Source: Apostichopus japonicus (Eukaryota > Echinodermata > Holothuroidea > Aspidochirotida > Stichopodidae). Taken from it: a stretch of 64,000 nucleotides of DNA. The position numbers were made by a program, and so were the translations under genes. This document shows positions 1 through 64,000 of the stretch, one piece after another (position 1 is the stretch's first letter; the number at the start of each line of letters is the position of its first letter). The stretch spans positions 18,991,001 through 19,055,000 of the forward strand of contig NC_092568.1 of assembly GCF_037975245.1 (NCBI RefSeq). Direction: 5' to 3'. The notes below the pieces were generated by a model, which saw only the letters and a program-made list of their open reading frames with translations, made no database searches and was not told the origin of the DNA.

Positions 1-3000
1 TTTATCGATAGTCAATGACGAACCACATCTGCCTTATTTGAACAAATTCATAACAATAGAGATTAATGCCATTCAAGGGGTCTATTTGCTTTCATACTTC
101 TCAAACCTGTACGACAAGATGTTTGCACTATATGAGCAGGCGAGAATTCACAGTGAACGTTTAGCGCTTTAATTGGCTTCCAGTAACACGTATCAAACAT
201 TCAATTGATGTGTATATAACGACGAAAAGACATTAAGCATATGGACATTAATTTACTCTTACTTGAGGTACGTCCGTGAGGCTCATTTTCTTTCATTATT
301 ATCATTTGCTGCAAAATCAACTTTGGTAGCATATTTTCTCGCAATCTGGGAAATCAAACTCGACCTCTTCAAGGAAACTTAAGGTCACTGAAAAAGCACC
401 GTGTAATGGTATCCCCTCGGTAGGACCAGGGACGATTATATAAGAAAACCCCCTTTCATGGGTTCCAAATGAGCAAAATAGAAGACTGAAAATTAAATTC
501 GTTTACAATTCGTTATTTGTACAAGTGGATAAATCCAGTTATGTTTTTGTATTCCGCTGTTTGGTCAAAGTAACGCAAACCCGGTCACGATGTGGTTCTA
601 AGCGCATACCATTATCTGGCAACAGCACTAAAATCCAATGGCGTGCGCAAGGAGGGAGGGCGGGAATGCCCCCTCCTCCACAAGATCCTTCAATCTCATC
701 TGGCTGTTTGCATAAAATTTCAGCCTCCTATACCTAATTCGCCGCTACTACTGGCATTTGTTAATGAAAGTATACAAAATAACTATATAGTTACATACCC
801 ATCTTAGAAGAATCTTTGTTAAGGTAGCAGAAGCACACCCAACCATCATCAGGTGTCTATGTGATAGAGATGAACCACCCTGCAGGGAAATAACAACTTA
901 AAGTTCTTTGACAGACAAAGGTGATGGCTTGAACAAATCAAAATATTACAGACCGATTCTCGTTTGCTTTGATTTTTATAGACTTATTTTTTAATGCAGT
1001 ACCTATTTTCCGTTATAAAGTTGGGCTTCACATCGAACATGCTGAATTTCTGAGCATTTACCTAATAAGATATGCTTTCATTCTTCAGTGTCAAGTGTGT
1101 AAATTCAGCTTGAAATGAAAGAAGGAAAAATGAATAGAGAAAAAAAGAATAGCTAAGCGAAGTGCCAATTTTCCACACTTTGTCATCATGATATCTTCCA
1201 AATATTTCGATTTATTCCTTGAAATTGTAACGTTTTATCTCAAAATGGTCAACAGACTATTTTAATCTCAAAATATCAACTTTTCTTGAAAATTCGGGAT
1301 AATTACATAGTTAGGTGGTACTATATATAACAAAGGAGAGTGTATGAGGGCATAACGAAAGGTCCAAATAAAGTGTTGAATGATTTCAGTGTTTCCCCCA
1401 AACTTTCGACCTTTTCGAAATTTTTAAGGAAAAAGCCAAAATTCCACGGACTTTGGTAGGCCTATGACAAAACACAGAATGATAATTTGACGGTTAGCTA
1501 GCTGTTAATTTCCTCGTAGAAATGAAACCGGGTACTGCTTTTACGTCGGTATACCAATGTGCTATGCAGTCATACTTGTAACATTGACTCGAATTTTCAA
1601 TGATTACATCTGCCTGGGTTATTTATTATTATACATGTTAAGACATGGCAAAACTAAAAATGACGGATAAATCCACACCTCAGCTCACCCTTCTCCGTCG
1701 TTCATGTAGAAGGAATAACCGGCACGCGATTGTAGTAGGCTATATATAGAATTGGTCAAACTCGTGCAGAAAAGTGTGCTGCAAAGTCATCACTATAAAA
1801 CGGAAATGCTTCGAACGCTTGAGCTTTCGTGCTGGACTTTATGTTTTTATGTAACGCTGAACCTTCGTGGTTCACGACCCACACGCTTATGGTTGTCTGA
1901 ATAATTCTTACGTCACATTTTGGTTCATTCTCCTCCTTTAGTTTCGACCTATAGCGAATGTGTTTAGTACATTAGCTCTATACAGATGGCCAATACAATC
2001 ACACTGTCTTTATTATTGATTACTTGCAGTGAGTTTATATATACCTTACACACACATGCCTCATCGATGATAGATACCATTCATTTTATCTCCGACGATT
2101 TGAGCAAATAACACGTAGGCAGTGTCTGCCTGTAACGTTACAATCCACCTCATGTCTTTAAACTTAACAAAAAAAAATTAAATAACCGCCTTGCTATAAC
2201 TCAATCTAATTTCCATTGTATCTGTAGGACAGACATTCTAGCTGCAGTTAAAGATTAAAGATCAGGTTGTAAATGCGTCAACTTTCGCCTAAAAAATTCC
2301 GAAAAGCATGGTTATGTTAATGTTTAGGCGAGTATTTCGTACAAAAAGGAATTGAAGAGGCTCCGACACTATTCCGTAAATCCCAAAAACCTCTGCAGAT
2401 GATTTTAGAATCAGTTTGATATAGTACAGACGATAAACACACTGGCTGCTGACACAATTGACCAATCATGGTTGCAACAAGAAGGCAATCAATGCAGTTG
2501 ATAATCCCAATACTTGCATGATGATAACTGCAAATGCATCTATATCTTATTTTTTAAATTATTCGAGGTTTTCAAAATCACCCCTTTCAATTTCATGTAA
2601 ACAAATCGGTAAAATGGTTTGAAGGTCACTGGTATTAGCCTATATATAGTTATATGAAGATGCTTATGAATTCTCGACAAACAAGAAAAATACACCATTG
2701 AAGCGGTAAAAGAAACTCCCACCTGAATAACTTTTCATAATCCGCTGCACACGTATTTATGTGATATACGGGTTTGTGTTTGTAACATTTGATATGAACT
2801 GTAATAATAATACACACATTAGTATCTTGTATTTAAGTTTAGTTAGGCTGGAATGAAGATCTTTTCTTTTTCTTTAATTTTTGCTTTCGTTTTATTTATT
2901 TTTTCTTCTTATCATTATTATTATTAGACCTGTCTTTCTTATTTAATTCATTTTTTTCCTCATCTATATGTCTTCTTTTCAACTTCAACCCTTTAAGCAG

Positions 3001-3420
3001 TTGACGTTCATTAGTTAAAGTGACTGGAGTATGTAGTCTAACTATTGGACTATTAGATCAGTTCCATCTGATGTAACACTAAACTTAATGGGAAAAATAA
3101 GACATTTTATGGCCCTCAGATGACATGTTAACAATGCATATACAAATTTGTCAAGCACAGATGGTGCTCAGTGTCATCCAACGATGCTCTCTGTTGTTAT
3201 ATGATATTAATAAAAACACGATGTTTTTAGCTGAATTATTAAATTGATAGAAGAGTGGATTAATCTTAACCTTTAGATATGCAATGAGGAAGTGACGTCA
3301 TCATCAATGTTAGCCTTTAAACAGCTATACCGAGATTTAGCATATTTTAATGCTTAACATCATGAAAACCGGAGTAGCTATATATTGAAACACTATCAGC
3401 ACTCTCTGTTTCTTTTATTA
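1..3420. other. Intergenic, no gene recognised
   Basis: AT-rich sequence with stops in all frames. The few short open frames (for example 525-807) show no recognisable domain, no codon-like pattern and no convincing splice context. I see no RNA gene here. Confidence 0.6.
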
Positions 3421-3608
3421 TCAATACAAAAAAACTCTCCCTAAAGTTATCTTTCAAGGTATTAAAGACGATCCCTTTTTATCATCTTACAGTATCCTGA
3501 ATCTTTAGACTTTTAGACTTATTATCAAGACAAAAAAACTCTCCCTAAAGTTATCTTTCAAGGTCTTAGAGACGATCCCTTTATATAATCTTACAGTATC
3601 CTGAATCT
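3421..3608. repeat. Tandem duplication, 104-bp period
   Basis: An arm of about 85 bp starting near 3421 recurs with a 104-bp offset: the word ctccctaaag is at 3437 and again at 3541. The two copies share the stretch from the A-run to the cagtatcctgaatctt end, with only a few substitutions. It lies just 3' of the Penelope-like element. I see no coding content. Confidence 0.85.
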
Positions 3609-4071
3609 TCCCAACGGACAGTCAAGATGAGTATACCCAGTAACGTCATGCAGGGAACAGAATTGTCCATTGCTTAAGATATCGACCCGGTTAAAACTGC
3701 TCGTTGTTAAAGCAGCCCTTGGAGTAAATGTTGATAGTTATTGCCCATGAAATGGGGGTGTAGGCGGTTTTACACTATCTAACGCAACGTAGTGGCCAAG
3801 AACCTGATGTATTTTTAAGGGAGGGCCCGAAGAACATGAACTTATAGCATGCTCCTCATGGTGAAACATAATTGCACCTATTAGGTGAATTGAGTGTACT
3901 TTTAATAGTAAGAAAGACTAGCGTAGGTTCTTATGACCAACTAGACCGGTTTCTGCTCTCAACTTTTATAGGAGGAGCTTCATCAGTAGTAAGCCTTTGA
4001 ATTTTTTATATTCGACATGAGCGTCTCGTTCTCAAAATGCATCTATTTTCTGTGCACGAGTTTTTATGAAC

Positions 4072-5775
4072 TCATAGTGCATCTATAAGAGCATCTAAAA
4101 GAGCTTCGTGTGAACCTTGAGAGTCAGTTGATTCTTCGTTAGTACGAAACCTTGAGTTAACAAGTAAATCTTTGAGATTTTGGGCCCTTTTGTAGGCAAG
4201 AATCGGTTCTTTTGGAAACAGTTTGGATAATTCCGCGTGTTGCGAAATTAAGTGCCAATGTTTCAAAAGTGCTTTTTTCAAATGCGTGGTTTTGATGTGG
4301 GGTGTATAGGTAAGCTTGAACACCAGTGGTGGTTCCTTTTGTTTAGGATTGGTAGTGAGGTATTGCCTACGGTTTTCAAATTTTATGCCTTTAGTGGCTG
4401 TGGCAATTTCCTCTTTCTTATAGTTACGGAGTAACAGTTTCTCTGTGAACGCATTCTTTTTCTCTAAGAAGTCAGTCTCGTTGTTACAGAGACGTGCGTA
4501 TCGTAATAATTCCCCTTTAATGAAGCCTTTAAAAGTGGCAAGTGGGTGTGCAGAGTTTCTGTCGAGGTATTGGAAGGTTTCCGTGGGTTTGGTGTGGACT
4601 TTAGTGTCTAATAACCCATTGGTTTCGAACCTTGTACCTTTGAAGATTTTCAAATCTAGGTATGTTACCTCGGTGTTTGATATTTCTACCGTAAACTTTA
4701 AGAAGCGGTGAATTTCATTCAACCTTTTTACTAGGTGTTCAAGTTCCTGATGTGTACCGTCGTAGAGCAATAGAATGTCATCTCTATAGCGGAGCCATTT
4801 TAAGATTTTATTATCTGTCGGTAAAATCTGGTTTTCAAGTCTATGCATGACGATATCGCAGATTTCCGGAGAGGCTTGGCTACCCATGGCGCAACCGATC
4901 TTTTGTAGATAGAATTGGTTATTGAACTCGAAACAGTTTCTTGTTAAGATGAGTTCAATTAGTTTGCGCATGGATATGGAAGATATTTTATTTATTCCAT
5001 ATTCGCTTTGTTCCGTCTTTTCATAGACTTCTTGACATATATCTAATGCCTCCTCTTGGGGAGTATTGGTATACATGGCGACGACATCGAGTGTAGCGAG
5101 TACTACCGTTTTTGGTAACGGGGTGGCTTCCAAAATTTGCAGAATGTGATTTGTGTCTTTCACATAAGTGCTTTGTTTTATTACAATAGGAAGCAAGAAA
5201 TAGTCCACAAATTCCGATATTTTTTCGGTCGGTGATCCGTTTCCACTTATTATCGGTCTACCGGCAAATTTTGAGTTAGCCGGGGGTGCTTTATGAATTT
5301 TTGGTAGCACATATATGACCGGTGTGCGGATCTTGTGGCTATATGGTGACAAGTACTCGAAGGTGCTTTTATCGATCTCTTTTGCAGAGAACATATCAAT
5401 TAGTGTTTCCTGGACTAAACTTTTAGTTTGAAACGTCATATCACTTTTTAACTTTTCGTAGTGGTGACTAGCTAATTGCCTTTCAATTTCGGCTTGATAG
5501 TCTGAGTGATTCAATATAGCAATGCCTCTACCTTTATCGAAGGGTTTGACAATAATAGAGCGGTCGTTTTTAATTGCATTTAGTGCAAAACGTTCCGCCT
5601 TATGTGTGTTGCTATTGGCGTTTCGGATAGTAACACTTGCCAATTCGGTTTGTGTTGCTTCCAAGTAGTCCTCTAGGTTTTTACTAAAAGTCATGTTAGG
5701 TGACCATGTAGAAGGTAGACGGAATTTTGTAATCCCTTTTTGCATTTTATTCTGCATGATGAAGCGGATTCTCAT
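4072..5775 (-). CDS. Penelope-like reverse transcriptase (no GIY-YIG domain)
   Basis: An open frame of 567 codons with reverse transcriptase motifs in the Penelope order. IVKPFDKGRGIAIL lies near residues 75-88. The catalytic block LDVVAMYTN has Asp230. The QKIGCAMGSQASPE block is at 291-304, and RYRDDILL carries the Asp332-Asp333 pair. A YLDL block is at 372-375 and a KPTETFQYL...HP block at 397-411. The thumb end PILAYKR..NLKDLL is near 524-538. Penelope RTs normally continue from there into a Cys-rich linker and a GIY-YIG endonuclease. Here the protein stops after a 28-residue tail with no such domain. The true frame extends upstream of the Met, through a frameshift, into the 5818-6096 frame. 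It encodes a retroelement enzyme, not a host gene. The catalytic residues are intact, so the copy may be fairly young. Confidence 0.85.
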   Translation of the reverse strand: MRIRFIMQNKMQKGITKFRLPSTWSPNMTFSKNLEDYLEATQTELASVTIRNANSNTHKAERFALNAIKNDRSIIVKPFDKGRGIAILNHSDYQAEIERQLASHHYEKLKSDMTFQTKSLVQETLIDMFSAKEIDKSTFEYLSPYSHKIRTPVIYVLPKIHKAPPANSKFAGRPIISGNGSPTEKISEFVDYFLLPIVIKQSTYVKDTNHILQILEATPLPKTVVLATLDVVAMYTNTPQEEALDICQEVYEKTEQSEYGINKISSISMRKLIELILTRNCFEFNNQFYLQKIGCAMGSQASPEICDIVMHRLENQILPTDNKILKWLRYRDDILLLYDGTHQELEHLVKRLNEIHRFLKFTVEISNTEVTYLDLKIFKGTRFETNGLLDTKVHTKPTETFQYLDRNSAHPLATFKGFIKGELLRYARLCNNETDFLEKKNAFTEKLLLRNYKKEEIATATKGIKFENRRQYLTTNPKQKEPPLVFKLTYTPHIKTTHLKKALLKHWHLISQHAELSKLFPKEPILAYKRAQNLKDLLVNSRFRTNEESTDSQGSHEALLDALIDAL

Positions 5776-6096
5776 TTTCTTTTTAGGTCTTTTAATGACT
5801 TGAGAAGATCACTTCGTTTAGGTTTTACTGGAGTTGCTATGAACTTCAGACCTTTTTCCCAACGCAATAAACTCTATATTGGACATGTTTCTGTCTGATA
5901 GGTTCTTTACGAACTTTTTTAGTGTTTCTGCTTCTTTTCGAAGATTTTGGGCTTTTGAGTGACTACGTATAGTCTGTAGCTCCCTGTTGGTGGTGCGGAA
6001 TTTTTCGGAGCTTTTATTAGCTTTCACTGAACGGACAAATTTGCGTCTTTTAGATGACGATGGGAGAGGTTGAGAGAGAGAAAGTACATTTTGCAT
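5776..6096 (-). pseudogene. N-terminal part of the Penelope-like RT, frameshifted
   Basis: The 92-codon frame from 6096 reads SNIEFIALGK and then goes out of frame in an A-run near 5863. Shifting the frame by one base at that run gives GLKFIATPVKPKRSDLLKS followed by LKDLKRKMRIRFIM, which joins directly to the RT frame that starts at 5775. The block ending in GLKFIATP is the usual conserved N-terminal motif of Penelope-like RTs. The two frames are therefore one protein broken by a single extra A. The shift is in the +1 sense, so the GGGAAAA word there does not work as a simple -1 slippery site. Confidence 0.75.
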
Positions 6097-6177
6097 GTTT
6101 GGGGGAGAGGAAGGTAGCTCTTTCTGGAAAATTTGTTGGCCCTAAAAAGGGCCGTTTTTCTCGAGCAACTCCTACTT

Positions 6178-6780
6178 CTACCTTTTATAAGGTTGCTTTC
6201 TGTTCCTGACCTTTGGTCGGCGTGCCACTCTGGTCTCCTCTCTTTTCGCTGACTTCTGGAGGATGGTCTTCAAAAGCCTTTGTGCCTCAGGAGCTTCCAG
6301 TGTTGACTCTAAGTCTGTCTCAGCTCTAGATCTCTTCTCGAGAAACCTGTCCCGTTGCCTTTTAGCTTGGCGAGATAACTCTTCTCTCCAGATTCTGCGG
6401 AGGTTCCTGCCTGCTCGTTGGAGTACCTGATTCCAGGAATCAGTAAACTCCTCCGAGTGGTTCAGTTGCGCCGGGAGTCTGGGTGGGTTTCTCTGAACCT
6501 TGAGTTTGTGATAGGTAGCGTTTTTATCGCCGTCTATCCGGGATATCTCTGTAGTGAGAGTGATGAGATTGGACTGGAGCCCCTTCAACGTCTCTGCGTG
6601 GCTTTTGACCTTCTTGTAGGTATCCTCTTGTAGTTTGATCCTGTTGTCGTTCCTTTTAGTAGGAGTTCTTTGCCCACACGGTATATCTTCTTCTGAGGAG
6701 AAGGATGAGTCTTTATTGACTGGTGAGGCAGGGATCTCTGGAATGAGTGAGTCCATGACTGGATAGTAAACCTCTTCCAC
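6178..6780 (-). CDS. Basic, coiled-coil-like first frame of the Penelope-like element
   Basis: A frame of 200 codons on the same strand, directly upstream of the RT frames. It starts with an acidic and Ser-rich segment (residues 1-35). A charged, probably helical middle follows (about 45-90, with KVKSHAETLKGLQSNL). The C-terminal half is very rich in Arg and Lys (about 120-200) and ends in a KVRNRKQPYKR-like tail. I recognise no enzyme motif. The basic tail suggests nucleic-acid binding, as in retroelement ORF1 proteins, but this is inferred from composition and position only. Confidence 0.55.
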   Translation of the reverse strand: MEEVYYPVMDSLIPEIPASPVNKDSSFSSEEDIPCGQRTPTKRNDNRIKLQEDTYKKVKSHAETLKGLQSNLITLTTEISRIDGDKNATYHKLKVQRNPPRLPAQLNHSEEFTDSWNQVLQRAGRNLRRIWREELSRQAKRQRDRFLEKRSRAETDLESTLEAPEAQRLLKTILQKSAKREETRVARRPKVRNRKQPYKR

Positions 6781-6790
6781 TTTTGATCAA

Positions 6791-8443
6791 TTTGTCACTC
6801 TTTGGGAATAAAATTTGTCTAGCTGTCTTTTTTTTTCTTGTTTTAAGAGACAAACAACGAAATCACCTCAAAACTTCCAGACAAAATTGATCTGCTTTTG
6901 TGCATTCTGTAGCCCAAACTCAAATACTAATTTGAACGTTTTCAACAAAAATCACTGCTTTAAATTACAATTTTTAAAAATTGTCCCCAAAATGGCTACG
7001 TTAAGTAACAGTTTCCTAATTTCTCCACAAAAGGACAACTTAGGTAACCAAAAGGGTACAACAAAATAGTAAAAGGAACTTGTTAGGAACGAAAACTGTT
7101 GCGTGTGCCCTGCGACAACCTCCCCACCCCCTCCCCTTCCCAGAAAAATAGCAGACATTTCTAAGCATTTCCATTTTTACGTATAGTTAACGCTGATATG
7201 TAACACTGAGTAAGTGAGGAGAAATTTAGAACTGAATAAAATGAATTACCAGCTTTTTAATGCTCATTTGGTGAAAACGATTGGAAAGCGTCTTAGATAT
7301 ATATAGTAATTGTTTACATTTTTGTTTACATTTTTATTTATTGTCTTAATCGTTTCATTGTTTTCGCTTGAGCTCCTGTTTTCATCCAATTTCCATTGTA
7401 TATATTCTATCCATTGGCTGAATAAATATCTATCTATCTATCTATCCATCTATCTATTTTGAGCAATGTGAAAGAGGTTTACTAAATTTATCGATAACTT
7501 CGCAACGCAAAACAAAGGTCTGTGTTAAAAGGAGTGAATTTATTTCAGTGGCACATGAATCTATCATAAAAGAAGGGAGTACAAGAAACCGGTGCATGGG
7601 ATCAGGAAGATCACCAGAAGTAGCTTAGTTTTGTAGATACTACGGTGGCCCAGATAGAACACTGAAAAATCTCGAAATTTGAGTGAACGACGCCTAACCT
7701 GGCAGTTGCGGGTAACTTGGGAGCTCTATTGAACCCCTGGTTGCAATTATCTACGCTGATTAAACTGAGTGTGGCTTATGATTACCAGAATAAAATTATA
7801 CTTACGCAAATACAGCATAGCATATATAGCACTCGAAAGCTATAAATGATAGTTAATTGCATTCTAAAGTTCAAAACAACTCGTTACGTGAAGGATCTTT
7901 ATCTGAATTGCTAGCTCAGGTCTGGGGTTCACTGGCTTTGTAAGCGCCTCCCATCATCTGTAATTTCATTGGTGGGAAAAGCAATGACGGCAAAAACTTT
8001 TTGCCACGTGATTAACAGCTGATAAAACACCCATGATTGTTTTCTTGAGGAAAATGGTCGTCTGCTCCTCTTCAGCAAATTAGCGTTAAACTTGTCGCTT
8101 TTGATTTGTGCATATTAACAGCGTTGTATTGCTTGTGAAGCAGGCTATTCTTAAATTGTACCGACGAAAGACATGATACACTTAAATTGAATACGATCTG
8201 GTTAGAAAGGTCAACATTGACGGAGAAATAATCAAGTTAAAGGTAAACAGGATCACACAATCTCGTTTTAACTAGGCTACTTAGCAGTGATATAAACTCT
8301 AACAGTTAACAGTGAGTTAGCGTGGGCTCTAACACTAGTAACAATACAGTAAGTCTTAGATAACCTAGGCCTAAGTTAGGCTTGGCCTGGGGTAAACCTC
8401 ACAAGTAACAGAACCTAGGCCTATTTTACGGTAAGAGCTACAC
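6791..8443. other. Intergenic, no gene recognised
   Basis: There is no supported coding exon. The stretch holds a tetranucleotide run (listed separately) and a CACGTG box at 8005-8010, about 2.1 kb upstream of the channel start codon. It could contain an untranslated first exon of the channel gene, but nothing in the sequence proves that. Confidence 0.5.
7427..7458. repeat. (CTAT)n microsatellite
   Basis: A short run of ctat units with one substitution. It directly follows a gaataaata word, an arrangement seen at the 3' ends of many LINEs and SINEs, so this may be the tail of a degraded retroelement covering roughly 7250-7460. Confidence 0.8.
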
Positions 8444-8966
8444 CAGTGGCGGAGCTAGGGGTATTGTCAGGGGTGGGGGGGGGTGCGAGAATGGTCTGTA
8501 GGTGCGTTTTCGACACTATCTAAGCGGAGCACCACCACAGGTTGGCGCAGAGTGTACAGAAATTTTTTTGAGTAAAGATACTCCCTAGATCGCCAGAAGA
8601 GACCCTTTCCGGGCCTGCTAGTTTGCAGATAAACGAAGAATAAATAGGTGTCATCGCCATTTGTGACAACTCGGAAGTTTATATGGGTGTTGAAAGTACA
8701 TGCGTTGCATCACAATCGCTGTGGTATCTTTGTGAGTGCTCGTTTTCGTAGCCCTGACAAAAAGGCGTTAGAGCATTTTGTCAGAAAATTACACATACAA
8801 AATGTGACAAATGTCAATAGGTAGATGAGAGCGCAATAAAAAAGTCAATAATCGCGAATAAGTATGAAGTTGTTAAAAGCTGAAAAGGGTGCCAGCCGTT
8901 CATTTGAGTCCGTCAGGGTGGGCATCCACCCCCCCCCCCCCTGACTGTATGGACGCTCCGCCACTG
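8444..8966. mobile_element. hAT-type MITE with 8-bp target duplication
   Basis: The element starts with CAGTGGCGGAGC and ends with the reverse complement GCTCCGCCACTG. It is flanked by an exact 8-bp direct repeat, AGCTACAC, at 8436-8443 and 8967-8974. The inner flanks are a G-run (about 8467-8482) and a C-run (about 8929-8941). The 523-bp interior has no open frame, so it is non-autonomous. The 8-bp duplication and the CAGTGGC terminus are typical of the hAT superfamily. Confidence 0.93.
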
Positions 8967-8974
8967 AGCTACAC

Positions 8975-10144
8975 TAATGTCTGCCCATCGTATGCCGAAC
9001 CCAATCATACCAATACAGTTACCCATGACAGTTTTGGTTAGCAATAGCCAACCAATGATAGCCTGGGCTAGTGAGTGCTGTATATAAGTAACGGCAACAT
9101 TGATTAGTATACATATGGTGGGGTCAACATGGTGCAGTTTACTCTTCATCACATGAGTTCATTAAACGATCATTATTATATCTAACTTGTGTGTTTCAGT
9201 TACATAACTATTGTATTGTAGTATAAAGTAACTTTGATATCCCCGAACTTTGAGTTCTGTGAAGTGATCATTGATAGCCACGTTCTTTTTAAAGGTTAAT
9301 TTCCATGTTAGAAAGTCATATTATAACCCAACGTTTTAAGAAAATATAATTTACAAGTACAAAACCTCATTGAAAATAACAATTTATATAGAGGGAAAAA
9401 AGTAACCAACAGTTTGTACTCTTTGGCATATTCATGAATTACTTCACTCTAGCTTTTATCAGAAATTTAAGTAAAAATTCATGCGTTTGCATACTGTTTG
9501 GGAAATATTCCCTTTGAGCAGTTTTACGTACAACGATAACTCATCTTATTCTGGCAGAATCTAATCAGGACATCAATGAAATTACATAGTTGAAGGACAA
9601 GCATGAGCTAAAACACAGAGCAAAGTCAGAGGGACTTGTCATTACCATTGTTCTTTAAAGAACACTTGTACTTTTAATGTATGTAAATGTCAAATGCTGG
9701 TACCATCCTATAATTACATGAATTATTCATTTCTATTTTACCTTTTCTTTAATATCCTGCCTTTAGCTTTGCTGGTCCTGCACCATCACAGAAGTAAAGA
9801 CAGAAGAGAATTAGTTTCTTGGACACATTATTTGTGCTTTTTGATTCATCATAATATCCACCTTGTAATATATTCAAAGCAGCTGATGAGGTGTGACATA
9901 ATCTTAATAAATTCAGAAGTCATAGTCCTGGACAGTATGAAATATTGTAGGTCGGATTGACATATATGATGAAGATAAAATGATAAGAACTACTAGTACA
10001 TTACAGTGACTGGAGGGCTTTATGATGTGCTTGTTTTCATTGAAGTAAAGGAATTTTTGTTGTTTGTTACTCATCAAAACTTTTCAAAAAGTTACTGAGT
10101 ATTAAATGTGGTAGACAGATCTATTAATTGGAGTTGCCATTATC
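8975..10144. other. Upstream region of the two-pore channel gene
   Basis: No protein-coding exon is recognised. An in-frame stop (tag, 10112-10114) lies 33 bases before the channel ATG, so this stretch is 5' untranslated or promoter sequence near its right end. No clear TATA or initiator element stands out. Confidence 0.5.
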
Positions 10145-13100
10145 ATGGAGAACCATGCAACATCGATGTACATGCCAACTGAAAAGGCTAAACATGAACA
10201 TCCATCACTTGTCACAAAGAGAAGTGTGAAGTTTACCAAAAAAGAGGATCATCCCACAGTCACAATAAATGGATTGAAGGAAGGAATAGACCAGCCAGAT
10301 TGTCCACCAGTTAATGACCATGTAAGTACTGTAACACAGTTTTTTGGGGGGGGGTTTTGGGAGGGGGGTGGGGTGGGGTTTGTGTGCATGGGGGGGAGTA
10401 TCACTGTAAACAAACTTAAAATGATAGGTCTTCTGCACCAGACACTTCATTCTGTAGTGATTTAGGTAAATTTGCATCGTTTTTAGTAAACCAGATCTAC
10501 CTACAAAGGTATTACTAAGATCAAAACATGATTTTCTTTAACTTTGACACATTGTTTATAAGTGAATGTAAAGGACAAATTCTTATTTATAGCTTTATGA
10601 TTTGATCCTTTTATGATAAAATTACTTTGGAAAAGTATGCCAACCTCACTGTCTTGTTGTCCCTTCCCATCCCATCCCTCCCTTCTGCCCACATTTTGGA
10701 AGCTTTCTCACATCAGATGTCATTCTTCCCCCACCCCTCCCCCCGAAAAATATGCCATTCCATTTTCATCTGAACATGTTCCACCCATTGAGAACAGTTC
10801 TCAAAGGCATACAGTGGTGTGTAAGTAAAGACAATAGTTTGCTACAATACTTGGTTAATTGTTAAAAGTCAACAGAAGTCTTACAGTGTTAATTAACCTT
10901 AACAAAATAATTACAAACATCGGGTAATATATTTAGTAGCTTTTAATGCTGGTATATAGACTGACAGGTTTGGTTGGTCAAGCACAAGCACAAAAATCTA
11001 TGTTAACATTTATAAAACTGTGGTTTCTAGTAGCAACGAAGAAGATGATTAAACTTTGCCCTCATTGAATTCAACTCCTATCTTACCTGTAATCTTGATT
11101 ACTGTACTTTGTACAGTCTGCTGATAGGTGAAAACTTTAACCTCCATGCAATACACTCTGCATGTATGCAACAGGGTATACACTTTGTAATCACAATGTT
11201 GAGGTTTTGATGCAAAGTTTATACTAACTGAAAACTGAATATGTTGGAACATGCATGTAATAAAGTTTTAGAAAAAAACTCCACACAGAAAAAATACAAA
11301 ACTTGATATGATTTTATCCAAGCATTTACAAGGTATTCAAACTTAATTGTCATGTTTAAGTAATGTATGGTACTGTAGGTTTGCTCAAAGTACAATGTCA
11401 CAGTGCACATGTATCTGAGTTTCACATGTATTCAATTGACACTATTTCCACAAATTTCAAGATAGTAATTAATCTGAGCTGTTTTGATGTAACCCAAGTT
11501 TTAATTTACTCTTTTTTTTCACTGTGAACTACCTTTAATGTGGTTCTAATCACTATCAAGTCTCTAGCCTAATCAGCATGTTACCCAGCCCTCACTGCAG
11601 TATAGTAGCATTACAAAATTATTAAGCCAGAAAATATGTACTCATTTTTAATGATACATATTTTGTTCTGATTGAATGACAGGGTCTCCTTTATAACTTT
11701 CAACATAAGCATGTAACAGTAAATTAGTCTTATAGGTACTGTACAGAAAATCATTTGATCCCTATAGTAAACACCTTAAAGTTATCTCTATGCTATCCTA
11801 CACATTTCTATCTCCTATTTTTTTTTTATCTTGTATCTCTTCTGCAATTAGATTAGCATGTAGGATGTAGGGGGGAAAAGGATACACATTTGCCCCCCCC
11901 TCCCCAAAGAAGATCTTGGCTACACATGCTACTGCATCCACCATTGTAGTGATGACCAGGGGCCTAAAAAACACAACTTTTACAAAAATAAATAAGTTCT
12001 AGTGCTAATTTTCAACTTAAATGGAATTTTTTTTTATAAAATGTCAGAATAAAACTTTGCCCAATTTAAGTAACATAGTGTGGTCAATCCAAAGAAGAAA
12101 GGAAAAAACTTTGCAATGTTTTCAATTGTAGCTATTTGAAGCTCCATTTGATACCATATTCTATTCTGAACATATTAGCTAAAACCTATAATAAAAGACA
12201 CCATGGTGTCCTTTAATAGAGAAAATTATTTCATTCCTGGTGTTGATAGTGGTTCAAGTTCAGTTCTGTTGAACTCCATTATCGGTATATCAACTTGGTC
12301 AAATTGACAAATAGACAAATTTGACCAAAATTGACCAGGTAATGTACTGCATATTTTGAGCATCATAAGGACTTCCCAGACATGATAGTATTTTGAATTT
12401 TGAAATTCAACCAGCACCTTTTTTTTTATTTATTTGGAATGATGAATTCCTATATATTCTCTCTTTATTTTCGCAAGATGATAATACAAAAAATACATAG
12501 AAGATAGTATGAAAGCATCAGAATGTTTAAGTATACATACAGTCATCACAAGAACAATCGTATTTACAGATCCTTATAATTAGAACATTCCTAGAGTTGT
12601 TTAGAAATTACTGTATGTTAAAAAGTTTTGGTCTAGTTAGCTAATGGTCTCTATTACGTACTATCATGATTTATTCACCACTATACTGTGTTTCAGTGGT
12701 GAAGCAAGAGTTGCCGTTAGAGTTATAAGAACAATTTGTTTATCAGTGTAAACTGCAGATAAGCTGTTCAAAGATCAGGGGCTACCAAACTTTGTTGACT
12801 TTTGTAACTGATGTAGTGGCAACCACTACCAGTGATGCAACTACTTTGTTCCCCTAATAACAGCTTACTTATATGCAACACAATTAAGACACTATTGTTT
12901 TATGTACAGTAATTAGATGCAATTGAATCAAAGTTCAATATACATGCATAATGATGGCTTTGTTTTGGTATGATTGATATGACTAGATTTGATGTCAAAG
13001 AGTAACTGTTAGGTTGAATAAATAACAACCAATATCTAGTTCTGAGAAAATTTTAATATTATTGCCATTCCCTTTCTCTTGCCAAGCCAAACAAGACATC

Positions 13101-14717
13101 CCCAGTATCTTGTGTTTTGCACAATATTCAACTGATCAATTGAAAGCAAACACAGTCTACTACTGTTAGTGATTTAATTGAGTGTTCTTCTACCTACATT
13201 ATTTGATCTGTACCCGTTTTGTTGAGGTACTTGTTTACAAGAGTTGTCAACCAGTTTACAGGCAGTATTATATAAAGAGCAGTTACAGTTGAAAGTCTGA
13301 GCTGCATTTGCAATTGTCATTTTGTGAAGTCAAAGTGTCATATCTAGATTATGAGGCACAAAAACAAAACAAGAAAGTTCAATCTTTAACTTAAACATTT
13401 TAATGCATCAATGAACCACATGTGTTGAAAACAAACATTCAGTTCATGGTTTCTAGGAAGCTTCCCAAGTTTGGAACTACTGTAGCTGCTATAATTAGCC
13501 ACATCTAAATTCAATTTTTCAATGCACAATTTAAACCGTAGCTACAACAGATAAGAGGTTTATATATGATTTTTACAAACATCAAGATGTGACATATTCC
13601 ATGATTGCAAATTGTAAGATCTGTGCAAATTTAAGAAGTGGTAATTAAGTGTGCAAACGAGCTCTAGTTAGATAGTGTTCATGTTGGCCTTTTGTCTGAC
13701 TAGGTAGGTTGGAAGCTGTTTCTATTTCCCATATGTGTTAAATAACATATAAATCATACATAAATAATACATATAAGAGTAAAATCAATGACATTTTATA
13801 CAGCAGCACTTGCAATATTACAGGTGAATCAAACCAATTACATTGTAGTACAGGTGCAGCTGCATTTGTTCCAAGATGTTTGGCATAATTTATCTGTCGA
13901 AATATTTTCTTTTCTGTTCAAATTTCAGGATCTACACAAAGCCACAACTTTTGTAAAAGATGCCAAAGCAGGTCGAAATTTTAAATTCAAACTGGATAAG
14001 GTATCTCTGGACTTTTATGACACCTACAACAGATGGTACTTTGTGTACCTCCTCTATTTTTTCCTGTTTGTTATCATGGCTCTGGCTCTTTTTGAAGATC
14101 CAGCAATCACCAATCTTGAATTACCAATATGGGTAAGTATTATTGCAGGACATGTTAGATATATCTCTGCTTAATTCCTTGTTATTCTGCATTCAACTGT
14201 CAACATGCATTCAAGTTTTCATTGTTAATTATAACATCAATTTGTCCATAATTTACTAATATTACAGCAACCTGCACTAACAAGTGACAAAATTGATATC
14301 ATCATCAGCTTAGCCTTAAAGAAGCATTCCATAGATCAAACATATTTTAGGGGAAATATCTTGAAAACTAGTATAGCTATAGAAACACTAAAAAGCACCC
14401 AAATATTCCCCTCTGTTTTTAGGGGACTATTAAATTTTACAATCTGAAGTTGTCCTTTAAGATTGATATTTGTCATTTAATAATTTGATCATTTTCAAAC
14501 ATTTGGTCAATTCCATGAGTTCCCTGAAGTCTTTGTCTTGTTGTAATCTACATTTATTTACACTCTAATAATTGGACATTAATAAAAAGAATAATAAAAT
14601 GTAAGTTTAGCATATATTGTAATCTCATTGTAAGAGAGGGAAAATCAGTTTGTGACAGTCAAGGAAGAACCAGGCTAATGGATATACCTCTCATGTTTTG
14701 ACAGTATGTAATGCTAT

Positions 14718-14756
<39 letters not shown>

Positions 14757-17700
14757 ACATACTGTATGCTGCTTTTGTTGCACTTTCAACTCATATTTTA
14801 ATTGGAATCTATTCAACTTGCATACATATCCATGATCCTTATATTTCAGTAAAGTTGAACATGATCAAATCCACATCACATCCAAATGATATCATCCATG
14901 CTGCATCTTATCTTCTATTGGCTACCTGTATATGACTTTTTCATGGTTAGTATAAAATTGCTACAGTATGCATATGAGAGAACTCCATTAAGAGATGTAA
15001 GAGAGATCTTTAACATCCTCTAACTTGGTACTTTTGTAAAAAAAAAAAATTAAAAACATGGGATAAGGATGCTGGTATGAGAGGCAAAATTAAATTGTAA
15101 TTGTGAGTTAGTTTCTTTGCTGTTAAATTAACATTTATGTGTGGCACCTCAAGAAAAGTTATATCTATTAATTTGTTAAAAAAACGAGAAAGATCAACAG
15201 TGTAGCTTTCACAATATTTACTTTGCAAATTGGTGGAAAGTTATTAATAGCTACAAATTCAGTAGTGAATTGAAACCAGCAGGTTTGAGGTTAAATTTAG
15301 TCACTGGATCAATGCTTCAGATAAAACAGGTCTGTATTGTTTGAATACCAGCGCTATTAATATTGTATTGCTTAATCATATACAAACACTTGAAAGTCAA
15401 TTTTTAAAAACACATTGGTTTTCCTATTTTTTTTTTTTTTTAGAGTTTGGAATTTTGAAATCAAGATATTCATCTGTAGATAGGAGCTAATGTGACAAAT
15501 GTCAACAGAATCTCTCATCACTGACAGTAATTTGTTTTCAAAATAAAATAAAACAAAATAAAACAAAAACTGTTAGCAACTTTCTTATCCACTAAAGAGC
15601 CTGTGTAGAAGAATGTGTAAAAGTTAGTGGGCCTGACATTTTGATCCTAGCAGGATCATCTTCATCGGTTGAATGTCACAAATTTGTTTTATCTACAGAC
15701 GACAATGACCATAGAATTTGTCTGCCTCTGCTATTTCCTGTTTCGACTTGCACATAGCAAGAGATGTATGTCAGGGATCTTCTGGATGGGTGACATAAAG
15801 AACTGGATTGTTCTTTCCGTGAGCGTGGTAAGCAGAACTCTTTTCCAAGAATAATTCATAATTTTGAACATGTTAATGATATATTAGTTAAAAGCTGAAG
15901 ACAACGATTTTGTTGTAGTTGAAAATACTCGCATTGAAATAAATGATTTACTTCATGGTGTGCATGGGATCTTTAGCCCAACAACTTTACCTGGAATTTT
16001 GAAATCTACATTTTGAAGATCCTGGTGGGTTTGAATTATTTGAGAAATGGTTTCTTGCTCATTAGAATCCATCATGATGACAGAAAGCATGCAGTATTCA
16101 TGAACTACTATAAGGTCAAGACCTGACTCTGCACTAGGTTTTGAAATAACATTTGGCAAAAGAGGGATTCTACTTTCAAATCACTGTTCTCAATTATTTG
16201 ATGTTTTATTATAGTTTTTCTGATCTTGAAGTAAAAACACATAGTCACCCAGGTTTATATACGGTACACAAATACATTGGCACAGATGGCTCTTGCATCT
16301 GTGGTAATCTGTCAGAGTGTGTTTCTTCTTTTCATCTTGTCACAGAAAAAACAACAACAATCTTTAACTGTTCTCAGAGATTTAGATTTAATTACATGCC
16401 ATGGTACAAATGGCTCCTGTATTTATTTTGGCAAACTGTAGGTGTTCACTTCCATGGTATCAGATAAAAATATTGAAAGTGTATTAAAACATGTGTGAAA
16501 TTCACATTGTACTGCTCCAATTAAGGCTCCGTGCTCACAACCATGTTGATATGTTAGTTATGTGCATGTGTTCTGATCATTAAACAAAAAACAAATAGTA
16601 TTTAGATAAATTCATCAAGCAAAGTGATTCTGTTTTTTTTTTACAGATCACCTTGATTGACATGGTTGTATATGTCATATTGATCAACAAGGGAAAACCC
16701 TGGATAAGAATTGTAAGAATTCTTAGACCTCTCTTCATGATGAACTTCAAAGAGACAAAAGATGTAAGCAAGAAATTTGACTTCAAGTAATATCACTAAC
16801 AAGTATTCGCATTCAAGGAATTTGATCATTTCAATATACTGTATATATATTTATATTTGGAGGCTGGAAGTTTTTTCACTGTTCTTGATTTTCCAACTCA
16901 CTATAATTTCAATTATTTATATATACATAAAGCCTTTGTCGTTTACCTCCATTTCATTAACAAAAGTCCGTTCAAAGTATCTCTTTGGAGATCCGGCTTT
17001 AAGATTCACAAATGATTTCGAGTTGGTTAGCATCATGTTTGATCTCTAGAGTAAGACAAATATGTCACCAAAACAGAACTAGTATTGTTCGATACAGGTG
17101 ACAAACGCCTACAGTGGAATTAAGACCTTCCTCTGGACATACAATCAGCGTCCATAGCCTAGTGGTTAGGGTGTCCGCATATAAAGCGGTAGGCCTGGGC
17201 TCGAATCCCGGTGTAGACTGGAAGTTTTATCACTGTTCTTGATTTTCCAACTCACTATGATTTCAATTATATAGATATATATATATATCAGTATATATGC
17301 AATAGCATATCAGGCCTACGGTACGTGTGTAATGTCCTAACCGTATAGTATACATACATATTAGACACTTATATAGTGCTGCTACATCAAGATTGTAGCG
17401 CTTTGACAACTTAGTATCATCAAAGTTTAAATAAGGACGAGAAATGTGATAATTCAATAAGATTTCAGACATTTCCATGTCCTTTGAAAGTAAAAATGCT
17501 GTTAATTTCTTCAGCTTCGTCAAGCCTTCCGTAATATCAGAAGATCCCTCCTCGGCATCTTGAGTGTCTTGGTCCTGCTCTTTTTGGTCATCGGTTTGTT
17601 CGCCTTACTGGCCAGAGAAATTTTTGAAGATGAGTGAGTAATTTTTTACTTGATGAGCTTATGAAAAAAAACTTTCCTCTGACTTAAAAAACTTTGAGTG

Positions 17701-20700
17701 CATCTGATTGGGTATTTGTGAAAAATTTATCACATGTTCTTTTGGAAGTGAGAATGACATGAAACTTTTTACCACAAGAATCTTTGAGAGAAGGGGGTCT
17801 GATTAATTCTAGAGCCATTTCAAGCAATATCTGTTTGCTGATCATATTAAATAAATATCACCAATATTCCTCAAAACTGTAGATCTTTGTCTCACAATTA
17901 ATTAACATTTTTAGTGCTTCAGATGTGACACTATATCTCCAAGTTATTGGAACTTTAAGGGAAACTAAAAATTTCAAGTTTAAATTTTTTTGATACATAT
18001 GTGAGATGGAGACTTAGTTATTGGGTCAACTGGTTCCAGTTTTAAAATGGGTAATTCCTGAATTGTATAAGAATATTAAATTCATGGTAGAGGTTTGTCT
18101 GGATATCCATACTTCAGTTTATATGTGAACATTTCGTTAGTTTTATCAAAGACAGCTTTGGGGAACTGTAAAACATACCAGAAAGATTTTATCAGCACAA
18201 TTGCTTCTATAGGCCTAAATACATCTCCAGTTATCATTTTTTTTTAAATTGGTAAGCTTGCTCCTGAAAAGGATGTAATAAATCTGCAAAATGAGTGAAA
18301 ATTTCTTTTCAAAGGACTAAGGAAGGGACCATGGTGTGGATTAAAAGGTATTGTTGATGTATGACAATGTCACTTGGGCTAATTCAATGCATTTTTTTAT
18401 CTTCCTTTATTGCATTTATATTTCATCAAGCTCAGCTGTGAAACAGAAATGCCTACTATTTGGAATATTTCTTTTTCCGTGTTTATATATAGTGTCCTTT
18501 TGAAACCAGATGCATCCAATTATATGTCAGATTATTTTGAGAACTTTTGGGATCTCTACGTACTTGTGACAACAGCGAATAGTCCTGACATCATGTGAGT
18601 TAACATCAATCAATTGTTTTGTAAAGATCTCAGTTATATATATATATTGCTTTACATATATGTGATGATCATAGCAAGTTGCTCCCCAGCATTAACAACT
18701 GGCACATGGTTATCACTGAGTAATTAAATTGGAAATCATGAGGGAATCTTTCAACCAGATTAGAGTTTGAACCACTGATCTTAGGGATAAAACTCATCCT
18801 GATTTTTATCCCTCCCCAGTGATATATTTTATTCAGTCTTTCATACTTATCAAATGGTGTTATGGTTGTCATCATGCTAGAAATCAGGTTTGATGGCTTA
18901 TAGTCATGCACTGTCAATATAATCAACTCTTAGTAGGTAAGTAATTAAGAGTAGGCTAGGTAGTATGTATGTGTGTTAACTGATGAAAGGCGATTGTGGA
19001 TTCATATTAATGGGGTATGTACTGTGTATGTTCTCTGTGGTATAGCTAAAGCCATATTTATATCATATTAAACCAGGTTTGGTAATCTTTATACATTACA
19101 ATGACAAATTGATAAGTACATATCAGTGAAAGTCTATTACATGGCGACAACTTAATGTATTATACTGTACCAAATAGTGTATGTGTGTTATCACTGAGAA
19201 CCAAATTGAATTTTGTTGAAGAAATCCTAGCTATTACTAACATAAGACTTTTGTTTTAATAGGAAAGTGTTCTGGTTTCTCCGGTATAACTTGGACTCTC
19301 CTTTGAGATTGATTGAGTAGTAAATTTGCTTTGCGACAAGACTAATATCAGGCTAGAATCTTGAAAGAAACTGATAAAACTGTATTTTTTTTGTCCTCAT
19401 AGGATGCCAGCTTATGATGCCAGTCCATGGTACATGTTATTCTACATCATATATGTGATACTGTGTATCTACATCTTCATGAGCATATTCTTGGCTGTGA
19501 TATATAAAGACTACAGGAAACATTTGAAGGTATATACCAATCAGTCGCTCTAGATAATATTCAATCTGTATTGATTCTTTTCATATATTTCAAAGATTTT
19601 GTGTTGTAACTTATTAATATGCAGCTCATTAACAAAAGTACACAGATATGCACTTACCATGACAATTAAAGTAAATTTCCTTCTAAACTTGTCAGTTTTG
19701 TAAATTTGTACAAGTTTATTAATAGTTGTACAGTAAATGTCAGAGTAAGGCTTTTGTATAATAGTTGTTGTCTGTGATATTCCCTTCTGTGCTACAGTTT
19801 TCTGGGAAGATTAACAGCATGCTATCATTTCTATTTGTTTTACAATCCAGCATCTAGTATGTTACAAACTTTTATAATAATTTCACTTTATCTTGCCTGG
19901 TGGATTTTTGTAATGATTTGTCATGTCATTTCTTCTTGATCTGACAAATTACCATAAATATTCTAACACAAAATCTTATTGAAAGATCCATAATACAGAA
20001 ATGGGAAGTAAACATTTCAAATATATCTCAGTTCTAGGATTCTAACCGAAATGTTTATAACAAGCAAAAGGCATTTTTGAATTCACTGCATGAAAGCAGC
20101 ACAAACTCCGTACAAAGTAGAGTTATCTGATGATACTGATTTAACATTAACAGATTGTCCAGCAATACTACTTTAATTCCCAACTATTTCCTACTCTTCT
20201 AGTCTCCATACTATTTTACCACTGTTTTTTTTTTTTTTTTTTTAATAAACGTTCGTACATTTTCCTTCTTCATACCTTTAGGTTTAACTTTTTAACATAT
20301 GATTTCAGAATGCAGTGAATTGCTGTCAAGTGTACTAATCCCCTTGTGGGATTATTTAAGTTAGCAATTATGGGAAATTTTATCCAGCACGAGCATGAAC
20401 AATGTTGCTACATGTCCGTTAGATTCCTGTAAGTGTAGTACTTGTGCATAAGACAGTGCTGCAGGTGGTCTAATGTTCAAACCGTTTGACCATATGTCGT
20501 ATTTTAATTTATTCCAGAACGAAGTACAGAAGAGCGTGTTTGTGAAGCGCCGCAACTTGGTATATGCATGGGACCTCTTGAAAGTATGGAGAGGTGGTGC
20601 TTTTGTGATGCCGTGGCAACGGTGGCACGCCCTGATGAAAAGTGTTGAGCCTTCGAAAAGTATTCTTCAACTAAAGCTCATTTGGAAGGTTCTGGATAAA

Positions 20701-23700
20701 GATGAGGATAATAACATAGGTACTAGCTGAATAACTCAAACTTTAAATTTTCATAAAATACTGAAAAATATTGTTTGTATATACAAAGACAGAGCTCTAC
20801 ATGTGTGTACTTGTGCTATTCATTTTTCTCCTTTTTTTATTTTTTTAATAATACCAGATAAGTTGATTCCATTGATGTTGTTGTTGTTGTTATTGTTATT
20901 GTTATTATTTTTTTGGGGGGGAGGGTCAATTACATGGGGACATTGGTTCAATTAAAAATAATCTTCAAAATATATGTATTCTGGTAGAGGATCATTGTGG
21001 ATATTTCTTCACTTGCATGTCATGTTCTCTTTAATTTGTTCACAACATTTGACAGACAAGAGAGCATTTATGAAGACAGCAGATATCCTCAATGTGAAAA
21101 TTATTGAAAAATCAAGATATGTACCAATTTGGGAGAAGCATTTTCCTAGAGTTTACAACTCAGCAGCTAGCCAGATTATCGTCAAAGGAATAAAACACAA
21201 GTAAGTTTTATTATTACTGAAAAGAGTATATGGCATTTATGAAAAATTATTTATGCAGTAAGACACATACTTTCATTTCACAGACTTCTCAGACTTTGTT
21301 GGAGAGATATTGTTGATGCCATCTCTAAAGAAACTGTAAATTTGTTCTCTATCTTGATGAACAAACAGGACAGTGTAAGATTAGCTCTTGTAGTTACCAA
21401 ATAGGTTGACCTCATAAATGTACATGAAAAATTTACAATGGGTAGCTGAACAATCTAAATCAGTAAAAAGATTAATTTTGTGTTTGCCTAAAAACACTAC
21501 CCAAGACTAAAATGTAAATAATTTTAAAAGAAAAATGTTGATATTATCTTGAATATGTTTCTAATATGTGTCATAATTTAATGTAGTTTGTTTGTAAGAT
21601 GTCAAGGAAATGTGCCATAACTATATTTAAAGACTCAAAATAGGATATGAATGTATCTGAAGTCACAAGCATTGACTCAAAAGTTAACATGTACTAGCTA
21701 AAAAAATAATAAACTTGTTCAAAACATCTATTTCTCTGGAGTTCTGAATTTCAAATAATTCCAATATGTCTCATTGAATGGAAATGTTTTCTCACATTGG
21801 CACAGTAAAATGCTCCCCCCCCCCCCTTTGGGCTGAAAGGGTGCACATGAGGGACCATTATTAACTTGGAGGGATTATATTAATGCCACATATGGTTGAT
21901 TACATTCAACCAGAATTGTCTTTACTAAAGTTAGTAACAACTGTAATGATACAATATTATGTGCTTGCTGTTAACTAACATTTAATGAATATCTCATCGT
22001 TCTCCCCAGGTTTTTTGGGTGGTTCTTTGACCTTCTGATCATCCTCAATGCCGGGTTGATCGCATTCCGCATCTCATCAATTGAGTGGTTCTTTCTGACC
22101 ATTTTCAGTCTGGAAATTGTCTTCAAATTGTATGCTTTGGGGTTTTACCGGTATTTTACAAATCCCTGGGATGTGTAAGTATACCTGAAAAACATTGTGC
22201 AGTAAATTTAGAGTGGTTTATATGAGGCTTTTAGATTTAAATTATACAGATATCTACCACAGTGTAAAATTGAAAGTGATACTCTGGGCAACAAAATCCT
22301 ACATGCATTGTTTCCAGATCAGATGAAATGTAGCTGTTTGCCAGAAAGATTCATGAATTGAATTCAAACTACATATCCTCTTGCTGAGAAACTGACCGAT
22401 CCACATTACCATTTTTGACCAAAAAAAGAAAATCCATATTTATCCACTTTTAAAAAAAATTTACCACTTAAAACCTATGATATAGAACCTTACATGCAAG
22501 TGGCATGTGGAAAGGAAATCTGAGGAATGCCATTTAAAAAATGTAAATTAAGTGTAACATATCCTTTTTAATGTTAAAACTTCTTGGTCTGACCATTTAC
22601 CATTTACATCAGAACATTTTATTCTGTAAAGTAGAAAAACAATTTACCAAATGGTCAAAGAAACAAGTTTGTACTGCTACATACTTTTTTTTTCAATTTG
22701 TTTTAATTAAAGTTAGAGATAGCGAGAGATATTTTTTTTTTTTATATTCAAGTCTTTGAGTATACACTTTACAGTTCAACAATTCCTGTAGTGTCCGATT
22801 CAAACAGTTTTTTACTTTATGAATTATTGTATTATATATGATGATGGTTTATTGATTGTAACTCTTTCTGAATGCTGGCTTTATATAGTTACAGATGATT
22901 TCTGCACAACTATATCCTTTACTTTTGCATATGATTTATTACAGGTTTGATTTTACTGTCATCGTCCTTGCTGTTATTCTCTCCATCGCAGCCAAGGCAG
23001 CTAAAGATAGCAGTAAGATTCTTGTTATTTTCATTTCTGAATTTTTCTAAGTTTTCTACAATATTCTACGTCAACTCTTTTGTTGCTTGGCAGGATCTTT
23101 CTCGGAACCCAATTTAGCTTTACACTTTCAAAATATTCTTTTTGAAACTTCTGTATTTGTTTCAGACACGCTTGAACAGAGATCATTAGACATCATTCTT
23201 GTTCTGAGGGTGTTGAGACTGGTTAGGATATTTAATAACTTTGAAAAGTAAGTAACTCATTTAAAGAAAGTTTGTCATAAGTATAAAAAATTGTTTGGTG
23301 TAGAATAAGTGCCTTTTACTAAGATTTATGGAAGCTATCAACGATTCATATTTGATTCCTGTTAATGTGTTTTCTGACTGTTTTATTTTCTTTTAGGGAG
23401 GGGGGAGGGGTTGAGAGAATTATTTTGAGGGCCAGGTCATTTATATCATGTGTATCTGCATAAGATAACATAGGAATTAACATTGAATTCAGGTAACACA
23501 CAATATCTATAGTTCCTGAATTCTTGAAGATATGAAAGAATTTTACTTCATTTGTGAAGGGAGCAGAACCAATGCATATGTAACTAACACCACAAAAACA
23601 TATTTTTGTTTGAAAAAAAAAAACCCACCAGGTTCCAGGTGATCATGAAAACTCTCCGTAATATTGGCCCTTCCATATTCTCCTTTGGAGGTGTTATATT

Positions 23701-26700
23701 GGTAAGTTTACAAATAATAGCTAATTAGTGGCATTCTCTGATCACTCATTAGTTTACCAGTTTATGCTGTTTGAAGTTCAGATGCATGAGAGACAGTTTC
23801 ACATTTATTGCACATCAGAAGCAGAAGACTGGACTAATTCTGATATAACTAGCATTTTCGTTTTGTGGTTGTGTGTGTGTGGGTACCCATATCCTAGATC
23901 ATGCATGTCTTTGTGTGTGCTTCGGGGAGGGGGAGGGGGTGGGGGGGTTTGGAGAGGTCATACAAACCTTCAGTGGCATTTATCCAGCTTATATGCTATG
24001 GTCAAGGTGTGTCTTATCAGCTTCTGAACATGAACTGTCAAGGAAAAATATGAAATATTTGTTGAGATTTACTGGCAATTTAGAACCCTGTGACTTAATA
24101 CTTTGATTCAAGCGGAATTTTATATGATTAAATATGATTGGTATGCAAGACTCATATCATGGATAATGTACAAGTTTATAGGTAACCTAAAAGGAAGTGT
24201 GCAAGGACATGTAAACATGATGCGGTTTCAGCCTAAATGGAACCCACAAATATGATCACTTAATTTATTTTGATATCCGACTTTCTCCATCTATTAAGAG
24301 TGACAAACCGGCCCCGGCCTTCATTCACATCCCCTTTACCAGGTTTGAAGACCTTTGGTGATCGTAGCTACCAACTCGTAGCACCTTGCTGGTGGAACTT
24401 ACTTCCAGTACAATTAAGATCATTGGACTCTCAGCTCGAACATTTTTTAGCAAGGGCGTAGGAACCGGGGGGGGGCTGGGGGGGCGCCAGCCCCCATTGA
24501 AAAATATGGGGGGCCGAAGTATCATTCCGCCCCCTCGCTTCCCAAGTCAGAAAACCCCTTTTTCATTTCCAAATGTGAAAAAAATCTCATTTGGAGCACC
24601 AAATTGCATCTAAGGCCAGGTGAAAATGCAAAATTATTTACAAAATGGAGTGGGTGTTGAAGTGTGTTATATTGCACCAAATTGCATCTGAGGCCACCTG
24701 GAAATGCAAAAAAATTCCAACCCCCACTCAAAAGTACCTTCCTACGCCACTGTTTTTTAGCATGCCATTTTAGCACTTTGCCAAACTATTCTATTTTCTA
24801 AGTATTATTAATTGGTCAATTTAACTTGGCAGCTGTAAAGTGCATTGAGCAAACCAGTCCTGGTTGGATTCTGTGCTATATAAGATTATTATTGTTGATA
24901 ATAAACTATTATTTCCTTCAACAGGTCATCTACTATGTATATGCGATAATCGGAATGGAGTTGTTTGCAGGAAAGATCACATATTATGGCTACCCTTCTG
25001 AAGAAACAACAGAAACCTTTAACAAATCTTTGTTGTACTGCGGCAACCAAAAACTTAATGGAACCGAGTTTTATCGAGACCATTACTGCAATAATAACTT
25101 CAACAATGTGGCCAAGGCATACATTACCTTGTTTGAGCTGACCATAGTGAATCAATGGCATGATATCCTTTGTCTGATCAAGTGTTTCTTTCATGTTCAT
25201 CCTTTTCCTGGACAATGTCTATAGGTACATAATGATCATACTTGTAGTGCAACAGCATAAGTAGTACATCTTCCCTCGTAAGGGTACAAGCACAAGTTAT
25301 AATTGGAAGCATGAGTCTTTAATCCATGCTATTAGTATATAAACTAGCTTTTCAAAATTTCATGTGTACAAGTGACAGTACAAGCCATGCAGGCGAGTTC
25401 ATGCAGGTTATATGCTAGGATACATTCAGGGATATGGACTCACTACAAGTGACAGTACAAAGCCATGCAGGCGAGTTCATGCAGACTATATACTGTATGC
25501 TAGGATACATTCAGGTATATGGACTCACTACAAGTGACAGTACAAAGCCATGCAGGCGAGTTCATGCAGACTATATACTGTTTGCTAGGATACATTCAGG
25601 TATATGGACTCACTACAAGTGACAGTACAAATCCATGCAGGAGAGTTCATGCAGACTATATACTGTATGCTAGGATACCTTCAGGTATGACAGTACAAAG
25701 CCATGCAGGCGAGTTCATGCAGATTATATGCTAGGATACATTCAGGTATATCAGCTCACTACAAGTGACAGTACAAAGCCATGCAGGCGAGTTCATACAG
25801 GCTATATCTGCTAGGATATACATTCAGGTCTATGAACTCACTACACAGCTGATTACGATTATGTGAATGATAGTTATATATATGAGTTTATTAGTTCATG
25901 GAATACTATTTCACACATTTAGCTGAGATGGCTCACACACTTAAACTAAAGGATTCATTATCTGCATATTAAGAGTCTAAATTATCTTGAACATATTTGC
26001 CCAAAGTCACCATTATTGTCTGGATGGCTGTGGGATATATTAGTGTTGTAACAACCCCCCCCCCCCCCACCCAACCTGACCTGTGTATAAACCCATATAT
26101 TGTTCTTTTATGTAATGCATAATTAATTAACCATTAACATTTTATACCACTCATTTAAGCATCTTTTATTTACATACTGTCTCAAATATATATCTTGCTA
26201 TGTGAAGGATTTCAACTAGCACACTTGCTGAGATATGTACAACAACAAGCCTAATTTCTTTAACTCTGTCTCACTGATCACCAGTGGATTTGTTGCAGTT
26301 ACTAGTAAAGCAGCAAGGTTATACTTTCTCTGCTTCCACATTACCTTGGTCATCATTATTATCAAGTAGGTATACCCATCGTATGTCCATCTTGGACACC
26401 ATATTCCTTATATTTGAAGAGATTTCTAATGAGGGATCTAATAAAATTCATAGAGCTGCAGTTTAATGGTCAAATAGCAATTTTTTATACTGGATGACAA
26501 CAGTTTTCATGTTTATAATTATGTTTCAACTTGTTTCCTTATCACACTCCTTCAGATCCTTCTTACAAACCTATTGTGTTCATTATATGGACTATTTTTA
26601 ATCAAATCTCTCTCAACTTGCAAAAGTAGTTAATTCACAAATTAAATTGCATTTATTAAAATAACTAGTGAGATAAATATAGATATTTATATTGAAAGAA

Positions 26701-29700
26701 AAGAGTTCTGTATGGCTTTTTAATTAAGTTATAATTAAAATGACTTTTCTATTCAAGGAAAATAAAAGGTAGTTAACATTTCACTGTATAGATGCAAGAT
26801 CAAATTCCTTATACATGCACCTTAATATTATTGGGTTCTGTTTATTCAGAATTGCATTGTGGATGCTTTAGCTTCATAATTATGCTGCTAATAGCCACAA
26901 TGGGTAACAATACAGTACTTCCAATAAATGTAAAACAAGAAACTGTCAGGAAGTAAAAATTCCTGACAGTTTTCACAAATGAAAGGTTTCATGAATTGAA
27001 GAACAGATCTTACGGCAGTGTAAAAATTCCTGACAGTTCAATAAATGTAAAACAAGGAGCACCATGTTAGTTTTCACAAATGAAAGGTTTCATGAATTGA
27101 AGAACAGATCTTACGGCAGTGTAAAAATTCCTGACAGTTTATGAATTATTGACTTTTGTGCAGTTTTTCTCTCTATTTCGAATTTTATTTTGACTTTTCT
27201 TCTCCAGCATCTTCATTGCATTCATTTTGGAAGTCTTTATGGTTGAATATTCATTATCAAAAAGCAGTTTTGAATCAGAAATTGAGAAAAAGATTGAAGA
27301 ACTTGGTCTTAGAGCCAAATTGTAAGTAAACAGAATATTTATTTTTTTAATTTTAAGAAGAATTCAAAATTATGGATGTTTAATATAGATTTTTGTTTTT
27401 AAGACTCTCAACTATTTATGTGAAGATGCTTGCTGTGTTTCCATTGTGACAGCTTTTAATGCACAACCTGTTGCACTCATCTGACATTGTGTGTAGGCTG
27501 CATCCTTGCTATGTCATAGTAAGAAATTCTTTAAAGATTTCAATATTGTTTGATTGGTTCTTTACTCATTATAAAATAAGTGTTAAAAAAAATACACTTT
27601 ATCAATCGTGCATGAGTACAACTAGTCTGCCTCTGGCAAGTACTTAATTTAATTGTTAAAAGTAAATAATAAAACAGGAAAAGTTGGCAGTTTAATTATT
27701 GTAATATAGTAAGCAAGTAATTTGTATTATTTTCTTGAAAATAATTTGTGTTTGTTTAAATATTTCTGATAATTGAATTTAATAACATATATAACAAATC
27801 TTTTTTTGCAATGCAACCCAACCTGTTGCTAGACAGTTTTGTTAATGTTGGATCTTCCAAGTTTTTTCTTAGTTTTTTGACAAAATGCTGATACTATCAT
27901 CAATCAAAGGAAGAAAGGAAATGCTCATGATTTTTCACATAGATGTTAACAATTTCCAGTCAAAATAATTGTTGGTTCATCTAAACGTAGATGCCTCTCA
28001 TCAAGGCAAATTCACAACATATAGTCTGATACTATTACTGATATTGCAACATTTTGTCTCAAAAGGTTTTTATGTAATCATATCAAACTTATGGAATGAA
28101 AATACTTGTTTTATTAAAAATTGAAAATTAAGCCAATCTTATCCTTGATCAGATTTAAAATATTACGTTAGATTGAAAAATTATAACCCTTTGATATTTA
28201 ATGTAGCAGTTTGACAGCAACTTGTAATGCATTTTGCAACAAAAACGACAAAACTGGTTTTGATGGATCGGTTTTGTAGCAATTGCACATGGGTGGAACC
28301 ACATATACCCCTAGAAAATATTCACTAACAGACAGAATGTTGAGAAAAATCCAAGTGCATAGAATATAAATATATGACATATATGCACTGTACAACCTAA
28401 GCAGTTAAAAATTCTTCAATGTTGTTTCAAAAGTTGCAAAATATTGCACCTTTCTTAGTATTTATTCACCCTCCATTTTACCAAAGTTTCTCAAATGAGA
28501 AGCACATTCCTCAGACTCCCTTAGACCCTTCCTCCACCCCAACCCCCCCATCCATTAGCCTCTCCCCCATTTTAATAATTGTGCTTGCACCCCTGCTGTC
28601 TGATGTAGCCATAGGAGGCGGGGGCGGGGGGGGGTTGCAGCCCCTCAATCAAATATTTTTGTGAAAATTTGGGCAATATGCTGAGAATTTTTCTGGCACC
28701 TACTGAAAGAAAAATAAATTGCAATGTGTTTTTCAATGATGAAACTTATTATCATCGTTATTATTGTAACGACTTCCCCAAAAATGGTAATAACATGTCA
28801 ACTGATTGTATGGAATTGGCATGCGATGTAATAACCGTTCATGCCTATATGATATGTACATTAAGATGTTGAATGCGCGAAAAATTTTGGTTATATTTTT
28901 CGGGCAAGTCGTTACAGCCCCCCCCCCCCCCCCCAATTCAAATTGGGCTCCTATGCCTATGGATGTAGCAATGATATCAGTCAATTACTTTTACAAGCAG
29001 TTAATGTGTATGACTTAGATATAATGCCTGAAGGTTGTTTGATTCATCTGAGAAGTAATAACTATAAAATCCCAATGAGGACAGCAGATTTGCACATCAT
29101 AATCTGTGAACATTTGATTCATGCTACTAACAGCCTATGGAAGGGACTTTCAAGTTTCAATTTGATACATGTGATTCATAACCCACTAACAAAAACAAGT
29201 TTACTAAAATTTGCAGATGTTTCAGGTAATTTGAATCTACCTAGCTAGAGTAACTCATCATTATCATGTTTGTATAGTGTGTATATTGACAGTTCATCAC
29301 ATCTATTGTACATTTACATATATATATTCAGATATAAATTTAGACAACTATTTCTATTGTCATATTGTCCAGTCATTGCTCCCTTACCATTCAACATATT
29401 AATAAATAGAGACAATCAGCAAAATATTATAATGGGTCATTTTTATTCCCTTTCTTTTTGAGGATGTCTTTCACCCTGGGTAGTAATAATCGGCTTGAGA
29501 GGAATGTATTGTCCATTACACCATTTGTCTGTCCGTTGTTGCTTATTAAATACTTTTAGGGAAAAGTGACCCCTGGTTTTGTGGGCATTTTATGCTACAA
29601 GGGGCCTATTTGAGTGTATCCAGGGGCCAATAGACCAAATGTGTCATTAATAACTTTTGATGTAAAGAATTATTTTGCAGCAACAAGCAATATGTTGCAT

Positions 29701-32683
29701 GTATGATTCATTTTTCCTCTACAAAAAAAACTTGTGTCTAAGAGGAGTTGCTTGACTGGGCAATACTATGCTGCATTAAAAATAACTCCTGGCATAGTTT
29801 TTCTGTGACCTGTGGTGGCTGTTTGGCAGGTTATGGGGACCCTTTTGCATGCACCCAGACTCATGTTCACCCATCATTATGATTATCAATTACTTTTTAG
29901 AACTTTGCACATATATGAGCTAATCCAGACATCACTTTAAGTAATGAAACTCAACTGTTCAGAGGGTCATTTCTCAAAAAAAAAATTTTTATTGTTCAAC
30001 AGCATTTATCAAAATTATTTAATATTGTACCTAATTTAACTAATCTTTCAAATATAGAATCCCAGTCTATATTAATTACAACACACAGCATCTGTCACAC
30101 AGCATCTGGTAGATTCCTCCCTTTACTGATTCAGTGATACACTCCCTATTTCTACATGCAAAAACCGAAGCAGCATGCTTACATTGCATCCATTGCTACC
30201 ATTTACACCATATGTGGTTTGGAGTCTTTGTGATAGTTATTTTCATATTTCCATTCCAAAGTTTATGAACAGACAAAATGTTATAAGCTGTGCTCTACGC
30301 AAGACCATATAGAAGGCTGAATGCTCATTCTTTACCCAATTAAGTGACATAATAGAAAGCCACTTACTTTGTGCCATAATAGAAAGCCACTTACTTTGTG
30401 CCATAATTAACCCTCACATCAGAAATACTTCTACACTTGTGGTATTTTTTCTCCACAAATGAAAGAAAAACATTTTTGTGGTAATGTTTGTGAATTGTAT
30501 GGGCACACCTATTTAGGAATTATATGTTATTGACTCCAAGCCACATTCCACATCCAATGAGGTGTTGTCCTCATTTTGTGAGCACATGCTTCCACTGGCA
30601 ATTTGAAAAAGATATATATTTATATAGATATATGTATATATAAATATAAATATAATAGGGGAAAAAGCCCTGTATTGATCACTTGCAAAGTCTGTATATG
30701 TTTTTTTTAATATTATGATAATTATGATATATGTGATCTGATGGCTCTCATGTAGTCAAAGTTCATTGTTCCAAGGCAGTGATTGGTATTTAATCTTTTG
30801 TAGTATATGACCTGTTATTTGCCAATGATAGAAATGTTTGAATTGGTCTTACCCAGTAGTTCTTACATTGTTTATAAAACAGTCAATGAATCATGCAATG
30901 TTATAGATTAAATCAAGCTTGTTAAAAATTACAAAAAGCATGAATAAAATATCACCAAGCAAAAGAAAAATCAAAAGGAAAAAACTTTCACTGATAAAAA
31001 GTAGCTTAACTTTCATGGTTGTGCTTCATGTAATAAACTGTGCAAGAAATGTGCTGCATACTAATCCAATATTGAGCACACTTCATATAATTTCAATCTA
31101 ATCCTTTTCTTTTCTTGTCACTTTTTCTAATCTTTAACCTCAGTATCACCACACAGCACTAAAACTGGTTATTGTCAACTATAATCACACTAACATTAGA
31201 AAATTTACTTCCTTGATTTTAAATTTTGTTTTGCAACTCTAATATCTATAGCTCATCATAATTTGTTCTTTCATTGCTATGATATAAAGTTTATATATAG
31301 CAACTTAGGTTGGCAAGTCACAAAGACAGCATTATGTTTAACAAGTCTGATGATAATGGATGGAAAATGGGAATTTTTGAAAAGTAATTATATTCATCCA
31401 AGTCTTGGCCTGAAACCCATAAAATATGTACCAGTTAGTGTACAAACTTTCTTTTTTGATAATACAATGCATTTTCTTGGTACCCTTTTAGTTGTAATAA
31501 TCATCAGTGTGGAAACAGTTTTGTACCTTCTATCCCCAACCCCCCCCCCCCTCCCGTTGATCTAGATATCATCGTAGTTACCCTACTCAGAAGAAGTCTT
31601 GGTATCTTCATTGCTAGCTGAAGCATACCAAAATTAAACAAAATTTAATCAGATATATTTTATAAGGAATACTCACGACTAACAATTTTTCAATGAAGAG
31701 TTGTTGTTTGGAACAAGCTGTTGAAAATAAGAACATATGTGGTCTGTCTTATATTTGAAACATCTAAAAGCTGTGTGCTTTACAGCAGCAGAAGTAACAG
31801 GTGAGGTATAGGATATACCATCACCTTTGTAACTTATACATAGATACCATGACAAACTCAAGTGTTATAAGTTATTATCATGAAATCACTGCTTTTGGAG
31901 ACATTGAACTGATGCTACATGAGAGCCATTGGGTCCTGAGGTTGTTTGGTGTTTTGTTTTTTAACTCCACAGTGAAAATAACAATTTCACGGATAGAACA
32001 AATCTCACCCCTCATATGGAAGTTGAAGATGGTCCAGCAGGGCTAAGCAATGAAGATTTGGATCTTGCAAAATTTCAACTCGGAAAAAGTATGTATAATA
32101 ATCTATCTTCGTATGTGTTCTACTCACTGGCAAAAACGGAATGTTTTAGATAGTGCTTCAGAATAATCAGTAAAATAAAGGGAGGCTCGTAAAATTAAAC
32201 TGAAAAATGTGGTAAGGGGTCTACATCATCATCCTGGTCTTCCACCAAAGTGCCAGGAAGTCTTAATACTTCTTTCCTCCTAGTCATTGCTGCATGGCTT
32301 GATAATTTCTTTGCCGCTACTTGCAGTATTCATTAAAGTTTAGTTGATTAGTTAGGATCATCATCTCAAAACAGAAGAAACTGATCTGACGCTTACTTAC
32401 AAAATAAATTATGCAAATTAAGTGGTTGCTTTCACCAGACATTTTCTGCCTAGAAAAGTGTTGATACGTTTCCTCATGAATATATATTCGTTGTTATTTT
32501 TCCCACTATTTGTGTTTTTCATCGTCAGGTTCCAATTCGGTGCAATCGATCCTACAAAACATGTTCGAGGGCGAGTTGGACGAGGAAGACATAGGCCCAA
32601 CTGACATAGAGGACCTGGACTTGCTGGACCCAGACCAGACAGATTCTGCTCCCTTCCCTTTTACCTTAGACAATGTGGTTTAA
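10145..32683 (+). CDS. TPCN3: Two-pore cation channel, TPC3-like (18 coding exons, complete)
   Basis: A two-pore channel: two six-helix repeats forming a Na+/Ca2+ channel of endolysosomal or plasma membranes. Coding exons are 10145-10321, 13929-14132, 15699-15827, 16647-16763, 17515-17633, 18493-18594, 19403-19529, 20518-20719, 21056-21200, 22010-22174, 22945-23012, 23166-23247, 23632-23701, 24925-25162, 26275-26365, 27208-27321, 31973-32088 and 32529-32683. All phases agree and give 806 residues plus a stop. Helix IS1 is near residues 96-114. Filter I, TTANSPD, is at 275-281. Voltage-sensor II has Arg533, Arg536 and Arg539. Filter II, VNQW, is at 644-647 after two NxS/T sites in the luminal loop. 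The LRNIGP...FGG linker and three S4-II arginines favour TPC3 over TPC1 or TPC2. A tag stop at 10112 supports the start. All introns are GT-AG except 25163-26274 (AT-AC). The family is certain; the paralogue is likely. Confidence 0.9.
10322..13928 (+). other. Channel intron 1 (3.6 kb)
   Basis: A GT-AG intron. It has a strong G-rich tract just after the donor (about 10340-10393) and several C-rich stretches, but no exon or repeat family I can name. Because the N-terminal tail of TPCs is poorly conserved, an extra small exon cannot be excluded. The flanking exons do join in phase 0 without one. Confidence 0.55.
14719..14752. repeat. (AT)n microsatellite
   Basis: An uninterrupted at dinucleotide run in channel intron 2 (14133-15698). 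Confidence 0.95.
15541..15672 (-). mobile_element. Penelope-like 3' end fragment
   Basis: Read on the minus strand, this matches the 3' end of the Penelope fragment at 45590-45710. Shared parts are a GATCC..GGATC hairpin (15643-15657), atgtcaggcc, cttttacacattct, ctacacaggctct, and a ttgctaacagttt word leading into a TTTTATTTTATTTT tail. A (C)CGATGA word (15662-15668) sits before the hairpin, close to the CTGATGA core of hammerhead ribozymes. It lies in channel intron 2 and abuts the acceptor of exon 3. Confidence 0.75.
16861..16930 (+). repeat. SINE 3' tail, truncated copy
   Basis: About 60 bp from gctggaag through cactgttcttgattttccaac to tttcaattat match the 3' part of the tRNA-derived SINE at 17146-17290, with few differences. 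The tRNA-like head is missing. It lies in channel intron 4. Confidence 0.75.
17146..17290 (+). mobile_element. tRNA-derived SINE
   Basis: The head looks like a tRNA gene, with an A-box-like TAGCCTAGTGG (17154-17164) and a B-box-like GGCTCGAATCCC (17198-17209). A CCGC/GCGG anticodon-type stem sits between them. The tRNA-like part is followed by a non-tRNA body and an AT-rich tail (to about 17290). The body is repeated without the head at 16861-16930, which argues for a SINE family and against a functional tRNA gene. It lies in channel intron 4. Confidence 0.8.
24255..24900 (+). mobile_element. Degenerate CR1-like LINE 3' fragment
   Basis: Around 24270-24460 the frame reads LKTFGDRSYQLVAP...WNLLPVQLRS, which resembles the end of CR1/L2-type LINE proteins, where a ...FGDRSF...WNSLP... 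block is common. After the inserted MITE the frame resumes (ACHFSTLP). The tail has gtaaagtgcattgagc and gctatataagattattatt, typical CR1-type 3' ends. It lies in channel intron 13, just before exon 14. No active protein is present. Confidence 0.7.
24451..24752. mobile_element. hAT-type MITE nested in the LINE fragment
   Basis: Its ends are CAAGGGCGTAGGAA and the reverse complement of CAGTGGCGTAGGAA. It is flanked by an exact 8-bp duplication, TTTTTTAG, at 24443-24450 and 24753-24760. Removing the 302-bp insert and one duplicate restores the LINE reading frame (EHFLACHF). It has a G-rich left flank and no open frame of its own. Confidence 0.88.
25163..26274 (+). other. U12-type AT-AC intron of the channel gene
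   Basis: Exon 14 ends in ...VNQWH plus one base. The intron then starts with ATATCCTTT, the exact consensus of the minor-spliceosome AT-AC donor. It ends in ctcAC, and a branch-point-like TTCTTTAAC lies at 26256-26264 (consensus TTCCTTAAC, one mismatch), about 11 bases before the end. Splicing this way gives WHVITSGFVAVTS, the length expected between filter II and helix IIS6. No GT-AG alternative gives both the right phase and the right length. Confidence 0.88.
25368..25836. repeat. 85-bp tandem repeat array (about 5.5 copies)
   Basis: Units of about 85 bp containing gacagtacaaagccatgcag, cgagttcatgcag and gctaggatacattcagg recur in direct orientation. One unit is shortened, near 25690. The array lies inside the AT-AC intron of the channel gene. 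Open frames seen here are only a by-product of the repeat period. Confidence 0.95.
26922..27140. repeat. Imperfect tandem duplication with a perfect hairpin
   Basis: The stretch cacaaatgaaaggtttcatg...acggcagtgtaaaaattcctgacag occurs twice, about 101 bp apart. At its left edge AAACTGTCAGGAA and TTCCTGACAGTTT form a 13-bp inverted repeat around a short loop (about 26940-26972). It lies in channel intron 15, just before exon 16. Confidence 0.85.
28380..28510 (+). repeat. Dispersed repeat, copy 1
   Basis: The words tacaacctaa, agttgcaaaat, ttgcacc, accaaagtttctcaaa occur in the same order and spacing as in 62010-62130 (MEN1 intron), with many substitutions. The family is unknown, and a C-rich stretch follows in both places. 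Confidence 0.6.
28610..28961. mobile_element. hAT-type MITE with 8-bp target duplication
   Basis: It starts CATAGGAGGCGGGG and ends CTCCTATGCCTATG, which share a short inverted terminus. An exact 8-bp repeat, GATGTAGC, flanks it at 28602-28609 and 28962-28969. G-run and C-run inner flanks and the lack of an open frame match the other MITEs in this window. Confidence 0.85.
30348..30407. repeat. 27-bp tandem duplication
   Basis: The word cataatagaaagccacttac is repeated exactly with a 27-bp period (starts at 30348 and 30375), followed by a third partial start. It lies in channel intron 16. Confidence 0.9.
30609..30655. repeat. AT-rich microsatellite
   Basis: An imperfect tatata/atata run in channel intron 16. 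Confidence 0.8.
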
Positions 32684-33230
32684 AGCGTCAATTAGCATGG
32701 ATGTAATGCTAAAAAATTATCAGTACGAGATTGACCTAATACACATGTTAAATTAACTGAAAAATCATTAAACTATGTTGTCTTATATTTATAGCTGAAA
32801 ATTTTATTTTGTATAAATTTTTCAGAGTGTTTGTTTGGTTTCCCTTTTGAAGCAGAAAATACCTGCTCAGCATATCGAAACAAAAGTCTAAGCCAATTAT
32901 TTACAAAGGATATATATGTATAGAAATTAAAGCAAGCATGGGCATTAACATTAAATAACATGTAAGTACTACCTTATTTATTACAATCCAAAATGTTATT
33001 TCTGAATGAATCCTGTGTATGGGGAAAATATTTACTAGCGAGTGTAAAGTATTCGATTTATGCAATTTTAAGTAATTCTGAACCAAACATGCAATTTTCA
33101 ATGCAATATGGTAGAATTGTCAATGGTGTCACTCACAGCAGTTTTTTGTATATAACAATTTAATATTCACCAGTATATTCCATGCTTTAAATTTTGTCCT
33201 GTTTGTATGAATCAAATAAAACTTGAGGCC
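32684..33230 (+). other. Probable 3' UTR of the channel gene
   Basis: AT-rich sequence after the stop codon. A canonical AATAAA at 33215-33220 is the best polyadenylation signal candidate on this strand. The extent of the transcript is inferred. Confidence 0.5.
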
Positions 33231-33457
33231 ACGTGTTGCAAAGATTCGCTATGCCTCTTGGTTTACAGAGCTTCTTTTCTAAATTACACATCTCTCACAC
33301 TTTATCAGATTTAATTGATTGCAGAAAAGATTAGAGGGATTCAGATGCTTTTAGGGGACATTAAAGGGGTGTGGGAAGGGGACCATACAGTGTGTTAGAA
33401 TCTTGGAGGGTGTTATAGGATGACTTTGAGCAGTTGCAGTCTTGATATGCTATAGGC

Positions 33458-33863
33458 CAGGGTTGTCCAACCTACGGCCCGCGGGCCACAGTCCGGCCCG
33501 CCGCAGGGTTGCGTCCGGCCCGCCAGAGATGCTCTACGGTGCGAAATTTTAGTGAGCAGATTTATTGATAACAATTTGAAGCTATATAATCAATCATTCG
33601 AACCTTCTGGGTCCAAAAAACTGCATACAGGTCAGTTTGTGTGACACTCTCTCAGCGGAGGAGGGGGAGGGGCGGCTGAACTTTATTCATCTGTTTTATC
33701 AGGAAGGAAAATAAATCAGTGCGCTCCGCGCGCAGTGCTCACATTTTGTTGCCTTGGGCTTCGGGCCAAAAAATCGAAAAATCGAGCGTAGGGTTCATGC
33801 GGCCCCCTCCTTCATCATAATCATTCCATGTGGCCCTCCTCTGCAAAAGGTTGGACAACCCTG
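33458..33863. mobile_element. hAT-type MITE with 8-bp target duplication
   Basis: The termini are CAGGGTTGTCCAACCT and its reverse complement AGGTTGGACAACCCTG. They are flanked by an exact 8-bp repeat, CTATAGGC, at 33450-33457 and 33864-33871. The 406-bp interior has GC-rich cggcccgc blocks and no transposase frame. The CAGGGTTG terminus resembles the Charlie-type hAT group. Confidence 0.93.
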
Positions 33864-33871
33864 CTATAGGC

Positions 33872-35935
33872 CAAGAAAAAAATATTTAGTGCAACTAATG
33901 TTTCTACAGTTATTGTTTTTCAAAGTAAGTTATTCACCTTTAAATTATGTTAAATCTCTGGAAAGCTCCTTCAAGGCGTAATTGCGGAAGATGATATTAA
34001 CTCCTCAGAGCAGCACTAACTGTTAATGTTACATATTCTATACATAACTCAACTAAAACATGTTCTTTTCACTTCATATAAACAACAGAGCATCGTCACA
34101 TGACAGCTAACACCATTTTTACTTTTAAACAAATTGATACTTCAATGGTTTTAATCTATTTAGAAGCAATAAACTTTCTTATTCTGCTCAAAAACCAGGT
34201 TTCCATAATATTACATGTCAATTTTTTCTTTCAAATTGATCATGTTAGGCAGAAAGTCAGATCAATGGATCAACATTTTTTTCATGTAAATGTCAAATAT
34301 GTTAAGCATAGAACACAAATTTAAAATATATTTTGATTCAATAGAGCTGTTTGAAAGTATACATCTAGTAACAGCAACACACTTTCCTTTGAACTTAGAT
34401 GTTATGTAACAAAAATAAATTAATTAACAACATATTTTTTATATTTTTGTTTTATTCATTTCATGAAAAGCTTGTATTACAAAATTTCTTGAATAGATAA
34501 AAAAAATCCTCATCTCTTACTGAAAGATCTACCTTTCTTGTTGCTGTAACTGTTTATAAAATATCTATTTAAAGAAAATTGCAGGCTGTTGAATAATTGG
34601 ATGTTAAGTGAAATAGTATCGATGAATTAATGATACAAACTATTAAAAGCAAGAGAAAGAGAAAAAAAAGCCAAATATGAATGCAGTTATAGGTTGCTTA
34701 ATATTTTGCTGTTGTTGAAAATATAAATGTTTTTCTGAGTAGTTAATTACAAAACAAATTTACTAAACCAAATGACTGTTCCATTTCCACCATGAGTGGT
34801 TCTTACATCGTCAAGTCTGCTAGGCCTTAAATGTATAAAACAACAAAACATAAATACGGACTATTCCATTCCTTCATAGGTAAATATTTTGCACTGAGAC
34901 TTCATTATCCCTAGCAAGTTACTCAGTACAAATGTTATGCTTTAAAGCCCTCCTCGTCATACTACAATGATCCACTTTCTTTCAGGCCAAGTAAACACAT
35001 TTCTTTGTAGATTCTGAGAAACTTTTGAAAACAAAGGTATGTACTGATAACTGTGCCTCTAATGACCCTTCACCTCATGAATTTATTCTTTATTCTATGT
35101 CATGAAACAGCATTTTAACAATTGATAATCCTGCCGTGGTTTAACATTCATTATAAAAAATAAATTGTTTCGCACAAAAAAAGGAATAACATACTAGCCG
35201 TATATTTTATGTATATAAGCGCAGGGTACTACAACCCTGTTGTGACAGTGCAGTACTGGTAACACTGGAGAATGAATGCTGAAAAAAAAATATTAAGACA
35301 AGAATAAGTTTAATGAATGGACGCTTTCTACATTGATTCTACATAATAGTGTTTAAAGTATGAATTTAGGCAGAGTATTAATCTTGATATGACACAGGGC
35401 CCAAGAAGAAGGAAACATCTGAGTGCTAGTAGTGTTTTTATAGCTTTCAAACTTCAAGATAATCACCTTTAAGGTAAGTTAAATTTCTTGAAAGATCTTA
35501 AGGCTTAAATTGCTGATAACATTGACTCCTCAGTGCAGGCCTATATGTTACTGATAACCCATTGTTTGGTAAATTCCAATAAATGAACCAAAACAAGTTT
35601 GAACAGACAGGCCCCCCCCCCACCCCCACCCCCTGATTGACACTTAAAACCATGTTGTCCTTGTGAAATATATCATGTAGTACAGACATGTTATCTGAGA
35701 CCATTAAAATATTATCTCTTTATGGTCTGTGCCATAGACTATTTAGTCCAGCCAGTTTAATTTAACTTGATGAGCCTTAGATGGTTAAAGCATCATTCCT
35801 CAAAACTTACAAATGGTATTGAAATAAACCTAGACGGACAGCTGTTTGTATTAACGGTATATACCATATCAAAATTAATTCTGTGCCCAAAGTCACCCTT
35901 TAAACAGAGGAGCCTACAGTAACTTGTCAATGTGA
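33872..35935. other. Intergenic between convergent channel and NPC2 genes
   Basis: AT-rich, no coding exon recognised. It should hold the 3' UTR of NPC2 on the minus strand near its right end. A C-rich run lies at about 35610-35632. Reverse-strand AATAAA words lie around 35081-35096, but I cannot say which is used. Confidence 0.5.
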
Positions 35936-38900
35936 TTAGGAAAGGTCGGCTGGAATTAACTCTACGTCCTCAACAATTGCCTTAATCTTCTGAAAGACTT
36001 TACTGGATGATGGTTTCACAGAAACAGGAAATTCAATGCACAGATACTTCTTGTCATCGACCACCAGATCCAATTCAACCACAACATCCACCTGAACATG
36101 TTTGAAAAAACAGAGAAAACTTGATCAACATTTGTTCTTATTATCACAATTAGTAAATAGAAAAACAAACTTAAATCATTATCAAATTAGGGGATGGTTA
36201 TCATCCTGGGTTGCAAGAATCCATTTTTGTCAGAGAATAAGTTTACTCAAACAATGTGGGTACAGAAGATGGAGGATGGGAGGGTGTTCAAATTTGTATT
36301 GAAAGTAGAAAAAAATGTACTTTTCATGATATGTTTGGCAACTTCATTTTGGTCTTTCAATTATGTCTTGGTTTGACACAGCTGAATGTCTGCTACTCGA
36401 AGAAACGTGTAGTCTTTGGTCAAATAATGACCAGTAGAATTTTGCATGTTTTGCTACTCACTGGTCCAGCTTTAGCTAAGCCTATCAAATAAAAGAATTT
36501 AACTGGCTTTTTTTTATTATTATGGTCCATTGATAAGTAGCATTCACTTTTCTACATCAATTTTAAGGTTTAAAAATGTTCCCACAGACATTCTACATTA
36601 ATGGTGTTTTGTATTGTAGTTTGACCATTTTGCATGGTCCAAATTATTCCCTGGGAAATTTTCATCGAAACATAAGAAATCCAAGTCGCTGAAAGCATTT
36701 GTATCTTATGATGATGTGAGGAGAGGGGGAGGAGGGTGTGCTAGATATAGCAAGAGTACCAGTCAACCACACAATGCAGGGCTGGGCACCAGTCAGTACA
36801 AACAAAACTGTGAATTCTCACCATCAAGGTCCCCAAAGTAGAGTACACAACATAAAATGATATTTTGCCAGTTATCCACAACCGATAAAAATGACTGAGA
36901 ACACATCGGCATTAAATCAGAAACGCTGCAAACCTTATAGCCTTGTATGGTTGCGAGGTATTTCTGAAAGTGACATTTCTGCCCCTACATATAAACATAC
37001 CTGGGACAAGGAAAACATGATAAAAGTCTTAGATAAAACAACTTTTAATTCCTATTGCTTAAATGCGCAGCGACTGGTCTTTCAATTTCAAATGGTCTCA
37101 AATGCACTTTGCTTTAAAACTTTCCCGTTGTTCATGCATAAAACTACTGTTCCTTTTCTTCTAATTTAACACAAATCGTTCAGAGCTTGTACACTCACTT
37201 TGGCCACAGATCATACTTAAAGAATCCCCTTGACTTACCTCAGGTAAATGTCCTGGAATTGCTAAGGTACAGGTATACACGTAATCTGCCTGTGCCTTCA
37301 AAGGACATGTGAGGTTGGACTTTTGGCATGCATCAGCTTGTGGTAATGGGAACGGCACTTTCACACTAGCAATCGAGCCATATACTTTTGCTGTAACATT
37401 AGTTGCTACAGCCGCTGTGGAAAAGGGGAAAAAAATTAATGAAAATGACAATTTGAAATGACAGTGTACAACTGCACAAAGTTGTAGACATTGAAGGGTG
37501 TGAAGACTCGCGCTAAAAGAAACGTCTAATGCCAGTAATTTGACCTAGTTTCGAATGAGGTGTAACAGAAGTGTTAAACACCACCATCGATCCCAGAAAA
37601 TACACACACAGCTTGCTACCGTCGGTAATTTGACACTAGTGTGCAGTCAGTACATACAGCTGCGGTCAATACCCACAGCACAGTATACAAAGGATACAGC
37701 GATGGACATCTCAGGTCCAGCTAAAGATAACAATTGAGGTATCACGTTTCATTACTGTCTGCATTTTGTAGCGACACGAACAAAACGTCGCTTGCAAGCA
37801 ACAGAAACTTAACTTTTTCAGATTGCCGCACACGGTTTGGGGCGAGTCTTCAATGCCTTTAAAGTAGCTTGTTACAATTTTGTACTAATAATTCTGTTAA
37901 TTCCCAAATTTACTGGTTTGGGGATTTATGAGTGACAATGACAATGTGCATAACATTATTCCATACAAGAGTATTTCATGTATGCATTAACTGTTTTTAC
38001 TCATCAATTCACTAGGGTGCACTCACATTGAAAAATAGAATCAAAACCAGGGGGGGGGGGGGATGGACCCAATCACAATTTCACACGCGTCACGGTTCAC
38101 ACTCCCAGAACGAGCTGAATCAAAATGGAAGACTGCAGAAATGTCAATTTTGAACTTCTTGGATAAACTTACTTGTATGGAATGAAACGGCTATTGAAGA
38201 CTTCTTTCCGGAAATCACCGTACAAGGGTCTGAAGAGCACGGTGTAAGGTCAACACTGGTCACTTTAGCACCTACAGAACCTACACAATAAAAACAGGGA
38301 TGAAAATAAAATGATTACTATTAGATTAACTGTGTGCTAATGGTCACAAGTACTGCACTGACAAACGCGGATACAACTTTGCAATAGGGATACTACTTTT
38401 CACTCTGATATCTTTTTCCACTTTTGCACACTCAGCATTCAGAAAAATGCTTGTTGACTTCAAGGTATCCGTCTTGGACATACGGTAGATTCCATTTTCT
38501 TCTTCATCTTAGATTGGTTTGCATTTTTGCATTCTTTTTTGTTTGTTTTTGGCCCCACTCCCAAGTCATGACTGTTAGCCATGGACCTGGCTTCCCTCTT
38601 GTGTTAGAAATAGAATGTTTTTATATTTCTTACTTTTTCCTCACTCTGCAGTAAACTTATGAGTTGAATTCTCAAATGAGTTTAGTTCTTCTTAGACTGT
38701 GTTTGTTTTCATTACACCACTCAGCATCCAAGCATCTGCTCAGACTTCAAGATACGCATCTCGGCCATACAGTATGTTTAGTAGATTCCTGTTCTTTTTC
38801 TTAGATTGTTTTGACTTTCTGGTTTGTATTTTATTATTTTTTGGGGAGGTCCCAATCCATGCATCCACTCACGAATGTATTGGATTTTCGGGGTCAATTT

Positions 38901-41900
38901 CACCGATTTTTGAAAGCCGATATCTCTGGAACCGATTGATATTGTCAGCTTAAAGTTGGTGTGGATTATTATCTTTATATTATAAAACTCCACACTGAAT
39001 TTGAGATGAAAATCTGAGATGGTGGGTGTCAAAATCAAATTTTGCTTGTTGATTTGGCATGGAATGACCCAGGAATTTTTGCCATGAGTTGGTAGCTTTT
39101 ACAATTTACATCAGAACTCTTAAACTTTAATTGAACTACATTTTCTATTGTTATTGATACATTTAACCAAATGCGTTATTGTTACTTTTTTGGGGGCTTA
39201 ATTGGAAGGATGGGTAGGCCTATGTACATTTCTTCTCATTTAAGTTTTGACCAGGGATGAATTAAACTTCTGTTATTAATCCTTTAAGTTTACTGTACGT
39301 CTACATTTTGTGGCTCAAATGTTTGTTATTTGGGCTGATGTAATTTTGTAACCTATTCCTCTTGCCCAATTTTTTTTCAAACTATCTGGTAATGTAGGCT
39401 AGGCCTATTGCCTAACTTAAGTAAAGCCAAAAGTATCTTCTTTTTCGGCATATTTCTTCCTGGGCCAGGCTTGGGGCGATTACATCTGAATATAATCGAT
39501 TACGATTACTTGAGAATGTGTGATTACGATTATGATTACGATTACAGTCTAAAGTTGAAGTAATCGATTACGATTACATTGTAATGTAATCGTGATTACA
39601 ATCACGATTACATTATGGTTACTTGCACAATCCTCTGCATATCTGTTTAATATAACTCTCTGCCGGGAAATAGGGCAATGAAATAGGACAAAGGAAGGGC
39701 ATTTACAGTTTATACGGACAAAATTGTGAAAGTATATCTACAATTCCTACCAGGCATTACACATTTATGCCTTAACACGTTTAAGATGTGTAACCCATAA
39801 GTTCAGTAAAAAATACAATTTAAACAGACAAAGAGTAAACAGACAAATATATACTAAAGTAAAACAAATGAAGATTTTCATGCAACACTATATTTTGTAA
39901 ACTAATAATTTCTGCATAGCAGCAAAACTAAAAACTCTTTTACATTATATATAACACCAAAATAAAACTAAACAGCTTTGAAATGGGGCATCCCACAGTA
40001 CATGGGATATGGAAGGCCAAAGTAAAAGTAAATTATTTTCATCAAAAAGTGGTCAACTCTGGTAAAGCAAATTCTAATCCACCAAAATACTTAATTTGCA
40101 GTGATTTTTTTCAGCAACAAGGTTAATTACATTAATTAAAGAGGTGTAAATGGTGCAAAGTTGGATGGGTTATTGGACAATGGAATGTAGGCAAATTTCT
40201 GAATAACTTTTTTCCCCACAACATGAGATGAGTACAATTAACGTTTTACTAATGAACATTGAAATGTCCCGTCAGTGATGTTTTCACAAGAATTTTTATG
40301 CTAGCTGCCAATGCGTTTTACAGTATTTCTGTACAAGCATTACAGTATGCTATAAAAAACTGCATAGCAAAAAGCACATAGCCTGTAGAATTAATTAGAA
40401 AGTGAACTTAGAGAAGGACGAATCAAGAATCATTTACTTTAATTTTAGATCTAAAAATATGGCTTCTCCCAATAATTCAGGTGACAAAAAATCCTTGAAT
40501 ATGGCGATCAAATCCCCAGTACTTCTTAGTATAAGTTTATTGTGCTAGAGAATTCTAGAAGCAGGAACACTTCTTTGGTCACACTAAAAGCCAATAGTAA
40601 GAATTAGTTTTAATCATTTCTACTAATTTTGCCCTTCTCATTCAAATTTCACTGTAATCATAAATGTAATACGATTACGATTACTTTGCCCTTGTAATCG
40701 ATTACGATTACTTTGTAATTTTCACAAAAGTAATCGATTACGATTACGATTACTTCAAAAAATGTAATCGATTGTAATCGATTACGATTACTGATTACGA
40801 TTACCCCAAGCCTGTCCTGGGCCGTGGCTATTTCTTACGACTAGTCGTAACAATTATTTATAAACTATTCTTACAACAAAGGCGAATTCAAGCGCAGTAA
40901 AGTAAATAAAGCAACTGCGCATGTAGTAGGGGTAACCCTAACTTTAACCCTAAACCCCAACCCTAACCCTAACCGGAAATTATTGTTACTCCTGGTCGTA
41001 AAAAATAGTACTCCTGTCATAAAACTAGCAACTGCGCATGCGTAATCGGAAATTATTCTTACGAACAGTCGTAAGAATAGCCACTTTGTTCTTCCTGACG
41101 CCCTAGAACATTTACGGAATTGAATTCCGTGTTTCGCTTTACTACTGCTTTGTGTTATCCATCCCCCAATGCATGTTAGACTCAACCGTGAGTTCCACGC
41201 CAGTCTCGTGCCTAGCCAGGGATAAGAACACAACAAGCCTAGGCCTAGCCGGTATCCAGTCAAAACGTCCCTTTACCAAAACGTCCCCGCTTTTTTAAGA
41301 CCAAAACGTCCCCGCTTTTTTAAGACCAAAACGTCCCCGCAGTCAAAACGTCCCCGTGAGTCAAAACGTCCCCGGGTATGAGGGCGGAAACATTTTTGAG
41401 TATAATTTTCTGAGATAAAGATAATATAAACAGAAAAGGGAATGCAAGAGGGCTGTAGGGTAATAGGATTTTTTTTAAACACGAGTTGGTTTCTGAATGA
41501 ATATATACGATATTGAGGGAAGGGAATACATTTTTTTTTTTTACGTACAAGTTACTTTTGAAATATGCGAGACGGGCTGGATGAAAGTGATATATATTTT
41601 CCTACAGCACATACGTTTATTTTTTTTTTCTCGTATAGTATACGCATCCAAATTCTTTATTAATTCCTCTTGTATAATATTTTTTGTTTTCCTTAATTCA
41701 CTGAAAAACATATAGCGTATACTTTTTCATATCAAATATAATTAAACGATATAGTCCTTCATGATTTATTAAGCGCCTGTAATCCAACTTGCATGCTGAT
41801 AACTTTGCCAAGTTATAACTTTAAATTAATATATATTCACAACTGTGAATGAATGTGATAGACGGGACGTTTCGACTTACGGGGACGTTTTGACCAACGG

Positions 41901-42172
41901 GGACGTTTTGACCAAAAGCGGGGACGTTTCGGTACGGGGACGTTTTGGTAAAGGGACGTTTTGACTGGTAAACGCCTAGCCAATGCTATAGTACAGCCTA
42001 AGCGTATGGTATATAGGCCAGACCCCAATTTTTAAGTTAGGCATTACAGTTTATAAAAGTTTTAGTTACCACAATCCAGAAAATCAGGAATATTCTTCCT
42101 GATTTCAGCTTGTACATTCCCATAAAGGCAAAAGGATGCCAGGATAAATACTACGATGAAAGTGTCCTTCAT
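35936..42172 (-). CDS. NPC2: NPC2-like ML-domain secreted sterol-binding protein (4 exons, complete)
   Basis: NPC2 is a small secreted lysosomal protein that binds cholesterol and hands it to NPC1. Exons on the minus strand are 42172-42070, 38280-38173, 37414-37239 and 36091-35936. All introns are GT-AG in phase, giving 180 residues. Residues 1-22 form a signal peptide (MKDTFIVVFILAS...). The ML domain follows with six conserved Cys (34, 49, 54, 100, 107, 147) in the family's 1-6, 2-3, 4-5 pairing order, plus an extra Cys119. The VPFPLP block at 90-95 matches the VPFPIP of vertebrate NPC2. Asn76 and Asn104 are in NxT glycosylation sites. The C-terminus runs about 25 residues past the usual end. 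An in-frame ATG at 42205 would add 11 residues; I prefer 42172 because the signal peptide then starts cleanly. A related ML paralogue is possible. Confidence 0.87.
39466..40814. mobile_element. Non-autonomous hAT-like element with GTAATCGATTAC arrays
   Basis: Terminal inverted repeats CAGGCTTGGGG and CCCCAAGCCTG are flanked by an exact 8-bp duplication, TCCTGGGC (39458-39465 and 40815-40822). The 1349-bp element carries many copies of gattacgattac and taatcgattac inside both ends (about 39480-39610 and 40660-40805). The middle is AT-rich with no transposase frame. The 8-bp target duplication places it with hAT-like transposons. Confidence 0.92.
40824..41084. mobile_element. MITE with a telomere-like core
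   Basis: Long inverted termini: GTGGCTATTTCTTACGAC at the left and the reverse complement of GTGGCTATTCTTACGAC at the right, about 34 bp each. The middle has a ccctaa-type tract (about 40930-40974). No target duplication could be defined with confidence. The hAT-like element at 39466-40814 is inserted immediately beside it. Confidence 0.75.
40930..40974. repeat. Interstitial telomere-like repeat
   Basis: Seven or so imperfect ccctaa units (including aaccctaaccctaacc) inside the MITE at 40824-41084. It is most likely part of that element and not a relic of a chromosome end. Confidence 0.75.
41256..41968. mobile_element. DNA element with AACGTCCCC repeat arrays as termini
   Basis: The left end, starting CCAGTCAAAACGTCCC, is the exact reverse complement of the right end over at least 32 bp. 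Inside each end, caaaacgtccccg units are repeated: about six at the left (41259-41374) and five on the opposite strand at the right (41870-41965). The target duplication is uncertain. Either TA, or an 8-bp GCCTAGCC at 41243-41250 and 41974-41981, which would make the element 41251-41973. No transposase is present. Confidence 0.85.
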
Positions 42173-42243
42173 TTTGGTGATATCAAGGCCGAATAAGACT
42201 TTCATTTGTGGCTGGGTGGTCTGTAAAGAGGAACGTACAACAA

Positions 42244-42251
42244 TCACGTGA
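42244..42251. promoter_or_regulatory. CLEAR/E-box-like TCACGTGA upstream of NPC2
   Basis: A palindromic TCACGTGA lies 72 bp upstream of the NPC2 start codon. It is the core of the TFEB/TFE3/MITF site that controls lysosomal genes. A second box, TCACATGA (42284-42291), and a CCAAT word (42277-42281) follow within 40 bp. Function is inferred from position and motif only. Confidence 0.45.
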
Positions 42252-43094
42252 ACGATGCCATAGATATGTTTGCAGGCCAATAATCACATGAGAGGAAACA
42301 CTTCCGCATTGAACGACAACGGATTGATTGACTTGACCAAGCCTTTTTTTCGGGCTGAATTACATTGAATAGTTTAATGAAATTCCAAATATACTTGCAT
42401 GAAGAGGAATATATATATTCTTCCTGTGGTTCATCATTTTACGATGCATGCATGGTTCTGACAATAATTGGGGCAGCACCAGAAGGAAATGCTGATTAAT
42501 GTAAAATGGTGGATCTTCATATTCTGCAATACGGTGGTTCAACAGTGTCCCTCTATAAAATGTATAAATCTCAATCATACTCCATTCACAAAACATCACC
42601 TGACTATGACAGTAAACGAGGGCGCACTTTTAAGTTGCTATATAGAGACCCTACAGAAGGCACTGACCATAGACTCTATTGCATCATGGAGGTAAAAACA
42701 GATTGCATGATATACAGAGCCGTATATTGCTCTGTTGCTACACTGAGACCCAGTATTGTGACATGACTGTAAAGTTAAACCAAGAGTTTGAATTAGCAGA
42801 AATTGGAATGCTTCAACTTGAAAATGTTTGTTGTTGTTGTTGGTTAAGGAGGAACAATATATAGGTATTATTGTGTGTGTTTATTTTAATACCGGTGTTT
42901 GCCATAAATCGTTATCTTATATTAGGTAAACCACGCGGTATATAGGTCATTTGGATGTTCATTGTCGACCAAGGCTCAAAATGTTGCCGATGGGATAACT
43001 GTTGAATAAACTTTCCAACATGTGTCCAGGGGGTGGCAGCAGCTCCCTATTTAGAGGACCTATATATTCCGGGAATTGGCAAGAATCGCCATGG
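42252..43094. other. Intergenic between NPC2 and the nested retroelements
   Basis: Apart from the NPC2 upstream boxes I see no gene or named repeat in this stretch. Short frames at 42468-42864 on the plus strand have no recognisable domain. Confidence 0.5.
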
Positions 43095-43216
43095 TAACGA
43101 GCCGTCCCTGAAAAACCCATCATCGCCTACAGACGACCCTGCAACCTACGAGACCTTCTTGTGCGTGCTGCTGTTCCACCCCTAACTTCTATCCCTACAC
43201 CCATTAAGCATGGTAC

Positions 43217-44832
43217 TTTATTATTTATTTATTTATTTATTAACCTTTAAAAGGGTGACTCGGTTAGCCAAAGCTAATCTTCCCCGAGGCCCTAAAATAC
43301 GGTCAATATAAGAAGAATAATATTATAAAACAATAAACAGAGAGTAAGACTATTAAACATACAAATATACAACAGTAAATCACAAAACTGTAAAAATGGG
43401 TATAGAACATAAAAGCGTAATGAGATGATTAAGACTTGAAAAATTCATTGACTAAACGTTTAAAAATAGGTAAAGATTTGGCATGCTTGCATTCAGCTGG
43501 CAAACTATTCCATTCTTTGGCAGCTATGAAGGAAAATCTACGCTTGTGATATTCCGTTTTACCATATTTCAGGTATAAGTTATTTTGGGTCGTGGATCTC
43601 AAATTGTGATTATGAATTTCGTGTGTAAAGTTGAATAACTGGGTTAGATAATTTGGGGAGAGGCCATTCATGGTCTTGTACATCATGATCAATCGTCGTA
43701 TACGTATTTGCGTATCGACAGGGTGCCACTTTAGTATTTTAAATAATTCTGTCGAGCTTTCATATCTTCCCGAGTTCGTAATAATACGCGCTGCTGCTTT
43801 TTGCATATGTAACAACTTTTGTAAATCATTTGCTCCACACGTACCCCAGACTATACTACAATAATCTAGAATGGGTCGTACATACCCATTATAGAAGATA
43901 ATTTTCGTATTCAAATCAATATATGGCTGTATGCGTCTCAGTAAGGCAAGGCGATTTGAGACTGTTTTACAAACGTTGTCAACCTGAAAATGCCAGGATA
44001 AATTGTTATCAATTTTTACACCTAATAGTTCTTCATATTTGACAGTCTTGAGAATTTTGCCCCCGAGTGTCACAGAAAGAGTATTTGCATTGTCAGGTAA
44101 TGAAGCCAGTCTCTGACTAGATCCCATCAATAATACCTTCGTTTTAGTGGTGTTGATTGCCATTTTATTTCGGTCACACCAGGAACTAACTTTTTCCATG
44201 TCTCTTTGCAATTTATTATTCAAGTTAATGGTAGATGTATCACTGGCATAAAATGTTGTGTCGTCAGCATACATATCCGCTGAACAATATTCCAAAGTGA
44301 GATCCATATCATTAATATAAATTAAGAACAGAAGTGGACCAAGAATGCTTCCCTGGGGTACACCACATGCAATTCGTCTTGAACTCGATAAAACACCATT
44401 TAAGTATGTGCATTGACTTCTATTAACTAAATAGGATTTGAACCAATTAATCGCTTTACTCGATACACCATAAATACGTAGTTTCGTTACCATAATCTCG
44501 TGGTTTACCAAATCGAATGCCTTACTGAGGTCTAAGAAAACAGTTCCCAAAATATACCCCTTATCAATAGATTCCATCCACTGATCCACAACCTTCAATA
44601 GCGCCGTTTCGCATGAATGCTTTTCCCTGAAACCCGACTGTGCATTACGTAAAAGGTCAAATTTATTCAAATGCTTACTGAGGGCTAGGTGGACATGTTT
44701 TTCAATTATTTTTGAGAGAATTGGTAAAATTGCAATCGGTCTGTAGTTCGATATATCATGGCGGGATTCCGTTTTAAAACTCGTGATAACCTTAGCTTCC
44801 TTCCAGTTACATGGAAATACATCAGTATCAAT
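43217..44832 (-). mobile_element. CR1/Jockey-type LINE inserted in the Penelope element
   Basis: The element reads leftward. Its 5' end is truncated inside the reverse transcriptase. Its 3' end carries a (TAAA)n-like microsatellite tail, seen on the plus strand as the tttatttattt run at about 43219-43240. Both flanks are coding sequence of one Penelope-like element, so insertion happened after that element was in place. Confidence 0.85.
43429..44832 (-). CDS. Non-LTR (CR1/Jockey-type) reverse transcriptase, 5'-truncated
   Basis: An open frame runs from 44943 to 43429 (504 codons). The first 37 or so codons read antisense through the Penelope element, so the LINE protein begins near 44832 with DTDVFPCNWKEAK. 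RT motifs follow in order. NYRPIAILPILSKIIEK is near residues 67-82 and SGFREKHSCETALLKVVD near 103-120. FLDLSKAFD carries catalytic Asp138, GVPQGSILGPLLF starts at 194, and YADD at 225-228 carries the Asp pair. The C-terminal part ends with RRFSFIAAKEWNSLP. The upstream endonuclease domain is missing, so this copy could not move on its own. The exact clade within the CR1/Jockey group is not resolved. Confidence 0.9.
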   Translation of the reverse strand: MDTDVFPCNWKEAKVITSFKTESRHDISNYRPIAILPILSKIIEKHVHLALSKHLNKFDLLRNAQSGFREKHSCETALLKVVDQWMESIDKGYILGTVFLDLSKAFDLVNHEIMVTKLRIYGVSSKAINWFKSYLVNRSQCTYLNGVLSSSRRIACGVPQGSILGPLLFLIYINDMDLTLEYCSADMYADDTTFYASDTSTINLNNKLQRDMEKVSSWCDRNKMAINTTKTKVLLMGSSQRLASLPDNANTLSVTLGGKILKTVKYEELLGVKIDNNLSWHFQVDNVCKTVSNRLALLRRIQPYIDLNTKIIFYNGYVRPILDYCSIVWGTCGANDLQKLLHMQKAAARIITNSGRYESSTELFKILKWHPVDTQIRIRRLIMMYKTMNGLSPNYLTQLFNFTHEIHNHNLRSTTQNNLYLKYGKTEYHKRRFSFIAAKEWNSLPAECKHAKSLPIFKRLVNEFFKS

Positions 44833-44834
44833 GC

Positions 44835-45262
44835 TTTCAAATGTGATCGTACTTCGAGATGCATCATCTGCAGCCACCACATTGTTGAATCCAATTCCAT
44901 TACCAGCCACAGCATGCAACTGACACACAAGACTAAGGGTCACATCACTTGCACAACCACTAATATAATGTCATATAACTGATCTCTTGTAGAGTTTGCG
45001 GCATCCAGTATGTTGGCGAAACCAAAACCACCCTCAAGAAGCGATTCTATGGTCACAGATCCACAGTCAACACCATGAAGACTGAGACCCCAGTTGGAGA
45101 ACACTTTAACCTTTCCAACCATACCATTAACGACATGGCCCTACAGGGGATTGAATCCTTAGGTAGCCGTCCTGACCTAGTACGAATCAGCAAAGAGAGG
45201 CTGTGGATGCAACGCCTTCGCACCATTCAACCTCATGGGCCTCACATTCAGGAAGGACATGA
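44835..45262 (+). pseudogene. Penelope GIY-YIG endonuclease fragment
   Basis: The C-terminal module of a Penelope-like protein: a Cys-rich linker (C..C..C near 44843-44880) and the GIY-YIG nuclease. The nuclease's second motif reads QYVGET, followed by the catalytic Arg helix (TLKKRFYGH) and the Glu-containing GEHF. One frameshift lies near 44983, where SYN-stop must shift by a base to read LISCRVCGIQYVGE. Together with the LINE insertion this makes the copy non-functional. Confidence 0.85.
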
Positions 45263-45560
45263 CTAACTTTCCTTCTGTCCCCTCCCCCTCCTTCTCCCAT
45301 TGTCCCCCCCCCCACTCCTCTTTTCATAGCTCTCTTCCACCCTTTTTTCTCCACACCTTTCTGTCTTTGTCCTCCAGTTTATTCCCTTCCATTAATCCTC
45401 TCTCTGTCCCTCCACTGTTTTAACTCCTACCTCTCCTCTTCCCCTGTCGGTTTCTTTCTTTCTTCTCTCCATCCCTTGTCTACTAATCCCCTTACATCTA
45501 TCTCCTTGTGTTCACCATGCTCATTAACCTGTCTGTATTCTGTGCGTGTTTATTGTCCCT
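45262..45560. repeat. CT-rich tract in the Penelope 3' region
   Basis: A low-complexity pyrimidine-rich stretch (ccctccccctcctt, ctctcttccaccc and similar) after the GIY-YIG stop codon. It has no coding meaning. Confidence 0.8.
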
Positions 45561-45710
45561 TCTGTTACTGTTACTTGTCATTTAGCCTTTGAAGAAGATC
45601 CTGCTAGGATCGAAACGTCAGGCCAACTTACTTTTACACATTCTCCTACACAGGCTCTCTAGTGAATTAGCAGTTTGCTAACAGTTTTATTTTATTTTGA
45701 TGCTCATAAG

Positions 45711-46888
45711 TATACAGATAACGGTATATTTACATCGGATGTCATCGGATACATGTGTTTAGTTACAGATATTTGAGGAAAGGAATTAAATTAAGAGAGT
45801 TACATGAGACAGTGATATACGTTATTATAACATGTTAATGTTTGTTGCTACACCAAAGCTTCACACATTTTTACCTTAATTCTGATACTAACAGCCTGAA
45901 AGGAATTTGTTCCCCTCCTGACCCCCCCCCCCCCCACCTACTGAACTATACATTAAATGGAATGAAAGATGAATGAATCGTGGGGCAATACTATTACATT
46001 TTGAATATGCAACTCAGCAACTGCCTAAATTTATTAGTCATTCTAAACCTTTCTTAATTTACCATTGTGGACTACAGTTGTTCTTGCCCCCCCCCCCCCC
46101 GACACGGCAGTTACGTCACCGAATTGTGGCAAGCAAAATACTTTATATGATTGCTTTGCAACATATAAAATTACCTGAGTGAATAACGTGGAAAGTGAAA
46201 CCATTTTATGATCTTTACGAAAGTTGCCCATGCATATAGTTTTTTTTACACTTTGACCATGCAACCACTTTCGCAGGGTTTTCCAAACTTAGGCTATTTT
46301 AGAGGCATATCAGATTCAGATTTCAAAATTTGAGCTCCCATTAAATTCACAGTAACGTTTGGCAAAAATGTGAGCTTGAGAGAAAGTATTCGCACTATTT
46401 ATCAAATTTTGTATGGTTTTTGTAATTTACATACAGAGAAAAGGACGTACCGTACTGAAATATTCATTTATAGCATGTGCAGATCAGACTGGTTTTTTCC
46501 TCTTTAATTGAAAGAAAAGTTTCCCTCCTCTCCTTTTCAAAGAATAGGCGAGCAGTATCCTTTTATGCTAATCCTCTTTACCTGGTCATGCTACGGTAAT
46601 TTCCCCACTGATAACAGCAGAACGAACGGGAATTCCCCTAATTTGCTCTCGAACGATTTTCGCGGCTTCACAGCACGCTTGCGCACTCAGCTTGGATGAT
46701 GTCAGTAAGAATGATGAAGTCATATGTCATGCTGTTTCCATGCATGTTTACAAGCAAGCTAAACCAATTCCATTTGAAAGATGATCAGTGGTAACAGTTT
46801 GCCGCCAAGGACAGGAAAACTCATGTAGAAAATAGACCACTCTTTTGACAATCGGCTTGATAAAAGATTTATCCGGTGACACTGCCAA
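45711..46888. other. Upstream region of MEN1
   Basis: No coding exon is recognised. An in-frame TGA (46877-46879) precedes the MEN1 ATG by 12 bases, so the right part is 5' UTR and promoter. C-runs lie at about 45921-45935 and 46088-46101. No clear TATA box stands out. Confidence 0.5.
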
Positions 46889-49800
46889 ATGGCCACAATA
46901 ACCGACAAGGCCAGGTCATATTTCCCGTTGCAGAGCGTTGATGATGTGGTAACTCTTTTTCGCAGTGAGTTACAGGAGAGTGGAGATGAAGTACGGGACA
47001 CACAGGAGCCTAACCTTACATTGCTAAGCGTTGTGGTATGTTGTCTGTCAGAATGGTTCTGGAACTCGATATTTAAATTGTAGGCTAGTACTTGTCAAGT
47101 GGTGGATTGAGAAGTCTGGGATACTTAGTTGTGGTTACCACCCACACCACTGAACTGTTGGTTTCCAGCAGGGAGATTTTAAGTATTCAGTTGCTTAGCT
47201 GTAAATTATCTAGAAATGTAAACAATATCCCTGGCTATGCCTTACTTAGCCCTAGCCTAGGTACAAGCTTATTTTAGTTGAAGTACTGTTAAGTCAACTT
47301 CAGTTATCATTTAATGATATGTTTTTTATATTAATAGCCTAATGTTATAATAAAAACAGCAGACACAAAATATCGCACCCATAATCCATTAAACTTGTAA
47401 GGCCTAACCTGCGACACTGCACGATAGACTATAATTCTTGTAGGCTAATCATGGGCCAAGGCTTAGTCCTAGTTGGGACCATTTGACTAGTGCATTGATA
47501 GTTTAAAGACTAGTGGGAGGGAGGGGGGGGGGATGAGAGAGGGAACTGTAGATTAGGTGTAGGCCTATATGTTAACTTGAAGAAGACTAATGTTGGTGAA
47601 AGTGTGTGAAAGGAACAGCCTTGTTATGGGGTGAGGCTTATTTAGGAACACAACAAAGCTACACTGTTACTGTGTGTTTCTGTGGGATTGGTTCTGCTAG
47701 GAATATCAAAATGAACTATTAACTGTACATACAGTATGGAAAACCATCCAGCTGCCCTTGAACATTGCTTTGTCATCACCTAATAGTAACAGTAATTAGA
47801 CCAAGGCCTATAGAATTTAGATACTTGTCATTATCAATTTGCAACATCAAAATAACATTAACAAATGCAATCATAACTTTTGTATGGATAACCCTAACCC
47901 TGAACAGTCATTGAAAGATAATTTTATCAGGCAGACCTATTCAATTTCCATGCCACAATCGTTAGAAAATAACAGCATTTGGCATATATTGAACCTCAAG
48001 AAATGCTGTAGTGTTAGGTTCAAACTCCATTATACATGGTAGATTCATAACTTTCATTTCATGTCTTCCATGCAGGTTGGAATGGTTGAAAATATCTTAA
48101 CGGCCAACAAACCAGCTCAGCATGGCAAAGAGGATCATAGAATAGGAATTACTCCTATTTTTCCAGTTATTGAACTTCCAAATGTTGAGACTCTGTGTCA
48201 GAAGTTTGAGACCCAAATCAAGGGCTCTGTCGATCTCAGCAATTACAAGCCAGACTTTGCTACCCGAGATCTGATCAAGAAGGTATCAGATATTGTTTGG
48301 AGTTCCCTGACTCGATCCTTCTACAAAGACAGGGCCCATTTACAGTCTTTATTCAGTTACTTGACAGGTATGGTATGATTGATCAATAGTAGTTGTTTAT
48401 GATTCAGGGAATAACTTATTTGGTATAGAGCATGGCCCGGGCAGACTTTTACAGATTTTGTCTGTTTCTCCCTTGGACAACCTGGTCTTACTTTTTTGGT
48501 TGTCTCAACAAAATATTTGGTTTATCCAAAAAAAAATGTAGGGAATTAGCAAAAAACTTAACAAAGAACAACCAAAATTTACATTGTACAGTAGGAGAGA
48601 TGTGTATTATTGGCAAATAGACCAGCAGTTTTGAACTTGTACAACTCCCCTTGGGTTTGATTATAAACCTACCACAATTTTGTTGTGGTTTCATTTCAGT
48701 ATCTCCAATGTGATCATTTTACCTATTTGGGGGTATTACTTTACAGTGCAATCTGAATTTGATGTAGACAAGTAGTTTTACCATTGGACAACCTCCAAAG
48801 CAGATTTGTGTTGTCCGAATAAAAATTTTCTTGTCTCACGACAAGACTACCATTAAAAATTTGCTCTGATGGCAGTGTACAGTATGCGATGCAAATTGGT
48901 TCTGTTTGTTAAACACTAGTGATGAATAAGAGTACCCAGAGATAAAGCATTTTAATTTGTACTACAAAGTCTAAGCCATTGTTACTTGGTTTGGAAAATT
49001 CATAATGAATTAAAATCTTCATTAATACTGTTCTGCATGAACATTAACTTACACTTTTACTCTGTAAAGTAATGTACAGGATCAAAAAATTCCTATGTAT
49101 TCTTCGATCGTGAATGCCATCGCATGGTGATAATCCCATCTTTCTTGATGTTGATCGAATTCATTCATTTACCATGGTGTGTGTTCCTTGTACTGTTGCC
49201 AAGGGTGAAAAATTAGCAGATGGCAGGCGCTGAATACCGCCAGTAAACTCGCCAGTTGATGTTCGGATTATTTTCCTAAACAGGGTTTCCGTTGTTTTCG
49301 ACTTTGTAGCGGCCCGGCTAAGTCCCCATATATTTTACGCCGCTGATTACATAGTGCACTGACTTACAATCCTGCACAATTAGACAAAATTCTTTTGTAA
49401 ACTTGAACATTAATTTTGTTATGTCTGGGCATTGTTTGGTGAAGAAAATTGTCTAAGGAAAATCTGCTGAGAACAATTCTTAACATAAGTATATATTTGG
49501 AGATACTGCAGTGCTAACGATTGATAAGATGGTTGAAAAACTGAAGAGAAAAGTGTGTTTAATAGTCTATAAAGACTACATATGTTTGAATATGTTCAAC
49601 ATATATGAATTGAACATGGAAAACCAAGTGGTTTAAACTTGTCCCTCTGGGGATGTAGTAAGGTTTGCATCTGTAGCCAACTAATGCACGATATATGAAA
49701 AATTGGCAGTGTCTAATGCCCAAGGCCAAGCTTGTTTCTGTGACCAAACAAAAAGACATGGACACCGTTAATGTCTTGCAACAGCCAACCTGAATCCATG

Positions 49801-52800
49801 ATTTGGTTGTACTCAATGCAATTACAGTATTGTAGAAGGAAGTATGAAAGATAATGATTTTAGTCATGCCACACTATCTTTGTAACAGTTACGCCCGAAA
49901 CCCGTGAAACGAACCTAGCCGTTGTTAATTGCTTACAAAGTGTGCCTTTCAATCGTGGGTTTGAACAGTTAGGTTATGAAATATTCAAATATTTCTTGCA
50001 ATTAATCGGCAGTAAGGTTCTCCTACAGTAACTGATCACATTAATCCAAAGATGCCAACTTGACATTTGTTTTACTCATTTTGAATTTTACAACATCGGT
50101 CTCACGATTGCCAGTTATGCAAGCGTATGAGTTCATGCGACATAGCATTTTTTAAATAATGCAGGCGTCAGCAGGAAATTGACCAACACAGAGTGTTTTG
50201 TCCCTCGTAGTACTTGAAAATGAAACAGGGTGTGGTACTGTAATATCTACGTAGCTTTGCTCAAGTTATGTACATAACAGGAACTTCTACAGTAATGTTC
50301 ACAGCAGTAATGTGATGTGTGTATGCAACAGGGCTCGAATTAAAAGATGTTGCTCAATACCGCTTGCCGTAATGCCCTTAAAGAAATCTTCCCTCATCGT
50401 CAGCAACAACTGCCGGGCCCCTTCGATCAAGCTGCCCTAGGTGACGTCCTTATCATCTCTATCATTATTATCCAACTACTGTAAACTCAGGGCTAGAGCA
50501 TTGTTCTGAATAATCGAGCAATATTTGTGCCAGAAAACAGTTGATAAACAGCTGTAGTAGACAGCATCAAGGTCTGGATGTACAATTTTATAAACACTCT
50601 CATGAATACCCGTGTTCTGTATGTTGTTTCTTTCATTTTAGAATTTAAAACATATTCCTTGGTAGCCTTTTCTTTTGAAAGCTGACAAAATTCCCTTGGT
50701 ACCCAGGTAGTACAAGGTACCCTTTTGAAAGCTGAGAAAATTGCTATTGTACCCTCACTACCCTGTGCTTCCCAAGGTAATTCCTTATTTGCCCTAAGAT
50801 GATCGTTTTACTCCCTCTCAATCCTTAGCCCAAGCCCTGGTGTGCAAGTGTCCGCTGTTTAATTTTACAGTTTTGCTCATATGAGTCTAAAAGACTCCTC
50901 TTTACCAAAATCTCAACTGACTTCAGCAGCAGGTACAAATACCTCAAGCGTGTTTGCTATGGATGCAAACGAAAACCAGAAAGTCGGTTACCATTTCACT
51001 TCGAAAATAAGAAACAAAAGCCTGTAACACACATTCCAATTACCAGAATGTCGTATAAACTTTTTTCATGCTGTCACGTTTTGTCAACACCACTCATAGT
51101 GACAGGGCTTTACAGGGATGTGCCCACGCTGGGTGGCACTGGGCGGCCCCTGCCCAGCACTAAGAATTACAGCCCAGCACTGTCTTAAAAATCGTGAATC
51201 CCGCCCAGCACAATTTTCATCTAAAATCCCGACATTCCTAACAATATATTTCACAAAAAAAAATTTAAAATGTAAATTGTTAGCAAAACTAGTGGTTGTG
51301 CTTAAAAAGCTACACAAGTGCCAGCATTTGGCATCTGAGCACCTTCAAAAATCAAAAATTTCTCAAAGGGGAGGGGGACACCTCCTCCACCTTAGACCCC
51401 TCCCCCAGGACGGCGATCAGTATACCCGGCACTTAGGAAATCCTGGGCACATCCCTGGCTTTATCATCCACAGCAAAAAAACTCATAAAAAGGGTCTCTG
51501 TTTGAACAAGACATTTGCTGACATTTAATGTAAATAAAAAAATAAAAACTACTGATATTTTCGTAGTGACTTTAAAGGAGATATATTCTAACCCAACTAT
51601 CATCATTGGTCAGTCTCTTATCTAGATAACATTGATAGATAATTTCCCTAAATAGAGAAAGATACACCTTATTCCATATTGGAATATATGCTGTTTTTAC
51701 ATACTTTATCACTATTTGCACACACAATGCTAAAGACTTGATCCAGTCTAAAAAAATTACATTATCAAGCCACGTGCATGTACAGCACGTCACACTATTA
51801 ATGATTCTTTATTTATTAGTGTTTGTTTTACCCTAACGGAGATGGGTTTGAAAACCCTGGATTTGAAATATATATTGAAATGATCTTAACATGATGGCAT
51901 CAGTTTCAATGTCAACAATTAACATCCTTCAAAGAAAATGTGAAAAGAAAACACAACATGAATCAGAAGGTTCAGTTCCAAAGTCGCACTCTGACATGGC
52001 AAGTCCAAAATGGCAGCCCTTAGACAAGGATAACTGAAAAGGTTATAACTGAAAAGGCGTAATAGTTCTTTTAGATTTTTTGGAGGGGCTCAGAAACATA
52101 TCTACAATATTTATTAAAACCTTATAAAGGTGATATTTGGGGTTGTGACTCCTGGAATTTTAACCTGTAGGTTTGAAACAATGAGTTTGCTTATACAGGA
52201 ATCAGGACTTTCAATTTCAAACCTTTCAGAATTGTCAGTAAATAGTTTGACTGTATAGTTTCGAAACATACATAAAAATATTTGCAAAGCTCCATATACT
52301 CTTCAAGATAATCGAATGAAGAACAAATTAAATTAAACACTTGGCTGCAGTAGTTTGTTTTAAACCTCTGTTTGTTACTGTATATACTGTACTGTATACA
52401 TACATGTACAAATCAAAAGCTCCATGTTTTTACAGCGATTACAATTGAAACTGCTGTAACTACTGTAGCAGCGTAGTGGGTCTAGTGTTACCATAAGTAG
52501 TTACCACTTACCATACTAGAAGGCTGTGCTGTTTCCACACTTTTTAAAAATTTAGCTTGTGTGCAGTTGTAAATTAATTAAGGCTTGTGAACCACTAGAA
52601 CTGTTTTAAGCTACACTTTGTGTTTTAATTAACACAAAATATTTAAGTCTATACTGACATGGAGTTTTGATATACAGTAGTTTATAGGCTTTGTTTTTAA
52701 AGGATGTCAGATGCAAAATATGAACCAGTTCAAAGTTCGAAACAGTTCTGGTACAGGGCAAAAATTTGGAAGGATTTCATTTTTCTGGTATGTAGTAAGT

Positions 52801-55800
52801 TAGCAAATAACAATAACCAATATGTAACACTATAGGAGAGATGTGTAGGTTTGGTGAATAGAATACCAGCAGCTTTTGTGGGTGATACCAATTTATCATT
52901 TTGACCCATTTGGGAGGTACAGTATTATGTACATGCAATCTGAATTTGTTGTACTGTCGTCCACCAGAAAACCTCAACATCTAAATTTGGTTTTCCGAAC
53001 AGAAATTTGGAAGTTACGGATGATCAAACTAATTTGACAGCCCCAATACTTACATATTAGGTGAACTGAAATGTAGAACTGTCTACTGTATGGACACATT
53101 GTGCAATAGATTAGGGCCTCCAACATTTGTCATAAATGTATAGCAAAGAATACAAAATGACCAACATGCTTATACCCATATGCAAATTAGGTGACCCCAG
53201 TAAAATGTTAGTGTACACAGAGATTGTATTATATTCACCTAATTTCAAAAGTTAAAAACCCTGTTTACAGACATATACCAAAAAATGTAACTAAGGTTGA
53301 AAGAACATTATTCTCAGTATGGTACATAAAACCAACAATATAATTCCCTGATAAGGCATGTGCAGGTGTGTTTTGAACCAACTCATTGAGTGTTGACTGT
53401 GTAGCCCCTTTGGAACTTTCTATAAATTGATAAATATTCATATCAACTCCCTAAATGTTAAGTCTCCCAGAGGTTATATCCACACATTGATTAAAATTAA
53501 ATTGAGTATCTAGAAGCACTTTTAGCTCTGTTAAATCAATTCCTATTATTTGGTCAGTTTCTTTCTAATTATATTTGCATTAACTGCCACAGTCTGATTT
53601 CGTGTTTTAAATGCTGTTTCAGGTTTACAAGGAAAACATGTGAAGTTGGTATTAGTATGTGCTTGCAGTGTGTGTACACTGTACACATTGTGCATGATGG
53701 CCTTTAGACAGTAAATATATACGAAACCTTAAGAGATGGGAATGTTGAAAGTGTTACACTTGGCATTTGGCTTGTCCATGAATGAGTACACAGTGCCTAT
53801 TATTTTTGGTGGATTCATATGACTTTAGAGGTCAATTTGAAAATGTTTCTTAAAAGTTGTAGCTGGAGAAAGTTTGCCACCTGAAAATTTCTTCCTAAGT
53901 GTGTCACATGAAATATTTTTCCCAAGTGTGTCATAAACACAGCTCAAATTAATAGATGGCACCAACAGCTAACTGCTGTCGGTGATTCCAACTTGACCGA
54001 TAGCCCTTAATTAAAGATCACCATTACGGATGGTAACAAGAACTGCTCCCTTGCGATCAAGTTGCCTTAGGGTGGCCCTGAAAAATGATCTCCATGATTA
54101 TAAACGTATCAATATCATTTAAAAATCAGGGCTCAAAAAATGTTGTCCTAATGTCCAGTGGTTTTTGTGGCAGAAACAGCTTTCAAGCAGCAGTGGGAGT
54201 CTAAGTATGATGGTTTAGCCTATGTGGCTGTTTACATTTATCTAGATATATGTTGGAGAATATGCTAAATCCAACATGGCAAATAAAAATGTCACAGGTC
54301 TTCCTATACCTCTGTCATATCAAATGTATTCTATCACTTTGGAAAAAAAAAATGTCTTGTTGCCCAAGCTTTAAATTTTGAAAACTCTAAATTTCTATAA
54401 TTGCCAGGAAAAACTTGCCTTGACTCTGTCAACCCAGGTTAAGAATGATTTGAAGCCCTAGCTGTCTCAAGAACCATTCATTGGACAAAGTTTGTAATAT
54501 TATTCATGGTAGATTCCTTGGATGTGCAACTAGTCAATGATTAGCTAAAACAAAGCTATTAATACTACATATAATATTGTATTTTAACCCTATTCTATTG
54601 GAAAGTTACCATGATGAAGCTTTAAGCAATTATATGTTTCCTTTCACCTTGTGTTATGCCACAAAATGTGGTAAATTAAGAACAGTTCAGCAGACTTGGT
54701 GAATCTGAAAATTGCAACAAGATGCAAAATGTAGTAACTACATATATAATTCAGGCAATATTGTCAACTATTTTGTAAGCAATTTTCAAGTTTGATATTT
54801 ACTGATATTTCTTGAATTAGGGGACAGTCATGTAGTCTAGCTTGTTGAATACTTTGATGATTTGAAGAAATTTACTGTTAAAATCATCTACTGTACACTT
54901 CAACCATTTTCACTCGCAAGCGAAAGTGTCAACGTTGGAAGATTCACAAAGACACAAACGTTTGGCATACATCACGTATCAAGGTAGACAAATAAATTCA
55001 ATCTATAATTCCTTGTCATTGACCTTTTACAGTCTTCCTAGAAAGGAAATGAAATTTTTCTTTAAGGTCAAGGAATATCAAAGAAATATTGACAGATTTG
55101 TTGACATTTTCTGGAATATATTTGCAGAGTTTGTTAAGGATTGATATGAAAGGTTTATTTGTAGAGTAAACTTCAGGCTGTCAGGTTATATTCCTGAAAT
55201 ATGAAATATTCAAGAGATTCACGTTTGCATATAATCCGCTAAATAATACTTAAAGAGAAAAATAATTAAATGTGGTGTCCAGTTAGAATTCCACAATTTT
55301 TAGCCACTTTTGCTAAAAATCGCTCGGTGTTTATGAAATCAAGTTCTCACCAGTTGGCATTTTTCTGGAATTACAATACACACATTAATTACTGTATACT
55401 CTGTATATGGGCCTTTGAGAGTAGCCCAATATTAATTGATGATAATATACACTTAACACAGTTAAGTATACATATCATCATACCAGTTATTTGACTTTCG
55501 GTTGTTAACCGAATCACGTACCCGGCGTTTTAAGTTTTAATATCTACTGGCAGAAAGTAGCAAACTGCAAAATCCAGTGCCAATAGCTAGAAAAATTACC
55601 CAAAATTAGATGTCTCAGGTCATACATACTTTGTCTAATATCCACAGAAAATATTTTAGCCTGAATGGACTGTGACAGCGTTATTTATTGTGTTATATTT
55701 AACTCCCCTTCGATCTCAGCAAAGTTCACCTGGACCTGCATTTGTACCAGCACTACTGTACATTAGTATGTGTGTAGGCTACAGTAGTCTATGTGTTAGA

Positions 55801-58800
55801 CAGTTGTACAGTAGGCTGCCTTGGGCTGGATATATAAGCACACAGCTACTGTACCAGGACCCTTCACAACCTACAGATGCATAGCAACTTAACAATTATT
55901 ACTCAATTGGAATGTGTACTCTTTTTTTTTTTTAACTTATCAACACAGGTATATATTAATCATTCAAGGAAGGACTTTGAACATGGTTTGGACTTATGGT
56001 GAATTTTTAATTAAATTCCTCTTAGACTTACCCTCCAAGTTATTGTGTTATTTCTGGCTGCCAGTTTGTTTTTTTTACAAAAATGTTCAAGTTCTTGTCT
56101 TTTAACTGAGGATTTTGCTTGATTAGGCTGAACTTTTCACTCTGGCAACGATTGCTTGGTCAGGTGATTGTTAAGAGTTTTGAAAACTATGTGCATAGTG
56201 AAAGACAATGCAGATCAGTTGTGGTTGCTAATTTAACAGTTTCTGGGAATACAGGTAAAAATTGCTGCTTTTCCCAAAGATGAATGAATATTATTGTATC
56301 GTCAAAGGATAATACGTCAGTCCATGTATTGGTTCATTCGGAAGTGACTTTCTCACCATTTTGTGCGATGGTTCTATATATAGAGCTTTCTCCCTTCCTT
56401 CTTCCTGTTGATGTAACCAATCATCAATTACCTTCATAAAAGATGAATGAAATACTGTATTGTTTAAGAATAATACGTCAGTCCATGTATTGGTTCATTA
56501 GGAAGTGACTTTCTCACCATTTTGTGCGAAGGTTCTATTTATAGATCTTCCTCCTCCCTGTTGATGTAACCAATCATCAATTACCTTCATAAAAGGACAC
56601 CTAGAAAAAGTAACAAGTTGACTGTTCTTCCATCATTCTGTTTCATGCAAAAATGTTCCTCTTCTCCCCCCCCCCCATCCCTCCCTAGTTTTTTGTTCAT
56701 AATCCTCTGAACAAAACCTTTGTCCACCTTCTGATACCCCCCCAAAAAAATTAAGTACTGTATAGAGTACATTACATTTCTCTCGATGAGAACTGCCCAA
56801 ATTGTGAGAGGTTACAGGATGATCCCAGTGAACAGTGAGTCAGATGGCTATTTAAAGCCGTGACAACTGTGAATCAGCAATTTGTCAGTCTATCACCACA
56901 GAGCACTGCACTATTGTACGTCAGCTTTTAGAGTAGTACATGTATACAAGTTTGAATTTACCAACCCTGAGCTGTTATAATAATTAATAGAATAAGGTAA
57001 ATTTGGGCATACTTGTAAGCAATTTAGCTAAAAGAAATCATCTTGATAGTGAATGGGGGGGGGAGGGAGAGGAGAGAGAGAGAGCAACATGTGTAGTGAT
57101 ATATGATTGTGTTTTATTGATTTTTAATGATGCTGATGGAACAGTGTGTGAAATGTCAAATTTCCTTCAATTGGTTTAAAAATATTTTCACTGTGTAGTC
57201 ATGCTAGAAGTTTGACATACTGTATGTACTGTATGTGACGGGCAATTTTTTAATTTAACCAAAAAAAATGCTATTGTGTTTTTGGCAAGTGCAGTGGCGC
57301 CGGAGCTCTGCTAATATACTGTAATTCACTACAAGGTCAACAGAACATTTATGAAGGAAAACTTTGGTTATTATTTACAATTGAAATATACCTGCAGGTA
57401 TGTCAGATATTATTACTCAGATATTATTATTTATTATTATTATTTACCAAATTTATATAGCGCCCTTTTCATGCTTCAAGAGTGCTTTACAATGACAACA
57501 AAATGACAAAACCCTTAAAATATGAATATGAAGAATAAAATTGACGCAGCTTAAATATTAATAAAAAAATAGATAAATACGAAGGAATAATTTAAAAAAA
57601 AATAATATAGATTTACAATGAAATTCCTAAAAAAGAAAAAAGTGACTTTTAAGTAAATTTAAGTAACAAAATGACAAAACACCTTAAAATATGAATAAGG
57701 AAAATAAAATAAATATAAAGATATGGTCAAGATTTTGAAAATGTACTGTATCACAATGAAGTATGCTCTCCATCATAAAGAACAGGAAGTCGTGGGTAAA
57801 CGTTACTGGCATTGAGTTATGGCGTAAAGGCCACGTACAGTACCTTCTAATAATAACAAGTTGAATTTGCTATTGGGAGAGGAGAGAAATACTTTGGAGA
57901 TAGCAGAAATGTTATAAAAACATTGGAATTGCACCCGTGACAGTACTTACAGTACACTCACCTGAATTTCAACAGCTACAGTATGGTACAGTAGTTTCTA
58001 CCTGTTGTAATTGTGGTATTACTGTATGACATGTGATCAAATGCTTCAAATGAATTCCCCTTTTTGTTTTAATAATTAACTGGAGTTTGGACTCGTGCAG
58101 TATGTATGTACACATGCATTATCCACATAGCTAAGTTTACTAAAAAAAAAAATAGGGAATATGGGAATTTTAATAGCCTTTGATAAAGAACAGTAACTTT
58201 TCCATTTTATCACTGACATGCCTAGAAGGGAAATACAGCTTTGGCTGAAATCCAAAATGACTTATTTTATTCATTAGCTGCTTTGGTAGATCTCTACAAA
58301 AATATAAAAAAACTCATTGACACAATGAGTGGTTCATCTAGATACTGTATATAAATGTGTATTGAAGTGTGTCATGTGTGAGTCATACAAATAACATCTA
58401 GGGTAAGATGTATTGTACCTGCTACATCTTACTCTGTCAAAGATCATACATATAGAAATGAGTCGTTTTTGAGATAGTTGACAGTGGAGATGGAAGAGGC
58501 AGTCAATGTACTGTATGTACATGACACGTAATAAGGATGACAAACCTTGATGAGGTCAGACATTGTGACAGCTGTACTTACTGGGAGCACCCGGAGCAGC
58601 ATTCCCCAGTCCTCTGGATTGTCAATTGTCCTCGTGAATGCTAATCAGTAGCAGTTAAGGGTTCAAGATAACATACAGAACTTTAGCATACTAACAATGT
58701 TGAGCAGTTTGCTTTGGATTCAGGAATACCTAGGTTTTTGTAGAGGGTAATTGCTGGGAGATAAGGTAGTTTGGAGTTACACCAGTGGAGGAATATAATA

Positions 58801-61800
58801 TTACTGTAGGTTGAAATATCAATCGGTAACAGTACTGTATACGTCAGTCGTATATGAAGCTTACAGTCATGGAGATTTAGGTCTATACTTAGATTCAGCA
58901 ATGCTTGTACCAAAAGTGAACTTGAAGCAAACAGGTTTTATGTCAGTATCATACAGTAGGGTTCACAGTCCTGACATATTTGTTTTGTTCCTCATTAAAA
59001 TGTCATCCATTTATTTAAAAAATATACCAAACTACACAACAGTTATTTGGGCAGCATGGGGGGTATACAGATGGATAATTTCACATCCCTAAAAACAAAG
59101 TTGAAACCCTACATGTCATATCCAAGAACCAAACAATAAATTAAAAACCTATTTAAGGAAAAAGAAACGTTTTGCTGTCCAGTGTGCAAACTACTGTACA
59201 GTACATGACAGGACAAGTCTACTTTATGGTACGAACAGTGATAACGTCAACTTTCAATATTTTTCAAACGCTTTTCCTTTTATTCTATAAAAATCCATTT
59301 TTCTGACCTCCTTCTCATCAGGTCTGTTTATCAGATCTGGGATCAGTTGGCAAATGTTACCTTATTTCCTTTCCCCGCTTTGCCTATAAATTAATGAAAG
59401 GAATTGAAAGAATTACTGTGCACTGCAGCTTCTCTACTGACATTGTCGTTTCATATACAGGTTTGTCGAATAACAAACAGGATGTGGGTTCTTTATTTCT
59501 TTGACTTTTATCAGCATGACTCAGTTGTTGTTGAGTGATATCCTTTTTATTGTATTATTTCTGTTTGTTATAATATAAACTATATACCAGAAGTTAAAAC
59601 AGTAGCAAATATCAGACCAGTAGGGCATGCTGTTTGATATAAAATGCAAGTAAACATTCACAGCAGGAAGTTTGTCCTATTTACCACTTGAATATTGCTA
59701 TAATTTGTAAAGAGAACTTAAAACTAGGATTTTTGAGTTCTGCTATTAAAGTTAGATGAGTAGGCCTACTGCTAACTACAATGTTGGGAGATTGGGCTGG
59801 GTTGATGGTAGTGGAGCAAAGTATGATTTCGCCATCATGATCCAAATGATTTGCTTGTAGTAAAGGTATATATCTGTGAGTGAACATTTTAGATCTAGGG
59901 AAGTATTTTCTTTCTTAGGCCTATGCTAAGCATTGATGAAAAGAGTATATAATAGAAATTTTTTCCTGGTATAATATTCTTAACCATAAATTTACGGAAG
60001 AAAGACATATATTTTAACTTTTTGGAGAAAAACAGAATTAATCATTTCTTATTGAAATTATAATATTGATTCACTTTTTTTTTTATTGATGTAATTGCAG
60101 TGTAGTATAGTTTGAGACTTATTACTCCCATTTTGCCTAAGTGAGAAATGTCACTTAAATTTTCAACTCATATATGCATGCATCTTTTTAACTCATCAGG
60201 TAACAAGTTAGACTGTTTCGGAGTGGCTTTTGCAGTGGTGGCAGCGTTTCAAATTTTAGGCTATAAAGACGTTCATTTAGCTCTGTCTGAGGATCACGCC
60301 TGGGTGTCGTTTGGAGAAAATGGGAAAGAAACCGCCGAGGTCACATGGCATGGAAAAGGGAACGAGGACAAGAGGGGCCAGCCGATTACGACAGGTAACA
60401 ATTGAAAACGTCAGATGTCTATTGTAGGGGGACTAAGACACTGAATTGAATTGAATTTGAATATATTGTCCACAATCGGAAATTCGGCTTACACAGGTCG
60501 TAAACGAAGAAAGAAAAGAAACAAGAAAAGCAATAGTATAAGTATCAATAGACTGTGATACACATACAGTAATACAAACATATATACAGCAAATCCTACA
60601 AATAAGAAACTTATCTTCTCACTTGTGAATTAAATATATGGATAGAATTAGGCACAAATGAGTATCTGTAGCGGGCCCTAAGTGTACGTGGTGGGCATAA
60701 GTCCAGAGCGGTTGTAATTGTAGTGCTCAAACAAAGGGTGTGTTGGGTCTTGCATGATTTTTTGTCAATTTATTTATATATTTATTATTGTCAGGGAAAG
60801 TTTATCTATTAGTGTTTCTATATACATGCATTATTATTTTATGTACATGGTGGGGTACAGTAGCTCAAAAATGGGTGTGTTAGAACATATTTACTCAGGG
60901 CTGTCATAATGAGGATAGTGTCAGTAGTTCTTAAAAGCGTTTTTCGCTGAGGTTGGGGAGTGGGGAATAAGAGTGCAGTGGTTGTGTAGAGACATGTAAA
61001 ATTTGCAGCTCTTTTGCTGCTGTGAAATCATAAAGTGATGGAGACCATGTTCATCCCCAAAATAAGTCTTCATTTACTGTATCTTTAACTTTACCAAACT
61101 TGTTTCTTTAATTAGAGATAAGATTTGCTGAATCAATATTAATCTGTAAAATTTTACTTCAGATGAATCTGTGAATCTTGATCCGCAGTCCATTCTGTGT
61201 TCTTGATTGGACAATGGCACCTCACACCCTTTCTATTTCTTTGTGAGACAAGAAGTAGGCGAAGCATACGGTTGTTTATCCTACATTCTAAAGCACGGGG
61301 TCTGATATGAAATCAGAAAGAGAAACTTCTAACCAGTTTGCATTATAATCTACCCTGTCTGTTTTCCAGGTGTAGCAGATAGGAGCTGGTTGTACCTCAA
61401 CGGGCACCCTGTGATCTGCTGTAGGAGGATGGAGGTCGCAGCACTGGTATCCGCCATCAACCCTTCGATCAGTGCCAGTTCAGATAGCATTGAAGTAGCG
61501 TCCATGCAGCAGGTATGTGTAGATGTTGTTGTAAACTGTGGGTAATCTTTGTTGCACAGTTTCCAATGGATGACATATTAATGTAGTTATTTTGAAGTTA
61601 TTATTTTTTATTTTTGGTGCAACAAAGTAGGAAATGTTGAGCACATGTCATTGCTTCAATAGATCAGTTATAGTTTAAAGATATTTGCATGCGATTATTC
61701 AAGGAACCCCTCTCTTTTTAAATTTCTAAAATTATAACATCGTTCATTTAAATATGTAGATAAGAGTACTCCTGTACAAATATGATGGTTTGGAATGGGA

Positions 61801-63447
61801 AGGTCCTAGCAGTACAGTGGTCCACAGGTGTTTATGTCAGTTGCACCATAGGGATGAACCGGGGTGCAACCATGTATACTTCTGGAGGGGGGGCTTTAAC
61901 CTCCCCAGGAAAAATCAGAGGGGGGGTGCGTGGGAGCTCATACCCCCTACTATCAGTCAAAATATTACAAAAATTGCTGGTGTACAGTACAGTACATTAA
62001 TATATCAAATGTGCATACAGTACAACCTAAACAGTCGAATATTCTTCAAAATTGTCTAAAAAGTTGCATAAGATGGCACCTACTTGCTTCTAAGCACTCT
62101 CTTTTTTACCAAGATTTCTCAAACCTGTCCCCTGGATAACTTAAAATCTTATCACCCATACACCCCCCCCTACAAAATGTTATTGGGAGGGGCCATCAAT
62201 TCCATTGAATACCTCAGGTACTGTAACATTTTGCAGTAATAATGTAAGTTTTCTACTTTTTTGTTTAAAGGAGCTCCTGTGGATGATGTATGACCTCAAA
62301 CTACTCAAAAGGTAAATCAGAGTATTTACTTTACTCCTCTCTTAACTGGCTCCTACAACACTAACGCACCTTTCCTAGTCTACCTAGACACCACTGGTAT
62401 AAATTATAGCACTGCGCCCCCCGGTGACCTCTCCTACGGGTCACCGCACACTGTCTATTCCTCCCGTATTTACCATTCTGAAGAAAACGTGTGTTTAACG
62501 AACTCCGTTTTCACTTACGCCATACTGACGTTTCCTTGCACGAAATCTGCTGCTTACCACCGACAAAGGTTCTAGACATAGTTTGCAATAAAAATTGGGT
62601 GATCAAACATTATTTCTTGTTAGCTACTCAAAATCTCTGAGCATAAATCTCCTTTAGTATCAGTCAATGCTGCTGCGAGACCATTGTTATTAAAGGCTGA
62701 TTTTTTATCTTGTCATCTTATCTTATCAGATCAAATCCTTTGTGTGAGCATTCCTGTCAAATTAAGCTAAGCTGCCTGTGTGCTTTCACTATCTAGGTGA
62801 AGAATGAATTCATGTAATCATTGAGTATTTCTGGCAAGTTAATCTGCCAAGTGTTTAACACTAGGTCAGGATCGAATCCAACTCAACTGTTTAGAATTTC
62901 TACGAGTCTGCTGTAAAAGCATGCAGAGTAAAGTAAAGAGATGATTGTTCGATTTACTTGTTCTCTATTAGGTCACAAGATATTTTTGCAAGAATGCCAT
63001 TTACTGGGGAATTTTTGTAGAGGATTAATTTATGCTGAAGGTTTCTTTTCCATTAATGACCAATTGCAATAGCGTTAAACTGTACACGTACTGGCACCAT
63101 CCATTTACTTTGTGTCTCTCACATGTAAGAGAAACAAGAAACTGGCCAATTAAAGCAAGAAATTTGAGCATGCAGAATCTTTTCCTGTTCACGTCACAGT
63201 TTTTTTTCCATATCTTCCTCAGATACCCCTTGGCCCTGGGAAATCTAGCTGACCTGGAGAGCGTTGAGTCAACCCCTGGTAGACCCACGACCCAAGATCT
63301 CTTCAAGGAGGCCATAAAGGTGTCCGTAGAGGAGTACGATGATTGTCATGTGTACCCTTACACCTATCTGGGGGGTCACCTGCATCGGGCCAAGGACTAT
63401 GAAGGTGCAATGGCAAATTGGATGGCAGCTGCCAACGTTGTCAGCAA
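46889..63447 (+). CDS. MEN1: Menin, first six coding exons (gene continues past the window)
   Basis: Menin is a nuclear scaffold that links KMT2A/MLL1 histone methyltransferase and JunD to chromatin. Exons here are 46889-47035, 48076-48367, 60200-60394, 61370-61512, 62271-62311 and 63223-63447. All are GT-AG and in phase, giving about 347 residues. Hallmarks are [10 protein letters not shown] near residues 12-21, [14 protein letters not shown] and [15 protein letters not shown] in exon 2, and SGVAFAVV-like FGVAFAVV then [16 protein letters not shown] and [13 protein letters not shown] in exon 3. RSWLYL and AINPSI follow in exon 4, and [12 protein letters not shown] with TPGRP in exon 6. These match vertebrate menin closely and cover the central binding cavity. 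An in-frame TGA 12 bases upstream supports the start. The C-terminal half lies beyond 64000. Confidence 0.95.
47036..48075 (+). other. MEN1 intron 1
   Basis: A GT-AG intron of 1.04 kb in phase 0, with a G-run near 47516-47532. Nothing else is recognised. Confidence 0.75.
48590..48840 (+). repeat. Dispersed or duplicated repeat, copy 1
   Basis: Shared words with 52835-53010 in the same order include ggagagatgtgta, accagcag, tatttggg, gcaatctgaatttg and ccgaa. Similarity is partial. It may be one end of a larger duplicated segment together with 50320-50600. Confidence 0.6.
50320..50600 (+). repeat. Dispersed or duplicated repeat, second block of copy 1
   Basis: A gctcgaattaa start, an aactgc..gatcaag..tgcc segment, and a cagggct..gtgccagaaaacag end recur with changes at 53935-54215. 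It could be a transposable element or part of a divergent tandem duplication of about 4 kb. Confidence 0.5.
51113..51457. mobile_element. MITE with perfect 14-bp inverted termini
   Basis: It starts CAGGGATGTGCCCA and ends with its exact reverse complement TGGGCACATCCCTG. The flanks share a 6-bp duplication, GCTTTA (51107-51112 and 51458-51463). Inside are cccagcac repeats and an A-rich stretch. Length is 345 bp with no transposase. The 6-bp duplication does not fit the usual 8-bp hAT pattern, so the superfamily is open. Confidence 0.88.
52835..53010 (+). repeat. Dispersed or duplicated repeat, copy 2
   Basis: Partner of 48590-48840; the shared words are listed there. It lies in MEN1 intron 2. 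Confidence 0.6.
53935..54215 (+). repeat. Dispersed or duplicated repeat, second block of copy 2
   Basis: Partner of 50320-50600, with agctcaaattaa, gcgatcaagttgcc and caggaaacagctt-like words in the same order. It lies in MEN1 intron 2. Confidence 0.5.
56276..56595. repeat. 163-bp tandem duplication
   Basis: The first copy starts aaagatgaatgaa at 56276 and the second at 56439. Both contain aatacgtcagtccatgtatt, ggaagtgactttctcacc, ttttgtgcga and gttgatgtaaccaatcatca. Differences are few. It lies in MEN1 intron 2. Confidence 0.93.
57420..57520 (+). repeat. Retroelement-type 3' end (TTATATAGCGCC family)
   Basis: The ATT-repeat followed by tttatatagcgccc...catgcttcaagagtgctttaca is the common end of a widespread animal SINE/LINE tail. 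A possible relative is at about 17366-17400 (cttatatagtgct...gtagcgcttt). After it, caaaatgacaaaac with the same following bases recurs at about 57667. Confidence 0.55.
60430..60720 (-). mobile_element. Degenerate LINE 3' fragment in MEN1 intron 3
   Basis: Read on the minus strand, one frame gives [20 protein letters not shown] and then SIHIFNSQ. This is like the C-terminal end of many invertebrate non-LTR retrotransposon proteins (RYSFVPN..IFNS). The sequence then runs to a gaattgaattgaatttg word that could be the tail. It is short and the family is unresolved. Confidence 0.45.
62010..62130 (+). repeat. Dispersed repeat, copy 2
   Basis: Partner of 28380-28510 (tacaacctaa, attcttcaa, aagttgca, accaagatttctcaaa). 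It lies in MEN1 intron 4. Both copies are followed by C-rich sequence. Confidence 0.6.
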
Positions 63448-64000
63448 GTAAGACATTCTATTCTCTCTTGGTCGTAGCATTAAAAAGAAAAAAGGCTGGA
63501 TTATATATCTGGAAAAAATCAAATATATTTTATCCAAGTTTCATGATGTAATTTATTGCTAATGTAATGGCTATTGGGTAAGGTTTATTCAGTATTGCTC
63601 TAAAAGCAGCCGTCTGCAAACTTTTAGACTCATGACCCAGGATATGCTGTAAGTACTGATGCCAGGACTTACTAGAAACCCATGCTCGGAGTGCATTTTA
63701 TCTATAGATCTCGGCTACGGACTGCGAAAATGATCAATTTCCGCCGGCAAGCACAGAAAACTGTACATTAATTTTCTTACCTCTGGATAATGCCCTATAG
63801 TTTTCCGACCATCGCTGGTCCTTGTCTTTGTGCAATGTTTTTGCTGTGACGGTATTTGAACATATGTAAATCCTACAGTATAATAATACGTGCCTTGTTG
63901 CAATGTTATACTCATATGAACGGTGGAATACCGTTCCCGCTTCTAAATCATATTGTATCGGGATAAATGAGTATCAGATATTCCAGGTGTTACTGTATTT
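63448..64000 (+). other. Start of MEN1 intron 6
   Basis: Begins with a gtaag donor. The next menin exon is not in the window. A cgtctgcaaacttttagactcatgacc stretch near 63611-63637 resembles the start of a hAT-type element, but no second terminus is seen before the window ends. Confidence 0.6.

What the first reader, a model, noticed from the sequence alone, without database searches (positions are those of the whole stretch)
25163..26274. AT-AC minor-class intron directly after pore filter II of a two-pore channel gene
The donor is a perfect ATATCCTTT, the 3' dinucleotide is AC, and a TTCTTTAAC branch-point-like word lies about 11 bases before the end. Only this splice gives a protein of the right length and phase (VNQWHVITSGFV). 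AT-AC introns are rare. Voltage-gated sodium and calcium channel genes are known to keep some, and a two-pore channel at the same functional position raises the question of shared ancestry. An annotation pipeline that expects GT-AG would truncate or mis-join this gene here.
Basis: partly seen in the sequence, partly recalled or inferred. Interest (0 to 1): 0.75.

Follow-up and report, generated by a model that had tools for sequence, protein, structure and literature searches.

The report
AT-AC minor intron in TPC3 gene
A two-pore channel gene of an animal carries, right after its second pore filter, what looks like a genuine rare AT-AC intron of the minor spliceosome; this is a new example of a known intron class, and not at the site where sodium and calcium channel genes keep theirs.

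Summary
Window 25163-26274 is a U12-type AT-AC intron: ATATCCTTT donor, TTCTTTAAC branch word with its A 11 nt before the end, AC terminus. The gene is a complete 18-exon TPC3 (closest solved chain zebrafish TPC3, E 5.8e-170); its other 16 introns are GT-AG. Of 157 open in-frame splice pairs tested around the junction, 25163/26274 fits zebrafish TPC3 best; the best GT-AG pair (25182/26284) adds three residues just after the filter. The genome holds U11, U12, U4atac and U6atac. Kinship with Nav/Cav domains II/IV is not supported: 0 of 4 domain II and 0 of 3 domain IV filter exons read have an intron there, and TPC1/TPC2 lack this intron over the parts aligned. The Nav/Cav minor intron sits at domain I S1. 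Unexpectedly, that S1 site and phase hold an ordinary GT-AG intron in TPC3 domain II, and TPC3 introns coincide with Nav/Cav intron sites more often than chance (3 of 12 exact, P 0.007; 0.0004-0.06 in three other alignment modes, post hoc). No RNA evidence was available.

The parts
10145..32683 (+). TPC3 gene, coding span from ATG to stop, 18 exons, 806 aa
   Evidence: exon model (last exon starts at 32529); PDB match 6v1q E 5.8e-170; two PF00520 stretches; genome hits
24925..25162 (+). exon 14: S5 of domain II, turret, pore filter II (VNQWH plus first base of the next codon)
25163..26274 (+). U12-type AT-AC intron 14, phase 1, 1112 nt
25163..25171 (+). U12-type 5' splice site ATATCCTTT (9 of 9)
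   Evidence: pairing with this genome's U11 and U6atac
26256..26264 (+). U12-type branch word TTCTTTAAC (8 of 9 to TTCCTTAAC), branch A 26263
26273..26274 (+). 3' terminal AC
26275..26365 (+). exon 15: rest of the filter loop and start of S6 of domain II
25182..26284 (+). best rival GT-AG intron (gives WHDILCLINGFV in place of WHVITSGFV)
25222..25224 (+). first in-frame stop (TAG) if the AT-AC intron is retained, 20 codons after H
   Evidence: (open frame 24802-25224)
21201..22009 (+). GT-AG intron 9 at the start of domain II S1: same alignment column and phase 2 as the U12 intron at domain I S1 of Nav and Cav-B

Best explanation
A real U12-dependent AT-AC intron in an animal TPC3 gene. U11/U12 recognise the ATATCCTTT donor and TTCTTTAAC branch site, U6atac replaces U11 at the donor, and the minor spliceosome joins 25162 to 26275, giving a continuous filter II to S6 segment (VNQWHVITSGFV). 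If it is retained, reading stops after 20 codons, so full-length TPC3 with S6 of domain II should depend on minor splicing, as others showed for Scn5a and Cacna1c. Shown here: sequence elements, frame, homology, presence of the snRNA genes. Inferred from established knowledge: actual splicing, dependence on U6atac, any regulatory effect. Origin: most simply an old intron of the TPC3 line, since loss of such introns is reported to far exceed gain; whether it was ancestral and lost from TPC1/TPC2 or gained in TPC3 cannot be decided here.
For: Elements and frame. Spliced alignment to zebrafish TPC3 allowing both classes picks it, 29.8 score units above the best GT-AG-only model, with hand-set scores whose splice-site terms reward a U12 match. 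Protein fit alone: 300 versus 275 for the best GT-AG pair and 284 for the next best of any kind, among 157 open in-frame pairs. All four minor snRNAs have a match over the Rfam cut-off. The donor pairs with this genome's U11 (-4.5 kcal/mol) and U6atac (-5.6), while 16 of 16 other donors of the gene give -1.5 or weaker and -0.5 or weaker. Same-genome controls: Nav and Cav-B domain I S1 introns are ATATCCTTT...AC. Phase 1 agrees with the reported bias of minor introns away from phase 0 (PMC10639083, passages). Loss over gain: PMC2831892, passages.
Against: No RNA reads. No TPC3 gene of a second species could be examined, so conservation is untested. U12 pairing of the 3' region is not discriminating: best 9-mer -5.6 here, while introns 10 and 13 (GT-AG) give -7.4 and -6.8. 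In-frame alternatives exist.
Confidence: 0.93

Rival explanations
1. The exons are joined by the major spliceosome using GT at 25182 and AG at 26284; the U12-like words are coincidental.
For: The pair is in frame and stop-free and is the best GT-AG choice.
Against: Donor AA|GTGTTTCTT matches the major consensus poorly; it inserts three residues in a stretch that has 16 residues between the filter W and the LYF/LFF/MYF word of S6 in zebrafish TPC3 and in TPC1 and TPC2 of this genome; it leaves a 9-of-9 U12 donor and 8-of-9 branch word at the homologous boundary unexplained.
Confidence: 0.04
2. Both are used: the AT-AC splice yields the working channel and a nearby GT-AG pair yields a variant with altered filter exit, or the intron is regularly retained as an off switch.
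For: In-frame GT-AG pair; retention of minor introns in Scn5a/Cacna1c after U6atac loss (PMC8767276, abstract and passages).
Against: No transcript data; weak rival donor.
Confidence: 0.15
3. The intron shares ancestry with a post-filter intron of Nav/Cav genes.
For: A GT-AG intron lies one nucleotide downstream of the equivalent site in domain III of two Cav genes.
Against: 0 of 4 domain II and 0 of 3 domain IV filter exons read have an intron there; the domain III introns are GT-AG and in another phase, and Nav domain III has its intron after W+12; the Nav/Cav minor intron is elsewhere.
Confidence: 0.12

Closest known systems
U12-type AT-AC intron of Nav1/Nav2 and Cav1-3 genes at domain I S1 (PMC6259924, passages)
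   Same: Same splice-site words and AT-AC ends, 6TM channel gene; found in this genome too (donor and acceptor in Nav and Cav-B; acceptor side only in Cav-A and the Cav3-like gene)
   Different: Located at the start of S1 of domain I in phase 2, not after a pore filter; the TPC3 intron is after filter II in phase 1
Two-pore channel 3 (zebrafish TPC3, PDB 6v1q)
   Same: Homology over query residues 61-790, identical VNQWHV filter word
   Different: Intron structure of the zebrafish gene was not available here
TPC1 and TPC2 genes of the same genome (contigs C15 and C1)
   Same: Same family; each has an intron within 13 codons after the filter II tryptophan
   Different: These are GT-AG introns at other positions (TPC1 after W+4, phase 0; TPC2 in codon W+13, phase 2); no U12 intron in the parts aligned
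GT-AG intron after filter III of Cav-A and Cav-B
   Same: Same codon relative to the filter tryptophan (W+2)
   Different: Phase 2 rather than 1, major class, domain III

Membership tests
U12-type (minor) intron | 5' splice site RTATCCTTT | tested here: met
   9 of 9
U12-type (minor) intron | branch site TTCCTTRAC close to the 3' end | tested here: met
   8 of 9, A 11 nt before the end
U12-type (minor) intron | AC or AG terminus | tested here: met
   AC
U12-type (minor) intron | host has the minor spliceosome | tested here: met
   U6atac, U11, U12, U4atac: one match each over the cut-off among the candidates scored; proteins not searched
U12-type (minor) intron | excision depends on the minor spliceosome | not testable with these tools
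   needs RNA and knockdown
Two-pore channel TPC3 | two 6TM Ion_trans repeats and closest homology to TPC3 | tested here: met
   two PF00520 stretches; TPC3 E 5.8e-170 against TPC1 2.4e-70 and TPC2 9.7e-48; no tree built
Nav/Cav minor intron (domain I S1) | position in the codon 13 before the conserved S1 Asn, phase 2 | tested here: not met
   the AT-AC intron lies at filter II; the S1 site in TPC3 domain II holds a GT-AG intron
Nav/Cav domain II/IV post-filter intron | intron directly after filter II or IV in Nav/Cav | tested here: not met
   0 of 4 domain II and 0 of 3 domain IV filter exons read

The most novel reading that the evidence does not exclude
TPC3 preserves intron positions older than the split between two-domain and four-domain channels: its domain II S1 intron is the same ancestral intron as the Nav/Cav domain I S1 minor intron (converted to major class in TPC3), and the AT-AC intron after filter II is the still-minor form of the intron that became GT-AG, one base shifted, after filter III of Cav genes. 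Minor introns would then mark the ancestral single 6TM domain.
Probability: 0.15. Interest if true: 0.75.

Novelty: new member of a known kind. Interest (0 to 1): 0.4.

Why it matters
It places a minor intron in a two-pore channel gene, a link that my searches of the held papers did not find (listings and term counts only, so an entry in a database or supplement is not excluded). It predicts that full-length TPC3 needs the minor spliceosome, and warns that GT-AG-only annotation will add or lose residues at the filter. The coincidence of the TPC3 S1 intron with the Nav/Cav minor-intron site makes the question of whether minor introns predate channel domain duplication testable with existing genomes.

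Tried and rejected
Two other ATATCCTTT words in the gene (22559, 22912) do not mark minor introns: both lie inside GT-AG intron 10. The GT-AG alternative at 25182 fits worse. The same intron was sought in TPC1 and TPC2 of the genome: absent over the parts aligned. Exact sharing of positions between paralogues, aligner artefacts included: TPC3-TPC1 2, TPC3-TPC2 2, TPC1-TPC2 0; the AT-AC intron in none. Paper searches for two-pore channels with minor introns: 0 papers, 136 papers, 30 listed, none of those listed with both TPCN1 and U12-type or AT-AC, 342 papers by any two of five terms, the 12 listed have no TPCN term, one paper (listing only), 51 papers, 15 listed, none with TPC3 and exon-intron together, 30 papers, 10 listed. 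Wu and Krainer 1999 is not held, so mammalian positions other than domain I S1 rest on recall and were not used. No second eukaryote genome was searchable, so conservation could not be tested. One search translated the wrong frame and is not used.

Weaknesses of the position test: introns were placed by my own aligner with hand-set scores. Before counting I dropped as aligner artefacts 7 of 11 Nav domain I introns, 3 of 12 TPC1 domain II, 5 of 11 TPC2 domain II, 1 of 7 Cav-B domain I and 2 of 9 Cav-B domain IV; only the Nav rows were dropped. Cav-A domains I, II and IV and the Cav3-like gene were not in the test. The hypothesis was formed after seeing the S1 match. In the fast mafft mode the S1 match was lost and exact-match P was 0.18 with six reference domains, and 0.06 with nine (S1 match present). 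All three TPC genes together: exact 5 of 41, P 0.017 in the first mode, 0.16 in the fast mode. In one search the last exon start was one base low and one base high; the right start is 32529; this touches only the last 50 or so residues.

Full report
What was checked. The bases at 25163-26274 read ATATCCTTTGTC...AATTTCTTTAACTCTGTCTCAC, 1112 nt. Joining 25162 to 26275 gives ...LFELTIVNQWHVITSGFVAVTSKAARLYF... without stop or shift. A model of the whole gene has 18 exons from 10145 to 32683 and 806 residues; a separate spliced alignment to zebrafish TPC3 recovers most of the boundaries but adds spurious small exons at both ends and in the S2-S3 stretch of domain II. The protein has two Ion_trans stretches and is closest to zebrafish TPC3 among solved structures (E 5.8e-170; TPC1 2.4e-70; TPC2 9.7e-48), so I name the gene TPC3; no tree was built. 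The genome is 671.6 Mb in 35 contigs; the tools give no species name, and I take it for an animal from its TPC, Nav and Cav genes.

Is the splice class right. The genome holds a match over the Rfam cut-off for U6atac, U11, U12 and U4atac, one each among the candidates scored. Among the 17 introns of the gene only this one has a U12 donor, the other 16 are GT-AG, and it alone pairs well with the genome's U11 and U6atac. Pairing with U12 was not discriminating: best 9-mer of the 3' region -5.6 kcal/mol here, while introns 10 and 13 reach -7.4 and -6.8. Enumerating GT-AG, GC-AG, AT-AC, GT-AC and AT-AG pairs with donors 25080-25229 and last intron bases 26200-26344 left 157 open in-frame pairs; 25163/26274 scores best against zebrafish TPC3 (300), the next best is GT-AC 25172/26274 (284), the best GT-AG pair is 25182/26284 (275). 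With the U12 option off, the aligner takes the last and writes WHDILCLINGFV. The donor word occurs 12,168 times in the genome on two strands (reversed-word control 9,577), about 1e-5 per position and strand, so chance at the required position is negligible; as free-standing words in the window, donor and branch motifs are not remarkable enough to prove an intron.

Consequence. Retention gives 20 more codons and a stop at 25222-25224, removing S6 of domain II. Others report that U6atac loss causes minor intron retention and lower Nav1.5 and Cav1.2 protein (PMC8767276, abstract and passages). Dependence of TPC3 on minor splicing is an inference by analogy.

Comparison within the family. TPC1 (contig C15) and TPC2 (contig C1) were read by spliced alignment. 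After filter II, TPC1 has a GT-AG intron after NNWHVIM (after W+4, phase 0) and TPC2 one in the glycine codon of DVYSRDTKG (W+13, phase 2). No minor intron was called in either over the parts aligned (the start of TPC2 was not). TPC3 shares two exact intron positions with TPC1 and two with TPC2, the AT-AC intron with neither.

Comparison with Nav/Cav of the same genome. Labels Cav-A (C20), Cav-B (C22), Cav3-like (C19) and Nav (C13) are mine, by similarity. Positive control: the domain I S1 intron is ATATCCTTT...AC in Nav and Cav-B, and its acceptor side reads TTCCTTAAT...AC in Cav-A and TTCCTTAAC...AC in the Cav3-like gene, whose donors were not fetched; this agrees with published Nav and Cav genes (PMC6259924, passages). 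Filters: 0 of 4 genes in domain II and 0 of 3 in domain IV have an intron just after the filter (Cav3-like domain IV not located). Domain I: intron after W+6, phase 0, in Cav-A, Cav-B and Nav; none in the Cav3-like exon. Domain III: Cav-A and Cav-B have a GT-AG intron in codon W+2, phase 2; Nav has one after W+12 (Cav3-like not located). The TPC3 intron is in codon W+2, phase 1. So the idea of a shared domain II/IV position fails, and the nearest candidate is a major intron one base away in domain III.

An unexpected coincidence. In alignments of the 6TM domains, TPC3 intron 9 (GT-AG, 21201-22009, start of domain II S1) falls in the same column and phase as the minor intron of Nav and Cav-B domain I S1. 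Counting all, 12 TPC3 introns against 35 distinct sites (45 introns, nine Nav/Cav domains): 3 exact (circular-shift P 0.007, null mean 0.44) and 5 within one base (P 0.005, null mean 1.2), the AT-AC intron being one of the latter; TPC1 1 of 15 exact (P 0.44), TPC2 1 of 14 (P 0.40) (first alignment mode). In the other three modes the TPC3 exact-match P is 0.007, 0.0004 and 0.06, and with the smaller reference set it is 0.02, 0.02, 0.02 and 0.18. This is a post hoc, small test with hand-dropped rows, told under Tried and rejected, so I treat it as a lead.

Verdict. A sound observation of a new instance of a known intron class, in a gene family that my searches of the held papers did not link to it. 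It is not evidence for a shared minor intron with Nav/Cav pores. Interest moderate; the S1 coincidence is what deserves follow-up.

Noticed in passing
window 25367-25845: Tandem repeats of about 85 bp (TRF: 3.9 copies at 25367-25688, 2.0 copies of a 78-bp unit at 25688-25845) fill the middle of the AT-AC intron; by eye, the post-filter intron of TPC1 (L004 about 6290-7480) is filled with a different tandem repeat.
   Followed up: partly
window, both strands: RTATCCTTT occurs 8 times in the window against a mean of 1.85 in shuffles, 0 of 100 shuffles reaching 8; I tied only the one at 25163 to an exon edge.
   Followed up: partly
window 22912-22920: ATATCCTTTAC ends about 24 bases before the last base of GT-AG intron 10, whose 3' region gives the strongest U12 snRNA pairing of all 17 introns (-7.4); probably chance.
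   Followed up: partly
G000 C13 about 9773440 (L023): In the Nav-like gene the intron at the end of domain III (NQQKKK|L), a site where mammalian genes are recalled to have a second AT-AC intron, was read by the aligner as GC-AG with a GTATCTATG word just inside it.
   Followed up: no
G000 C13 9758000-9778000: The Nav-like filters read D, E, E, A, resembling the invertebrate Nav2 type (recalled).
   Followed up: no
window 4072-5808 and 43429-44970, minus strand: Long open frames matching reverse transcriptase RVT_1: retroelement remains on either side of the gene.
   Followed up: no
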